From Sycon ciliatum (Eukaryota > Porifera > Calcarea > Leucosolenida > Sycettidae), in the NCBI RefSeq assembly GCF_964019385.1, contig NC_088654.1:18496657-18560656 (forward strand): a stretch of DNA of 64,000 nt. Direction: 5' to 3'. How positions within the stretch are numbered: position 1 is the stretch's first letter; the number at the start of each line of letters is the position of its first letter. Both the position numbers and the translations under genes were made by a program. Positions 1 to 64,000 of the stretch are shown here, one piece after another. The notes beneath the pieces were generated by a model that was given only the letters and a program-made list of their open reading frames with translations, did no database searches and was not told the DNA's origin.

Positions 1-960
1 CATCCTATGCTTTTTTGCCGTCAGATATGGATAGCGCCAGGCGTGACACAAACAAACACACAAACAAACACCAAATTAAAGCTGTGTGGACCCTGGCTAG
101 CGCCAGACGTTACTGAAGTAACGTCTTCTGCATAGCTACGGGAATAATTATTATTGTATAGCCGGTGGTAACGCGGACGTGCGAACTTTTCACTGGACAA
201 TGCATCGTCACATGAATCTGAGCAATTAAATTTTCTGGGTGCACACGAAAAAAGGCTTTAGCCTTTACACTGTTAAAATAATAATTTAATACCTGGTGTA
301 GCGGAGAACAAGGGCAGAAGCAGCAGTGCCAGCGCTTGCACAGGGAACAACAGGTGGCAGTACACCACGGCCATTTCGGAGGCGAGCCGGTGTCAGCGGC
401 ACAGTTAGCGGTCCAGCTGTGTCGAAAGTAGTTAGTCTGTTGGATCCGTGACTCGGTGAGTGGTGTGGCAATGACTACGAGTATGTGGGCGAATAGGGAT
501 TGAGAGCAGCGGCGAGCTGTACGTCGCTCAACGAGGTTACTTCCAGCACCGGCTAATACTCAGTATTACTAATACTTACTTAGTAATAGACTAGTACAGC
601 AGTAGAGTGCTGTTGTTGTTGGTACGGGCAGAAAACGAACGCTAAAATTAATCATTATCTGTCCACCCGCACTTGGGCGAAGGACATCCGGTCGCCTCTG
701 CATAGGACCAGTACAATGACATAGCAAGAGCACAGTCATGTACTGTAGTCTTGTGCCGGTACTACCGGCGGTAGTACAATCAATGGTGTACATGTACTGC
801 TACATGTAGCTGTATGGCCAGAACAATTTTTTAAAAATAATGTCCTCATGATTATGACTCATTGAACACTTGGCAGTCACTCACTACTACCAAGAGTTTA
901 ATAACCCAGGCCCAGGGGTTATAATATAGCAAGATGATTATACTCTTGCTGCTACTACTA
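1..960. other. Region with no recognised feature
   Basis: I see no convincing gene here. Open frames are short, overlap on both strands and match no family I recognise. The only texture is AT-rich intergenic DNA with scattered short direct repeats. Confidence 0.5.
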
Positions 961-1309
961 CACACTTGCGCCTTTCCCTATACAGTAAAACCTGTGAAGG
1001 GGACCACTTGGATAAGGCGACCACCTGTCCTAAAAGACCACTGAAACCAGGACCAAGGGATGCTATTTCCAGTCAAACGACCCCGGATAAGGAGACCACC
1101 TGGTAACCGAGAGACCACATTTTGAAGGTCCCTTGAGCGGTCGTCTTAGACAGGTTTCACTGTTCTTGAAATATTGACGATTGTGTGCATGCAGGCCAGG
1201 TCATGGTTGCTTCTCGATCTCTGGCATCTCTGGCATCTCAAAATCAATCTGCCAAGTACATCACGAGCACCTACTGTGTGATGTATTGTACACTAGTAGT
1301 ACACTACTA

Positions 1310-1562
1310 CAGTCCATTTCAAAACTATAGACGCGTACCTAGGCAAAAACCGTTATGCCAGCATCTATACCACATAAAATCTGAGATCACTTTGTGCATA
1401 CATTTTTCCAAATTGGGCGTCTGTTATCCAATCGTTTAGAAACTCTATGAGAGTAATTGTGGAGCGATCCTGAGCAATATTCCGAAAACTATTCTCAAAA
1501 AGCTCCAGCCAAATTTGAAATATTTCAAAAACCCTACGCGTCTATAGTTTTGAAATGAACTG
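1310..1562. mobile_element. Nested MITE with about 28-bp TIRs
   Basis: The left end starts CAGTCCATTTCAAAACTATA and the right end is its near-perfect inverse, ending ATAGTTTTGAAATGAACTG. The element is 253 bp, non-coding, and lies between the two arms of the larger transposon. Its end resembles that of the 1.4-kb element at 52439, so both may belong to one family. Confidence 0.7.
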
Positions 1563-1773
1563 CAGTAGCGTCTACACTGTCAATGTCACTAGTGTCAGTA
1601 GTAGCCTGACACTGTCAGGCTGTGTAGCTACTGCACATAGGTCACTTCAACTTCAAGGACAAGGACTTACTGTATAAGTACAAAGTCTTCTTTGGTGGTC
1701 TCCTTATTAATCCAGGGTTATTTGTCTGGAAATAGCATTCCTTGGTGCTGGTTTCAGTGGTCTTCTAGGACAG

Positions 1774-4700
1774 GTGGTCGCCTTATCCGAGTTGTTGTTT
1801 GTTTATTTAGAGTCGAATGGTCGCCTTATCCGAGTGGTCGCCTTATCCGAGTTGTTGTTTGTTTATTTAGAGTCAAATGGTCGCCTTATCCGAGTGGTCG
1901 CCTTATCCGAGTTGTTGTTTGTTTATTTAGAGTCGAATGGTCGCCTTATCCGAGTGGTCGCCTTATCCGAGTTGTTGTTTGTTTATTTAGAGTCGAATGG
2001 TCGCCTTATCCGAGTGGTCGCCTTATCCGAGTTGTTGTTTGTTTATTTAGAGTCGAATGGTCGCCTTATCCGAGTGGTCGCCTTATCCGAGTTGTTGTTT
2101 GTTTATTTAGAGTCGAATGGTCGCCTTATCCGAGTGGTCGCCTTATCCGAGTTGTTGTTTGTTTATTTAGAGTCCAATGGTCGCCTTATCCGAGTGGTCG
2201 CCTTATCCGAGTTGTTGTTTGTTTATTTAGAGTCAAATGGTCGCCTTATCCGAGTGGTCGCCTTATCCGAGTTGTTGTTTGTTTATTTAGAGTCGAATGG
2301 TCGCCTTATCCGAGTGGTCGCCTTATCCGAGTTGTTGTTTGTTTATTTAGAGTCCAATGGTCGCCTTATCCGAGTGGTCGCCTTATCCGAGTTGTTGTTT
2401 GTTTATTTAGAGTCAAATGGTCGCCTTATCCGAGTGGTCGCCTTATCCGAGTTGTTGTTTGTTTATTTAGAGTCAAATGGTCGCCTTATCCGAGTGGTCG
2501 CCTTATCCGAGTTGTTGTTTGTTTATTTAGAGTCAAATGGTCGCCTTATCCGAGTGGTCGCCTTATCCGAGTTGTTGTTTGTTTATTTAGAGTCAAATGG
2601 TCGCCTTATCCGAGTGGTCGCCTTATCCGAGTTGTTGTTTGTTTATTTAGAGTCGAATGGTCGCCTTATCCGAGTGGTCGCCTTATCCGAGTTGTTGTTT
2701 GTTTATTTAGAGTCGAATGGTCGCCTTATCCGAGTGGTCGCCTTATCCGAGTTGTTGTTTGTTTATTTAGAGTCGAATGGTCGCCTTATCCGAGTGGTCG
2801 CCTTATCCGAGTTGTTGTTTGTTTATTTAGAGTCCAATGGTCGCCTTATCCGAGTGGTCGCCTTATCCGAGTTGTTGTTTGTTTATTTAGAGTCAAATGG
2901 TCGCCTTATCCGAGTGGTCGCCTTATCCGAGTTGTTGTTTGTTTATTTAGAGTCGAATGGTCGCCTTATCCGAGTGGTCGCCTTATCCGAGTTGTTGTTT
3001 GTTTATTTAGAGTCAAATGGTCGCCTTATCCGAGTGGTCGCCTTATCCGAGTTGTTGTTTGTTTATTTAGAGTCAAATGGTCGCCTTATCCGAGTGGTCG
3101 CCCTATCCGAGTTGTTGTTTGTTTATTTAGAGTCAAATGGTCGCCTTATCCGAGTGGTCGCCTTATCCGAGTTGTTGTTTGTTTATTTAGAGTCAAATGG
3201 TCGCCTTATCCGAGTGGTCGCCTTATCCGAGTTGTTGTTTGTTTATTTAGAGTCAAATGGTCGCCTTATCCGAGTGGTCGCCTTATCCGAGTTGTTGTTT
3301 GTTTATTTAGAGTCAAATGGTCGCCTTATCCGAGTGGTCGTCTTATCCGAGTTGTTTGTTTATTTAGAGTCAAATGGTCGCCTTATCCGAGTGGTCGCCT
3401 TATCCGAGTTGTTGTTTGTTTATTTAGAGTCGAATGGTCGCCTTATCCGAGTGGTCGCCTTATCCGAGTTGTTGTTTGTTTATTTAGAGTCGAATGGTCG
3501 CCTTATCCGAGTGGTCGCCTTATCCGAGTTGTTGTTTGTTTATTTAGAGTCAAATGGTCGCCTTATCCGAGTGGTCGCCTTATCCGAGTTGTTGTTTGTT
3601 TATTTAGAGTCGAATGGTCGCCTTATCCGAGTGGTCGCCTTATCCGAGTTGTTGTTTGTTTATTTAGAGTCGAATGGTCGCCTTATCCGAGTGGTCGCCT
3701 TATCCGAGTTGTTGTTTGTTTATTTAGAGTCGAATGGTCGCCTTATCCGAGTGGTCGCCTTATCCGAGTTGTTGTTTGTTTATTTAGAGTCGAATGGTCG
3801 CCTTATCCGAGTGGTCGCCTTATCCGAGTTGTTGTTTGTTTATTTAGAGTCGAATGGTCGCCTTATCCGAGTGGTCGCCTTATCCGAGTTGTTGTTTGTT
3901 TATTTAGAGTCGAATGGTCGCCTTATCCGAGTGGTCGCCTTATCCGAGTTGTTGTTTGTTTATTTCGAGTCAAATGGTCGCCTTATCCGAGTGGTCGCCT
4001 TATCCGAGTTGTTGTTTGTTTATTTAGAGTCAAATGGTCGCCTTATCCGAGTGGTCGCCTTATCCGAGTTGTTGTTTGTTTATTTAGAGTCAAATGGTCG
4101 CCTTATCCGAGTGGTCGCCTTATCCGAGTTGTTGTTTGTTTATTTAGAGTCAAATGGTCGCCTTATCCGAGTGGTCGCCTTATCCGAGTTGTTGTTTGTT
4201 TATTTAGAGTCAAATGGTCGCCTTATCCGAGTGGTCGCCTTATCCGAGTTGTTGTTTGTTTATTTAGAGTCGAATGGTCGCCTTATCCGAGTGGTCGCCT
4301 TATCCGAGTTGTTGTTTGTTTATTTAGAGTCGAATGGTCGCCTTATCCGAGTGGTCGCCTTATCCGAGTTGTTGTTTGTTTATTTAGAGTCAAATGGTCG
4401 CCTTATCCGAGTGGTCGCCTTATCCGAGTTGTTGTTTGTTTATTTAGAGTCGAATGGTCGCCTTATCCGAGTGGTCGCCTTATCCGAGTTGTTGTTTGTT
4501 TATTTAGAGTCGAATGGTCGCCTTATCCGAGTGGTCGCCTTATCCGAGTTGTTGTTTGTTTATTTAGAGTCCAATGGTCGCCTTATCCGAGTGGTCGCCT
4601 TATCCGAGTTGTTGTTTGTTTATTTAGAGTCAAATGGTCGCCTTATCCGAGTGGTCGCCTTATCCGAGTGGTCGCCTTATCCGAGTTGTTGTTTGTTTAT

Positions 4701-5910
4701 TTAGAGTCAAATGGTCGCCTTATCCGAGTGGTCGCCTTATCCGAGTTGTTGTTTGTTTATTTAGAGTCAAATGGTCGCCTTATCCGAGTGGTCGCCCTAT
4801 CCGAGTTGTTGTTTGTTTATTTAGAGTCAAATGGTCGCCTTATCCGAGTGGTCGCCTTATCCGAGTTGTTGTTTGTTTATTTAGAGTCAAATGGTCGCCT
4901 TATCCGAGTGGTCGCCTTATCCGAGTTGTTGTTTGTTTATTTAGAGTCAAATGGTCGCCTTATCCGAGTGGTCGCCTTATCCGAGTTGTTGTTTGTTTAT
5001 TTAGAGTCAAATGGTCGCCTTATCCGAGTGGTCGCCTTATCCGAGTTGTTGTTTCTTTATTTAGAGTCAAATGGTCGCCTTATCCGAGTGGTCGCCTTAT
5101 CCGAGTTGTTGTTTGTTTATTTAGAGTCGAATGGTCGCCTTATCCGAGTGGTCGCCTTATCCGAGTTGTTGTTTGTTTATTTAGAGTCGAATGGTCGCCT
5201 TATCCGAGTGGTCGCCTTATCCGAGTTGTTGTTTGTTTATTTAGAGTCGAATGGTCGCCTTATCCGAGTGGTCGCCTTATCCGAGTTGTTGTTTGTTTAT
5301 TTAGAGTCAAATGGTCGCCTTATCCGAGTGGTCGCCTTATCCGAGTTGTTGTTTGTTTATTTAGAGTCGAATGGTCGCCTTATCCGAGTGATCGCCTTAT
5401 CCAAGTTGTTGTTTGTTTATTTAGAGTCAAATGGTCGCCTTATCCGAGTGGTCGCCTTATCCGAGTTGTTGTTTGTTTATTTAGAGTCAAATGGTCGCCT
5501 TATCCGAGTGGTCGCCTTATCCGAGTTGTTGTTTGTTTATTTAGAGTCCAATGGTCGCCTTATCCGAGTGGTCGCCTTATCCGAGTTGTTGTTTGTTTAT
5601 TTAGAGTCAAATGGTCGCCTTATCCGAGTGGTCACCTTATCCGAGTTATTGTTTGTTTATTTAGAGTCGAATGGTCGCCTTATCCGAGTGGTCGCCTTAT
5701 CCGAGTTGTTGTTTGTTTATTTAGAGTCAAATGGTCGCCTTATCCGAGTGGTCGCCTTATCCGAGTTGTTGTTTGTTTATTTAGAGTCGAATGGTCGCCT
5801 TATCCGAGTGGTCGCCTTATCCGAGTTGTTGTTTGTTTATTTAGAGTCAAATGGTCGCCTTATCCGAGTGGTCGCCTTATCCGAGTGGTCGCCTTATCCG
5901 AGTGGTCGCC
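1774..5910. repeat. 60-bp satellite array, about 68 units
   Basis: The unit contains the 18-mer GTGGTCGCCTTATCCGAG in two tandem parts, followed by a TTGTTGTTTGTTTATTTAGA spacer and GTC-AA with a variable base. Variation is very low. One spacer base alternates between A, G and C, one unit near 3350 lacks 3 bp, and extra 18-mers occur near 4660 and at the right edge. The 18-mer is the inner sequence of the transposon TIR. The 60-bp period is divisible by three and stop-free in several frames, so long open frames here are artefacts and not genes. Confidence 0.97.
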
Positions 5911-5995
5911 TTGACAGACTTTACTGTACTATGTCATATACCTTATTCTAACGAGGAGAAAATTCGATTTCCGTATAACGATTTAATCGTTATAC

Positions 5996-6205
5996 AGAAA
6001 TCGATACAATCATATAATATTGCTATTGAGCGTGGAGAATGAGCGACAATACAGGCAACTTCGCTAATAACGACTGCGGATATAACGACACAATCATGAT
6101 AGAAATCGATACAATCATATAATATTGCTATTGAGCGTGGAGAATGAGCGACAATACAGGCAACTTCGCTAATAACGACTGCGGATATAACGACACAATC
6201 ATGAT
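5996..6205. repeat. Two tandem copies of a 105-bp unit
   Basis: The segment starting AGAAATCGATACAATCATAT at 5996 repeats exactly at 6101 and ends at 6205. It lies just outside the satellite-bearing transposon. I see no coding function. Confidence 0.95.
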
Positions 6206-6626
6206 TTGCGAATGACGACAGAATTTCCATGCCCAGAGCAAAGTCCCATCCAACCGAAATCATTACAATAATGAGACTTCGGGTATAACGACACTTCGTG
6301 AATATGGACACTTTTCTGATGCATCCGGGTCCGAACCTGGGTTTTCCCAATACGGTTCAAATGGTCGCAAGACCGGCACTCTGCCAGCCGGGTTATGGTT
6401 GTAGTCAGGAGCACTACGCGTCCTCGCCTTGTAACATGCTGTCAAAATCGAAAAACATGTTTAACTACCAAGCAAGGCTTATATATTATTTATATATTAT
6501 TATACTAGTAGTAGTGGTAGTAGTACTGTTCTTTCAATCAAATGAAACCCGTCGATGGGCATATTGCCTTTGGGTCATTTCGTAATAATAATACAATGTA
6601 CATGTATGCGCCTCGTTTATAGGACA
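6206..6626. other. Intergenic DNA with a LINE-tail-like fragment
   Basis: No gene is recognised. About 6515-6595 contains a short segment (TTCAATCAAATGAA followed by CATATTGCCTTTGGGTCATT and an AAT run) that recurs near 25590 and 55490. This looks like a dispersed retroelement 3' end. Confidence 0.4.
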
Positions 6627-6628
6627 CT

Positions 6629-6810
6629 GTAGATATACAAATTTTCGGCAGCTATTTAATTTCGGCTATATTCGGCACCGACCCAAAACGCCTAAATTAA
6701 AACGCCGATGAAATTTTTCACAGCATCTGTCACACTATACCCCACGCCGAAAATAAATCGCCGCCAAAATGTCAAAAAACGTGAAGTGCCGAAATTTTGT
6801 ATATTTACAC
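6629..6810. mobile_element. Small MITE, TTTCGGC-type ends
   Basis: The left end TGTAGATATACAAATTTTCG is mirrored by CGAAATTTTGTATATTTACA on the right. The interior is non-coding and rich in CGCC and TTTCGGC motifs. Confidence 0.6.
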
Positions 6811-6950
6811 TTTTTTACAGTAATGGCTTTTACAGTAGCGCATAGTACTTCAAGGAAGCTGAAGCAGAATACATTTTATTTATTTTTTCTGCACCTCGTA
6901 GCATGTCAAGACAGCCGGAATTGAGGAGAGGGTACATGTACAGAATACTG

Positions 6951-7651
6951 TAAAACCGGAAAATTTCGGCGGAGATTTGATTTCGGTAACTTCGGCACGG
7001 GTAATTTATTTTAATACCTATTAAACATAAAATGCGACCTAAAATGATTGCACACGGCCATGCCACACAGTGTCCACAGGTCCATGTATTTAAAGTGTGC
7101 AAGTAAACAAAGCCATTATATTTGGTCGTCTCCATTCTTGGGCAATCATGCATATGTAGGTTGGTTCTCTTCATGTTATTGTGACCAATTTCATAGATGT
7201 CGGTTGCCTTGTTGCTTTCTCTCCCCTCTCCTCTCACCCAAGCCATTCTGCATAAGCGAAGCTGTGGACGCAGCATACTGCTGCTACACTTCAACACGGG
7301 AATGCGTATAATAATAATAAGTAAACAAAGTCACAGTCCCCACTTCCGCTGCATAGCTCGCTGAGCATCCCATTGCTTTGTAAGTTGCTAATCCCTTCCC
7401 ACTTTGTGTACGTGCTCTTCATTTTCTTTTTTCTCTTCTTCCGTGGTTGGTCTCACCCTCTCCTCAATTCAATTGGCTGTCTTGACATGCCACGAGGTGC
7501 AGAAATAAATAAATAAATAAAATAAATAAACTGCATTTTTGGATCTAGCTACCTGAAGTAACTGGTTTCGCCGAAATTTTCACGCTACCGAACCGTTGAT
7601 TTTGGGAAATAACGAAACTATTACACCACCGAAAATTCCCGGGTTAACAGT
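6951..7651. mobile_element. TIR element bounded by TACTGTWAACC ends
   Basis: The left end TACTGTAAAACCGGAAAATT corresponds in inverse to the right end AATTCCCGGGTTAACAGTA. Only the right end recurs in the second copy of the segmental duplication, near 35950-35985. The interior has no recognisable gene. Confidence 0.5.
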
Positions 7652-7929
7652 ATGTACTTCGAAGTACATGATTTTTATTTTTTTATTTTTACAAAACCAC
7701 TTAAATGCCAAACATGAGATGCAGCTAGGGGAAGCACGCACAACCTGAATCGTGGCAGTGGTGGTGAGGTTTAGGGAGCTCCAGAGTACATGTATCTGCG
7801 GTGCAAACTTGTAAAGTGTACTGATAATGGCGGCCAGGGAGTCGTATAAAATCCGGGTTTATAGTTCAACTTTATGCGATTCACTAGTGGTGACGATTTG
7901 TCGATCCATGGCTTGCTCTACAAATTAAA

Positions 7930-8390
7930 ATAAATTATGCGCATATTAGACAAATGGCAACGGAGGAAGCTACGCGTACTACTGCAGATTGTCTACCCGC
8001 AACGCATCACCAATAACAACTTTACACAGAAACAAACCAATCTCCAAATAGTGCCACATGCTGGAGACGCAGGCTGCTGTGGTTTGGCCATGTGGTGCGA
8101 GAGGGTCCAGAATCCGCCTCGTTCCAAGCACTGGAGTTATCAATCAATACAAACGACATAAAAAAACCGTGACCGTCCACCATTGCGGTGGATAGATACG
8201 ATTTGGCAAGACCTGAAGGCAGCGGATCTCTCCGTGGAGAGCGCTCTCCAAGCTGCAGGAGATAGACTAACTTGGCTTGACACTGTTGACAGATGCGTCG
8301 ACTCTGCTCTTGTCTAACAGGTTCAGGGAAGATGCGAGCTATGCTTATTAATAGTTATTATTATTATTATTATTATTAATATTAGCCGCA
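7930..8390 (+). pseudogene. LINE ORF2 3' end with (ATT)n tail
   Basis: In mixed frames the segment encodes RRLLWFGHVVRE followed by a WIDTIWQDLKA stretch and a DRLTWLDTVDRC ending. This is the characteristic tail of the reverse-transcriptase protein of RTE- or Jockey-like non-LTR retrotransposons. A stop is followed by a short 3' UTR and then an ATT run at about 8345-8375, which I read as the LINE's 3' tail. The fragment is frameshifted and 5'-truncated, hence dead. The better-preserved sister copy is at 36262-36700. Confidence 0.7.
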
Positions 8391-8487
8391 TATCCAGTCT
8401 AAACAACAGCAGTAGCAACAATACACACTCGCAAGTGCCATTGAACTGTGATCCTTCACACGTAGACCAAGGTAGTTGTAGCAAGTC

Positions 8488-8726
<239 letters not shown>

Positions 8727-8763
8727 TGACCTTTGACGACCCATCTCCAGTGAAGATGATAGG

Positions 8764-8831
8764 CTACTGAGTTGGGCAGTACTTGATGTGACGCTTCAAA
8801 TCGCCACTTCTCCTAAACGCTCTACCGCATG

Positions 8832-8838
<7 letters not shown>
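8764..8838 (-). pseudogene. C2H2-like zinc-finger C-terminal remnant
   Basis: On the minus strand a [18 protein letters not shown] motif followed by PTQ and a stop sits between two CA tracts. It has the Cys, Phe, His and terminal Cys spacing of a classical finger ending. Such fingers occur in some invertebrate LINE proteins. Upstream on the minus strand the frame dissolves into the CA tract, so the gene is lost. It is identical in the second duplication copy. Confidence 0.5.
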
Positions 8839-8879
<41 letters not shown>

Positions 8880-8923
8880 TGTACACACATACATGTACAC
8901 ACACACATGTACACACACACACA

Positions 8924-8954
<31 letters not shown>

Positions 8955-8955
8955 C
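8836..8955. repeat. Second CA microsatellite
   Basis: CA run with ATACATGTACAC interruptions, immediately upstream (minus-strand sense) of the zinc-finger remnant. Confidence 0.95.
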
Positions 8956-9433
8956 AGGCACAGACAAAAGCAGCTCAACCCAGTGATGGTCTAATGCATG
9001 TATTTTCTTTTCCTCCGCCTAATGATGTGCGCTACTTGCTTGCACTACTAATACTAGTACTAATATTGTGTGCACTGCTCACATGTTCTGATTTTAAAAC
9101 AATAATACATGTTCAATTTTGCCTAGGCGGCTAAAAAAACATCAAAAACATCTGGTTCGGTTGGTTAAACGGAATAAATCAGAATAAATAAGAATACACG
9201 AGTTGAAATAAGAATAATGAAGTCAATTTCTTGAGTAGTTGAAAGCGCCCTCTTTACCTTTTCCAGTTCACTTGTGCAGCATGGTCACCATAGCTACCAT
9301 GGTCACCATAGCCACCAGATTGCTGGTGCAGCCAGAAACACATGGAGTGGATACTATGTTCACTGCCATACTATTCACGAACGTCACAAGGTCGTAGTCA
9401 AGGATACGACCAGTCAGAACGCACCGCAGTGCC
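8956..9433. other. Intergenic DNA with two empty insertion sites
   Basis: No gene is seen. The sequence is continuous across two points where copy 2 of the duplication carries insertions: about 9112-9113 (DIRS element) and TTAA at 9165-9168 (TIR element). About 9270-9430 is the region just 3' of the 416-aa gene on the minus strand. Confidence 0.7.
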
Positions 9434-10684
9434 CTAGAATTTCACACACAGTGCGTCCGTGACATGCGAGTGTTTTCTTCGCGACCGCCGCCTGCTTCTT
9501 TTCCATCCGCTCGCACGTTTCCGGACGGCCAGCCAGTCTAGAGCCATCTGGCGCTGAGCCTGGCTGTGAAGCTTGATCGGATGCGCGAACACGAGATCGG
9601 CGCTACTCCGCACATGCGTCTCCACGTCCCTGAAGCGCTCCTGAGCGTCGGCCGACCAGGAATAGTAGGCCGGTGCGATCATGATGTTATCGATTCCCGC
9701 CGACATCAGCATGAAGATGCTCGGGATCGCGTACTCAAAGAAGATGTCCCTGAAGATGTGGGCCAGCATCAGAAATTCAGAGCACCGCCCACGTGGTATG
9801 TAGCCAGAGTCAGACACGCCCTTACGCAGGCAGCTACTGCATCCCAGGGACGCATCCAGATGCCACCCGTAGGCGGCGGGCAGGTCGCGCATGATCTGAA
9901 CGGCCACCACGCGCCCCTCCGGCTCGTTCCAGTGCGAACTGTTCTTGCGGTCGCACTCCGGTCGCGTGACGTTGTGCACACAGTACTTCTCCACGTCGGG
10001 CCCGGCCAGCACTAGCTTGTGCTGGTTGACCAGCGCCAGCAGCCGGTAGTGATTCATCAGGACGTCGTCGCCCAGCCACACGTAGCCGTCAAAGTCAGGG
10101 TGCGTGCGGATGGCGTGGCTTATCGCGCGCTGCTGGTAGAACCCCCTGGACATGTCCACACCGTGCACGCCGCGGTCTGTGTCCGCTGCGTCCGCATAGA
10201 ACACTATGCTGGCAAAGCCGTCGCCGTACATTCCCTCCAGTATGGCAATATTGCCCGGGAAGTAGTGGTTGAAAATCACAATCAACAGAATGCGTCGGCA
10301 GCTGGCACTAGCATTATTGCTGCTACTGCCACTGATTACTATGTTACCACCCGTTATGTCGGGGACAGGATGTTGCACTGTGTTGCTGTGGTCGTCAGTT
10401 GTGCCTGTAATCCTGGCACTACCAGTATCGGAGGTAGTAGTAGTAGTAGATCTACTGAGCGTAGGAGGGTAGGAGCGTGGTGGCCTCAGTATTTCATGTA
10501 GAGCTACAATATCGCTGGTCAGAGGAGGGTGGGAGGGTGCTGGACTTAAAACCACATTTCTGATCCTGAACGCCAGCGAAGTCAGCACGAGTGCAACCAC
10601 CAACACCAATGCCCATGATTTGCGCAGTCGCCAGTTTTTCAGCTGGGTCCAGGCACTGCGTAGAAAGGAATTTGTCCACGCCAT
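9434..10684 (-). CDS. Putative type II membrane glycosyltransferase-like protein, paralogue 1
   Basis: This is a single uninterrupted 416-residue frame. A short basic N-terminus ending RLRK precedes one hydrophobic segment (about residues 24-41), the signal-anchor layout of Golgi type II proteins. A Ser/Thr-rich stem (about 75-128) leads to a folded domain starting RRILLIVIFNHYFPG. The acidic motif GYVWLGDDVLMN (about 200-211) resembles the DxD-type metal and nucleotide-sugar site of glycosyltransferases. Sequons NAS, NVT and NSS and a CSSC pair suit a lumenal domain. The C-terminus is Lys/Arg-rich. No introns or frameshifts are seen. I cannot assign donor or acceptor. The enzyme class is inference from topology and motif; it could be a catalytically dead relative. 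The nearly identical paralogue lies about 33.7 kb away. Confidence 0.75.
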   Translation of the reverse strand: MAWTNSFLRSAWTQLKNWRLRKSWALVLVVALVLTSLAFRIRNVVLSPAPSHPPLTSDIVALHEILRPPRSYPPTLSRSTTTTTSDTGSARITGTTDDHSNTVQHPVPDITGGNIVISGSSSNNASASCRRILLIVIFNHYFPGNIAILEGMYGDGFASIVFYADAADTDRGVHGVDMSRGFYQQRAISHAIRTHPDFDGYVWLGDDVLMNHYRLLALVNQHKLVLAGPDVEKYCVHNVTRPECDRKNSSHWNEPEGRVVAVQIMRDLPAAYGWHLDASLGCSSCLRKGVSDSGYIPRGRCSEFLMLAHIFRDIFFEYAIPSIFMLMSAGIDNIMIAPAYYSWSADAQERFRDVETHVRSSADLVFAHPIKLHSQAQRQMALDWLAVRKRASGWKRSRRRSRRKHSHVTDALCVKF

Positions 10685-10900
10685 GGCAGGCTTCGTCCAG
10701 TCAAGTTCTCAGCAGCTGCAGCTAATTCGGAGCCTGGTTATTTGTTGCACGCGCCGATGCGCGTGGCCTTTCACCGTCACGTTCATCTTGGTGTAGCTCT
10801 GAGCTACTGATTAGAGCAGGAAAAACTTGTCTTTACTCTAAGAAGAGCCTGATATCAAGAGGACTAGAGGGAAGGCTTGTAGAGCAACAAAACATACTAA
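10685..10900. other. 5' flank of the 416-aa gene
   Basis: This is the likely promoter side of the minus-strand gene. It contains a palindromic GC block, GCGCCGATGCGCG, near 10750. I see no clear TATA box. The block extends to the edge of the THAP transposon and is almost the same at 44392-44607. Confidence 0.35.
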
Positions 10901-11140
10901 ATAGACCGATCCCCTTATTATTGTCTGGGTTCGAGCAAGGGGGCAACTCCGCAGTCGCGTGGGATCCTGCTGCACACACGCGACCAACCTCACCTCGGCT
11001 GTGCGTGACTTCTCGCATGCGAAGTGCAGAGCACGCGAAATCTACATGCAGTGCAAGCCTGTCTACAAAAAATGTCACAAGGACTTTTGATTTGAGCTGT
11101 TTTGTTTTTGTTTAGACGTCTTCCTTTTTACGACTTCAGG

Positions 11141-11308
11141 ATGCCTTCTCAGGATCATTGCTGCGTTCCTCACTGTCAGAACAGGAGGACGAAGCAAACA
11201 AGTCATTTCACTCTTTTCGTCGTGTGGAGCCACAGCGACCTGGAGCAAGCGGATCCAGGCTATGCCCCGTGAGGAAGGACGTAGTTTTAGGGTCACTCTG
11301 AATATTTG
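11141..11308 (+). pseudogene. THAP zinc-finger DNA-binding domain, frameshifted
   Basis: Starting at an ATG, the frame reads MPSQDHCCVPHCQNRR followed by TSHFTLF. This is the Cys-pair start of a THAP C2CH finger. After a one-base shift it continues as WSKRIQAMPREEGRSFRVT, matching the usual W--AI-REEG-FRVT core. A stop follows before the second Cys/His pair. In the intact family this domain binds the transposon ends. Here it is broken within its own finger. Confidence 0.65.
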
Positions 11309-11612
11309 AGTTGCAGCGATCATTTCGATCCCGAAATCGAAATCGTTTTGCCCAGCTCTACAAGGGCAGGATGAGTCCAGGAACCCAAACAGCTGTCCTA
11401 CGGTACCAGGTTTGCTTTTCGCAAGAGAGTGGAGTCTGGACGCCCTGCTCCCCATGCTCGCAAAACAGTATTTGCTGAGCCTAGTGCAGTTCGGTCATGG
11501 TAGTGCAGCGTCTGCATCACGAGCTCCCCATGCTCCCAAACCAGTATTTTGCTGAGAGGCAACGGTACTTTGAGTTGGAAAGGAACCTGGCTTAGTGCAG
11601 CTTGGTCCTGTA

Positions 11613-12030
11613 ATGGAAGTGCAGCATCTGCATCAGGAGCAGGCAGCAAGTAGAGCTCGTGTACAGAGTCTCGTGGAGCAGTTGGACGATGTGAGGACTG
11701 GGGTGAAGAAAGCCGAAAAACAGCTTACGTACAATAACATAAAGAAAGACTCTGAGCCGCTCCAGTTTCTGACTGGTTTGCCTTCAGGTGTTTGGACCGC
11801 TCTGTGGGACTTCTTTGAGCCTAGCCGAGAAAATGTACTGCGCCGCGCCAGATCTGCGAAGACGGAAGCTGAGGGACGGCGGATACAGTTGGAGGTGGCC
11901 GTAAATCGCCAATGAGCATGTAATGGAGGCTCAGCTGCTATTGGCATTGACGTGTCTAAGCCTGGGCCGAATGGAACAGAAGCTGGCATGCGTGGCACAA
12001 GTTAATCATCCGTTTCACGGTATATAACTA
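11613..12030 (+). pseudogene. Transposase middle region (coiled coil and HTH), degenerate
   Basis: An ATG-started frame of 101 residues gives a Gln/Glu-rich coiled-coil-like stretch, then FLTGLPSGVWTALWDFF, a motif typical of the region ahead of helix-turn-helix and DDE domains in THAP-associated transposases. After a stop and shift, MEAQLLLALTCLSLGRMEQK resembles the following helix-turn-helix. The DDE core expected at about 12050-12400 is not convincingly readable. It belongs with the THAP fragment upstream. Stops and shifts make it non-functional. Confidence 0.55.
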
Positions 12031-12599
12031 GCTGAGCTGGAAAGATTTCTTGTTCCTCCGTTTGGGCATGATCCCCATTTGGGCGAGCTGGCGAGATGTT
12101 CAGTCATCAATGCCATGTACCGCAAGACATTCTGCATTGTGGATGAAACAGTTCTATTTTGCAATGCACTTAGGGTTCTCGCACCGGCACGGCACAACAA
12201 GACCCAACAGATCCTTGCGCTCTTATTTTCTCTCATGGTAACATTGCTGATCACAACACCCGGTAGCCAGTCGCAGATGCAACCAAATGAACCAGGTTCT
12301 CTTACTCTTTCAATATTTGCATCGAATGCAGTGATGATTTCAATACTGTCCACCAGTACAACGCATTACCAGACTGGCATATAATCATGATAGTATTATC
12401 CATTTCGCAATCACTGTCATTGCTTTCTTAGATCTCGAATCATCAATATCCGACCATAAACCGTCTATCATCTTATATTATATCATCATTAGTATCCCGC
12501 TACTATCCTCCTCTAACGATGAGCTCGAAGAAACGAAACAGCTGTCTAGAGGCGTAAACAATATCTGTCAATGGAAGTGTCCTTGCTGTGCTGGTGTGT

Positions 12600-13785
12600 T
12601 TATGCTTCGTGCATTAGTTCGGCCAAGAGCGCATGGTGGTGGCGGATTGAGGATGTAGTACAGCGGAGTATGACCGAAAGCTCTGTCACAATGTATTTTA
12701 TTAGGAACGTATAGAAACAGAAAAAAACTGTATCTTCATCTTGGGCGTAAACAGCCCGTCTCACATCAAATATACTAGAAAATAGTTCACTCTGAACATG
12801 CAGTCTTCCTAAGAGAGAGAGGGGAGGGGTATATTCATAGGTTCGAAAGAACCGCACACACACTTCGTTGCAGACAGCGGCAAGCTTTGACCCTCGTGCT
12901 TCGAAGAGGGAGCAATCCACTGCGCTACGCTTGCGATTAACAGCAAGATTCGACTTTTCAAAGGTACGACTCATCACTGGCTCCGGGGTAATGTTCCTGG
13001 AATAAATGCCCCATTGCCGACTGAGGGCCAGGGAGCACGCAATCTGCCTTCCTGGGCGAGAAGTGTTCCAGCACAAGAAGCAGCACGAATACATGCTGAC
13101 AAAAACCACCAGCCGGCACACAGCACACTGTTCTTCAAACACCATCCACTCCTTCCATGTGTAAGCACTGTCCTCCTCTAGCTCTTCACGCTCAACAAAC
13201 ACCACGCACTGCTCATCGTTTTTTTAATGCTTCCTCTGGGTTGGCTAGCCCTTCGACTTGACAAAATAGCGATCACCACTGCTATCGTCACCTCATAGCA
13301 GTCGCTTCCACAAGTGGCGTTTCCTGTCTTTGCAAGGTGTCCAAGGATGGCTGCTGTTGTCACTACAGGCAAATCAGAAGTACTTTAGTGGCTGATGTCC
13401 AACCAGATCGTTGGAAAATCGATTTTTCCACTTCAGGGCTGCTGATCGCGATCGCGACTTGGTGACTTGGCAGCACCACGGTTACCTTCATAGAAGATGG
13501 CTCTGGAGAGGAAAAGGCAGACCAGAAAAAGGTTACTATTATCTTCAGCACCGATCTCAAGGAGAAAGAAATACGGTCTGCCTAGGCACAAAATAAATCT
13601 CACAACACGATTCGCGATTCGAATATTTCAACAACAAAAAAACTCACCTCTGGAGTTACTCCTGTTTGTGGCCCGAGATCGTTCCCTCCCGCGCCTTGAA
13701 AAAATCCTGCAGCTGCATCACAGTCCATGTCTCTCTCGGAGACTCTGCTCCTACCAGCAGGAGGTTCAGCACCGCTCAAAGCCAT
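12600..13785 (-). pseudogene. Minus-strand frames inside the THAP transposon
   Basis: Two minus-strand frames are notable. One of 201 codons (13205 to 12600) has a CAVC pair and a later CCFLC stretch, loosely like zinc-binding proteins encoded by such transposons. The other starts MALSGAEPPAGR at 13785 and runs to an AGAG/GTGAGT sequence near 13650 that would be a good 5' splice site. They might be exons of a second protein of the transposon or chance frames. I cannot name a family. Confidence 0.2.
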
Positions 13786-14020
13786 CGCAAACTACTTGAA
13801 CTAAGCAGAAGACATTCCAAAACAAACCTGAAACACACTGTCAAAGATGCTGTCACGTTCAAAAACTAGCTCGATCGCGAGTGAGGTTGCCCCCGTGCTC
13901 GAACCCAGTATAATAAGGGGATCGGTCTATTACTAATAATTATTAATTTTTATTTATTATAAAGTCGGCGAGCCAGCTAGCTGCGAGTTTGAGTACGATT
14001 CGTACCAAGGCAAAAGTACA

Positions 14021-14444
14021 TTATAGCAATAAAACTGCTTTATGGCAGTTTTCTAAAAAAAAGTTATTGTGTTCTAGTCCATGGACCCCGTCTAAAAAGT
14101 AAGAAATTAACGAAATGTGATAGCCGAAAATTCAAATTTCACACAAAACCTCACAATAATCACAACACTTGATATGCTGCTTTCAACACTAAACTTGTAC
14201 TGCACCAACAATTGGCAACATGCATGTCATGCATGCATAGGAAAGAGGATCACGAGGGGAAAAGGTCTTCTACGAGTACATGTAGCTTTTCATTCTGTGT
14301 GTGATTATTGTGAGGTTTTGTGTAAAATTTTAATTTTCGGCTATCACATTTCGTTAATTTCTTACTTTTTAGACGGGGTCCATGGACTAGAACACAATAA
14401 CTTTTTTTTAGAAAACTGCCATAAAGCAGTTTTATTGCTATAAT
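14021..14444. mobile_element. Palindromic family X element, copy 1
   Basis: The left arm (TTATAGCAATAAAACTGC to about 14165) is inverted by about 14300-14444. Arms of about 140 bp surround a unique spacer. Three more copies lie at 17956, 48882 and 54435. It is non-coding and fold-back in form. Confidence 0.8.
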
Positions 14445-15334
14445 TTCTTTTGTTTTTTCTGTCACCAATCAATGGAATGCCCTACTAGTATATCAATATG
14501 TAAATTTAAACTAAATGATGGCCTTCACATCATATCAAGAGATCAATACCGTATTATACGCATTGATGTGCAAGCCTTTTCTTGCAGAAAATGGCAAAAT
14601 GCATGTTCTTCTGCGGGGAAACATGTGAGTACGTAGTGGTGGACCGTGGTGATACGTTTTTTATACGGAGGTCATTCTGTGCATGTTGCTGTAGCAGAAT
14701 TTCATGACTCTGTCATAAAATTGTCTTGCCTTTCAGATATTTCAGATCTCCCAACCCTCGATCAGATTTATTTGAGAAATGTAACCAAGTGCGTGTCGCA
14801 GATGTTTTTGTTGATTCTGTGTTTATAATGGTTTATAATCATGGGTTTTCGTGATAAGGTCATCCTGCATCATATTGCACTGAAATCGTAATCCTGTTGA
14901 TGTCGATACAACTTTTGGAAGTAGTTCAATGACTTCAATCTGTTAGTCCACGATTTTCTAAAACAACACAGCAAAAGAGGAACAATAAACATGTATTAAA
15001 ATGTAAACAAATACATTGCTGAGTCCGACACCTCCTTCCGACAACGACACTGATCCTGAGGATTAAAGGGGCAAGGCTATGGTTGGAGGTACTGAGAGAT
15101 AAACAAGGCACTCCATAATAATAAAATCTTACACATCTTTTGGTGAGTATGAATGATATCCAGTCGAACCTCTTTAGGACGAACACCAAGGGACCGATGG
15201 TATTTATTCTATAACCAGTGAATACAATTATTTCTCCAATAGACATACGAATAGATTTCTTCTACAGCGAAAGATGATTCTAAGCCACACCAACTCATTG
15301 ACTCGTCTCATATGAAACAAATGAGTCACTACAA

Positions 15335-15616
15335 TAGAGAGGTTCTGCAAAACGAAAATGCGTACAAACTTTCGTTCTACGTTATGAAGTGCGAAACTTC
15401 GATAGAACTTTCGCAACTTTGGACGCGAAACTTGTAGGGAACGCGAAATGAACTGTCGTAGGAAAATTCGTGAGATCGGGTCATGGCGTACGTGCACTTG
15501 GCCCGTGCAAACTACGAAAATGTGCAGAACGCGCAATTCGTGCAAAAATTCGTACACACTTTCGCAAGGACTGTCGCGAAACTTCGTTCGAATTTTCGTT
15601 TTGCAGAACCTCTCTA
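15335..15616. mobile_element. MITE with AGAGAGGTTCTGCA ends, copy 1
   Basis: The left TAGAGAGGTTCTGCAAAACG is mirrored by CGTTTTGCAGAACCTCTCTA on the right, with TA at both borders. The paralogous site near 26229, 50280 and 56154 reads GAGTCACTGAACC without it. The interior holds CGAAA-rich inverted repeats. Confidence 0.8.
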
Positions 15617-16062
15617 CTGAACCTTTCTTTAGAAACATGACGGCAACTGAAACAGCAACAGAGAAAGTACGATACATGTACAGCACATTCTTGCAGGTAC
15701 ATGTACTACAAACAGATTGCAGATCGTAATTCTTGCTTTGGCGGCACGAAACTTTATTTGGGGCAGTGCAATCTCGGCGGTACTCACAAATAATTGAATC
15801 AAACAGCCCAGACTCGAGTAAACAAATCCAATCATACAAGTACAAGATCTTCACGAGACGAGACTGCACCCGTTGGCTTGTTTCGTATGAAGCAAACAAG
15901 TTACTGATCCTCTCCACAATAGAGATTTTCCCTGATATGCGAATATATTTTGCAAACTCGGTCAATGGGTCCTTGAACCTTTCCCTCCAGATTGGGAACT
16001 GCCAACGATAGTATGCCACTGACTAGTGCCTTACTAGTAACGTACCAATATTTGCAATGTAC

Positions 16063-16620
16063 AGTGCTGGAACGAGGGGAATGCAAGCTCCGACTCCTGA
16101 CATTTAGAATCCGTTCTGGAATCGTCAGTGAGCTGTTGTCGTCCCGAATTGTATTGCAAGGCCCGCCGACAGGCATGACCACTCGAGGTCAATTGGGACG
16201 CAACCTTCCCCTCCCCCTGGCCCACAGTGCTTCTGGCGCATGCCGACCGCTTCTAGCCAGCTGCCGACTCTGGAATGGCCTGCCCGACTGCATGAAGTCC
16301 ATAGTATCTGTCCGTGAATTCAAACGCATGCTACGCGTATTCTACTTCGGTTAAATGTAATGGCTTTCGTAACCTGCTGATGAGACTCGATAGAATCATG
16401 CTACGATGACCCGACTTGTAAATTTGAGATCCATTTTTTTCTGCTCGTCTTGACCCTGCCTCCCCTCATTGCTACTTCCGTTTTCGTATTTTTATTTTCA
16501 TTTATTTTCTCTTCATTTCTGACTCTTCTTACTGGTTGTCATCGCTTTCATAATATTGGGCAGAACTGCCCGTTTGCTATGCGATGTAAAATAAATAAAC
16601 AACAACAACAACAACAACAA
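16063..16620 (+). pseudogene. 5'-truncated LINE with (AAC)n tail
   Basis: The frame ends in a CRLWNGLPDCMKSIVSVREF stretch followed by KRMLRVFYFG and a stop. The W-N-LP core is the hallmark of the C-terminus of LINE ORF2 proteins. A 3' UTR and an AAC run (about 16597-16620) follow. The flanking sequence GTACCAATG-ACAATGAA is continuous without the insert near 50759 and 61703, supporting an insertion into family R. Severe 5' truncation is normal for target-primed insertion. Confidence 0.75.
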
Positions 16621-16805
16621 TGAATATGAGTATTTCGACAACACATCTAACATAAGCCTTACCGTCCAGAAGGTGAACCCGCGTTCTTCGCACACTGTAG
16701 ACAAGGGCAAAGAGATAAGAATGGATCTAAATCCGAATAAAATCAGCACACGTTTCCGTAAATGAAAGGGTGAGCATAAGCAAATGAATCGAAGGAAACA
16801 AAGAG

Positions 16806-17285
16806 ATCCTGTCAGCTTTCCTTTATTTATTTTATTGCATTCCGCCCAAAATCAGCACACTTTTCGTAAATGAAAGAGTCAACACAAGCAAATGAATCAA
16901 AGGGAACTGGTCAACTCACCTGTCATTGAGTAATATTCCGCGAAAGGAGGTCTCAGCAGCGCCGAAACGAAATAAGCCAGGCCAGGAGACGAAATATCCG
17001 AAACAGCTCATACAAGAAGCAGTTCCAAAGAAGGAAGTTCCTCGCGCATGCACATCCGAACGTTCGAACACGGACTGCACTGCAACACAATGTCTGCCGT
17101 GCACGTGCACCGAACGCGGCTACCACCCGTTGGTAGATCTAATACCGAGCACCTTACGTAGAGACTTACGTAGCCTAACTGAAATACCGAGCACCTTACG
17201 TAGAAACTTACGTAGCATAGCGGTGTCGTTTTTCTTGCCATGTGAACACAATAATAGAAAAGCTGACAGGATCGCTTTTCTAAAT
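16806..17285. mobile_element. MITE with GATCCTGTCAGCTTTTC ends
   Basis: The left GATCCTGTCAGCTTTCC is inverted by GAAAAGCTGACAGGATCGC at about 17260. Better copies are at 51039-51532 and 61984-62488. An extra right end lies at 17443-17476. Confidence 0.6.
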
Positions 17286-17683
17286 ACGCGCATGCGGCCA
17301 GCCGGCCGCGCGATGGTAGGAGCCATGGAGTAGCTCCCTGGTCCAGGACCAGGTACCGAGCATCTTACGTAGAAACTTACGTAGCTACGTAGACAACGTG
17401 TCTGAATAGCGGTGTCGTTAGGTAGCGCCATGTGAACACAATAATAGAAAAGCTGACAGGATCGCTTTTCTAAATAATTCTGTCATTAGTCCCCCCAGTT
17501 ATTCTCTTGTTCGTAGATCTACGAGTAATTATTTCACGAGTGCGCCACCTAGGCCTAGTGCGCCACGTGCACGTGCACGTGCACGAGCTACGAGTACGAG
17601 GGACATAATTAAAGGGCAAAAATGGAAGTTAGTTTCCGGAGGAGGAAGGAGGAAACTGTATGTGGTTATCACCAACCCTCACC

Positions 17684-17727
17684 GCGCCCAGCTCACGCCG
17701 CTACGGCGTGCGACCTGAGCTGGGCGC
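17684..17727. repeat. GC-rich inverted repeat
   Basis: GCGCCCAGCTCA is inverted by TGAGCTGGGCGC with an inner CGCCG/CGGCG pair. The same hairpin recurs near 53920-53962, where different DNA follows it. Confidence 0.8.
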
Positions 17728-17738
17728 CCTGCCCAGTA

Positions 17739-17948
17739 GCCACAGCAGTAGCCACAGTACCACAGTAGTAGCCATAGCAGTAGCCACAGCAGTAGCCACA
17801 GTAGTAGCCATAGCAGTAGCCACAGCAGTAGCCACAGCAGTAGCCACAGCAGTAGCCACAGCAGTAGCCACAGCAGTAGCCACAGCAGTAGCCACAGTAC
17901 CACAGTAGTAGCCACAGTAGTAGCCACAGCAGTAGCCACAGCAGTAGC
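17739..17948. repeat. 12-bp minisatellite (AGTAGCCACAGC)
   Basis: About 17 units, including AGTAGTAGCC and ACCACAGT variants. Ala-Thr-Val and Leu-Trp translations are artefacts of the period. Confidence 0.95.
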
Positions 17949-17955
17949 CGAAGTG

Positions 17956-18530
17956 ATTATAGCAATAAAAACTGCTTTATGGCAGCTTTCTAAAAAAGTT
18001 ATTGTGTTCTAGTCCTGGGTCCGGCATAGGCTATAGAAAATTTAATTGCTTCTAAAATTGCTTCCAAACTGGCTTGGACTCCGTCTAAAAAGTAAGAAAT
18101 TAACGAAATGTGATTGCCGAAAATTAAAATTTCACACAAAACCTCACAATAATCACAACACTTGACAATCAAATAGGCGACAAGCCTCTGGGTCATCCTA
18201 ATAAAGATATCATTATTATTAAATGCTGCTTTCAACACTTGTTTAGTCTGACACTGTACTTGTACTGCACCAACACGCATGCGCATGGGAAAGAGGATCA
18301 CGAAGGGAAAAGGTCTTCTAGCTTTTCATCCTGTGTGTGATTATTGTGAGGTTTTCAATGAAATTTTAATTTTCGGCAATCACATTTCGTTAATTTCTTA
18401 CTTTTTAGACGGAGTCCAAGCCAGTTTGGAAGCAATTTTATAAATTTTCCATAGCCTATGCCGGACCCAGGACTAGAACACAATAACTTTTTTAGAAAGC
18501 TGCCATAAAGCAGTTTTTATTGCTATAATT
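17956..18530. mobile_element. Palindromic family X element, copy 2
   Basis: Arms of about 200 bp. Compared with copy 1, this copy has an extra GGGTCCGGCATAGGCTATAG block inside both arms, a variant shared with the copy at 54435. Confidence 0.8.
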
Positions 18531-19009
18531 TCTTTTGTTTTTTTCTGTCACCAATCAATGGAATGCCCTTATGTAAATGATGGCCTTCATATCATATCAA
18601 TACCGTATTATACGCATTGATGTGCAAGCCTTTTCTTGCAGAAAATGGCACTATTGTAGCATTATAATTCTGCTGGGGAAACATGTGGTTAGTGGTGGTG
18701 ATACTTTTTTTATACGCAGGTCATTCTGTGCATGTTGCTGTTGCAGCATTTCATGACCGTCACAAAATTGTCTTGCCTTCCAGATATTTCAAATTTCCCC
18801 ACCCTCGATCAGATTTACTTGTGAAATGTAGCCAGGTGCGTGTCGCAGATGTTTTTGTTGATTCTGTGTTTATAATTGTTTATTTACAGCTAACCATGCT
18901 TATGCAATCAACGGGTTTCCGCCACCTTGCAGTTGATTTTCCCCATTTCTCTCCTCATCAATCCCTACTTGTCTTTGTACATTATTATTATTATTATTAT
19001 TATTATTAA
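18531..19009. repeat. Family R downstream block ending in (ATT)n
   Basis: This corresponds to about 14450-14840 and 55014-55470. It ends in an ATT run at about 18986-19008 that joins the ribozyme-bearing repeat. No gene is seen. Confidence 0.6.
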
Positions 19010-19258
19010 AAGTAGAAGGGAAAAGGGCATATGGAAAGGAGTCAAGAGTAACTTTCCACCACTGTAACTAGATACTATATACAGGACGTGTCAGGACGTC
19101 GAATGTCTCAGTACTCTGTCAGTTTTGTGCCTAGTTGTTGCACTTTCTGACTGTATATAGTATCTAGTTACAGTGGTGGAGAGTTACTCTTGACTCCTTT
19201 CCATATGCCCTTTTCCTTTCTACTTTTATTATTGGCTCAATACCCGAGTTTCCAATCG

Positions 19259-19307
19259 CACACCTGATGAGCCGTCACGAACCATATGGCGAAACGTACG
19301 TCGTGTG
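19259..19307 (+). ncRNA. Hammerhead ribozyme-like motif, unit 1
   Basis: In order: stem I strand CACAC, core CTGATGA, stem II GCC...GGC, core GAAA, a minimal stem III CGTACG, the cleavage triplet GTC, then the stem I partner GTGTG. All core nucleotides of a type I hammerhead are present in the right order. Very short stem III is typical of hammerheads in PLEs and retrozymes, which often act as tandem pairs. Self-cleavage after GTC (19302) would release 591-nt monomers. Activity is inferred, not shown. Confidence 0.72.
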
Positions 19308-19849
19308 AAACAACTTGTTTTGTAGTCAACTAGTCCATCACAATGTCATGCATGAGGAGTACTGTAGGAGTTTAGATTTCGGCTTGTACAATTCGTTCTC
19401 GCAAAGCTTCCCCCTTCTTAACTATCTTTGATATTTTTGACCCGCCCAAGTTGGGTGGTGTGCTGCTTTGCTGCTTAGAATTGTAGTTAGACCGCTTTGT
19501 CAAATCGCCTACTGGTCTCGTCATCGTCCAGTGACAATCGACATTCTTTGTTCCGTTGGGACTGTAGCTTGTGCTCGTTTTCGTTGCGCTTGCCTTCCCC
19601 TCTTTGGTCTTTCCATAACCTTGAACCTTCCAAGTTGGAAGGCTGTCGGTTAGCGCTACGGAGATGTGTTGAAGCTAGGTGTCAGGACGTCGAATGTCTC
19701 AGTACTCTGTCAGTTTTGTGCCTAGTTGTTGCACTTTCTGACTGTATATAGTATCTAGTTACAGTGGTGGAAAGTTACTCTTGACTCCTTTCCATATGCC
19801 CTTTTCCTTTCTACTTTTATTATTGGCTCAATACCCGAGTTTCCAATTG

Positions 19850-19898
19850 CACACCTGATGAGCCGTCACGAACCATATGGCGAAACGTACGTCGTGTG
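19850..19898 (+). ncRNA. Hammerhead ribozyme-like motif, unit 2
   Basis: Exactly 591 bp downstream of the first, with the same core, stems and GTC triplet. A 5'-truncated third example (CGGCGAAACGTACGTCGTGT) begins near 51534. Confidence 0.72.
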
Positions 19899-20500
19899 AA
19901 ACAACTTGTTTTGTAGTCAACTAGTCCATCACAATGTCATGCATGAGGAGTACTGTAGGAGTTTAGATTTCGGCTTGTACAATTCGTTCTCGCAAAGCTT
20001 CCCCCTTCTTAACTATCTTTGATATTTTTGACCCGCCCAAGTTGGGTGGTGTGCTGCTTTGCTGCTTAGAATTGTAGTTAGACCGCTTTGTCAAATCGCC
20101 TACTGGTCTCGTCATCGTCCAGTGACAATCGACATTCTTTGTTCCGTTGGGACTGTAGCTTGTGCTCGTTTTCGTTGCGCTTGCCTTCCCCTCTTTGGTC
20201 TTTCCATAACCTTGAACCTTCCAAGTTGGAAGGCTGTCGGTTAGCGCTACGGAGATGTGTTGAAGCTAGGTGTCAGGACGTCGAATGTCTCAGTACTCTG
20301 TCAGTTTTGTGCCTAGTTGTTGCACTTTCTGACTGTATATAGTATCTAGTTACAGTGGTGGAAAGTTACTCTTGACTCCTTTCCATATGCCCTTTTCCTT
20401 TCTACTTTTATACTTGGCTCAATACCCGAGTTTCCAATTATTATTATTATTCAAAGGATCAGTCGGGGAAGTGAACTGCCTGAAAAGAGAAAAAAACGCC

Positions 20501-20571
20501 AGACCCACCAGGACTCGAACCTGGGACCCTGCTTGTCATGAGCAATGCTCTAACCACTGAGCTATGGGACC
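20501..20571 (-). tRNA. tRNA-like gene 1 (anticodon loop lacks U33)
   Basis: A 71-nt cloverleaf can be drawn. The acceptor GGTCCCA pairs with TGGGTCT with one T-T mismatch and one wobble. The D stem is GCTC/GAGC, the anticodon stem TTGCT/AGCAG, and the T stem CCAGG/CCTGG with loop TTCGAGT. The anticodon loop is CATGACA, which puts A where U33 is almost invariant; the nominal anticodon would be TGA. Internal A-box (TAGCTCAGTGG) and B-box (GGTTCGAGTCC) are good. A run of seven T six bases downstream is a Pol III terminator. It could be an unusual tRNA, a tRNA pseudogene or a SINE head. Confidence 0.6.
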
Positions 20572-20806
20572 AGGCTGAACCTAGAAGGCGCTGACAAGTT
20601 TTTCACTCCAAAGGCAGCTCACAACACGTGCCACACATACTGATGGCACTTGGGTCTTTTTCCCTCCCCCAGGGGACCAACCACGGTCAGTTTCTGGAAA
20701 CTACCAGAGGTGAAAGAAAGTGATTAAATTTGTAAAGGTTTGGGAGAACTTCAAATTCAAAGGATCAGTCGGGGAAGTGAACTGCCTGAAAAGAGAAAAA
20801 AACGCC

Positions 20807-20877
20807 AGACCCACCAGGACTCGAACCTGGGACCCTGCTTGTCATGAGCAATGCTCTAACCACTGAGCTATGGGACC
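20807..20877 (-). tRNA. tRNA-like gene 2
   Basis: Identical by eye to gene 1, 306 bp away, with the same downstream T run. Confidence 0.6.
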
Positions 20878-21112
20878 AGGCTGAACCTAGAAGGCGCTGA
20901 CAAGTTTTTCACTCCAAAGGCAGCTCACAACACGTGCCACACATACTGATGGCACTTGGGTCTTTTTCCCTCCCCCAGGGGACCAACCACGGTCAGTTTC
21001 TGGAAACTACCAGAGGTGAAAGAAAGTGATTAAATTTGTAAAGGTTTGGGAGAACTTCAAATTCAAAGGATCAGTCGGGGAAGTGAACTGCCTGAAAAGA
21101 GAAAAAAACGCC

Positions 21113-21183
21113 AGACCCACCAGGACTCGAACCTGGGACCCTGCTTGTCATGAGCAATGCTCTAACCACTGAGCTATGGGACC
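21113..21183 (-). tRNA. tRNA-like gene 3
   Basis: Same sequence and spacing as its neighbours in the minus-strand block. Confidence 0.6.
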
Positions 21184-21418
21184 AGGCTGAACCTAGAAGG
21201 CGCTGACAAGTTTTTCACTCCAAAGGCAGCTCACAACACGTGCCACACATACTGATGGCACTTGGGTCTTTTTCCCTCCCCCAGGGGACCAACCACGGTC
21301 AGTTTCTGGAAACTACCAGAGGTGAAAGAAAGTGATTAAATTTGTAAAGGTTTGGGAGAACTTCAAATTCAAAGGATCAGTCGGGGAAGTGAACTGCCTG
21401 AAAAGAGAAAAAAACGCC

Positions 21419-21489
21419 AGACCCACCAGGACTCGAACCTGGGACCCTGCTTGTCATGAGCAATGCTCTAACCACTGAGCTATGGGACC
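21419..21489 (-). tRNA. tRNA-like gene 4, nearest the inversion point
   Basis: Last unit of the minus block. Its 5' leader ends abruptly at about 21530, where the plus block begins in the middle of a spacer. Confidence 0.6.
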
Positions 21490-21729
21490 AGGCTGAACCT
21501 AGAAGGCGCTGACAAGTTTTTCACTCCAAAGACTGATCCTTTGAATTTGAAGTTCTCCCAAACCTTTACAAATTTAATCACTTTCTTTCACCTCTGGTAG
21601 TTTCCAGAAACTGACCGTGGTTGGTCCCCTGGGGGAGGGAAAAAGACCCAAGTGCCATCAGTATGTGTGGCACGTGTTGTGAGCTGCCTTTGGAGTGAAA
21701 AACTTGTCAGCGCCTTCTAGGTTCAGCCT

Positions 21730-21800
21730 GGTCCCATAGCTCAATGGTTAGAGCATTGCTCATGACAAGGAGGGTCCCAGGTTCGAGTCCTGGTGGGTCT
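21730..21800 (+). tRNA. tRNA-like gene 5, decayed copy
   Basis: First unit of the plus block and the most changed. The A-box reads TCAATGG instead of TCAGTGG, and a C-to-G change at 21770 breaks one anticodon-stem pair. It is probably inactive. Confidence 0.5.
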
Positions 21801-22035
21801 GGCGTTTTTTTCTCTTTTCAGGCAGTTCACTTCCCCGACTGATCCTTTGAATTTGAAGTTCTCCCAAACCTTTACAAATTTAATCACTTTCTTTCACCTC
21901 TGGTAGTTTCCAGAAACTGACCGTGGTTGGTCCCCTGGGGGAGGGAAAAAGACCCAAGTGCCATCAGTATGTGTGGCACGTGTTGTGAGCTGCCTTTGGA
22001 GTGAAAAACTTGTCAGCGCCTTCTAGGTTCAGCCT

Positions 22036-22106
22036 GGTCCCATAGCTCAGTGGTTAGAGCATTGCTCATGACAAGCAGGGTCCCAGGTTCGAGTCCTGGT
22101 GGGTCT
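22036..22106 (+). tRNA. tRNA-like gene 6
   Basis: Consensus sequence; the T run follows at about 22111. Confidence 0.6.
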
Positions 22107-22341
22107 GGCGTTTTTTTCTCTTTTCAGGCAGTTCACTTCCCCGACTGATCCTTTGAATTTGAAGTTCTCCCAAACCTTTACAAATTTAATCACTTTCTTT
22201 CACCTCTGGTAGTTTCCAGAAACTGACCGTGGTTGGTCCCCTGGGGGAGGGAAAAAGACCCAAGTGCCATCAGTATGTGTGGCACGTGTTGTGAGCTGCC
22301 TTTGGAGTGAAAAACTTGTCAGCGCCTTCTAGGTTCAGCCT

Positions 22342-22412
22342 GGTCCCATAGCTCAGTGGTTAGAGCATTGCTCATGACAAGCAGGGTCCCAGGTTCGAGT
22401 CCTGGTGGGTCT
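22342..22412 (+). tRNA. tRNA-like gene 7
   Basis: Consensus sequence, 306 bp from the preceding unit. Confidence 0.6.
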
Positions 22413-22647
22413 GGCGTTTTTTTCTCTTTTCAGGCAGTTCACTTCCCCGACTGATCCTTTGAATTTGAAGTTCTCCCAAACCTTTACAAATTTAATCACT
22501 TTCTTTCACCTCTGGTAGTTTCCAGAAACTGACCGTGGTTGGTCCCCTGGGGGAGGGAAAAAGACCCAAGTGCCATCAGTATGTGTGGCACGTGTTGTGA
22601 GCTGCCTTTGGAGTGAAAAACTTGTCAGCGCCTTCTAGGTTCAGCCT

Positions 22648-22718
22648 GGTCCCATAGCTCAGTGGTTAGAGCATTGCTCATGACAAGCAGGGTCCCAGGT
22701 TCGAGTCCTGGTGGGTCT
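22648..22718 (+). tRNA. tRNA-like gene 8
   Basis: Consensus gene. Its terminator has six T instead of seven, which accounts for the one 305-bp interval. Confidence 0.6.
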
Positions 22719-22952
22719 GGCGTTTTTTCTCTTTTCAGGCAGTTCACTTCCCCGACTGATCCTTTGAATTTGAAGTTCTCCCAAACCTTTACAAATTTAA
22801 TCACTTTCTTTCACCTCTGGTAGTTTCCAGAAACTGACCGTGGTTGGTCCCCTGGGGGAGGGAAAAAGACCCAAGTGCCATCAGTATGTGTGGCACGTGT
22901 TGTGAGCTGCCTTTGGTGTGAAAAACTTGTCAGCGCCTTCTAGGTTCAGCCT

Positions 22953-23023
22953 GGTCCCATAGCTCAGTGGTTAGAGCATTGCTCATGACAAGCAGGGTCC
23001 CAGGTTCGAGTCCTGGTGGGTCT
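22953..23023 (+). tRNA. tRNA-like gene 9
   Basis: Consensus gene. The leader has one A-to-T change (TTTGGTGTG) near 22917. Confidence 0.6.
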
Positions 23024-23258
23024 GGCGTTTTTTTCTCTTTTCAGGCAGTTCACTTCCCCGACTGATCCTTTGAATTTGAAGTTCTCCCAAACCTCTACAA
23101 ATTTAATCACTTTCTTTCACCTCTGGTAGTTTCCAGAAACTGACCGTGGTTGGTCCCCTGGGGGAGGGAAAAAGACCCAAGTGCCATCAGTATGTGTGGC
23201 ACGTGTTGTGAGCTGCCTTTGGAGTGAAAAACTTGTCAGCGCCTTCTAGGTTCAGCCT

Positions 23259-23329
23259 GGTCCCATAGCTCAGTGGTTAGAGCATTGCTCATGACAAGCA
23301 GGGTCCCAGGTTCGAGTCCTGGTGGGTCT
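23259..23329 (+). tRNA. tRNA-like gene 10
   Basis: Last unit. The spacer after it stops at an ATT run at about 23407. Confidence 0.6.
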
Positions 23330-23424
23330 GGCGTTTTTTTCTCTTTTCAGGCAGTTCACTTCCCCGACTGATCCTTTGAATTTGAAGTTCTCCCAAACCT
23401 TTACAAATTATTATTATTATTATT

Positions 23425-23670
23425 ATTTGAAACTCGGATGTTGAGCCATAAATAAATGTAGAAGAGAAAAGGACATAATTTATGGATACGAGTTAAGAGT
23501 AACTATCCATCACTGTAACATGATACTATATACAGTCAGAAATGTTTCAGTACACTGTCAGTTTTGTGCCTAGTTATTGCACTTTCTGACTGTATATAGT
23601 ATCATGTTACAGTGATGGATAGTTACTCTTAACTCGTATCCATATGTCCTTTTCTCTTCTACATTATTAT
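23425..23670. repeat. Family Y terminal hairpin between ATT runs
   Basis: The arms (GTAGAAGAGAAAAGGACAT, and the ACTGTAACATGATACTATAT block) are mirrored across about 23535-23575. This is a diverged short version of the end of the ribozyme-bearing element and lacks the ribozyme core. Confidence 0.75.
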
Positions 23671-23774
23671 TATTATTTTTTTTTTTAAAGAGGTCGGAGG
23701 CGGATAATACTTTAAAACGAAGGTAAGTTATGGGTCGCAAATATCCACGCAAACACACATCCAGTCATAATAAG

Positions 23775-25228
23775 GCACTTGTCATAAGTATCCGAACGTT
23801 TTCGGTCCCTTCTCATCAAGGATTATACAGGGAATGGCTCAAGCTGGAAAGACTAAAACTTATATAGCGTAAAGATAATTAGATAACAACACTCGTGACA
23901 ATGTGGAAAATTATCAAGTTTAGCACGACACAAAACTCGAAGGAAAATAATAATAGTGACAACAACATAGTGAGCAAATTAAGTTACATTGTTACCACCT
24001 CGACGAGGAGTAACACCAAACAATTGTAGCTAACACATTTTCTTTCTGTACGCAAAGTTCAGGATCTAATTTACGGATATACAAAGCTTCTAACACAGCC
24101 AAATGTAACGCACATCTACCACGTGACAATATTGAGAAAACATTATCACTGTACAACTCACGACAATTGGTACGGGCTGACAGATGTTGCTTGATTGACG
24201 AAGTGCGATTCTTAGCTCCATTGGGTGTTGTCTCCTCCAATGTCCCGTCATCTCGCCTCTTCGTGGCATCACCACTATCTGTCTCAAAAAAAAAATGTGC
24301 TGTCCAGTCCATCGGTGGATCTTCCTCTTCCCGTGAAGATGTGACTGCATGCCCGTCCTCCTCTGCGTGTGTAGGACACGGGCCAGCTGAGAACAGCATA
24401 AAAGATGGTGAAAGACCCACACGTAAAGCACCGAAACTGACAAAGGATCTGTCGGCGTCGGAAAGGGTGACGAGAAGCCAAGTGAAAATACGGACTGATG
24501 AGGACGAACGTACAACGACAACGGAAGTGACAACAACAGTTAATATTCGAAAACGTGGTAGACCACGAAAACTAACCTCAATATCGGACACCGGACAAGT
24601 TGGAGTAAGAAGCTCAATAGAAATCCGCAATGGAGGAGACGTAACGGAAAGGACACCGGGTATCGCGCACCCAACGGTTAGTGTCAAGAAACGTGGAAGG
24701 CCGCGGAAACGCGAAGAGACAGATAGTGGTGATGCCACGAAGAGGCGAGATGACGGGACATTGGAGGAGACAACACCCAATGGAGCTAAGAATCGCACTT
24801 CGTCAATCAAGCAACATCTGTCAGCCCGTACCAATTGTCGTGAGTTGTACAGTGATAATGTTTTCTCAATATTGTCACGTGGTAGATGTGCGTTACATTT
24901 GGCTGTGTTAGAAGCTTTGTATATCCGTAAATTAGATCCTGAACTTTGCGTACAGAAAGAAAATGTGTTGTCGCTACAATTGTTTGGTGTTACTCCTCGT
25001 CGAGGTGGTAACAATGTAACTTAATTTGCTCACTATGTTGTTGTCACTATTATTATTTTCCTTCGAGTTTTGTGTCGTGCTAAACTTGATAATTTTCCAC
25101 ATTGTCACGAGTGTTGTTATCTAATTATCTTTACGCTATATAAGTTTTAGTCTTTCCAGCTTGAGCCATTCCCTGTATAATCCTTGATGAGAAGGGACCG
25201 AAAACGTTCGGATACTTATGACAAGTGC
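23775..25228 (+). mobile_element. Folded-back Penelope-like element remnant A
   Basis: About 511 bp at 23775-24285 is the inverse of 24716-25228, with only a few differences. The plus-oriented part (24286-25228) carries the 3' end of a PLE protein and a 3' UTR. The minus-oriented part repeats its 3' end. Severe 5' truncation and an attached inverted partial copy are common in PLE insertions. The 3' UTR contains CTTGATGAG and GAAAACG blocks that could be a decayed hammerhead. An ATT run abuts the right border. Confidence 0.7.
24286..25024 (+). pseudogene. PLE A protein C-terminus: AT-hooks plus second half of GIY-YIG nuclease
   Basis: The frame has two AT-hook motifs (RKRGRPRK and KKRGRPRK) in a Thr/Ser/Glu-rich stretch. 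It then has KQHLSARTNC, a YSDNVFSILSRGR stretch and LEALYIRKLDPELCVQKENV, ending at a TAA at 25022-25024. The last block is the C-terminal half of the GIY-YIG endonuclease of Penelope-like elements, including the conserved Glu in LEA. The catalytic GIY-YIG half and the reverse transcriptase are missing, so this is a truncated gene. Confidence 0.65.
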
Positions 25229-25252
25229 ATTATTATTATTATTATTATTTTT

Positions 25253-25498
25253 TGCTCGTTTTCGTTGCGCTTGCCTTCCCCTCTTTGGTCTTTTCCACAA
25301 CCTTGAACCTTCCAAGTTGGAAGGCTGTCGGTTAGCGCTACTGAGATGTGTTGAAGCTAGGTGTCAGGACGTCGAATGTCTCAGTACTCTGTCAGTTTTG
25401 TGCCTAGTTATTGCACTTTCTGACTGTATAAAGTATCATGTTACAGTGATGGAGAGTTACTCTTAACTCGCATCCATAATGTCTCTTTCCTTTCTACA
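25253..25498 (+). repeat. Family Y fragment
   Basis: This matches the 3' part of the 591-bp unit (from CTCGTTTTCGTTGCGCTTGC) plus the right end, again between ATT runs. It is truncated upstream of the ribozyme. Confidence 0.8.
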
Positions 25499-26432
25499 AT
25501 TATTATTATTATTATTATTATTATTAAATTTTTGATAGGGCAATCCCCACAGGCCTAAGGCCTTTTACATACTAGTAGTAGTACTGTTCTTTCAATCAAA
25601 TGAACCCATCGATAGGCACATTGCCTTTGGGTCATTTCATAATAATAATAATAATCATGGGTTATCGTGATAAGGTCATCCTGCATCATATTGCACTGAA
25701 ATCGTAATCCTGTTGATGTCGATACAACTTTTGGAAGTAGTTCAATGACTTCAAACTGTTAGTCCACGATTTTCTAAAACAACACAGCAAAGGAGGAACA
25801 ATAAACATGTATTAAAATGTAAACAAATACATTGTGGAGTCCGGTACCTCGTTCCAACAACTACACTGATCCTGAGGATAAAAGGGGCAAGGCCATTGGA
25901 GGTTGGAGGTCATTATTATCAAATTGTCAAATTTTTGATAGGGCAATCCCGCAGGCCTAAGGCCTTCTTACAGGGTACCCTGGAGGTACTGAGAGATAAA
26001 CAAGGCACTCCATAATAATAAAATGTTACACATCTTTTTGGCGTGAGTATGAATGATATCCAGTCGAACCTCTTTAGGACGAACACCAAGGGACCGATGG
26101 TTTTATTCTGTGAGTTTGTCTTAACCTATTTTATAACCAGTGAATACATTTCTCCAATAGACATACGAATAGATTTTTTCTACAGCGAAAGATTCTAAGC
26201 CACACCGACTCGTCTCGTATGGAACAAATGAGTCACTGAACCTTTCTTTAGCAACGTGCATGATCCGAAAAGCCAACAACAAAAAGTCTGCAATGCACAC
26301 GCATGCGGCCAGCCGGCCGCGCGATGGTACGAGCGTAGGCCATGGAGCAGCTCCCTGGTCCAGGACCAGGTACCGAGCATCTTACGTAGAAACTTACGTA
26401 GCTACGTAGACAAAGATTAAGTGTCTGAATAG
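25499..26432. repeat. Family R copy 3, left part, with LINE-tail blocks
   Basis: After an ATT run come two short blocks (TTTTTGATAGGGCAATCC, then AGGCCTAAGGCCTT) that recur at 25930 and 55830 and look like retroelement 3' ends. Family R sequence runs from 25646. No gene is seen. Confidence 0.6.
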
Positions 26433-27239
26433 TGAAAGTTTTTTTTTGTTTTTTTTTGTTTTTTTAGGTCTCCATAGTCTGTAGACATGACCAAAAAGAA
26501 ACAAAGAAAAATGATGGCACCTATGTACAGGGGATGGCCCACGCCTGGTATAAAGTAAACGTAAAAGAGAAAAAGAAAAAGTAGAAGGAAAAGAAAAGAT
26601 AAGAAAGAAAGAGAGGTAAGCAACTCCATGTACATCAACCGTCCTTGTGTCATACGCTTACAATGAACACTCAGCAGCCGCCAGAACAGCCGAGTGAACA
26701 GGAAGTGGCACTGAAGAGCGCCGGTAGCCGCGCAGACTAGCCACCATGGCTCTCACTAGGCTGAAGGACAGTTTGGTCCGGACGAAAGCCATGGTGACGG
26801 AGAAAGGCTCGTTGCGCTTGTCGCTCAGTTTGCTGGCAATCCTGGCAAACAGCGCAGATGAGGCCTTTCCCTGTCCACCAGTGGTGGAGAAGACAATGGG
26901 CACAAAGGAGGAGTGCTCTACCTCCAGAACTCGCCGCTCATATTTCCTCCGCTTCTCCTGCTCGTGCTTTCTGTAGACAGACGGGAGTGTAAGGTTTCGA
27001 TTTGAGGGGACAAAAGGGTTGAACACCCGAACATCAAACATTGTCCTCTCAAACCTACTCCCATACAACCCCCGCGCTGCCACATCCAGCCTAGCATGGT
27101 CTTCGATGTTGGTCGACCGAAGAGGGAACATTTCACCGGACAGGGGCTCCAGTGCAGGCTCCACACAAACATCGTGGGCTACTTCCCGCAGCAAATTGGC
27201 GGTGAGGTCGCGAATCTCATTGTGCCGCATTCCAGGGAA
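26433..27239 (-). mobile_element. 5'-truncated retroposon with 12-bp target-site duplication
   Basis: GTGTCTGAATAG occurs at 26421-26432 and again at 27240-27251, flanking the insert exactly. The uninterrupted site occurs at about 62410 and 17398. On the minus strand the insert ends in an A-rich tail with three A runs separated by C (26437-26466). This is the signature of LINE-driven, target-primed insertion. It is 807 bp long and opens directly in coding sequence. Confidence 0.9.
26658..27239 (-). pseudogene. Retroposed coding fragment, possibly LINE C-terminal domain
   Basis: An open frame from the 5' truncation point to a stop at 26658 encodes MRHNEIRDLTANLLREV, then LEPLSGE, a RLDVAARGLYG stretch, FDVRVFNPFVPSNRN, a KHEQEKRRKYERR helix and FVPIVFSTTGG. 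I recognise this as a conserved domain found in many invertebrate predicted proteins next to reverse transcriptases, but I cannot name its function. The FDVRVFNP block looks like a restriction-nuclease-type core, which is inference. It is intact from truncation to stop, so the insertion is fairly young. Confidence 0.6.
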
Positions 27240-27690
27240 GTGTCTGAATAGCGGTGTCGTTAGGTAGCGCCATGTGAACACAATAATAGAAAAGCTGACA
27301 GGATCGCTTTTCTAAATACAGGTGCTTCAACGGCACTCCGTGGCGCATCAAGGAGGCATCTGGGGCCCAGGCAGCCCGCCCCTAAGCGCACCACCGTATC
27401 AGGTATGCGCAGGTGGAGCAGCAGAGCAAGATGTGTGCCGGACACTCACCATCATCCGGTCGACTGCATGGTTGTGCGACTTTACACAGCCGTCACTCAT
27501 TACTTGCTATTGCTTGCAGAAGGCCAGAATTTTTTTTGCTCTCGTTTGCTCTAAAGCTAGTTGGTTTACATGGTTTATACCCGTACCTGAGCATGGATCC
27601 TACTCAGCAGCGGATCGCTGGTATTCCTCGTTTGAGACCGCGGCGACGGCAGCGTCGGCCCTGACCAACAAGCCTCGGGCGATGCGCATG
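27240..27690. repeat. Family R right end
   Basis: This matches 62412-62855 closely, from AGCGGTGTCGTTAGGTAGCG to AACAAGCCTCGGGCG. No gene is recognised. A short plus frame (MDPTQQRIAGIPRLRPRRR) occurs in both copies but is Arg-rich and unsupported. Confidence 0.7.
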
Positions 27691-27879
27691 CCGGCCGAAA
27701 ATGCAGGCATGGACACTGTCGTGCATGACCAGTTTAGTTGAGTTCCTTGGAGGCGCTATGATGCCAGCCGGCGCATGTGTTGGCGCACGGGAGACGATTA
27801 GGACAATACGGCGTGCGGAATACTTCGAGCTGGCCACAATGCTTCCTTCCTGTCCTGCCCACACGCAGCCAGCAGCCAA

Positions 27880-28290
27880 ACGTGTTAGAATCGATCAATC
27901 CGATGGCAATCACTGAGTGGAATTGTCATGGGCGGCTCCTCTTCTGGCAAGAGAAAGCTGAATCTCTAATCTACTGGGTCGAGGCCTGGCAGACTTTCAG
28001 AACCATCGCGCCTTGCAACACGAGCTTACGCCCTCTGGGGCCCTAATCAGTCCGACAAGAAATTCATACTGCACGGCGACAAAAAGGCAGTTGGAGCAGT
28101 CTGAAATCCGGGACTTGCCGAAATCCAACCGTGACGGAACTAGCCCACTTCAGCCCCCGCATGGTAGCAGAACACAAGGCTTTATCTCGCTGACTACCCA
28201 TATTACGGCCACGGACAACTCCGCTGCGGACGCTTTTTCACGCGGACGATTAGTCCATTTCCTCTCATTGGCTCCCTAATCCAGCTGCTG
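27880..28290 (+). pseudogene. RNase H fragment of a tyrosine-recombinase retrotransposon
   Basis: In shifting frames the segment reads SIRWQSLSGIVMG, then ALWGPNQSDKKFILHGDKKAVGAV (in two parts), then DNSAADAFSRGRLVHFLSL. The order (SI-W-E-like start, strand with HCDN-like HGDK, and NxAADAxSRxRL ending) is that of the RNase H domain in DIRS- or Ngaro-type elements. Stops and shifts are frequent. Nothing of the rest of the element is clear in 27690-27880. Confidence 0.5.
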
Positions 28291-28413
28291 GACTCGGCTT
28301 AGTCCCGAACTCATGCTATGCGGGAGCAACTAATCATGGCAGCAAACCGGCTGAACTTCTTCTCAACCAATGCGTGCCTCCTTTTTCATTCGCTGTGTAG
28401 TCTATCTCTCTCA

Positions 28414-29124
<711 letters not shown>

Positions 29125-29362
29125 CGGCGGTTGACCCGGCGGCCCGACATGGCAGTTGACCCAGCGGTCCGATATGGCAACTGACCCGGCGGTCTGATAT
29201 GGCGGCTGACCCAGCGGTCTGATATGGCGGTGGCGGCTGACCCAGCGGTCTGATATGGCGGCTGACCCAGCGGTCTGATATGGCGGCTGACCCAGCGGTC
29301 TGATATGGCGGCTGACCCAGCGGTCTGATATGGCGGCTAACCCAGCGGTCTGATACGGCGGC
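29125..29362. repeat. 25-bp minisatellite (GCGGCTGACCCAGCGGTCTG...)
   Basis: About nine units ending GATATG, with some internal variation at the left end. Confidence 0.95.
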
Positions 29363-29429
29363 TATGCGAGCAAATGCAGGGGCAGCGCCCCTTTGCGCGT
29401 GTTGTTCGCGGCGGCATTGGTCAAGGCAG

Positions 29430-30750
29430 GGGCAGCGCGCCTCGCCTGAGTGGCGTTATGCCTGGCGCTGCGGCTATGTTTGCAAAACGCAGGGACCGCT
29501 CCCCTTTGAGCTTTGTATGTTCACAGCTATGTTTGCAAGATTCAGGGGCAGCTCCCCTTGGGGCCTGGTACAGTTATGTTTGCAAAAAGCAGGGGCAACT
29601 CCCCTCCGAGCCTTGTATGTAATCGTTTGCAGCGATGCTTGCAGAAAGCAGGGGCAGCTCCCCTTAGTGCGTGGTATGTTTACAGCTATGTTTGCGAGGA
29701 AGAAACAAAAAAAGGGCTTGGAGCTGGGTATGTTTACGGCCACGTTTGCAAAATGCAGGGGTAGCTCTCCTTGGAGCTTTAGCTAGTTGACAGCTAAGCG
29801 ACAAAATGCAGGGACAGCTCCCCTTGGAGCTTTGGATGTTTACAGCTATGTTTGCAAAATGCAGGGGCAGCTCCCCTTGGAGCTTTAACTAGTTTACAGC
29901 TGTGCGGACAAAATGCAGGGGCAGCACTCCTTGAAACTTTGGATGTTTACCACTATGTTGGCTAAATGCAGGGGCAGTTCCCCTTGGGGCTTGGATGTTT
30001 ACAGCCAGGTTTGCAAAATGCAGGGGTAGCTCCCCTCAGAGCGTTGTAGGTTTACAGCTAGGTTTGCCAAATGCAGGGGCAGCTCCCCTTGGAACTTTGG
30101 ATGTTTACAGCTATATTTGCAAATACAGGGGCAGCTCCCCTTGGAGCCTTCTACGTTTACAACTATGTTTGCAAAATGCAGGGGCAGCTCCCCTTTGAGC
30201 TTCGTAGGTTTACTGCTAGGTTTGCAAAACGCAGGGGTAGCTCCACTTTGGAGCTTTGGATGTTTACAGCTATGCTTGCAAACTGCAGGGGCAGCTCCCC
30301 TGGGAGCTTTTGAAGTTGGATGTTTACAGGTGTGGTCGCAAAATGCAGGGGCAGCTCCCCTGGGAGCTTTGGATGTTTACAGCTATGTTTGCAAATGCAG
30401 GGTCAGCCCCCCTTGGAGCCTTGGATGCTTACAACTATGTGTGCAAAATGCAAGGACAGCTTCCCTTTGAGCTTTGTTGGTTTACAGCTAGGTTTGCAAA
30501 ACGCAGGGGTAGCTCCCCTGAGCTTTGGATGTTTATAACTATGCTTGCAAAATGCAGGGGCAGCTCCCCTTGGAGCCTTGGAAGTTTACAGCTATGTTTG
30601 CAGAATGCAGGGGCAGCTCCCCTGGGAGCATTGGATGTGTACAGCTATGTTTGCAAAATGCAGGGGCATTTCCCCTTGGAGCTTTGTATATTTACAGCTA
30701 GGCTTGCAAAATGGAGGGGCAGCTCTCCCTCGGAGCGTGGTTTGTTTGCA
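29430..30750. repeat. About 53-bp minisatellite with CAGGGGCAGCTCCCCTT core
   Basis: Roughly two dozen diverged units of GTTTACAGCTATGTTTGCAA, then the near-palindromic core, then GGAGCTTTGGAT. Unit length varies. All three plus frames stay open for long distances because the repeat rarely contains stops; I do not treat these as genes. Confidence 0.93.
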
Positions 30751-31009
30751 GCTGAGATGGGGAGTGCAACCGAAGATCTCCTTTCGAGCTTGCTTGTTCG
30801 CATTTGCTTGTTAGCACCGTAGCTCGGGCACCCAGCAGGTCCTGACTGGCCTCTAGCGCATACTCCCGGCCACATTTATTGCCTGTTGCAGGATAGGGGC
30901 CTCACCCCATATTTTTTTGGACGATCGGCGGGCGGGAAGCCGTCATCGACCTAAGAGGCAAAATACAATAACTGAGAAACTAATAATTGTATACAACGCG
31001 CCAACCCTT

Positions 31010-31910
31010 TGGCTCTGTTGTCGGCTCTGCGGGGGCACCCAGGTATCCCCTCGTGCGAACACCACCCGTGGAAGCGGAAAAGTTGTGACGGCGTATTCAG
31101 TAGTGCCCAGCACCAGCAGGACCAACCAATCAGGGGAAAGCCTAGCAGTCCTTCATGGCAATTCCCTTGGTAGACCCCCCTCAAGCTGACACAGGATCTG
31201 GCCACCAGGAAGGGGCCTGGACGGCAGCTCCAGGTCACCGGAAGGTGGTCAGGGTTGACCCGCAAGAGATGCATGTGCGGTGGAGCCTGTGACTAAACGG
31301 CCACCCCTTGGGGCCAGAGAAAGCGGTCTTGAGGGGCAGGTGGTCCTTAGTTGGAGGCTTGCACCGCAAACTATGAATGTGAGACCGTCCGTGCCCGGCG
31401 AAGGTGTCCATAGTACCAGGCGGGTAGCTAGTCACACTTGTATCCAACACGACAGCCCTTCGGCTGTTGTCTGCCCGGCTTGGGGCGCCCAGGTATCCCC
31501 CCGTGCGAACACTACCCGCGGAAGCTGACAAGTCGTCAGCGTATTCAGTAGTGCCCAGCACCAGCAGGAGCTACCAACCAGGGGAAAGCCTAGCAGTCCT
31601 TCATGGCAATGCCCTTGGTAGACGCCCTCAAGCTGACACAGGATCTGGCGGCCAGGAAGGTGCCCGGACGGCAGCTCCAGGCCGCCGGAAGGTGGTCAGG
31701 GTTGACCCGCAAGAGATACATGTGCGGTTGAGCCTGTGGCTAACGACCACCCCTTGGGGCCAGAGAAAGCGGTCCTTAGTGGCAGGTGGTCCTTGGCTGC
31801 AGGCTTGCACCGCACAACCATTATGAATGTGAGACCGTCCGTGCCCGGCGAAGTGGTCGGTAGTACCAGACTGGTCGCTGGTCACGGTGGTCTTTAGCTA
31901 CTGGTTTCAC
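31010..31910. repeat. Two tandem copies of a 450-bp unit
   Basis: CCCAGGTATCCCC at 31038 recurs at 31488, and the similarity covers both units. Each unit has several GGTGGTC and GACCACC motifs. The right edge ends TGGTTTCACTGTA, an inverse CAGTGAAACC transposon-like end. The array may therefore have grown from a TIR, as at 983-5926. No matching left end was found. Confidence 0.85.
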
Positions 31911-32420
31911 TGTATACCGAATCAGGCATGCCATCACAGGTCTACAGCGAACAGCACAGAGATCGACGGGACCAAGAATAGGGGATAGCGTGCGGCAAGG
32001 CCACCCCCATTATTTTTGGGAGGCACGGCTTCATGTTAGAGCAGTAAATTGCAGTTAGGGACTCAGCTGAGTCAAGCTGGACTCAGCGTGTCAAGTTTGG
32101 CATAATACAATAAGCGCGCTATCCCCAAACAGTTGTGTGGTTATTGTGTGAGTGTATATGCAGGAGTCCGCGGTCACGTGAGCGGCTCCTATTTTTTAAT
32201 GAAGTTCAATTTCCTCATGAAACGTGACCAGCTGCCACTCTAATTTCACCATACACCTACATGTAGATTTACGTTGCCACGGTCGCACAACCTTGCCATG
32301 GCTATGCTCACGAGGTTGACTTTCACTTTGTGTAGGTCATAAACTACATGTTCGAACAGCGCCCGTCCATAGATAGAGTTCGATATTTCTTCTGCAAAGA
32401 CGAGACGAATAGGGCCCAAA
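31911..32420. other. Region with no recognised feature
   Basis: I see no gene, repeat or RNA here beyond short AT-rich stretches. Confidence 0.45.
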
Positions 32421-32442
32421 CCCCCTCCCCCCCCCCCCCCCC
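32421..32442. repeat. Poly-C tract
   Basis: Twenty-one of 22 bases are C, so the minus strand is a G run able to form quadruplexes. Confidence 0.95.
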
Positions 32443-32500
32443 AACGAACGAATATCTTCTCTAAAAAAACATCGATATTTGTGGACGACCCCTAAACATA

Positions 32501-32590
32501 AAAAGATAAAATGCGACCTAAAATGATTGCACACGGCCATGCCACACAGTGTCCACAGATACATGTATTTAAAGTGTGCAAGTAAACAAA
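32501..32590. repeat. Dispersed copy of the 7020-7110 segment
   Basis: AAATGCGACCTAAAATGATT through GTGTGCAAGTAAACAAA matches about 7030-7111. It stops at the hairpin element that follows. Confidence 0.85.
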
Positions 32591-32596
32591 TACGTA

Positions 32597-32708
32597 TGTA
32601 TTACTGCACAAGGACCAGTGCAATACCGGCCGATATCTGCACGAACGGCGAAGCCGTAAGTGCAGATATCGACGCCGGTATTGCACGCGTCCGAGTGCAG
32701 TAATACAT
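32597..32708. repeat. 112-bp hairpin
   Basis: TGTATTACTGCAC at the left is mirrored by GTGCAGTAATACA at the right. Inside, a second inverted pair (GTGCAATACCGG and CCGGTATTGCAC) surrounds ATATCTGCAC/GTGCAGATAT and a GGCGAAGCC loop. Confidence 0.85.
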
Positions 32709-32859
32709 TTATCGCACCCCTGCCACCACACAGTCTGTCACCACCCACTTGACACAGTCTGGTGCAACCCTAGCATGCTGCATGCAACCCTGCTATCATT
32801 TCACAGTCATACAACACAGCACAACCAGTCGCGTTCATTGGAGGAACACTTCTTTCGAG

Positions 32860-33460
32860 CGGCTGCTGCACGGGAGATCCTGGAAGTAGCGGGACAGCTT
32901 GCTCATGTCGTCGTCGTTGATGGGGTGTTTGTGCTCCACCGCTTTGACTTCTCCCGCTTTCTTTGGCTTCATAGGAAAGCCTTCAATGCAATGTTTGCGT
33001 CCTTGAACGCTGGGTCACTGTGGACGTTCATGGGCCGCTTCAACTCGACTAGCTTGCGATGTATTGCGGAACGGAAACCGAGCAAGCTTGATGCAGAGTA
33101 GAACTTCACTCCAGCTTTCTTCGGACGGAATTCGACGTACATGTATGCATGTCGCAGAATGTAAGCTAGGTCGCTTGCCGTAACCGTACTCAGGTCACAG
33201 CGACGTCCTGTTTCTTTACAATACTCGTCGAATAAGCGGAGCCATTTGTCAGTTGCCTGCTCTGTGTTTTTGTTTTTCTGCTCAGAAACCATGGAAACGA
33301 GGCTGTCGATGGCGGCGTCGGACAGTTTCTCAAATCGGTTGTCGACAGTCTTCTCCAATACTTGGGCGTCTGCTGTCTCGACTCTCACGGAGCTTGTGAA
33401 GTTGACTTGGCGGACGCAAGCCGGGTCCACATTCGCTTCCGCGACAGCGTCCTCGACCAA
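32860..33460 (-). pseudogene. N-terminal part of a Crypton/KIAA1958-like tyrosine recombinase
   Basis: The 163-codon frame contains NTEQATDKWLRLFDEYC, then LAYILRHAYMYVEFR, KFYSASSLLGFRSAIHRKL and DPAFKDANIALKAF. This is the SAM-like DNA-binding domain that precedes the catalytic domain in Crypton-derived and KIAA1958-like proteins. At the end a one-base shift is needed to continue into KPKKAGEVKAV, SKLSRYFQDL and a stop. The catalytic Arg-His-Arg-Tyr domain is absent, so this is a fragment. It lies inside a nest of palindromes with TATCGCACCCC at 32709 and its inverse GGGGTGCGATA near 34256. Confidence 0.6.
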
Positions 33461-33510
33461 TTATTATTTGGTGTGCTGCAGCAAGTCAGCAGCGACTGCT
33501 TGGCGGAGCG

Positions 33511-34210
33511 ACTCGCAATATTCCACAGTACACCGCCAGCCAATGACCAGATGACTATGTGGATGCACTGCAGTGCGATATTGCACCCCGGCGAGTGAGC
33601 GTGCAAATAACATATCTGCACGCTCACTTCGAAGCGAGCGTGCAAATAACCTATATTTGCACGCTCGCTTCGAAGTGAGCGTGCAAATAACCTATATTTG
33701 CACGCTCACTTCGAAGTGAGCGTGCAAATATAGGTTAGGCCAAACTAAAGAAGGTGTGTGGTTCGACTAACATGGACATTTTTTTTACGGGCGGGCGGGC
33801 GGATTTTTGTTTTTTTAAATATATTTTTTAGTACATGTAAATACACTGTATACGCGTATCGAGTAGACTCTACTACCAGCACAAGGCAGCAGTCGTACCA
33901 CTCACTGCACTGCACTGCAGTACAACTACAAGTCAAGTCCAAAAGGAGCCGCCTGCGTCCGCAGACTCACGCCGCACAGCACGTAGACGTGGACGTGTTC
34001 AGTCCACGTACGTCAGTCACACGACAGCCCGCCGAAAAAAAGTTACGGTCGGGCTGAAATTGTACGGTCGGTCGGGTGAGTCGAACCACACACCTTCTTT
34101 AGTTTGGCCTTACATGTATTTGCACGCTCACTCGCGGGGTGCAATATCGCACTGCAGTGCATCCACATAATAATGTCATTGGCTGGCGGTGTACTGGGGA
34201 ATATTGCACG
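33511..34210. repeat. Nested fold-back structure
   Basis: The outer arms (ACACCGCCAGCCAATGA, then TGCACTGCAGTGCGATATTG) at about 33529-33600 are inverted at about 34115-34195. Inner arms (GGCCAAACTAAAGAAGGTGT at 33737 onward) are inverted at about 34078-34110. Between outer and inner left arms are about three 43-bp palindromic units of CGCTCGCTTCGAAGTGAGCG type. The innermost part is unique, GC-rich and without a recognisable gene. Confidence 0.85.
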
Positions 34211-34383
34211 CTCAGTAAGGCCGCTGATTGGCTCAAACCATGGAGACACTCACGTGGGGTGCGATAATGGTACTATACTGTATAAATACTGGTACTATAC
34301 TGGTTGAGTTGGGTAACTCCGCTCTTCTTCCTCGCTCACCGGAGGAAATGTAGTCTCCTCGCGCAACTGGGGAGCAGTTTTCA

Positions 34384-34612
34384 TTGGACATTAGTGACGG
34401 GACGATGCGACGGGAATCAATGGTACGAGCTGATGAACGAACGCTTTACGGAGGAAAAGAAAAATTTGCTGTCGGAATTTTCAATGTGCGGGGCCTCATG
34501 TCGGCCGTCAAGAGGAACTGGCTTGTGTCGGTACCTCTCTTTCTACGGCATAGACGTCTGTACCCTTCAAGAAATCAAGTTACCTGCAGGGCTTGACGAG
34601 CAGCGAAACGGC
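34384..34612 (+). pseudogene. LINE endonuclease N-terminal fragment
   Basis: One frame reads FAVGIFNVRGLMSAVKRNWL; after a shift it continues CRYLSFYGIDVCTLQEIKLP. This is the start of the APE-type endonuclease domain of a LINE ORF2, with the conserved N in FNVRG and E in QEIKL. The rest of the protein is missing. Confidence 0.6.
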
Positions 34613-35366
34613 TAAAGAGGGAGTACGAGTGGAGCGGAGTGTTAGAGCACGCGGACGGCCAGTGTCATTGTGGAGTCGCGACTTGCAGCTGTTCGGCTTG
34701 TTGGTCACCCGGAGCTCCGTCAACGCGGGCATGGAGCTAATGCGAGCGCGTGGCCGAGGTTGCGCTGACTAGTTGGCGGCGGCTAGCCGAGCTCGACGAC
34801 TTGTATACGGCCTCAGTAACGGAGCTGCCACCCAACACCTGAAACGCAACGGCTGCAGAATCTTGGAATGTTCGAGTCTGCCTTGTTCGTTCTGCCAATG
34901 TGTCATGCAAGTAATGTCTTCTCCCTGAATGTTCGGAACGTTTTTGCAAATTGTCTGTACATGTGAAAATGGGTTGGCCATCTTTTGTAGCTTTCCACTA
35001 CGTGGTTCGCGGCTGTAGTTTTTATGGTGGGAGATCTGCGCCAAGCCAATGCTGGATTGTTCAATAGTAGACGCTCTGCAGAGCCTGGGAGCCATTGCCC
35101 ATGACAGACCAGCATGGCGAGATCTATGCATGAGGGTCTGTGCATTGTGATATTCCGACAGATCCTGAAACAGTCAAACTCAGGAAATAGCACTATCATT
35201 ATCACTCAGGCTGCAATATTCATATTATGGACATATTCATAAATGACATATCTTCAATACCCATGAGCTACATTGTATATAATATATATGATATAAGTAT
35301 CATAATTATTATTATCATCGTTCTAGCTCATTTTTTCCCCTGTCATAGTCCTGTTTATCATGTTCA
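34613..35366. other. Region with no recognised feature
   Basis: Short frames on both strands match nothing I know. At about 35367-35430 a diverged duplicate of the GCATAAGCGAAGCTGTGGA block leads into the segmental duplication. Confidence 0.4.
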
Positions 35367-36261
35367 GCATAAGCGAAGTTGTGGATCATGCTTGCATGGT
35401 TGACTCCAACGCGTACATGCAAGTAATAATAAGTAAACAAAGCCATTATATTTGGTCGTCTCCATTCTTGTGCAATCATGCATATGTAGGTTGGTTCTCT
35501 TCATGTTATTGTGACCAATTTCATAGATGTCGGTTGCCTTGTTGCTTTCTCTCCCCTCTCCTCTCACCCAAGCCATTCTGCATAAGCGAAGCTGTGGACG
35601 CAGCATACTGCTGCTACACTTCAACGCGGGAATGCGTATAATAATAATAAGTAAACAAAGTCACAGTCCCCACTTCCGCTGCATAGCTCGCTGAGCATCC
35701 CATTGCTTTGTAAGTTGCTACTCCCTTCCCACTTTGTGTACGTGCTCTTCATTTTCTTTTTTCTCTTCTTCCGTGGTTGGTCTCACCCTCTCCTCAATTC
35801 AATTGGCTGTCTTGACATGCCACGAGGTGCAGAAATAAATAGATAAATAAAATAAATAAACTGCATTTTTGGATCTAGCTACCTGAAGTAACTGGTTTCG
35901 CCGAAATTTTCACGCTACCGAACCGTTGATTTTGGGAAATAACGAAACTATTACACCACCGAAAATTCCCAGTTTAACAGTATGTACTTCGAAGTACATA
36001 ATTTTTATTTTTTTTTATTTTTACAAAACCACTTAAATGCCAAACATGAGATGCAGCTAGGGGAAGCACGCACAACCTGAATCGTGGCAGTGGTGGTGAG
36101 GTTTAGGGAGCTCCAGAGTACATGTATCTGCGGTGCAAACTTGTAAAGTGTACTGATAATGGCGACCAGGGAGTCGTATACAATCCGGGTTTATAGTTCA
36201 ACTTTATGCGATTCACTAGTGGTGACGATTTGTCGATCCATGGCTTGCTCTACAAATTAAA

Positions 36262-36700
36262 ATTATTATGCGCATATTAGACAAAATGCCAACGGAGGAA
36301 GCTACGCGTACTACTGCAGATTGTCTACCCGCAACGCATCACCAATATACACAGAAACAAACCAATCTCCAGTTAGTGCCACATGCTGGAGACGCAGGCT
36401 GCTGTGGTTTGGCCATGTGGTGCGAGAGGGTCCAGAATCCGCCTCGTTCCAAGCACTGGAGTTATCAATCAACACAAACGACATAAAAAAAACCGTGACC
36501 TACCACCATTGCGGTGGATAGATACGATTTGGCAAGACCTGAAGGCAGCGGATCTCTCCGTGGAGAGCGCTCTCCAAGCTGCAGGAGATAGACTAACTTG
36601 GCTTGACACTGTTGACAGATGCGTCGACTCTGCTCTTGTCTAACAGGTTCAGGGAAGATGCGAGCTGTGCTTATTAATAGTTATTATTATTATTATTAGC
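36262..36700 (+). pseudogene. LINE 3' end, duplication copy 2
   Basis: RRLLWFGHVVREGPESASF and the WIDTIWQDLKAADLSVESAL stretch are in better frame than at 7930. The fragment ends at the TAA after a DSALV ending. An ATT run at about 36683-36697 follows. Confidence 0.7.
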
Positions 36701-36802
36701 CGCATATCCAGTCTAAACAACAGCAGTAGCAACAATACACACTCGCAAGTGCCATTGAACTGTGATCCTTCACACGTAGACCAAGGTAGTTGTAGCAAGT
36801 CA

Positions 36803-36845
36803 CACACAGAGTCACACACATGCACACACACAGAGTCACACACAT

Positions 36846-36944
<99 letters not shown>

Positions 36945-36973
36945 CACACGCACACACACACACACACACACAT

Positions 36974-37066
<93 letters not shown>
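36803..37066. repeat. CA microsatellite, copy 2
   Basis: Counterpart of 8488-8724; longer pure CA runs and different interruptions. Confidence 0.97.
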
Positions 37067-37068
<2 letters not shown>

Positions 37069-37105
37069 TGACCTTTGACGACCCATCTCCAGTGAAGATG
37101 ATAGG

Positions 37106-37171
37106 CTACTGAGTTGGGCAGTACTTGATGTGACGCTTCAAATCGCCACTTCTCCTAAACGCTCTGCCGCA

Positions 37172-37180
<9 letters not shown>
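37106..37180 (-). pseudogene. Zinc-finger C-terminal remnant, copy 2
   Basis: Same [18 protein letters not shown] ending and stop as at 8764, again abutting a CA tract. Confidence 0.5.
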
Positions 37181-37227
<47 letters not shown>

Positions 37228-37242
37228 TGTACACACACACAT

Positions 37243-37288
<46 letters not shown>
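37181..37288. repeat. Second CA microsatellite, copy 2
   Basis: Counterpart of 8836-8955. Confidence 0.95.
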
Positions 37289-37291
<3 letters not shown>

Positions 37292-37526
37292 CACAGACAA
37301 AAGCAGCTCAACCCAGTGATGGTCTAATGCATGTATTTTCTTTTCCTCCGCCTAATGATGTGCGCTACTTGCTTTCACTACTAATACTAGTACTAATATT
37401 GTGTGCACTGCTCACATGTTCTGATTTTAAAACAATAATACATGTTAGCCCCATCCCTCACACAAACAAGTCAACAAAGAGGCATCTTTGGATTGAGGAG
37501 TGCTGGTTTCGAAACAACTGGTTTGA

Positions 37527-38006
37527 AGCTCAAAGTAGAGCTGGTGTTAGCTCAGAGCAGAGCTGCTGCTAGCTCAGAGCAGAGCTGCTGTTAGCTCAAA
37601 GTAGAGCTGCTGTTAGCTCAAAGTAGAGCTGCTGTTAGCTCAAAGTAGAGCTGCTGTTAGCTCAAAGTAGAGCTGCGGTTAGCTCAAAGTAGAGCTGCTG
37701 TTAGCTCAAAGTAGAGCTGCTGTTAGCTCAAAGTAGAGCTGCTGTTAGCTCAAGGTAGAGCTGCTGTTAGCTCAAAGTAGAGCTGCTGTTAGCTCAAAGT
37801 AGAGCTGCTGTTAGCTCAAAGTAGAGCTGCGGTTAGCTCAAAGTAGAGCTGCGGTTAGCTCAAAGTAGAGCTGCTGTTAGCTCAAAGTAGAGCTGCGGTT
37901 AGCTCAAAGTAGAGCTGCTGTTAGCTCAAAGTAGAGCTGCTGTTAGCTCAAAGTAGAGCTGCTGTTAGCTCAAAGTAGAGCTGCTGTTAGCTCAACGTAG
38001 AGCTGC
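37527..38006. repeat. 22-bp minisatellite inside the DIRS element
   Basis: About 22 units of TTAGCTCAAAGTAGAGCTGC plus TG. The block is framed by an inverted pair, GGAGTGCTGGTTTC (37497) and GAAACCAGCACTCC (ending 38100). Confidence 0.95.
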
Positions 38007-38204
38007 AATGCTAAATGGATGTAATATAGCGCAAGGCAGAGCCGCAGCAAATAGCTAGATAACACCAGTTGTGAGAGTGGACCCATGAAACCAGCACTCC
38101 GTTAGCTAAGCACTATTGACGCACAGCAAGGGTCAATTTATGTCAGCACAGGCAAGCATTGCGCAGCTAGAGTTCAGTAGCTCATTACTCACCCGAGTTG
38201 GGGA

Positions 38205-38750
38205 TCATGGCATCCATGGCACGGCAGCAAGCCGGGACGATAGCTGGCGCTTAGCGCTTGTTGTAGTCCGGATGTAGCATAGACACGCATCGCTCTTTCC
38301 ACTGACCTGCCACTCGGAAGAAGGAGTCGGGGCACTAGCCATAGCAGCGGTGGTGGCTGCACCAATGTAGACCGAATGCCCGGAGTAGTTCGACTGGGAT
38401 GGTACACCGGCCGCAGCGACAAGAGACCATACTGTTACTGTGAATGACTGCCTGGTCAGCTGCTGTCTGTTCGAGAGTACGAACAAGAGTTGCTCTGGTC
38501 CCTCGCGACGAGTGACAAATGGGTAGCTAACAATGGCACGGACCGGGCAGTACGGCGGTACAGACGGGCCAATGTCACTAGTAACGCCTTTACCGAATGG
38601 GTCCGTCTTGGATGAAAGCAGGAAGAGTTGCAAGCGTCCGTCACCAGGGGAGCTAGTACAGCCCCGTGTGATGCCATTAGTGAATTCAGCACACCGAAGA
38701 AATCCAAAGAAGCAGCATGGCGGCTTGGTAGAGCAGCTTGTCATGGCCAT
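38205..38750 (-). pseudogene. DIRS tyrosine recombinase, C-terminal catalytic part
   Basis: GFLRCAEFT carries the first catalytic Arg region. SGHSVYIGAATTAAMASAP is the second box, which in active family members reads H-x-x-R. Here the Arg position is Tyr (HSVY), so a catalytic residue is lost. GKSDACLCYIRT holds the nucleophilic Tyr region, but the usual Trp before it is missing. The N-terminal half is absent. The frame itself is open for 181 codons. Confidence 0.75.
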
Positions 38751-38959
38751 TCAGGATACTACTTTTCCGGCGTGCATCCGTCAGGTGTCGTAGGATTGGC
38801 ATAGTTATAGGAAGGCGAGGGGTGAGTACAGCCGTACCATGGCATCGCTGGATGCCCTTCAACACCCTCTCCAGAAGCCACGCATCTACTCAGGGGCCGG
38901 CAAACCCATTCTCAAGGTGGGCTTTATGCACCGCACTCGCATACACAGATACAGTTCAG

Positions 38960-39910
38960 GGCATGCTGATCATAGTTCGCGCATGAATGTGTGTCCAGGA
39001 ACGATGACTCGGGCAGCAAAAGTGAGCTTCCCCAGGAGGGACTCGAGTTGACGCTGGCCGATGCTGCGCTCGCTGATAGTAGCCATGAGTGGCGCACGGA
39101 TCTCGGACAGCTTGTCCTCTGGTAGCCGCAGTCTAGGAAAATACCAAGGTCAATGATGGTGATGGCCCTCGAGCTGGGATGGAGCAAAGAGGAGTGCCGA
39201 GATACGTGAATGCCCGGAGGGGGGTGGTGAGTTGCTGGTTGGCTGCAGCCAAACCAGTGGAGATATCGAGAAAGTCATCGAGGTAATGAAGCCGGTGATC
39301 TATAGCAAACTCGTGCTGCATGATCCAGTTGACTGCTGTGGCTACTGAGTCAAAGACGGCTGGGCTGGAGCGGAGGCCGAAAGGCAGAAAGCGCTCGTAG
39401 TAGTAGGAGCCTTCCCAGCGAAGTCCTGACGGCGGACTGGGATCTGCCGAAATGCACTGCGTACATCGAGCTTGAACAAATACACAGGCTGTGGGCATGA
39501 CATGATGATGTTGATCGCGTTGTCAATGCTCGCGTAGTGCAGAGAGAGCGGCTCGGCAGGAATGCTGTCGTTCGCGCCGGTGCCTTCCGGACTAGACAGA
39601 TGGTGGATCATTCGCAGCTTGCCGTTCTTTTTGGGGATGGCACCAATACCAGAGCGGCGCATGAACTGAAATGGAGGTGACGGAAATGGGCCTGTGGTCT
39701 CGCTGCGGGCGCAGGAAGCAGCTAATTGCTCGGATATAAATGCCGAGTGAGTGAAAGCCAAGGGTAGATTATTAGAGAAAACCGAAATGTCGTGTTGGCC
39801 GGCAGATCCAAGAGTAAAGCCACGGCGCAGCCCATGGAGAACATCCGCAACGCATTATTGATATGAGTGGTTACGTAACAGGCGGGCAAAGTGGTCAGCT
39901 AGCAGTGTGG
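38960..39910 (-). pseudogene. DIRS reverse transcriptase, frameshifted
   Basis: From the N-terminal side: RSGIGAIPKKNGKLRMIHHL, then KLDVRSAFRQIPV, a frameshift near 39440, WEGSYYYERFLPFGLRSSP, and the catalytic box HYLDDFL. After another shift comes RQLESLLGKLTFAARVIVPG, the thumb/connection typical of DIRS. The next about 200 bp lead straight into the recombinase. The RNase H domain is deleted. Confidence 0.8.
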
Positions 39911-39972
39911 TGTCTGCAGAGTGTATAGGAAAGAAGCTACGTACCGAGTCAAGCTATTCAGTAGCCATTCTG

Positions 39973-40620
39973 CTAGGAGCGGCGGGGTGGCCGATTGGCT
40001 CCGCGCTGCTGCTGGTTGCACATGATGCATGGGTGGTCCTTGCCACACTGGCTGCAGGTGTGGGAGAAGCGGCACGACGACGAAGAACAGCGACCTCCAT
40101 TGAAGTTGCGGCAGATTTCTTGGCTGTCGCTGATATGGTTGCGACCACTGGAGGTAAATGCTGCTGGCTTGGGGACGAAAAGGACACAAACCGCCTCTGG
40201 ATGGGCCGTCTTACATTGAGCGCATTTTGGGTGTGCATGGCCTGTGACAGCTATCTGCCATAGGTTCACGTCGATGGTGTCCAACCTCTTCGTGCCTGGT
40301 TACTGGGCCACGAGCAGCCGCAGCTGGCGGTCGTACTCTAGCCACGCGCTTGGGAAGAACTGGCGGTTAGCAGTCAGGATCAACTGCTGGTACGCAATCA
40401 GTTCAGCGGTTCAGCAGTGCGGTGTAGGGCAGCAGCCGTGATAACAGACATGTATGTGGTCCATGCCTCGAGCCGGGTAGTTACATGTATAATTATCGTG
40501 AACCTTGCGACGCACCTGCTTCGCGTACGGTCATCCGACTCGACGATATTTAGCTGGCTATCGTTATTCGGGCTGTGCACCAGCCGGAATGTTGGGCCGG
40601 AAGTGTGCAAGAATTTCAGG
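39973..40620 (-). pseudogene. DIRS gag-like ORF1 with CCCH finger
   Basis: Frames read WTTYMSVITAAA, then AYQQLILTANRQFFPSAWLE and YDRQLRLLVAQ before a stop. They continue to a Cys-rich end with CRNFNGGRCSSSSCRFSH, a CCCH finger, then CSQCGKDHPCIMC. This order is typical of ORF1 in DIRS-like elements. At least one stop and a shift interrupt it. Confidence 0.7.
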
Positions 40621-41466
40621 CAACCAACTTGAAAAATCTACGAACTCCCCTCGCAAGATACGTTCTTGCACAGCCTTGGGCACAGCTGGTGCAGGTGGCT
40701 GATCGGGTGGGTTACAAGGGCTTGGCCTGGCGTAGTGGCGGCAGCAGCCGCATTGCCTTGGCCTTGGGTGAGGAGCGGCACAATGCTCTCCGATAATAAT
40801 AAAATGGCGGCCGACAAAGCCGATTACACCTCGTCACGTAGATCTACGGGAGCGCAGATCCCATGTTGAGCCCGCGTCACCTGAGCTGGCGGAGGAGGCA
40901 TTGGTGCAAGTCGGGCTTCTGGGCTCGCGAGCCGTGTCCGCACTGTCATGTTTCTGGTTCTCCTGGCCGGAGCAGACCTCACTACCAAGGGCTAGTTGTG
41001 CCAGCAAACGGTCCTGTAAAATACTTTTACTAAGTAACATTAGTTTCCTTTCGGATTCAAGCCGCGCTGAGAAGGCTCGCCGCGGGGGCTTGGCAAGGCA
41101 TTGCCTTGACAGTGTCGACAGTTAGGTCAGACATACTGAAGAAATACAGTGTCGAGGTGACACTCGGGCTGGCAGCAAAGCTACGAAAGGAAAAGAAACA
41201 CTGCTGAAGCACGATCCGTTGTCTGGAAGAGCACAACAGGGCAAGCAAGATTTGTTTTTCTTTTCCGCAAAATGGGCTGGTGCCATTTGTGATTACGCAG
41301 CAAAACAAAGCGCATGACGTCAGTCTTGAATGCAGTACAAAGCAATGCAGTGCAGTGTGTGCGCTAGTTCGGATTGTTGCTAACAAGTACTAGCACAGCT
41401 AGTACACCATTCAATTTTGCCTAGGCGGCTAAAAAAACATCAAAAACATCTGGTTCGGTTGGTTAA

Positions 41467-42871
41467 AGGGGAAGTCCGGTGAAAAATTTAAATTTCAGGG
41501 TCGGTAGAGTTTTGGGCGCTGAGTCGAATGGTGTTGGTCCCACGTGTCTCTGACAAAGCGTTCTCGAGATATTTCCGTTTGAAAAACTGAGTTTCGGGGG
41601 CTGCGCCATGACGTCATGCGGCCGCGCCACACCCTCCGCAACGTCATAGCGTGCAGCTAGGTCAAGACAAAAGGAGTGCGTGAAAGCAATAGTGTCAGTG
41701 CTATTTCAAATGATTTGGCGACTGATATTAGGTGGTGCAAGCGACCCCGAAGACCTAACTCCTTGTGAGAGTGAGGATGCAGCCATGGCTGACCTTCATG
41801 AGTTTGGTCTGGGGCTGAGAACCTCGGTATTCAGCTGAAGAAATGGCTGCGCGGGCCGGGCCGGTCAAGAGTGAGCGCTACTGAGTTTCCGACTGATGAA
41901 GAAGCAGCAGCTATTGCAGACGAGGCTGATATAATTATCGCTGGAGAGCAGGGTTGCCAAAATGGAGAAGAGTGATGCGAGTACGCTAAATGTTGTTCCA
42001 TACCGATTCGCTTAGACTCTAGCAGCCTGGCACATGGTGATGTTTTGGTGCGAACTAATATTTCGGACTACTCAATTGGAGAACAGTGCAGGCTCTTTGA
42101 ACCACGGGCACGGCTCTTCGCTCGCAACGCTATGGAATCTGAAAGTTCTAGTTCCGGGAGCTGTTCGCTGTTTTGTCACTTGTCACGGTTGTGCACCCAT
42201 CGCTGTAGCATAAAATAATGAGGCAGTCCGGAGCGGAAAACTAAAATTTTCTTTCTCAAAGCACAACCACCGGCACCGGCAAGGAGAAACGCACGTTCTC
42301 TGACTACATGAACTGATACGAGTGTAGTACATGACACGTCTGTGTGTTGACTAGTTTTCTGAGTCTTGTTGTAGAGAATGTAGTAGCTTCCCCAGCACGG
42401 CAGTGCGGGAGTAGTTCCGTGTGTGATGAGTTTGTTGACTGCACTACAGCTAGCATGCACGCAGCGCATTGCTACGCCGTAGACATGGTAGAGGCTGACG
42501 GAAAAAGTCCAACTCGGAAACGGCTAAAATACGGTATAACCTCGAGGTTTACCGAGCTGAAAATCACAGGGTACGTAGTGTTTGTAACACTGAATCGAAT
42601 GGTCTTGGTCCGAAGAAGCTGCGACAAACGGTTCCCCAATCGAACGCGCTCCGAATATGGCCATTTTGTACACAAGTAGATGGTGTGGCTACCTGGCTGC
42701 ACGCTGTGACGTCATCACCTGGATCTGGGTGATGTGCGCTCAAATTCGCGCATGTTCGATTGGGCGTATCTGACGAACCATAGGCCGCAGCCTCCTCAGA
42801 CAAAGACCATTCGACTCAGCGACCCGAACTCTACGGACTGTGAAATTTAAATTTTTCACCAGGCTTCCCCT
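41467..42871. mobile_element. TTAA-flanked TIR transposon, 1405 bp
   Basis: TTAA lies at 41463-41466 and 42872-42875; copy 1 of the duplication has a single TTAA at 9165-9168. The ends are long imperfect TIRs starting AGGGGAAG and sharing GGTGAAAAATTTAAATTTCA and GCTGAGTCGAATGGT, about 80 bp or more. TTAA targets are used by piggyBac and Kolobok elements. No intact transposase is found in the interior, so it is probably non-autonomous. Confidence 0.88.
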
Positions 42872-43140
42872 TTAAACGGAATAAATCAGAATAAATAAGA
42901 ATACACTAGTTGAAATAAGAATAATGAAGTCAATTTCTTGAGTAGTTGAAAGCGCCCTCTTTACCTTTTCCAGGTCACTTGTGCAGCATGGTCACCATAC
43001 CTACCATGGTCACCATAGCCACCAGATTGCTGGTGCAGCCAGAAACACATGGAGTGGATACTATGTTCACTGCCATACTATTCACGAACGTCACAAGGTC
43101 GTAGTCAAGGATACGACCAGTCAGAACGCACCGCAGTGCC

Positions 43141-44391
43141 CTAGAATTTCACACACAGTGCGTCCGTGACATGCGAGTGTTTTCTTCGCGACCGCCGCCT
43201 GCTTCTTTTCCATCCGCTCGCACGTTTCCGGACGGCCAGCCAGTCTAGAGCCATCTGGCGCTGAGCCTGGCTGTGAAGCTTGATCGGATGCGCGAACACG
43301 AGATCGGCGCTACTCCGCACATGCGTCTCCACGTCCCTGAAGCGCTCCTGAGCGTCGGCCGACCAGGAATAGTAGGCCGGTGCGATCATGATGTTATCGA
43401 TTCCCGCCGACATCAGCATGAAGATGCTCGGGATCGCGTACTCAAAGAAGATGTCCCTGAAGATGTGGGCCAGCATCAGAAATTCAGAGCACCGCCCACG
43501 TGGTATGTAGCCAGAGTCAGACATGCCCTTACGCAGGCAGCTACTGCATCCCAGGGACGCATCCAGCTGCCACCCGTAGGCGGCGGGCAGGTCGCGCATG
43601 ATCTGAACGGCCACCACGCGCCCCTCCGGCTCGTTCCAGTGTGAACTGTTCTTGCGGTCGCACTCCGGTCGCGTGACGTTGTGCACACAGTACTTCTCCA
43701 CGTCGGGCCCGGCCAGCACTAGCTTGTGCTGGTTGACCAGCGCCAGCAGCCGGTAGTGATTCATCAGGACGTCGTCGCCCAGCCACACGTAGCCGTCAAA
43801 GTCAGGGTGCGTGCGGATGGCGTGGCTTATCGCGCGCTGCTGGTAGAACCCCCTGGACATGTCCACACCGTGCACGCCGCGGTCTGTGTCCGCTGCGTCC
43901 GCATAGAACACTATGCTGGCAAAGCCGTCGCCGTACATTCCCTCCAGTATGGCAATATTGCCCGGGAAGTAGTGGTTGAAAATCACAATCAACAGAATGC
44001 GTCGGCAGCTGGCACTAGCATTATTGCTGCTACTGCCACTGATTACTATGTTACCACCCGTTATGTCGGGGACAGGATGTTGCACTGTGTTGCTGTGGTC
44101 GTCAGTTGTGCCTGTAATCCTGGCACTACCAGTATCGGAGGTAGTAGTAGTAGATCTACTGAGCGTAGGAGGGTAGGAGCGTGGTGGCCTCAGTATTTCA
44201 TGTAGAGCTACAATATCGCTGGTCAGAGGAGGGTGGGAGTGTGCTGGACTTAAAACCACATTTCTGATCCTGAACGCCAGCGAAGTCAAGAAGACGAGTG
44301 CAACCACCAACACCAATGCCCATGATTTGCGCAGTCGCCAGTTTTTCAGCTGGGTCCAGGCACTGCGTAGAAAGGAATTTGTCCACGCCAT
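43141..44391 (-). CDS. Putative type II membrane glycosyltransferase-like protein, paralogue 2
   Basis: A 416-residue frame nearly identical to that at 9434-10684. Two indels, both three bases, change one residue each: an added Phe in the membrane segment and one fewer Thr in the stem. Three substitutions were noted by eye: Pro to His in the stem, His to Gln after YGW, and Val to Met after RKG. The GYVWLGDDVLMN motif, Cys residues and sequons are unchanged. Both copies therefore stay open with only in-frame changes. Whether both are expressed cannot be judged. The three insertions in this copy of the duplication all fall outside the gene. Confidence 0.75.
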   Translation of the reverse strand: MAWTNSFLRSAWTQLKNWRLRKSWALVLVVALVFLTSLAFRIRNVVLSPAHSHPPLTSDIVALHEILRPPRSYPPTLSRSTTTTSDTGSARITGTTDDHSNTVQHPVPDITGGNIVISGSSSNNASASCRRILLIVIFNHYFPGNIAILEGMYGDGFASIVFYADAADTDRGVHGVDMSRGFYQQRAISHAIRTHPDFDGYVWLGDDVLMNHYRLLALVNQHKLVLAGPDVEKYCVHNVTRPECDRKNSSHWNEPEGRVVAVQIMRDLPAAYGWQLDASLGCSSCLRKGMSDSGYIPRGRCSEFLMLAHIFRDIFFEYAIPSIFMLMSAGIDNIMIAPAYYSWSADAQERFRDVETHVRSSADLVFAHPIKLHSQAQRQMALDWLAVRKRASGWKRSRRRSRRKHSHVTDALCVKF

Positions 44392-44913
44392 GGCAGGCTT
44401 CGTCCAGTCAAGTTCTCAGCAGCTGCAGCTAATTCGGAGCCTGGTTATTTGTTGCACGCGCCGATGCGTGTGGCCTTTCGCCGTCACGTTCATCTTGGTG
44501 TAGCTCTGAGCTACTGATTAGAGCTGGAAAAACTTGTCTTTACTCTAAGAAGAGCCTGATATCAAGAGGACTAGAGGGAAGGCTTGTAGAGCAACAAAAC
44601 ATACTAATATTGTAATAATTATTAATTTTAGCAATGAAAAGTATGAATGCCGCAGACATCACCACGCAACATGACAATTTGTTCAAGGTTTGGTTTTGTG
44701 TGTTTCCAAAATCGATTTTCACGTTCCGATCATCAGTGGAAATACGGAACTAAAGAGATCAAGGGAAAAACAAAGGTTAAAAATCCAAAGAAGTGTGACA
44801 CATGACGGGTAACTTGTGGTAAGTTTTACAAAAAGTGAGAACTAAAATACAGAGTAAGTGTGACAAACGGGCATGAACAGTGCAGAAACAACTCATGAAC
44901 ACGGGGTGCAAAC

Positions 44914-46195
44914 TCACGAAAATAACCTAAGTGCTAAAACATGTTCTTTTTGCTTACACAAATCGGGCTTATGCGTACGAATACAAACAGCTTCAAGGAC
45001 CTTCAACTGCTGGACATAACGGGCACGACACAGTACAGAGAAGTGGGAATCATCATACACACTCAAACAATCGGGACGAGATAACAAATGCAAATACACA
45101 GCTGACTTCTTACGAATTTCACCCTCATCAGCTCCATCACCTTCCCTGCCACCTGACTCCTCCTCGTCCGTTTTATCACCATCACCACCAGCCGTCTCAC
45201 CGTCATCCGCCTCGTCTTCATCCGCCGCCTCGTCATCACCCGCCTCGTCGTCATCTGTATCCTCGCCGTCATCCGCCTCGTCGTCATCTGTATTCTCGTC
45301 ATCCGCCGCATCATCACCCAACTCATATTCACCACCAGTCAGTCGTCTGATACCATCCATGTTCTCCTTCCTACGTCTGTCCCGTGTCACTGTCTTTACC
45401 TCATCTACGTCCCGAGATTGTGTTCCGTTTTGCCCCCGGCTTCCGGTCTCCTTCGATGCTCCGCGTGGGCCTTGGCCATTCCTAGCATATATTTCGGTTG
45501 AATAATTGGCGGTCGACCTCCGTGGTCTCTGGACCCACGGATCAAGCGCCGGAGGGTGCTTCGGTGTCCGCACAGCCGGATACTGTGTCAAAGAAATGGG
45601 CTCAATGTCTGTGATTGGCGGTACTGTTGTTGTTGCCGACTCCTCCCAAACCCCAGCCACCAACGGCACTGGTGGTGGCTCCGGTGGCGGCAAGGGCAAC
45701 GGTGGAGAAGGCACATTCGGTTGGCTTAGTGATCCACCACTCTTCCTCTGCACCGTGTGTTCGACTTGCTCTGGTTGTGTCGGTGGTAGAGGGAGCGGGT
45801 TCTTGCGTGGTCTTCCCCGCTTCGGGCGCTTCGCTTTTGCTGCGTCCGGCAGCATGTGAAGTGGTACATGCTGCTTGATACGTGCGCTCAGGTGTTGAAG
45901 GGTCCTACCAACGTACCGGCTATCACAATTCCGGCACTCAAATTGGTAGACCAAGTGGCTCAATAGGTGGGATGGTAGGACATCCTTCCTCACCGTGAAC
46001 GCACGTATCGTAGTGAACACAGGGATGAAGTGCGCCGCAAAGTATGTTTGTGTAACTAGCGTTTTGATTGTGCGGCACAATGTCTGTGATGCCTCTCCTT
46101 TCCAAGGTAAGGAAAGGTAGACTGGGCAACGACTTGGACCAATGATGACGACCTTTGGTTTTGATGCTGATTTTAGTAGCTTGTTTAGCAGTTCC
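44914..46195 (-). pseudogene. PLE B protein: RT end, GIY-YIG nuclease split by AT-hook/acidic insert
   Basis: In one open frame: CPVYLSLPWKGE and FTTIRAFTVRKDVLP (post-RT linker), then LVYQFECRNCDSRYVGRTLQ and HLSARIKQH, the GIY-YIG start with its Cys pair. An AT-hook KRGRPRK, a Pro-rich stretch and a long Asp/Glu-rich stretch follow (about 290 residues in all). Then SAVYLHLLSRPDC, a YDDSHFSVLCRAR stretch and LKVLEAVCIRTHKPDLCKQ, the second half of the nuclease, ending at 44914. In other PLEs I know these halves lie closer together. The reverse transcriptase core is missing. Confidence 0.75.
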
Positions 46196-46196
46196 T

Positions 46197-46780
46197 CCGA
46201 AATATATGCTAGGAATGGCCAAGGCCCACGCGGAGCATCGAAGGAGACCGGAAGCCGGGGGCAAAACGGAACACAATCTCGGGACGTAGATGAGGTAAAG
46301 ACAGTGACACGGGACAGACGTAGGAAGGAGAACATGGATGGTATCAGACGACTGACTGGTGGTGAATATGAGTTGGGTGATGATGCGGCGGATGACGAGA
46401 ATACAGATGACGACGAGGCGGATGACGGCGAGGATACAGATGACGACGAGGCGGGTGATGACGAGGCGGCGGATGAAGACGAGGCGGATGACGGTGAGAC
46501 GGCTGGTGGTGATGGTGATAAAACGGACGAGGAGGAGTCAGGTGGCAGGGAAGGTGATGGAGCTGATGAGGGTGAAATTCGTAAGAAGTCAGCTGTGTAT
46601 TTGCATTTGTTATCTCGTCCCGATTGTTTGAGTGTGTATGATGATTCCCACTTCTCTGTACTGTGTCGTGCCCGTTATGTCCAGCAGTTGAAGGTCCTTG
46701 AAGCTGTTTGTATTCGTACGCATAAGCCCGATTTGTGTAAGCAAAAAGAACATGTTTTAGCACTTAGGTTATTTTCGTGA
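46197..46780 (+). pseudogene. Inverted partial copy of the PLE B C-terminus
   Basis: This repeats the acidic stretch and the second nuclease half of the minus-strand copy with no difference that I can see in the protein. Near-identity of the arms suggests that both formed in one event or are kept alike by conversion. Confidence 0.8.
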
Positions 46781-47208
46781 GTTTGCACCCCGTGTTCATG
46801 AGTTGTTTCTGCACTGTTCATGCCCGTTTGTCACACTTACTCTGTATTTTAGTTCTCACTTTTTGTAAAACTTACCACAAGTTACCCGTCATGTGTCACA
46901 CTTCTTTGGATTTTTAACCTTTGTTTTTCCCTTGATCTCTTTAGTTCCGTATTTCCACTGATGATCGGAACGTGAAAATCGATTTTGGAAACACACAAAA
47001 CCAAACCTTGAACAAATTGTCATGTTGCGTGGTGATGTCTGCGGCATTCATACTTTTCATTGCTATTATTAAACTTTTATCTCCACGTAGATTATTTGTT
47101 TATTAATTTTTATTTGTTATAAAGTCGGCGAGCCAGCTAGCTGCGAGTTTGAGTACCGAGTACGATTCGTACCAAGGCAAAAGCACATAATTCTGTCATT
47201 AGTAGTAT

Positions 47209-47248
47209 CAAGAGTACATAACCCATTATATATGGTTATGTACTCTTG
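47209..47248. repeat. Short perfect hairpin
   Basis: CAAGAGTACATAACC is inverted as GGTTATGTACTCTTG with a 10-base AT-rich loop. Confidence 0.9.
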
Positions 47249-47255
47249 GTAGTAT

Positions 47256-47770
47256 AGAGAGGTTCTGCACAACGAAAATTCGAACGAAGTTTCGCGCCAG
47301 GCCTTGCGAAAATGTGTACGAATTTTCGCGCGAACTTTGTGTTCTGCACATTTTCGTAGTTTGCACGCGCCAAGTGCACGTACGACATGACCCAATCTCA
47401 CGAAACTTCCTACGAAAGTTCATTTCGCGTTCCCTGCAAGTTTCGCGTCCAAAATTGCGAAAGTTCGTGCGAAGTTTCTCACTTATTATTAGAGAGGTTC
47501 TGCACAACGAAAATTCGAACGAAGTTTCGCGACAGGCCTTGCGAAAATGTGTACGAATTTTCGCACGAAATTTGTGTTCTGCACATTTTCGTGGTTTGCA
47601 CGCGCCAAGTGCACGTACGACATGACCCAATCTCACGAAACTTCCTACGAAAGTTCATTTCGCGTTCCCTGCAAGTTTCGCGTCCAAAGTTGCGAAAGTT
47701 CGTGCGAAGTTTCTCACTTCGTGACGTAGAGCGAAAGTTCGTACACATTTTCGTTTTGCAGAACCTCTCT
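47256..47770. mobile_element. Two tandem AGAGAGGTTCTGCA MITEs
   Basis: The first copy (47256 to about 47483) loses its right end at an ATT run. The second (47491-47770, 280 bp) is complete with mirrored ends. They are closely related to each other and more distantly to the copy at 15335. A right-end fragment also lies at about 52312-52366. Confidence 0.85.
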
Positions 47771-47787
47771 ATTATTATTATTATTAT

Positions 47788-48320
47788 TACACTACAGAAC
47801 AACAAGGACAATCAAGGCTTGTTTGCTGCTACTTTAAGTTTCATGCTTACGCAATCATCAGGCAACATGAAGATCGGGTGCCGACCATGCCGGTATGCCA
47901 GGAGAGGGTGGTATAAAAAGCTGTGTGAGACTGTGGGGGCTAGCGCAGTAGCGGTGATGTTTTAGGCAGGGGGCTGTGTGCAGAGTGTGTGGTTGTTGAA
48001 GGCAGGGGCTAGCAGTGCAGTGTGAGCGCGAAGTGTGTGGCTGGTGTGGGCAGGAGGTGGTGAACAATGCGTGTGGATGTTGTAGGCAGGAGGCTGTAGA
48101 GCTAGCAGTGTGATAATAGCGCAATGCAAATGGATATGTCTGGTGTGGGCAGGGTGTTATGAGCAAGGTGTGTGAACGTGAATGGTGTGGGCAGGAGGCT
48201 GTGGAGACATGTTTAGGTGACACCGTGGTTTTTTAGGAGATACTTGTTCTCGTGTCGGCACTTGGACACCATTTCGTAGCAGCAAACAAGCCTTGATTGT
48301 CCTTGTTGTTCTGTAGTGTA
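47788..48320. mobile_element. Fold-back element with 45-bp perfect TIRs and a minisatellite core
   Basis: TACACTACAGAACAACAAGG at the left and its exact inverse at the right extend for about 45 bp without mismatch. The interior repeats GTGTGGGCAGGAGGCTGT-like units. It is non-coding, with an ATT run at the left border. Confidence 0.9.
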
Positions 48321-48404
48321 TTACGCTCTGCCTTTGTGGTGTTGAGCACTGTCAAGCACTCTGGGTACATCCTTCGGTATTATTATTATTATTATTTTTT
48401 CTTA

Positions 48405-48885
48405 TTTTGAAACTCGGGTATTGAGCCAATAATAAAAGTAGAAAGGAAAAGGACATTATGGAAACGAGTTAATAAGGACGTTTAGCAACGCGAAAGTTCG
48501 AAAGAAAATTCGAGTCTGGGAATGAGTACAGGAAAAAAGCTCGAAACTTCGAAAACTTGGACGCGAAGTTGCAGTGATTTGCGAAAGTAACTTTCTCTTT
48601 TCTCGGTACGCATTTGACTACAGGGAGTAGTAATTTTACAGCCCCCTGCTTGAGACTGACCTGCATATACGGTACGGTACTATAAGATTCAAATAACTTC
48701 GAGAAAAAGTCATTTCGCATTGCTAAACCTCACAAGTTTTCTTTTTCGAAATAGATTTTCGCGAAATATCACCACCACCAAAAGTTCGAATTTTCGCATT
48801 GCTAAACGTCCTTAATAATAGTAACTCTCCACCACTGTAACTAGATACTATATACAGTCAGAAAGTGCAACAACTAGGCACATTA
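48405..48885. repeat. Family Y end, interrupted by a MITE
   Basis: GAAACTCGGGTATTGAGCC and GTAGAAAGGAAAAGGACAT occur before the MITE; GTAACTCTCCACCACTGTAA and the CAGTCAGAAAGTGCAACAAC block occur after it. It then joins family X. Confidence 0.8.
48473..48814. mobile_element. MITE with TAAGGACGTTTAGCAA ends
   Basis: TAAGGACGTTTAGCAA at the left is mirrored by TTGCTAAACGTCCTTA at the right. The CGAAA-rich interior resembles the AGAGAGG MITEs. It sits inside the family Y fragment. Confidence 0.85.
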
Positions 48886-49310
48886 TAGCAATAAAAACTG
48901 CTTTATGGTAGTTTTCTAAAAAAAGTTATTGTGTTCTAGTCCATGGACCTCGTCTAAAAAGTAAGAAATTAACGAAATGTGATAGCCGAAAATTAAAATT
49001 TCACACAAAACCTCACAATAATCACGACACTTGAAGATCTAATAGTACGGCTTTCAACACTTGTTTATTCCGACACTTGTACTTATACAAGTACATGTAC
49101 TGCGCCAACATGCTTGCATATGAAAGAGGACCACGAGGGGAAAACGTCGTCTCGCATCCTGTGTGTGATTATTGTGAGGTTTTGTGTGAAATTTTAATTT
49201 TCGGCTATCACATTTCGTTAATTTCTTACTTTTTAGACGAGGTCCATGGACTAGAACACAATAACTTTTTTTAGAAAACTACCATAAAGTAGTTTTTATT
49301 GCTATAATTT
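48882..49310. mobile_element. Palindromic family X element, copy 3
   Basis: Short version like copy 1, with CTCGTC-type variation in the GTCCATGGACCTCGTCTAAA block of both arms. Confidence 0.8.
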
Positions 49311-51040
49311 CTTTTGTTTTTTTGGCTAAAGGATATAATTGTGTAACCAATGGAATGCCCTAATGATGACCTACATGTAGCGCCTCTGCATGTTGTTATT
49401 ATTATTTTATTTATTTTACTAGGGTGTTTCCCACAGACCTATGTTCTTCTTACGGGAGCCCCTATGTGTATCATATCAAATTCAATACCGTATTATACGC
49501 ATTGATGTGCAAGCCTTTTCTTGCAGAAAATGGAACTAGTCTTGCATACATGTATTCATGTTCTTCTGCAGGGGAATCACATGGGTCGTGGCGGTGATAC
49601 TTTTTTTAAACGCAAGTCATTCTGTGGATGTTGCAGAATTTCATGACTGTCATAAAATTGTCTTGTCTTTCAGAAAATTCAGATGTCCACACCCTAAATC
49701 ACATTTACTTGAGAATTGTAACCAGGTGTGTGCCGCAGATGTTTTTGTTGATTCTGTGTTTATAATTGTAGCCATGGGTTGTCGTGATAAGGTCATCCGG
49801 CATCATATTGTAGTGAAATCGTAATCCTGTTGATGTCGATAAAACTTTTGGAAGCAGTTCAGTGACTTCAAAGTGTCCACGATCGTCTAAAACAACACAG
49901 CAAAGTAGGAACAATAAACATGCATTAAAATGTAAACAAATACTTCAAGTACATCGCTGAGTTCGACACCTCGTTCCAACAACTACACTGATCCTGAGGA
50001 TATAAGGGGCAAGGATATATGGTTTTAGGTACTGAGAGATAAACAAGGCACTCCATAATAGTAAAATGTTACACGACTTCGGGGGAGTATGAATGATATC
50101 CAGTCAAACCTCTTTATGACGAACATCAAGGGACCGATGGCATTTGCTCTGTGAGTTTGTGTTAACCCTATTTTATAACGAGTGAATAAATTATTTCTCC
50201 AATAGAGACGAATAGATTTCTTCTACAGCGAAAGATTCTAAGCCAGACCAAACCATTGACTCGTCTTTTATGAAACAAATGAGTCACTGAACCTTTCTTT
50301 AGCAACATGACGGCAACTGAAACAACAACAGAGGAAATACGATACATGTATAGCACATTCTTGCAGGTACTACAAACAGATTGCAGATCGTAATTATTGC
50401 TCTACCAGCACGCAACTTTATTTGGGGCAGTGCAATCTCGGCGCTACTCACAAATCAAACAGCCCAGACTCGAGTAAACAAATCCAATCGTACGAGATTT
50501 TCACGAGACGAGACTGCACCCATTGGCTTGTTTCGTATGAAGCAAACAAGTCACTGAATGCATGAACCTCTCCATAATGGAGATTTTCCCTGATATGCGA
50601 ATTTATTTTGCATACTAGTACTCGGCCAATGTGTCTTTGAACCTTTCCCTCCAGATTGGGAACTGCCAACGATGCTATGCCACTGCAAAATTCAGATTCT
50701 ACCCTATGATCGGAGCACGGAATGCCGGAAGCAATCATGACCAGTGCCTTACTTGTAACGTACCAATGTACAAAATGAACATGAGTATTTCGACAACACT
50801 TCTATTTATAGCCTCAGCAGTAACATAAGCCTTACCGTCAAGAAGGTGAACTCGCGTTCTTCGCACTGTTGGCAAGTGCAAAGAGAAACGAATGGATCTA
50901 AATCCGAATAAAATCAGCACACTTTTCCGTAAATGAAAGGGTGAGCATAAGCAAATGAATCGAAGGAAGCTGGTCAACTCAGAGATCACCTGTCATTGAG
51001 TATTCCGTAAAAGGAGGCCTAGACTGCAGAAAAGCTAAAT
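49311..51040. repeat. Family R, copy 4
   Basis: Same block order as copy 1. It preserves two empty sites: GATTTTCCCTGATATGCG (50583), where a relative carries gypsy, and GTACCAATGTACAAAATGAA, where copy 1 carries a LINE end. A LINE-tail-like block lies at about 49398-49465. No gene is seen. Confidence 0.7.
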
Positions 51041-51532
51041 TTAGAAAAGAGATCCTGTCAGCTTTTCCATTATTAATTTTATTGTATTCCACCTAAAATC
51101 AGCACACTTTTCGTAAATGAAAGAGTCAACACAAGCAAATGAATCAAAGGGAACTGGTCAACTCACCTGTCATTGAGTAATATTCCGTGAAAAGAGGTCT
51201 CAGCAGAGCCGAAGCGAAATAAGCCAGGACACGAAATATCCGAAACAGCTCATGCAAGAAGCAGTTCCAAAGAAGGAAGTTCCTCGCGCATGCACATCCG
51301 AAAACGGACTGCACTGCATGCAACACAATGTCTGCCGTGCACGTGCACAGCACGCGGCTACCACGCGTTATAGCGTTAGTAGATCTAATACCGAGCACCT
51401 TACGTAGAAACTTACGTAGCCTAAGTGAAGTACCGAGCACCTTACGTAGAAACTTACGTAGCATAGCGGTGTCGTTTTTTCTGCCATGTGAACACAATAA
51501 TAGAAAAGCTGACAGGATCGCTTTTCTAAATA
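51039..51532. mobile_element. MITE with GATCCTGTCAGCTTTTC ends, complete copy
   Basis: TTTAGAAAAG followed by GATCCTGTCAGCTTTTC at the left is mirrored at the right. The interior has doubled TTACGTAGAAACTTACGTAG blocks. Confidence 0.75.
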
Positions 51533-52110
51533 CGGCGAAACGTACGTCGTGTGAAACAACTTGTTTTGTAGTCAACTAGTCCATCACAATGTCATGCATG
51601 AGGAGTAATGTAGGAGTTTAGATTTCGGCTTGTACAATTCGTTCTCGCAAAGCTTCCCCCTTCTTAACTTATCTTTGATATTTTTGACCCACCCAAGTTG
51701 GGTGGTGTGCTGCTTTGCTGCTTCGAATTGTAGTTAGACCGCTTTGTCAAATCGCCTACTGGTCTCGTCGTCGTCCAGTGACAATCGACATTCTTTGTTC
51801 CGTTGGGACTGTAGCTTGTGCTCGTTTTCGTTGTTGTTGTTGTTTGGCTTTATTTAAAGTGGAGTTCCAAAACAGTTGCGCTTGCCTTCCCCTCTTTGGT
51901 CTTTCCATAACCTTGAACCTTCCAAGTTGGAAGGCTGTCGGTTAGCGCTACGGAGATGTGTTGAAGCTAGGTGTCAGGACGTCGAATGTATCAGCACTCT
52001 GTCAGTTTTGTGCCTAGTTGTTGCACTTTCTGACTGTATATAGTATCTAGTTACAGTGGTGGAGAGTTACTCTTAACTCGTTTCCATATGTCCTTTTCCT
52101 TTCTACTTTT
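51533..52110 (+). repeat. Family Y unit, 5'-truncated inside the ribozyme
   Basis: Begins CGGCGAAACGTACGTCGTGT, so the 5' half of the hammerhead is lost. The 591-bp unit then continues with a short insertion near 51830-51875 (GTTGTTGTTGTTTGGCTTT). Confidence 0.85.
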
Positions 52111-52310
52111 CTTATTTTGTTAGGGATTTCCCAACAGGCAATGTTGCCTTTTTACTGGGAACCCTAAATGAGACTTTGTGTGAGCGCGAAACAAAGCAGG
52201 CGACTCGGCCAGGCGACAAGATGGAGGCAGCGCATTCCACCTGTCGGCACCAGGGAGTCGTAAAATACCAGGTATTTTACGACTCCCTGGTCGGCACCAA
52301 GATACGCAAT
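52111..52310 (-). pseudogene. LINE ORF2 C-terminal fragment
   Basis: On the minus strand RWNALPPSCRLAESPALFRA is the W-N-LP motif of LINE C-termini. A stop and a 3' UTR with AACATTGCCTGTTGGG follow. The coding part is interrupted by a short palindrome. Confidence 0.6.
52250..52290. repeat. Perfect 41-bp palindrome
   Basis: CCAGGGAGTCGTAAAATACC and its exact inverse surround one A. GTCGGCACC lies on both sides (52243-52251 and 52290-52298), like a 9-bp target-site duplication of a 38-bp insert. Confidence 0.92.
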
Positions 52311-52438
52311 ACTTCGTGACGTGGAGCGAAAGTTCGTACACATTTTCGTTTTGCAGAACCTCTCTAGCTCTATAACCCCAGTTATTCTCTTGTTCGTAGA
52401 TCTACGAGTAATTATTTCACGAGTGCGCGCGCCACCTA

Positions 52439-53882
52439 CAGTCCGTTTCAAAAAGATTTACAATCCTGGCGATCGCCCGCAGAGTTTGGCGTCTTACCGT
52501 ATGAGCACTCGAGCGCTGCCTGGAAAAACTCACCGCGAACTCGAAGAAATATTCCGCGCGAAAGCAGGAAAAATGACAACTCACTCACGTTGATACTGTG
52601 TCATGTACGTCTGGTTTACAACAAACGAGTTCTTCGAGCTTCCTCGTATCTATAATTTTTTTTGCATAAAACAATTTTACAAAATCCACGCGAAACGAAA
52701 GCAGAACGGTAGCCAAAAATAATAATTTAGTGCGAAAATAAGAAAAATAAATAATAACACCCGAAAGCGCTAAATACAAAATCAAGAAAAAGGGAAATTA
52801 TAAACCATGTAGCGCTAATGTGCACCAAATAATAAGTTAAATGATAATAAAGCCGAGTGAAAAACACAAGAAATCATAACAAAAGAAACAAACTAATAAT
52901 ACGAAAAAAGAGTAATAATATTAATGGGAGAACTCTCATAACATCGATTGCAGGAGTCTGTTCAAGGAGGATCATTCAGTTATCGGAGCCTAGCCTCGGC
53001 AACCACGAGATCTACCGAAGGAGCTGTGACGGAGGGAGTGAAGATCGGACGACGAGCTCCACGTATCTATAATGGAGTCGGAGGACATGTCGAAACGAAA
53101 GTGTTGTAAATGTTGACGAGCTGCATGGGTCCCAATTCGTTTTGTGACCAAAATAGTTTCTTTGAGCTGCGATGCAATTTACTCACCGTGTGACGACATC
53201 GACACGGACATATTCCCACTGGCCATGACTTGGCAAAGCTATCCGTGTGACTTCGACGACATTTTGAGAAAAGCAGACGCCTGTGAACGCTCATAGAAGA
53301 CGGCGTTGACTGCTAAATTCAAATAAATTGGCGATCTTGAAATACTAAAATAAATCTCAAAAAGCTACAGCGTGATGACTTCCATTATAATTCACTCACA
53401 CCATTGCAGTGTTGTGGGTGTGTTCACATGGCGTGAGCCAGTCAAGTGTCAGTCAGTTCGGCAGGAAGCGCGAGCTCCAACAACAAGTCGTTTGGTGCAG
53501 CCATCTTCTTTGTCTTGTACCAGCTTGATCACCAAAACAATGAAAAAAAGTTTGACTTGAGGATAGGTTGGGATTTGAACTCACAACTTCATGGTCAGCA
53601 GACAGCATTCATAACCACAAGGCCAAAAAGGAAAGGATAAATCGTGGGTTTTGATAAAAAATCGATACTGGCTTCCTGGGCAAATTGTAAACCATGGGAA
53701 AAGGCCGGAAACCTGGCCGATATTCTAACTCCTTAACGGTGGGCCGTTCCGAAACCTTAAAACAGAACAATTTGCCGTGTCCTAACAAGCCATTCTATGT
53801 ACTTTGTTGTCCAAATTTCCCTTCATCTCTTCATACTTTTTAAGACCCAAACCTGATTGTAAATCTTTTTGAAACAGACTAT
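52439..53882. mobile_element. 1.4-kb TIR element
   Basis: The left CAGTCCGTTTCAAAAAGATT, continuing TACAATC, is mirrored by GATTGTAAATC and TTTTTGAAACAGACTA at the right. TA lies at both borders. The related sequence near 17547-17565 (GCGCCACCTAGGCCTAGTGC) approximates the empty site. I find no transposase in it. Confidence 0.75.
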
Positions 53883-54434
53883 AGTGCGCCAGGAAACTGT
53901 AGTTATCACCAACCCTCACCGCGCCCAGCTCACGCCGCTACGGCGTGCGACCTGAGCTGGGCGCCCTGCCCAGTATGGAACTGTCCTCAAGCCAGTCACG
54001 TACCGTATATTCTCTATTATAAGCACAGGTCTCCATTACTAGCACAGTCTCTAATACTAGCACACTGTGAGCACCTTTCGAAACATTATAAGCACAGTCT
54101 CTATTATTAGCACGGTCTTCGTGGAAATCAATGCTGCATGCATGATATCCAGCATGTATTTCTTCTTGCTCCGTATGGATGTATTGGTTGAAAAAATAGA
54201 AGCACGGTCTCCAATATAAGCGCGGTCTCCAATATAAGCACGGGGTAGAGGGGTGTTGAAAAAATATAAGCACGGCGTTTATAATAGAGAATATACGGTA
54301 TTTGGCAGCCCAGTGAGCTGTCTACCGGATCGCAGCGTTTAGAAATGCAGCAGGGCCAGTCTCAGGCTGGTCGCGTAGGCGGCAGGCCGGCGGGCGACCG
54401 GCAAGGCTGCATTCGCATTTGGATCACCGAAGTG
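53883..54434. repeat. Family R copy 5, left part, with a nested MITE
   Basis: Begins with the CACCGCGCCCAGCTCACG hairpin shared with 17684. It is broken by the TACCGTATATTC MITE and followed by GC-rich unique DNA up to family X. Confidence 0.6.
54000..54300. mobile_element. MITE with TACCGTATATTCTCTATTAT ends
   Basis: ACCGTATATTCTCTATTATA at the left and its inverse at the right. The interior repeats AGCACRGTCTCYA-like motifs in tandem. Confidence 0.85.
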
Positions 54435-55013
54435 ATTATAGCAATAAAAACTGGTTTATGGCAGCTTTCTAACGAAAGTTATTGTGTTCTAGTCCTGGGT
54501 CCGGCATAGGCTATAGAAAATTTATAAAATTGCTTCCAAACTGGCTTGGACTCCGTCTAAAAAGTAAGAAATTAACGAAATGTGATTTGCCGAAAATTAA
54601 AATTTCACACAAAACCTCACAATAATCACAACACTTGACAATCAAATAGGCGACAAGCCTCTGGGTCATCCTAATAAAGATATTATTATTATTAAATACT
54701 GCTTTCAACACTTGTTTAGTCTGACACTGTACTTGTACTGCACCAACACGCATGCATGGGAAAGAGGATCACGAAGGGAAAAGGTCTTCTAGCTTTTCAT
54801 CCTGTGTGTGATTATTGTGAGGTTTTGTGTGAAATTTTAATTTTCGGCAATCACATTTCGTTAATTTCTTACTTTTTAGACGGAGTCCAAGCCAGTTTGG
54901 AAGCAATTTTAGAAGCAATTTTATAAATTTTCTATAGCCTATGCCGGACCCAGGACTAGAACACAATAACTTTTTTTAGAAAGCTGCCATAAAGCAGTTT
55001 TTATTGCTATAAT
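54435..55013. mobile_element. Palindromic family X element, copy 4
   Basis: Long version as at 17956, with GGGTCCGGCATAGGCTATAG in both arms. Confidence 0.8.
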
Positions 55014-56456
55014 TTCTTTTGTTTTTTTCTGTCACCAATCAATGGAATGCCCTTATATAAATGATGGCCTTCATATCATATCAATACCGTATTATACGCA
55101 TTGATGTGCAAGCCTTTTCTTGCAGAAAATGGCACTATTGTAGCATTATAATTCTGCTGGGGAAACATGTGGTGAGTGGTGGTGATACTTTTTTTATACG
55201 CAGGTCATTCTGTGCATGTTGCTGTTGCAGCATTTCATGACCGTCACAAAATTGTCTTGCCTTCCAGATATTTCAGATTTCCCCACCCTCGATCAGATTT
55301 ACTTGTGTAATGTAGCCAGGTGCGTGTCGCAGATGTTTTTGTTGATTCTGTGTTTATAATTGTTTATTTACAGCTAACCATGCTTATGCAATCAACGGGA
55401 TTCCGCCACCTTGCAGTTGATTTTCCCCATTTCTCTCCTCATCAATCCCTACTTGTCTTTGTACATACTAGTAGTAGTACTGTTCTTTCAATCAAATGAA
55501 CCCTTCGATAGGCATATTGCCTTTGGGTCATTTAATAATAATAATAATAATAATCATGGGTTATCGTGATAAGGTCACCCTGCATCATATTGCACTGAAA
55601 TCGTAATCCTGTTGATGTCGATACAACTTTTGGAAGTAGTTCAATGACTTCAAGCTGTTAGTCCACGATTTTCTAAAACAACACAGCAAAGGAGGAACAA
55701 TAAACATGTATTAAAATGTAAACAAATACATTGTTGAGTCCGGTACCTCGTTCCAACAACTACACTGATCCTGAGGATAACAGGGGCAAGGCTATTGGAG
55801 GTTGGAGGTCATTATTATCAAATTGTCAAATTTTTGATAGGGCAATCCCGCAGGCCTAAGGCCTTCTTACAGGGTACCCTGGAGGTACTGAGAGATAAAC
55901 AAGGCACTCCATAATAATAAAATGTTACACATCTTTTTGGCATGAGTATGAATGATATCCAGTCGAACCTCTTTAGGACGAACACCAAGGGACCGATGGT
56001 ATTTATTCTGTGAGTTTGTCTAAACCTATTTTATAACCAGTGAATACATTTCTCCAATAATAATAATATATTTTCTCCAATAGACATACGAATAGATTTT
56101 TTCTACAGCGAAAGATTCTAAGCCACACCGACTCGTCTCGTATGGAACAAATGAGTCACTGAACCTTTCTTTAGCAACATGACGACAACTGAAACAGCAA
56201 CAGAGAAAGTACGATACATGTACAGCACATTCTTGCAGGTACTACAAACAGATTGCAGATCGTAATTTTTGCTTTGGCGGCACGCAACTTTATTTGGGGC
56301 AGTGCAATCTCGGCGGTACTCACAAATCAAACAGCCCAGACTCGAGTAGACAAATCCAATCATACAAGTACGAGATTTTCACGAGACTGCACCCATTGGC
56401 TTGTTTCGTATGAAGCAAACAAGTCACTGAACCTCTCCATAATGGAGCTTTTCCCT
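55014..56456. repeat. Family R, copy 5, up to the gypsy insertion
   Basis: Parallels 14450-15930 and 25646-26250. No gene is seen. Confidence 0.7.
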
Positions 56457-56895
56457 TGTAGTAGAATTATTCTTCACGTGCACAGGCTCCACACAACATC
56501 AGGCCACAGCAACTACAGGAAATAAAATAATCTACTATCACGGTATTAAGAATGTATAAAGGTACTAGGTTGAGACAAGGAAATAATCAGAACTGTCGGA
56601 AGACTCAAGATTCAAGAACAACAACAAGCCAGACCAAGACCTCGCTGACTTCACTGCTGTCGATGCGCGCGTTCGTGCATCAAAAGAACAAAAAACTGAA
56701 CTGTGATTGTCACCGACGTCATAGATTACGTAGTGACAGAAATAATTAATCTGACATAAAAATATCAAGAGTACGAAAAAAATACATTATCAAGGCTGGA
56801 GAGACAAAGTCACAGTCATAGAGTAGGAAGACATGAATGACAAAGAGAAGTGAAATGTAATCACAATGCTCAAGATCAGTGACCATTTTATAACA
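56457..56895 (-). repeat. 3' LTR of the gypsy element
   Basis: In element sense it starts TGTTATAAAATGG and ends CTACTACA, with canonical TG...CA ends. I count four mismatches against the other LTR. Confidence 0.95.
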
Positions 56896-56906
56896 CCTGT
56901 CCCCCT
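56896..56906 (-). other. Polypurine tract
   Basis: In element sense AGGGGGACAGG lies directly before the 3' LTR, the usual plus-strand primer position. Confidence 0.85.
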
Positions 56907-56929
56907 GATAACATGTTCACTGACAATGG

Positions 56930-58309
56930 CTAGTCATTGTAGCGAGCAGGGCGTTGCAGGTCAGCTCTGCTTCGGAGGTTGCGAGCGGGCTCTTCATCAG
57001 TGGCAGTTGGTGGGTCGAAGTCGACGCTCATAGCCATATCAGTCTCAGGATCGTTGTCATGCTGCTCGACATTGGCATCCAAACATGCACCATCTTCGGA
57101 GCCATTGGAATCTCGCTTGAGGAGATCGACGTTCACAGTCTTCTCAGCTCCAGAGGTTTGATGACGAATGACGACAGTGGATGCACTGACGATGTCACGA
57201 ACACGCCAGCCACGCTCGTATGGTACAGAACGCTTCTGCCGTCGTTCAGGACGTCGCAACATCACTGCATCGCCAGGACTATACAGGCATAGTACGTTAA
57301 CATCAGGACTATCGCCGCTCGATAACTCTTCTTCAATCAGATTGCGGATAGCCGCGGATCTCTGTGCAAGCTTGTCTACCCATGCACTTGCAGACATCGT
57401 GCCGTTGGCAATGGGTGACTCAACAATGAACCTTGCTGGCTGCCATCCGACCATGGCTTCCATTGGCGATAGATGGGTTGCCGAGTGGGGTCTGTTAAGA
57501 TAGTAGAAGAGCAGGGTACGGAGATCAGACTTCCAGTCGGATGAGTATTCAAGGACCTTCCGGATCAATCCAATCAGGGTGCGGTTTGCCCTCTCCGCTG
57601 CGCCTTGGGATTGTGGGTGTCTCACAGCACCTGTGCGTACTCTGACTCCAAGTGACTGAAAGAGTGACTCGACGACTGCATTCGCGAACTCTGTTCCATT
57701 GTCACATCGCACAACATCAGGGGCACCCCACATCTGGCAGACCTGCACAAATGCACTGGCGACTGAAGCAGCATCATGACGACGAAGGGGTACCACTTCA
57801 ATCCACTTCATGAATGCATCCACACACATCAGTACACAGTGGTAATCATTCGTGCCATCCGAACCCAACTCCAGGGTATCGATGACAACTTCAGACCATG
57901 GGCGGCAAGGAATATCAGGGCGAGTAGCTGCAATAGCGGGTGCTCTGCTTGGGTTAGCTGCTACACACTGCCCGCAATTCGCAACATACGCTTCACAAGC
58001 AGCAGCGATCTTCGGGAAATAACATCGACTGCGGATCATCTCATACATAGTCGACCATGACGCATGTCCTGAGTTGGTATGCGTTACATACAGCACTTTC
58101 CGTACGAGAGCAGCTGGGATAACAGGGACTTGTTTAACGCCGTCTAGTGGCAGCTTGAGGCTGCGATACAGCACGCCATCTTGCACCACCAGCTGAGAGC
58201 GAACTCTTGCGTAGGACTCATCGACAGGCAGATCATGCTGTATACCATGTATCACTGCTTCGACTACGTCATCTTTCAGCTGTGATGCCTTGATACTCTC
58301 TAGCGTCAC
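56930..58309 (-). CDS. Gypsy integrase (pol 3' part)
   Basis: A 459-codon frame. The zinc-binding HHCC region is visible as HTNSGH...CGQC (about residues 75-115). The DDE core has D in VVIDTLELG, D in VRCDNGTEF and E in QGAAERANRTL, the last being the usual integrase signature. A C-terminal domain follows with PGDAVMLRRPERR and a basic/acidic tail; no chromodomain is evident. The GTG first codon overlaps the TGA ending the RNase H frame, but the frame is open farther upstream and reads sensibly (SKNPPSNGVT, VIGPVTLESI). The two parts therefore belong to one polyprotein joined by a -1 shift between about 58350 and 58430. Whether this is a mutation or programmed shift is unclear. Confidence 0.85.
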   Translation of the reverse strand: MTLESIKASQLKDDVVEAVIHGIQHDLPVDESYARVRSQLVVQDGVLYRSLKLPLDGVKQVPVIPAALVRKVLYVTHTNSGHASWSTMYEMIRSRCYFPKIAAACEAYVANCGQCVAANPSRAPAIAATRPDIPCRPWSEVVIDTLELGSDGTNDYHCVLMCVDAFMKWIEVVPLRRHDAASVASAFVQVCQMWGAPDVVRCDNGTEFANAVVESLFQSLGVRVRTGAVRHPQSQGAAERANRTLIGLIRKVLEYSSDWKSDLRTLLFYYLNRPHSATHLSPMEAMVGWQPARFIVESPIANGTMSASAWVDKLAQRSAAIRNLIEEELSSGDSPDVNVLCLYSPGDAVMLRRPERRQKRSVPYERGWRVRDIVSASTVVIRHQTSGAEKTVNVDLLKRDSNGSEDGACLDANVEQHDNDPETDMAMSVDFDPPTATDEEPARNLRSRADLQRPARYND

Positions 58310-59439
58310 GGGACCAATAACACTTGCTCGAGGCGTTGCAGCTGCTGTGACACCATTGCTAGGTGGATTCTTCGATGCTCGGTAAAGCTGACCCAGGTAG
58401 CCGGGACACGTGTTAGTGCGTCGGCAGGATTCTGCTCGGACGGGATCCAGTCTACCTCCACTCTGGTTTCAGTGGTGACCATCAGGTCTGCAATGATCTG
58501 CAAACGTCGCTGTACGAGTACATCGTAGAGACCACTCATCCTGACTCTGCGTACGTTGTTGGCGATGGTGTCAATCCAGGCAGCAACAGTCTTCGAGTCT
58601 GTTACGAGACGCACTTGCTTGAACTGCCAATTGATAGCCAGGTTCAAGCCCTTGATCGCTGCGTCTAGTTCGGCGACGTTGATATGGCGTTTATCGTCAT
58701 GCTGCCGCAGCCACGATCTATCTTCGATCTTCTTGCCATCCACCATTAGCACAGCACCATAGCTCACGTCAGAGGCATCGACATACAGCGTGCACTCGAC
58801 AGGGTTAGGGACATGCCAGACGCCATGCGCAGGATCACCATTAGCGCTAAGCCTGGAAGCCAGCTCCTTGCAGCACTGAACGAGTGTGTCGGATAGTGGC
58901 TGGTCCAACGACGCGTGCGGCTCAACCATCCTCTTCAAATAACTGCAATACGGCCGTAACCACCCGCACAAGGGTACGTGCCCGGTCAGCTTGCCACACC
59001 AGCTTGCCAAGGTGCGTCGTGTCAGGTTCTCAGGAAGGGATACGTCCAACCCAGGTCGACGAGACCAGTACGTACTTCCGTCGTCATCTTGGTGTAGTTG
59101 CAAGCCCAATACTCTTGTAGCAACCAACGGCTCGGCAGGCTTTGTCGGCAGTCCATACTCCAACAACTTGGCTGCTACGGCATCGGAGCAGGCATTCGGG
59201 CTTCGGATATCGTCGATGTAGCTATCGACGGCTGGAAACGATCGGGTCACCCACTGGACAATGGCTGTCATAATCTTAGGGGCGATGTTGAGGCCGAATC
59301 CCATTCTCGTCATCGCATAGGCACGACCCTGCCACACCACGGTCTGGTAGCGCTGTAGCTCGGGAACAACGCGTACTTGTAGGTAGGCTTTCTTGATGTC
59401 GAGGAGGCAGAAGTCCTCAGGCTTGCCATCACGCCTCCA
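58306..59439 (-). pseudogene. Gypsy reverse transcriptase and RNase H (pol middle part)
   Basis: Same frame as the gag-protease part but after an in-frame TAA (59440-59442). The RT fingers/palm start as FCLLDIKKAYLQVRV. The catalytic box is VDSYIDDI. RNase H shows LYVDASDVSYGAVL, then NVAELDAAIKGL, RLVTDSKTVAAWI and VDWIPSEQNPADALTRVP. All expected acidic residues appear present. Only the upstream stop and the downstream frame change mark it as defective. It ends at the TGA at 58306. Confidence 0.85.
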
Positions 59440-61113
59440 TTACCGGAGCGTATCAGCACATACTGGAGCCTCTTGTCCTGGTTGTGACTTGAGTCGATCA
59501 TTGAGTAGACGATAGTCAAGGCACGGTCGTACGGGGGTGGAGGTCTTGTGCTCTTGGACTTGTGCCAACAGAGGCAGTACTGCAGCTGGTTCACCATGTA
59601 TCTTCGGATCGTGCGGCACAAGCCAGTCATCATCAATCCATTGCTTGATGGCATCCTGGAACAATTGTTCCTGGTCTGCGGAGAGCTTGTTACGGGAATA
59701 TTCTCCAATGCCATGACCAACCGGGCCATTTGGAGGTAAGCCGTCCTTCCATGTCCACTTCACTTGCCAGTACTTCTTATCAGCCAGCCATCGCGCCTCG
59801 CCATCAGGTAGGGTTAGTATGGTATCTTGGCCATCACGGGATACACTGGCATACGGCGACGGATGTGGAAGATCTGCTGCAGCGGTCACGCCACGTGGCG
59901 GCTTGCCGGGACCGAACACAATACCGCTCAGCACATTGTCGTCATCATAGCGAAGCTGGAGACCAGACGAGGCGGCGATGACGTCTGCTCCAATCAGGAA
60001 CTCTGCCTGAATGGCCTCCAAGCTGTCAACCACATGGACTGTGGCCCCAATGGCAGGTAGCATAACAGCATCGTCCAGGCGCTGCAGTTGTAGCGAGGTG
60101 CGCCCGTGAATCTTCAAGGGCTGGCCATCCAGTGCCACAAGACTGTCACTCTTGTCGGGTACGATTGGCAGCTGAAGTCGGCGGGCACATGCCAAATCGA
60201 TTAGTGTATGAGTGGATCCAGTATCGATGACAGATACGATACGTTCCCACGGCACTGCGTCAGGCGGACGAATATCGAGAAACATCCGGACCAGGGACCC
60301 GCTGGTGGTTTGGTTCATTGTGCAGAGCACATGGTTCCTCCGCTTTCCACCGTCCTTGACAGCAGCTGCCTTGCCTTTCTTGGAGGCCTCCCACTCCGTT
60401 CGATCGCGACAGTCTGCTCTAGTGTGGCCAGGGTGCTCGCAAAACGAGCAAATCACATTGTTCCTTCTGGATCCATCTCTCGTCTGCCGCTTAGGGCAGA
60501 ATCTACGAATGTGGCCCACTTCCTGACAGTGATGGCACATCACACTGGATTTGGTGGTACTGCTGCCAGGAGCCGCCGCTGCTGCTGCAATGCTTGGAGC
60601 TTGGGGCAGATCAGATTGGCGTAGTGCTCGCACCTTGCTCAAAAGTGCGGCCATTTTAATTTCCTCACCGGCAAAAGACAATCGCACTTGTTTTGGAAAG
60701 TCACTAGGCAGACCCGCAATGAACTGTTTGACTACCATGGGGTCATCTCTGCCACCACTGTTCCCTGCAATCTTGGCCAGGCGTTGCAAGTCTGCCGCAA
60801 ATGCGTCTGCAGACTCATCCGTCCGTAACCTACGCTGCACGAACAGTCTGTAGGCTTCTGATTTCGAAACACAGAACGCTTCTTCGAATTTCGCTTTCAC
60901 GTCAGCTGGCTTCTGTTTACTGGAATCCTCCATCCCATCGTATACTAGGAAGGCATCGCCGGACAAGAACAGCGGAAAATGTTTCGTTTTATCTGTGTCC
61001 GAGGTCCATCCTTGAACAGTGCATAATACTCTGAACTTTTCCCAAAATTCAGGGAAGCTCTCTCCTGGCGTGCCCTTGAAGGCCCTCAGGAACGAATCTA
61101 ACTTTATCGACAT
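59440..61113 (-). CDS. Gypsy gag, protease and start of reverse transcriptase
   Basis: I start at the Met of MSIKLDSFLRAF because the frame's earlier start codon overlaps the primer binding site. The gag region includes an AFLVYDGM stretch and a FIAGLP motif (FIAGLPSDFPKQVR), usual in retrotransposon gag. Two CCHC knuckles follow, CHHCQEVGHIRRFC and CSFCEHPGHTRADC (about residues 193-235). The protease active site is VIDTGSTHTLID (about 295). RT begins with a PVRPCLDYRLLNDRL stretch. The frame ends at TAA (59440), inside RT. Confidence 0.85.
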   Translation of the reverse strand: MSIKLDSFLRAFKGTPGESFPEFWEKFRVLCTVQGWTSDTDKTKHFPLFLSGDAFLVYDGMEDSSKQKPADVKAKFEEAFCVSKSEAYRLFVQRRLRTDESADAFAADLQRLAKIAGNSGGRDDPMVVKQFIAGLPSDFPKQVRLSFAGEEIKMAALLSKVRALRQSDLPQAPSIAAAAAAPGSSTTKSSVMCHHCQEVGHIRRFCPKRQTRDGSRRNNVICSFCEHPGHTRADCRDRTEWEASKKGKAAAVKDGGKRRNHVLCTMNQTTSGSLVRMFLDIRPPDAVPWERIVSVIDTGSTHTLIDLACARRLQLPIVPDKSDSLVALDGQPLKIHGRTSLQLQRLDDAVMLPAIGATVHVVDSLEAIQAEFLIGADVIAASSGLQLRYDDDNVLSGIVFGPGKPPRGVTAAADLPHPSPYASVSRDGQDTILTLPDGEARWLADKKYWQVKWTWKDGLPPNGPVGHGIGEYSRNKLSADQEQLFQDAIKQWIDDDWLVPHDPKIHGEPAAVLPLLAQVQEHKTSTPVRPCLDYRLLNDRLKSQPGQEAPVCADTLR

Positions 61114-61127
61114 TCTCTGAATCAAAC

Positions 61128-61145
61128 TCCCGGGTTTCGGCACCA
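61128..61145 (-). other. Primer binding site, tRNA-Phe
   Basis: In element sense TGGTGCCGAAACCCGGGA is complementary to 18 nt at the 3' end of animal tRNA-Phe including CCA. It lies 6 nt inside the 5' LTR. Confidence 0.85.
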
Positions 61146-61151
61146 AGTCGC

Positions 61152-61590
61152 TGTAGTAGAATTATTCTTCACGTGCACAGGCTCCACACAACATCAGGCC
61201 ACAGCAACTACAGGAAATAAAATAATCTACTATCACGGTATTAAGAATGTATAAAGGTACTAGGTTGAGACAAGGAATTAATCAGAACTGTCGGAAGACT
61301 CAAGATTCAAGAACAACAACAAGCCAGACCAAGACCTCGCTGACTTCACTGCTGTCGATGCGCGCGTTCGTGCATCAGAAGAACAAAAAACTGAACTGTG
61401 ATTGTCACCGACGTCATAGATTACGTAGTGACAGAAATAATTAATCTGACATAGAAATATCAAGAGTACGAAAAAAATACATTATCAAGGCTGGAGAGAC
61501 AAAGTCACAGTCATAGAGTAGGAAGACATGAATGACAAAGAGAAGTGAAATGTAATCACAATGCTGAAGATCAGTGACCATTTTATAACA
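61152..61590 (-). repeat. 5' LTR of the gypsy element
   Basis: 439 bp, same length as the partner. CCCT of the target-site duplication follows it. Confidence 0.95.
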
Positions 61591-62870
61591 CCCTGATATG
61601 CGAATTTATTTTGCATACTCGGTCAATGGGTCCTTGAACCTTTCCCTCCAGATTGGGAACTGCCAACGATAGTATGCCACTGACCAGTGCCTTACTTGTA
61701 ACGTACCAATGTACAATGAACATGAGTATTTCGACAACACATCTAAGCCTCAGCAGCAACATAAGCCTTACCGTCAAGAAGGTGAACTCGCGTTCTTCGC
61801 ACACTGTAGGCAAGGGCAAAGAGATAAAAATGGATCTAAATCCGAACAACATCAGCACACGTTTCCGTAAATGAAAGGGTGAGCATAAGCAAAAATTAAT
61901 AATGAATCGAAGGAAACTGGTCAACTCAGAGATCACCTGTCATCAAGTATTCCGTAAAAGGAGGCCTCGGCAGCGGAAAAGCTAAATTTAGAAAGGAGAT
62001 CCTGTCAGCTTTTCCATTATTTATTGCATTCCGCCCAAAAAGCACACTTTTCGTAAATGAAAGAGTCAACACAAGCAAATGAATCAAAGGGAACTGGTCA
62101 ACTCACCTGTCATTGAGTAATATTCCGCGAAAGGATGTCTCAGCAGCGCCGAAACGAAATAATCCAGGCCAGGAGACAAAATATCCGAAACAGCTCATGC
62201 AAGAAGCAGTTCCAAAGAAGGAAGTAGTACAGTTGTTTGTAGTTCCTCGTGCATGCACATCCGAAAAGCCAACAACAAAAAGTCTGCAATGCACACGCAT
62301 GCGGCCAGCCGGCCGCGCGATGGTACGAGCGTAGGCCATGGAGCAGCTCCCTGGTCCAGGACCAGGTACCGAGCATCTTACGTAGAAACTTACGTAGCTA
62401 CGTAGACAACGTGTCTGAATAGCGGTGTCGTTAGGTAGCGCCATGTGAACACAATAACAGAAAAGCTGACAGGATCGCTTTTCTAAATACAGGTGCTTCG
62501 ACGGCACTCCGTGGCGCATCAAGGAGGCATCTGGGGCCCAGGCAGCCCGCCCGTAAGCGCACCACCGTATCAGGTATGCGCAGGTGGAGCAGCAGAGCAA
62601 GATGTGTGCCGGACACTCACCATCATCCGGTCGACTGCATGGTTGTGCGAGTTTACACAGCCGCCACTCATTACTTGCTATTGCTTGCAGAAGGCCAGAA
62701 TTTTTTTTGCTCTCGTTTTCTCTAAAGCTAGTTGGTTTACATGGTTTATACCCGTACCTGAGCATGGATCCTACTCAGCAGCGGATCGCTGGTATTCCTC
62801 GTTTGAGACCGCGGCGACGGCAGCGTCGGCCCTGACCAACAAGCCTCGGGCGTAGGCCCCGGCGGATAAT
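61591..62870. repeat. Family R copy 5, right part
   Basis: Continues the sequence interrupted by gypsy, through the MITE at 61984, to the CAAGCCTCGGGCG end also seen at 27690. No gene is seen; the 220-codon minus frame at 62103-62765 crosses the MITE border and is not credible. Confidence 0.7.
61984..62488. mobile_element. MITE with GATCCTGTCAGCTTTTC ends, third copy
   Basis: Mirrored ends as at 51039. The interior differs by a GCCGGCCGCGCGATGG block shared with 17300 and 26310. Confidence 0.7.
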
Positions 62871-63179
62871 GCTCGGGAATTAGGCCCATTCTGCTTTTCA
62901 TTATGCTCGCATTCTGCTCGCAAAACACCCACATTCTGCTCAATTCTGCTCCATGTCAGTGATGACATGTACATTAGAGTATTACTTGAACTTCATTATA
63001 GATCAATGTAATACAATAGACAAGTTCCTCTTTTCTTGTACAAGTGGTGCGGCAAGAATTTTAAAGCAGAGGAATGCCTTTGGTGTTTTACAGATCTAGA
63101 GGTCAGCAAAGTAGGAAATAGACCTGCGAGGTGTGTGACTCCATACACTTGCTGTAGCACAGGTGGTCATTATGCAAAA
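62871..63179. other. Region with no recognised feature
   Basis: Includes a short triple repeat of CATTCTGCT-like motifs near 62888-62950. No gene is seen. Confidence 0.4.
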
Positions 63180-63371
63180 TCATGAGACAGACCTTACACG
63201 GGAGATTTCAGCTTCCTCCGCTATGTCCAGGCTTTGCCACTCTTCGCCAGACTGGCCTTCCGTGTCCACTGGTGTATCATCTTCGTCGTCAAGAATATCA
63301 ACAATTATAAGATCTTCTTCGGCGGAATCGAAGTCGGCTGATCTGTCACGTACATCACCGAATTCCGCCAT
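63180..63371 (-). CDS. Possible first exon of an acidic protein
   Basis: An ATG in good context (GGCAATGGCGG) opens MAEFGDVRDRSADF, then a strongly acidic run with VDILDDEDDTPVDTEG. Near the end, CCGT/GTAAGG could be a 5' splice site, after which the frame soon stops. I do not recognise the protein. It could equally be a chance frame; the acidic composition and start context are the only support. Any remaining exons would lie to the left, in family R DNA, which speaks against it. Confidence 0.25.
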   Translation of the reverse strand: MAEFGDVRDRSADFDSAEEDLIIVDILDDEDDTPVDTEGQSGEEWQSLDIAEEAEISRVRSVS

Positions 63372-63494
63372 TGCCGCACACAGAGCATATCAGGGTCGCA
63401 GGTCAAGACACTAAATTACCAGCCCACAATTCAACATCCAGGCAATGGTAATGAACTAAAGTACAACAAAAAGTAAAACATTAATATCCCTTTA

Positions 63495-63739
63495 CAGTAG
63501 AACATCGATTATCCCGCGATCCGGCCTTTCCATTTCTGAAGGCACCAGCCCAAATTTGGGCTAAAATGGCATGTAACGATTCACAAGGTGTTGCAAAACT
63601 CCTCTATAGAGCTTATGCATACCCGTCACGTGGTCATGAACAACGACCAAAAATGTCCAAGTACAGTGAGTCTGAGCTGAGGCGAATCTTCGAACGACCA
63701 GGGGCCATACACGAGACCGTCCTGATTAGCAGATTACTG
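63495..63739. mobile_element. TA-flanked pogo/Tigger-like MITE
   Basis: The left end CAGTAGAACATCGATTATCC closely resembles pogo/Tigger termini. The right end, TTACTG before TA, is its inverse for the first bases only. It is 245 bp and non-coding. Confidence 0.55.
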
Positions 63740-63828
63740 TATATCACCTTATTTTCGGTGTTGTAAAATTTCGGTAAAAGCCAACCCCTGACCTTTCGGT
63801 GTAAGGATAAATTCGGTATGCATGGCAC

Positions 63829-63862
<34 letters not shown>

Positions 63863-64000
63863 GGCTCTTGCATGCACTAATCACTAATGTCACTAATGTA
63901 ATATCTCCGGCTAGCTAGGCTCCACATAATGTACGGCTTCATTCACATGCGCCATGATGAGGTCACCAATTTCCTAGCCTCATGCATGAAAGAGATCCAC
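63740..64000. other. Right edge with poly-A tract
   Basis: A run of 31 A at 63830-63860 follows TTTCGGTGTAAGGATAAATT, which suggests a retroposon 3' end or a simple repeat. No gene is seen. Confidence 0.6.

What the first reader, a model, noticed from the sequence alone, without database searches (positions are those of the whole stretch)
19010..20437. Tandem 591-bp repeat with a hammerhead ribozyme motif in each unit
Both full units contain, in the right order, CTGATGA, a short stem II, GAAA, a minimal stem III and GTC, closed by CACAC/GTGTG as stem I. Tandem hammerheads would cut a read-through transcript into 591-nt units, as in retrozymes and Penelope-type pseudo-LTRs. No reverse transcriptase is present, so the element would depend on another for spread. 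The inverted terminal piece and ATT borders also resemble PLE insertions. This is the strongest candidate here for an undescribed RNA-based mobile unit.
Basis: partly seen in the sequence, partly recalled or inferred. Interest (0 to 1): 0.78.

Follow-up and report, generated by a model that had tools for sequence, protein, structure and literature searches.

The report
Ribozyme repeats inserted by Penelope machinery

Summary
Two 591-bp units (19228-19818, 19819-20409; one mismatch) each carry a type I hammerhead; Rfam Hammerhead_1 scores 26 bits, below its 34-bit cut-off. The core pattern, shared by several families, has 2,202 genome hits and none in the reversed control.
Insertions are mostly not plain tandems but head-to-head concatemers with the RNA 3' ends outward. 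In 25 of 25 inserts whose two ends both lie at fixed sites (17 by script, 8 by eye), one side is "short" (unit position 580-591) and the other "long", about 30 nt further on. Target duplications are 12-15 bp, at AT-rich sites, often (ATT)n.
A young PLE family (RT + GIY-YIG) in the same genome shows the same ends, 11-12-bp duplications and head-to-head layout in the two copies examined. A lizard PLE in vitro has two adjacent internal RT start sites, primes on both strands and cuts at ATT.
Best explanation: a retrozyme whose RNA, probably circular, is copied into the genome by PLE machinery primed from both sides of the cut. Self-cleavage, circles and the helper's identity are inferred. A neighbouring 306-bp tRNA-bearing array has similar scars but no detected ribozyme.

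The parts
18981..19008 (.). (ATT)9 microsatellite, left target flank
19008..19084 (-). inverted arm of the insertion, ending at the 'short' site (unit position 591, CTACTTTT in RNA sense)
19088..19227 (+). 5'-truncated first unit of the plus arm (unit positions 452-591); head-to-head junction at 19084/19088
19228..19818 (+). full unit 1 (591 bp)
19258..19308 (+). type I hammerhead motif of unit 1; predicted cut after 19302
19819..20409 (+). full unit 2 (591 bp)
19849..19899 (+). type I hammerhead motif of unit 2; predicted cut after 19893
20410..20438 (+). 'tail': extension of the plus arm to the 'long' site (unit position 29)
20437..20451 (.). (ATT)n, right target flank, shared with the next insertion
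20452..21531 (-). minus arm of the tRNA-bearing 306-bp array (about 3.5 units), short end at the (ATT)n
21531..23409 (+). plus arm of the tRNA-bearing 306-bp array (about 6.1 units), long end at the next (ATT)n
23430..23663 (.). short diverged relative of the 591 family (82-89% identical), head-to-head, between (ATT)n runs
23690..25236 (.). PLE-like fragment (C-terminal reading frame with GRPRK motifs), head-to-head arms 23767-24285 and 24716-25236, between (ATT)n runs; no Pfam hit, classed by eye
25250..25497 (+). 5'-truncated 591-family fragment ending at the short site
44622..47095 (.). PLE-B fragment, head-to-head (881-nt arms, 100% complementary), GIY-YIG reading frame 44914-46335 (-), short and long ends, 11-bp target duplication read by eye

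Best explanation
The repeat is a non-autonomous retrozyme: a 591-nt non-coding unit with a type I hammerhead. Read-through RNA from an array is cut by the hammerheads into 591-nt units, which a host ligase closes into circles (inferred). A Penelope-like RT/GIY-YIG protein supplied in trans binds the RNA and makes staggered cuts about 12-15 bp apart at AT-rich sites, often (ATT)n. It starts reverse transcription from the cut ends at two fixed internal RNA sites about 30 nt apart, one per side. Each strand runs round the circle zero to several times and stops at a varying point; the two cDNA heads are joined in the middle. This gives head-to-head concatemers with one short end, one long ('tail') end and a target duplication. 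Shown from sequence: architecture, fixed ends, target duplications, target preference, single-template make-up of arrays, higher exact conservation of the ribozyme stretch than of one control stretch, and the same signature in two copies of the resident PLE. Inferred: cleavage, circularity, trans action and which PLE family helps.
For: Hammerhead: (1102 + 1100 genome hits of the core pattern over several families, reversed-pattern control 0 + 0). The 51-nt hammerhead stretch is exact in 975 of 1303 sites found with up to 3 mismatches, against 1777 of 3823 for one control 51-mer of the same unit. Architecture: of 34 rows of at least 300 bp, 24 belong to the close subfamily; 20 of these 24 form a single minus-then-plus insert; 17 of the 20 have one long and one short end, none has two alike, three have an end elsewhere. 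By eye, four diverged-subfamily arrays chosen by the ribozyme pattern and the four inserts into which composite arrays L030 and L070 resolve also have one of each. Orientation: of neighbours within 1.2 kb in opposite orientation, 16 of 16 are head-to-head in the first 100 listed places of a unit segment. Target duplications: among 12 rows with no ATTATT/AATAAT in the flanks, the five with two fixed ends share 12-15 bp, the seven without share 3-6; 132 mispaired controls reach at most 10. Targets: 15 of 22 rows have ATTATT or AATAAT in a 30-nt flank, 8% of 2000 random pairs in the window. Single template: 22 array-wide variants in 22 arrays against a shuffle mean of 0.5 and maximum of 7 (0 of 200 reach it), 12 of them covered in both arms; without the window array 15 against a maximum of 3. 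Resident PLE: 92 matches to the GIY-YIG query protein from 90 scored of 11372 candidates, many 97-100% identical; L081 has RVT_1 and a sub-cut-off GIY-YIG match, a 3442-bp repeat distance, a hammerhead-like motif, short/long ends and a 12-bp duplication. Published PLE biochemistry (PMC11167929) and structure (PMC3846280) describe these traits.
Against: Rfam score is below its gathering cut-off and the single-sequence fold of the ribozyme is no better than shuffles. [quoted passage not shown] No sequence homology between the retrozyme and the resident PLE was noticed by eye, and no alignment search for it was run; tail hairpins are not significant. In similarity-selected arrays alone, core conservation is only weakly above the rest (1 of 696 against 161 of 29430 cells). 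Homogeneous arrays could also come from a linear multimer of one homogeneous source array, or from later homogenisation. 591 nt exceeds the published 150-450 bp range for metazoan retrozymes. Some rows are composite, single-armed or lack one fixed end (L026/L077, L063, L065, L080, L040, L060), and the ribozyme listing has one tail-to-tail neighbour pair of seven.
Confidence: 0.8

Rival explanations
1. Same PLE machinery, but the template is a linear multimeric transcript rather than a circle; the hammerhead is weak or protein-dependent and most template RNA is uncut.
For: In the lizard PLE, ribozyme mutants insert equally well in vitro and uncut RNA is suggested to be the main template (PMC11167929). 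A homogeneous source array would give homogeneous daughters. One array has 592/596/592 spacing and the array at C9:9650691-9654751 has mixed unit lengths.
Against: The ribozyme stretch is exact more often than a control stretch. Array-wide variants far exceed chance. Related coral retrozymes are expressed as circles (PMC7229834).
Confidence: 0.25
2. Head-to-head shape arises by fold-back self-priming of a single cDNA, akin to the self-priming proposed for PLEs in PMC3846280, not by priming from both cut ends.
For: Self-priming is proposed in print for PLE palindromes. A few arrays have arm heads at nearly the same unit position (L061 202/196, L078 484/477).
Against: Fold-back on one cDNA predicts that the inverted arm ends where the first cDNA began; instead the two ends are about 30 nt apart in 25 of 25 inserts with both ends fixed. 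In many arrays the two heads lie far apart on the unit. The purified PLE extends both strands.
Confidence: 0.12
3. A LINE-type (APE or restriction-like endonuclease) retrotransposon mobilises the unit, with twin-priming-like inversions.
For: Target-primed insertion with target duplications of this size is also typical of LINEs (recalled).
Against: Twin priming starts the inverted piece at varied internal points (recalled), not at one fixed site; no poly(A) tail belonging to the element was seen at the ends printed; two copies of the resident PLE share the scars. LINEs of this genome were not examined.
Confidence: 0.05
4. Ordinary satellite DNA spread by unequal crossing-over or DNA rolling circle; the hammerhead is incidental.
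For: Tandem, homogeneous, non-coding repeats.
Against: Target duplications, fixed ends, varying 5' truncation and head-to-head layout at dispersed sites point to an RNA-copying insertion.
Confidence: 0.02

Closest known systems
Metazoan non-LTR retrozymes (coral, mussel, axolotl; Cervera & de la Pena 2020, PMC7229834; parts 1-3 of 6 and passages seen)
   Same: Type I hammerhead in each unit of a small non-coding tandem repeat with under 50% GC; many dispersed copies; coexists with PLEs; target duplications longer than the 4 bp of plant retrozymes.
   Different: Unit of 591 nt against 150-450 bp in print. The head-to-head, single-tail layout is not mentioned in what I saw: 'inverted' and 'orientation' occur 0 times in that paper's main text.
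Penelope-like elements with pseudo-LTRs (A. vaga Pen families, PMC3846280, passages; Anolis Poseidon PAc, PMC11167929, parts 1-2 of 4)
   Same: Head-to-head inverted copy, optional 30-40-bp tail, short target duplication, AT-rich or ATT targets, internal RT start, tandem copies, hammerhead (the last in PAc).
   Different: The 591 unit has no RT/EN reading frame (longest ATG frame 50 codons in the circularised unit). Its fixed ends lie just 5' of the ribozyme core on the linear map, whereas the PLE-B ends lie 3' of its hammerhead-like motif.
Plant LTR retrozymes (Cervera et al. 2016, PMC4918200; search listing and abstract start seen only)
   Same: Non-autonomous, hammerhead-bearing, proposed circular RNA intermediate; similar size (600-800 nt, as quoted).
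   Different: Plant ones have type III hammerheads, LTRs and a tRNA primer site linked to Gypsy-type machinery.

Membership tests
Metazoan retrozyme | type I hammerhead in each tandem unit | tested here: met
   26 bits, below the gathering score, but core, stem II and minimal stem III complete in both units, and the core recurs genome-wide
Metazoan retrozyme | no coding capacity, tandem units, GC below 50% | tested here: met
   longest ATG frame 50 codons in the circularised unit, GC 0.45
Metazoan retrozyme | absence of LTR, primer-binding site and polypurine tract | not tested
   not searched for as such
Metazoan retrozyme | unit size about 150-450 bp (descriptive range in print) | tested here: not met
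   591 bp here; a sister family in the same genome is 352 bp. A published range, not treated as defining.
Metazoan retrozyme | self-cleavage and circular RNA in the animal | not testable with these tools
   no RNA data or bench
PLE insertion (works like) | short target duplication | tested here: met
   12-15 bp in the five strict rows with two fixed ends; 132 mispaired controls reach at most 10
PLE insertion (works like) | head-to-head inverted copy with a tail on one side only | tested here: met
   17 of 20 simple inserts long/short, 0 of 20 with two alike, plus 8 inserts by eye
PLE insertion (works like) | AT-rich or ATT target | tested here: met
   15 of 22 rows; flanks 80% AT
Autonomous PLE | RT and GIY-YIG reading frame in the element | tested here: not met
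   absent from the 591 unit; present in the resident PLE-B. The unit is therefore not filed as a PLE.
Terminon | telomeric location, giant size, telomere repeats at the 3' end | tested here: not met
   591-bp unit; the copies examined lie at many interior positions of large contigs next to AT-rich flanks

The most novel reading that the evidence does not exclude
PLE protein acts as a general copier of small repeated or circular RNAs in trans: both cut ends prime on the RNA at two fixed sites, giving head-to-head concatemers with a single tail. At least three unrelated satellite families use it here: two with hammerheads (591, 352 bp) and one with a tRNA-like domain and no detected ribozyme (306 bp), whose tandem template would have to arise by a route not yet described.
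Probability: 0.35. Interest if true: 0.8.

Novelty: new variant of a known kind. Interest (0 to 1): 0.62.

Why it matters
A 2020 review states that metazoan retrozyme repeats show no conserved motif from which the mobilising retrotransposon could be deduced (PMC7761336, passages). The insertion scars described here supply evidence of another kind and make the question testable: the two presumed RT start sites are mapped, and a young resident PLE with an open reading frame is at hand. They also bear on how PLEs make their puzzling inverted copies (priming from both cut ends rather than fold-back), and they flag a tRNA-bearing satellite with similar scars.

Tried and rejected
Considered and rejected: plain satellite DNA; fold-back self-priming; LINE-type twin priming; the 591 unit being a pseudo-LTR of PLE-B (no similarity seen by eye; not searched formally). 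The count 'long-ended arm longer in 16 of 17 arrays' is NOT used: arrays were ranked by a query that starts near the long end, which favours long-ended arms; L042, chosen by the ribozyme pattern, goes the other way. The same selection could hide short/short arrays, so the pattern-selected arrays matter more for end asymmetry. Rows dropped: of 34 rows, 10 fell below 96% identity; of the 24 kept, 4 were not a single minus-then-plus insert (L070, one L080 row, L026/L077, L030). Of these, L030 and L070 were resolved by eye, L080 was not, and L077 is a single arm with a long end only. A first count of array-wide variants (24) included insertion columns that its shuffles left out; one search repeats it on equal footing (22), and those figures are used. 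The core-conservation count (0 of 570 against 288 of 15906) is biased because some arrays were chosen by an exact core pattern; in similarity-selected arrays the difference is weak (1 of 696 against 161 of 29430). The genome-wide counts use a single control segment, copies within arrays are not independent, and copies too truncated to hold the ribozyme enter only the control. Tail hairpins: not significant. Of the 352-family loci at hand, A352 (L043-L051 merged) and L031 show both ends; L038/L039 and L053 do not. No solved structure matched the PLE protein by sequence. A Pfam scan of the 23.7-25.2 kb PLE-like frame gave nothing. In nine paper searches no listed title or abstract start, nor any passage I opened, reports the head-to-head, single-tail signature in retrozymes; most listed papers were not opened, and the library lacks many journals, including the 2014 PLE-hammerhead paper.

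Full report
What is there. Between (ATT)n runs at 18981-19008 and 20437-20451 lies one insertion. It has an inverted arm (19008-19084), a head-to-head junction, a truncated unit (19088-19227), two full 591-bp units (19228-19818 and 19819-20409, one mismatch) and a 29-nt extension. Each full unit carries a type I hammerhead: full-length alignment to Rfam Hammerhead_1 at 26.0 bits against a cut-off of 34. The longer stem II loop probably explains the low score; a sister family of 352-bp units in the same genome, with a short stem II, reaches 35.4 bits. Cleavage sites after 19302 and 19893 follow from the motif; cleavage itself is untested.

Genome context. The window lies in a 538-Mb unnamed assembly. 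The core pattern has 1102 + 1100 exact hits over several families, the reversed control none. The 591 unit gave 168 matches from the 40 candidates scored out of 1907. The 51-nt ribozyme stretch has 1303 sites with up to 3 mismatches, 975 of them exact; a control stretch nearer the short end has 3823 sites, 1777 exact. The lower count for the ribozyme stretch fits 3'-anchored copies with frequent 5' truncation; the higher exact fraction fits selection on the ribozyme. Caveats: one control segment, and units within an array are not independent.

Anatomy of insertions. I examined 34 merged loci, which gave 34 rows of at least 300 bp. Of 24 rows in the close subfamily, 20 are one minus run followed by one plus run, so both RNA 3' ends point outward and the truncated 5' heads meet. 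The outer ends are fixed: 'short' at unit position 580-591 and 'long' at 22-32. Seventeen of the 20 have one of each, none has two alike, and three have one or both ends elsewhere. By eye, four arrays of a diverged subfamily chosen only by the ribozyme pattern (L032, L054, L055, L059) and the four inserts of composite arrays L030 and L070 also have one of each; L040 and L060 show only one fixed end. That makes 25 of 25 inserts with both ends fixed. Opposite-orientation neighbours within 1.2 kb are head-to-head in 16 of 16 cases in the first 100 listed places of a unit segment, and in 6 of 7 in the ribozyme listing. Head junctions in the 20 simple inserts range from a 27-nt overlap to a 54-nt gap, 17 of them within 10 nt.

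Target sites. Flanks are 80% AT, and 15 of 22 rows (one locus counted twice) have ATTATT or AATAAT within 30 nt, against 8% of 2000 random pairs drawn from the window. Among the 12 rows without those words, the five with two fixed ends (L066-L069, L074) share 12-15 bp between flanks; the other seven, none with its two ends correctly at fixed sites, share 3-6 bp. The 132 mispaired flanks reach at most 10. Five further arrays in AT-rich sites (L028, L042, L062, L073, L078) share 12-14 bp.

Template. Over 22 arrays and 99 units or pieces, 22 variants are carried by every unit of an array that covers the site, against a mean of 0.5 and a maximum of 7 in 200 shuffles of units; 12 of the 22 are covered in both arms; 84 variants are partial. 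Without the window array it is 15 against a maximum of 3. Within-array divergence is lower than between arrays (median 0.56% against 1.06%). So both arms usually seem to copy the same RNA sequence. This fits one circle copied from both sides; it does not exclude a linear multimer from a homogeneous source, or later homogenisation.

The resident PLE. Window reading frame 44914-46335 (-) matches GIY-YIG weakly, below its cut-off. Its protein gives 92 matches from 90 scored of 11372 candidates, many 97-100% identical, with head-to-head pairs and 3443-bp tandems. One locus fetched whole (L081) has a 1092-codon frame with RVT_1 (at its cut-off) and GIY-YIG (20.6 bits, cut-off 22.6), a 3442-bp repeat distance, and CTGATGATCGCAACGTGAAAATC, which looks like a minimal PLE hammerhead (my reading; Rfam listed no hammerhead there up to E = 5). 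Read by eye, its minus arm ends at CATTGCTATTATTA, its plus arm runs about 27 nt further to GTAGATTATTT, and both sides carry AAATAAAAAGCC (12 bp). The window copy 44622-47095 has the same short and long ends with TTATTAATTTT (11 bp). In these two copies, then, PLE and retrozyme insertions carry the same scars.

Fit to published PLE biology. Purified lizard PLE cuts both strands, most often at ATT, extends both strands, and starts RT at two adjacent internal sites that account for the 30-40-bp genomic tail; that study saw no difference in start site between strands, unlike the one-of-each pattern here (PMC11167929, parts 1-2 of 4 read). Rotifer PLEs show inverted copies, a 31-bp tail optionally on one of them and 8-10-bp duplications in the cases quoted (PMC3846280, passages). 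The metazoan retrozyme paper names PLEs as a strong candidate helper (PMC7229834, parts 1-3 of 6 plus passages). The 2020 review says the repeats show no motif that would identify the helper (PMC7761336, passages). A 2022 guide says retrozymes may rely on PLEs (PMC8969392, passages).

Other users of the same route. The 352-bp ribozyme family shows two fixed ends about 38-42 nt apart and target duplications in two arrays read by eye (A352, L031). The adjacent 306-bp unit carries a tRNA-like sequence (Rfam 49.4 bits; ARAGORN anticodon TGA), sits between (ATT)n runs in minus-then-plus order with ends about 30 nt apart in the one array read, and recurs genome-wide (199 matches from 40 scored of 645 candidates). 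No ribozyme family was found in it up to E = 10. How its tandem template forms is unexplained.

Verdict. It is a retrozyme by anatomy, outside the published size range, and its insertions look like PLE insertions. It is not itself a PLE. The step from matching scars to mobilisation by a PLE in trans is an inference, though I consider it well supported. Which PLE family helps is open, because no sequence shared by retrozyme and PLE-B was shown.

Noticed in passing
20449-23409: 306-bp tandem array with a tRNA-like domain in the units, about 3.5 units minus then 6.1 plus, between (ATT)n runs, with PLE-type short/long ends and no detected ribozyme. A genome-wide family.
   Followed up: partly
18981-25526: A nest of five insertions (591 family, tRNA array, diverged 591 relative, PLE-like fragment, 591 fragment), separated by (ATT)n, as if the microsatellite were hit repeatedly.
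   Followed up: partly
1774-5912: Long array of 60-bp units (GTGGTCGCCTTATCCGAG...) lying in one open frame of 1,419 codons (1692-5951).
   Followed up: no
56930-61146 (-): LTR-type retroelement pieces: integrase, RNase H, and weak zinc-knuckle and protease matches (Pfam).
   Followed up: no
44622-47072: The PLE-B frame carries an unusual acidic repeat (DDDEADDGE...) between the GIY-YIG domain and the C-terminus, also present in copy L081.
   Followed up: partly
9434-10684 and 43141-44391 (both -): Two 416-codon reading frames of equal length with no Pfam match, with similar 18-bp repeats beside them; possibly copies of one unknown element, not compared.
   Followed up: no
591, 352 and 306 families and L081 tails: The tails share a C-rich stretch (TCTCCC, TACCC, TCTCCA) near the long end, seen by eye; possibly an RT start signal, not tested statistically.
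   Followed up: no
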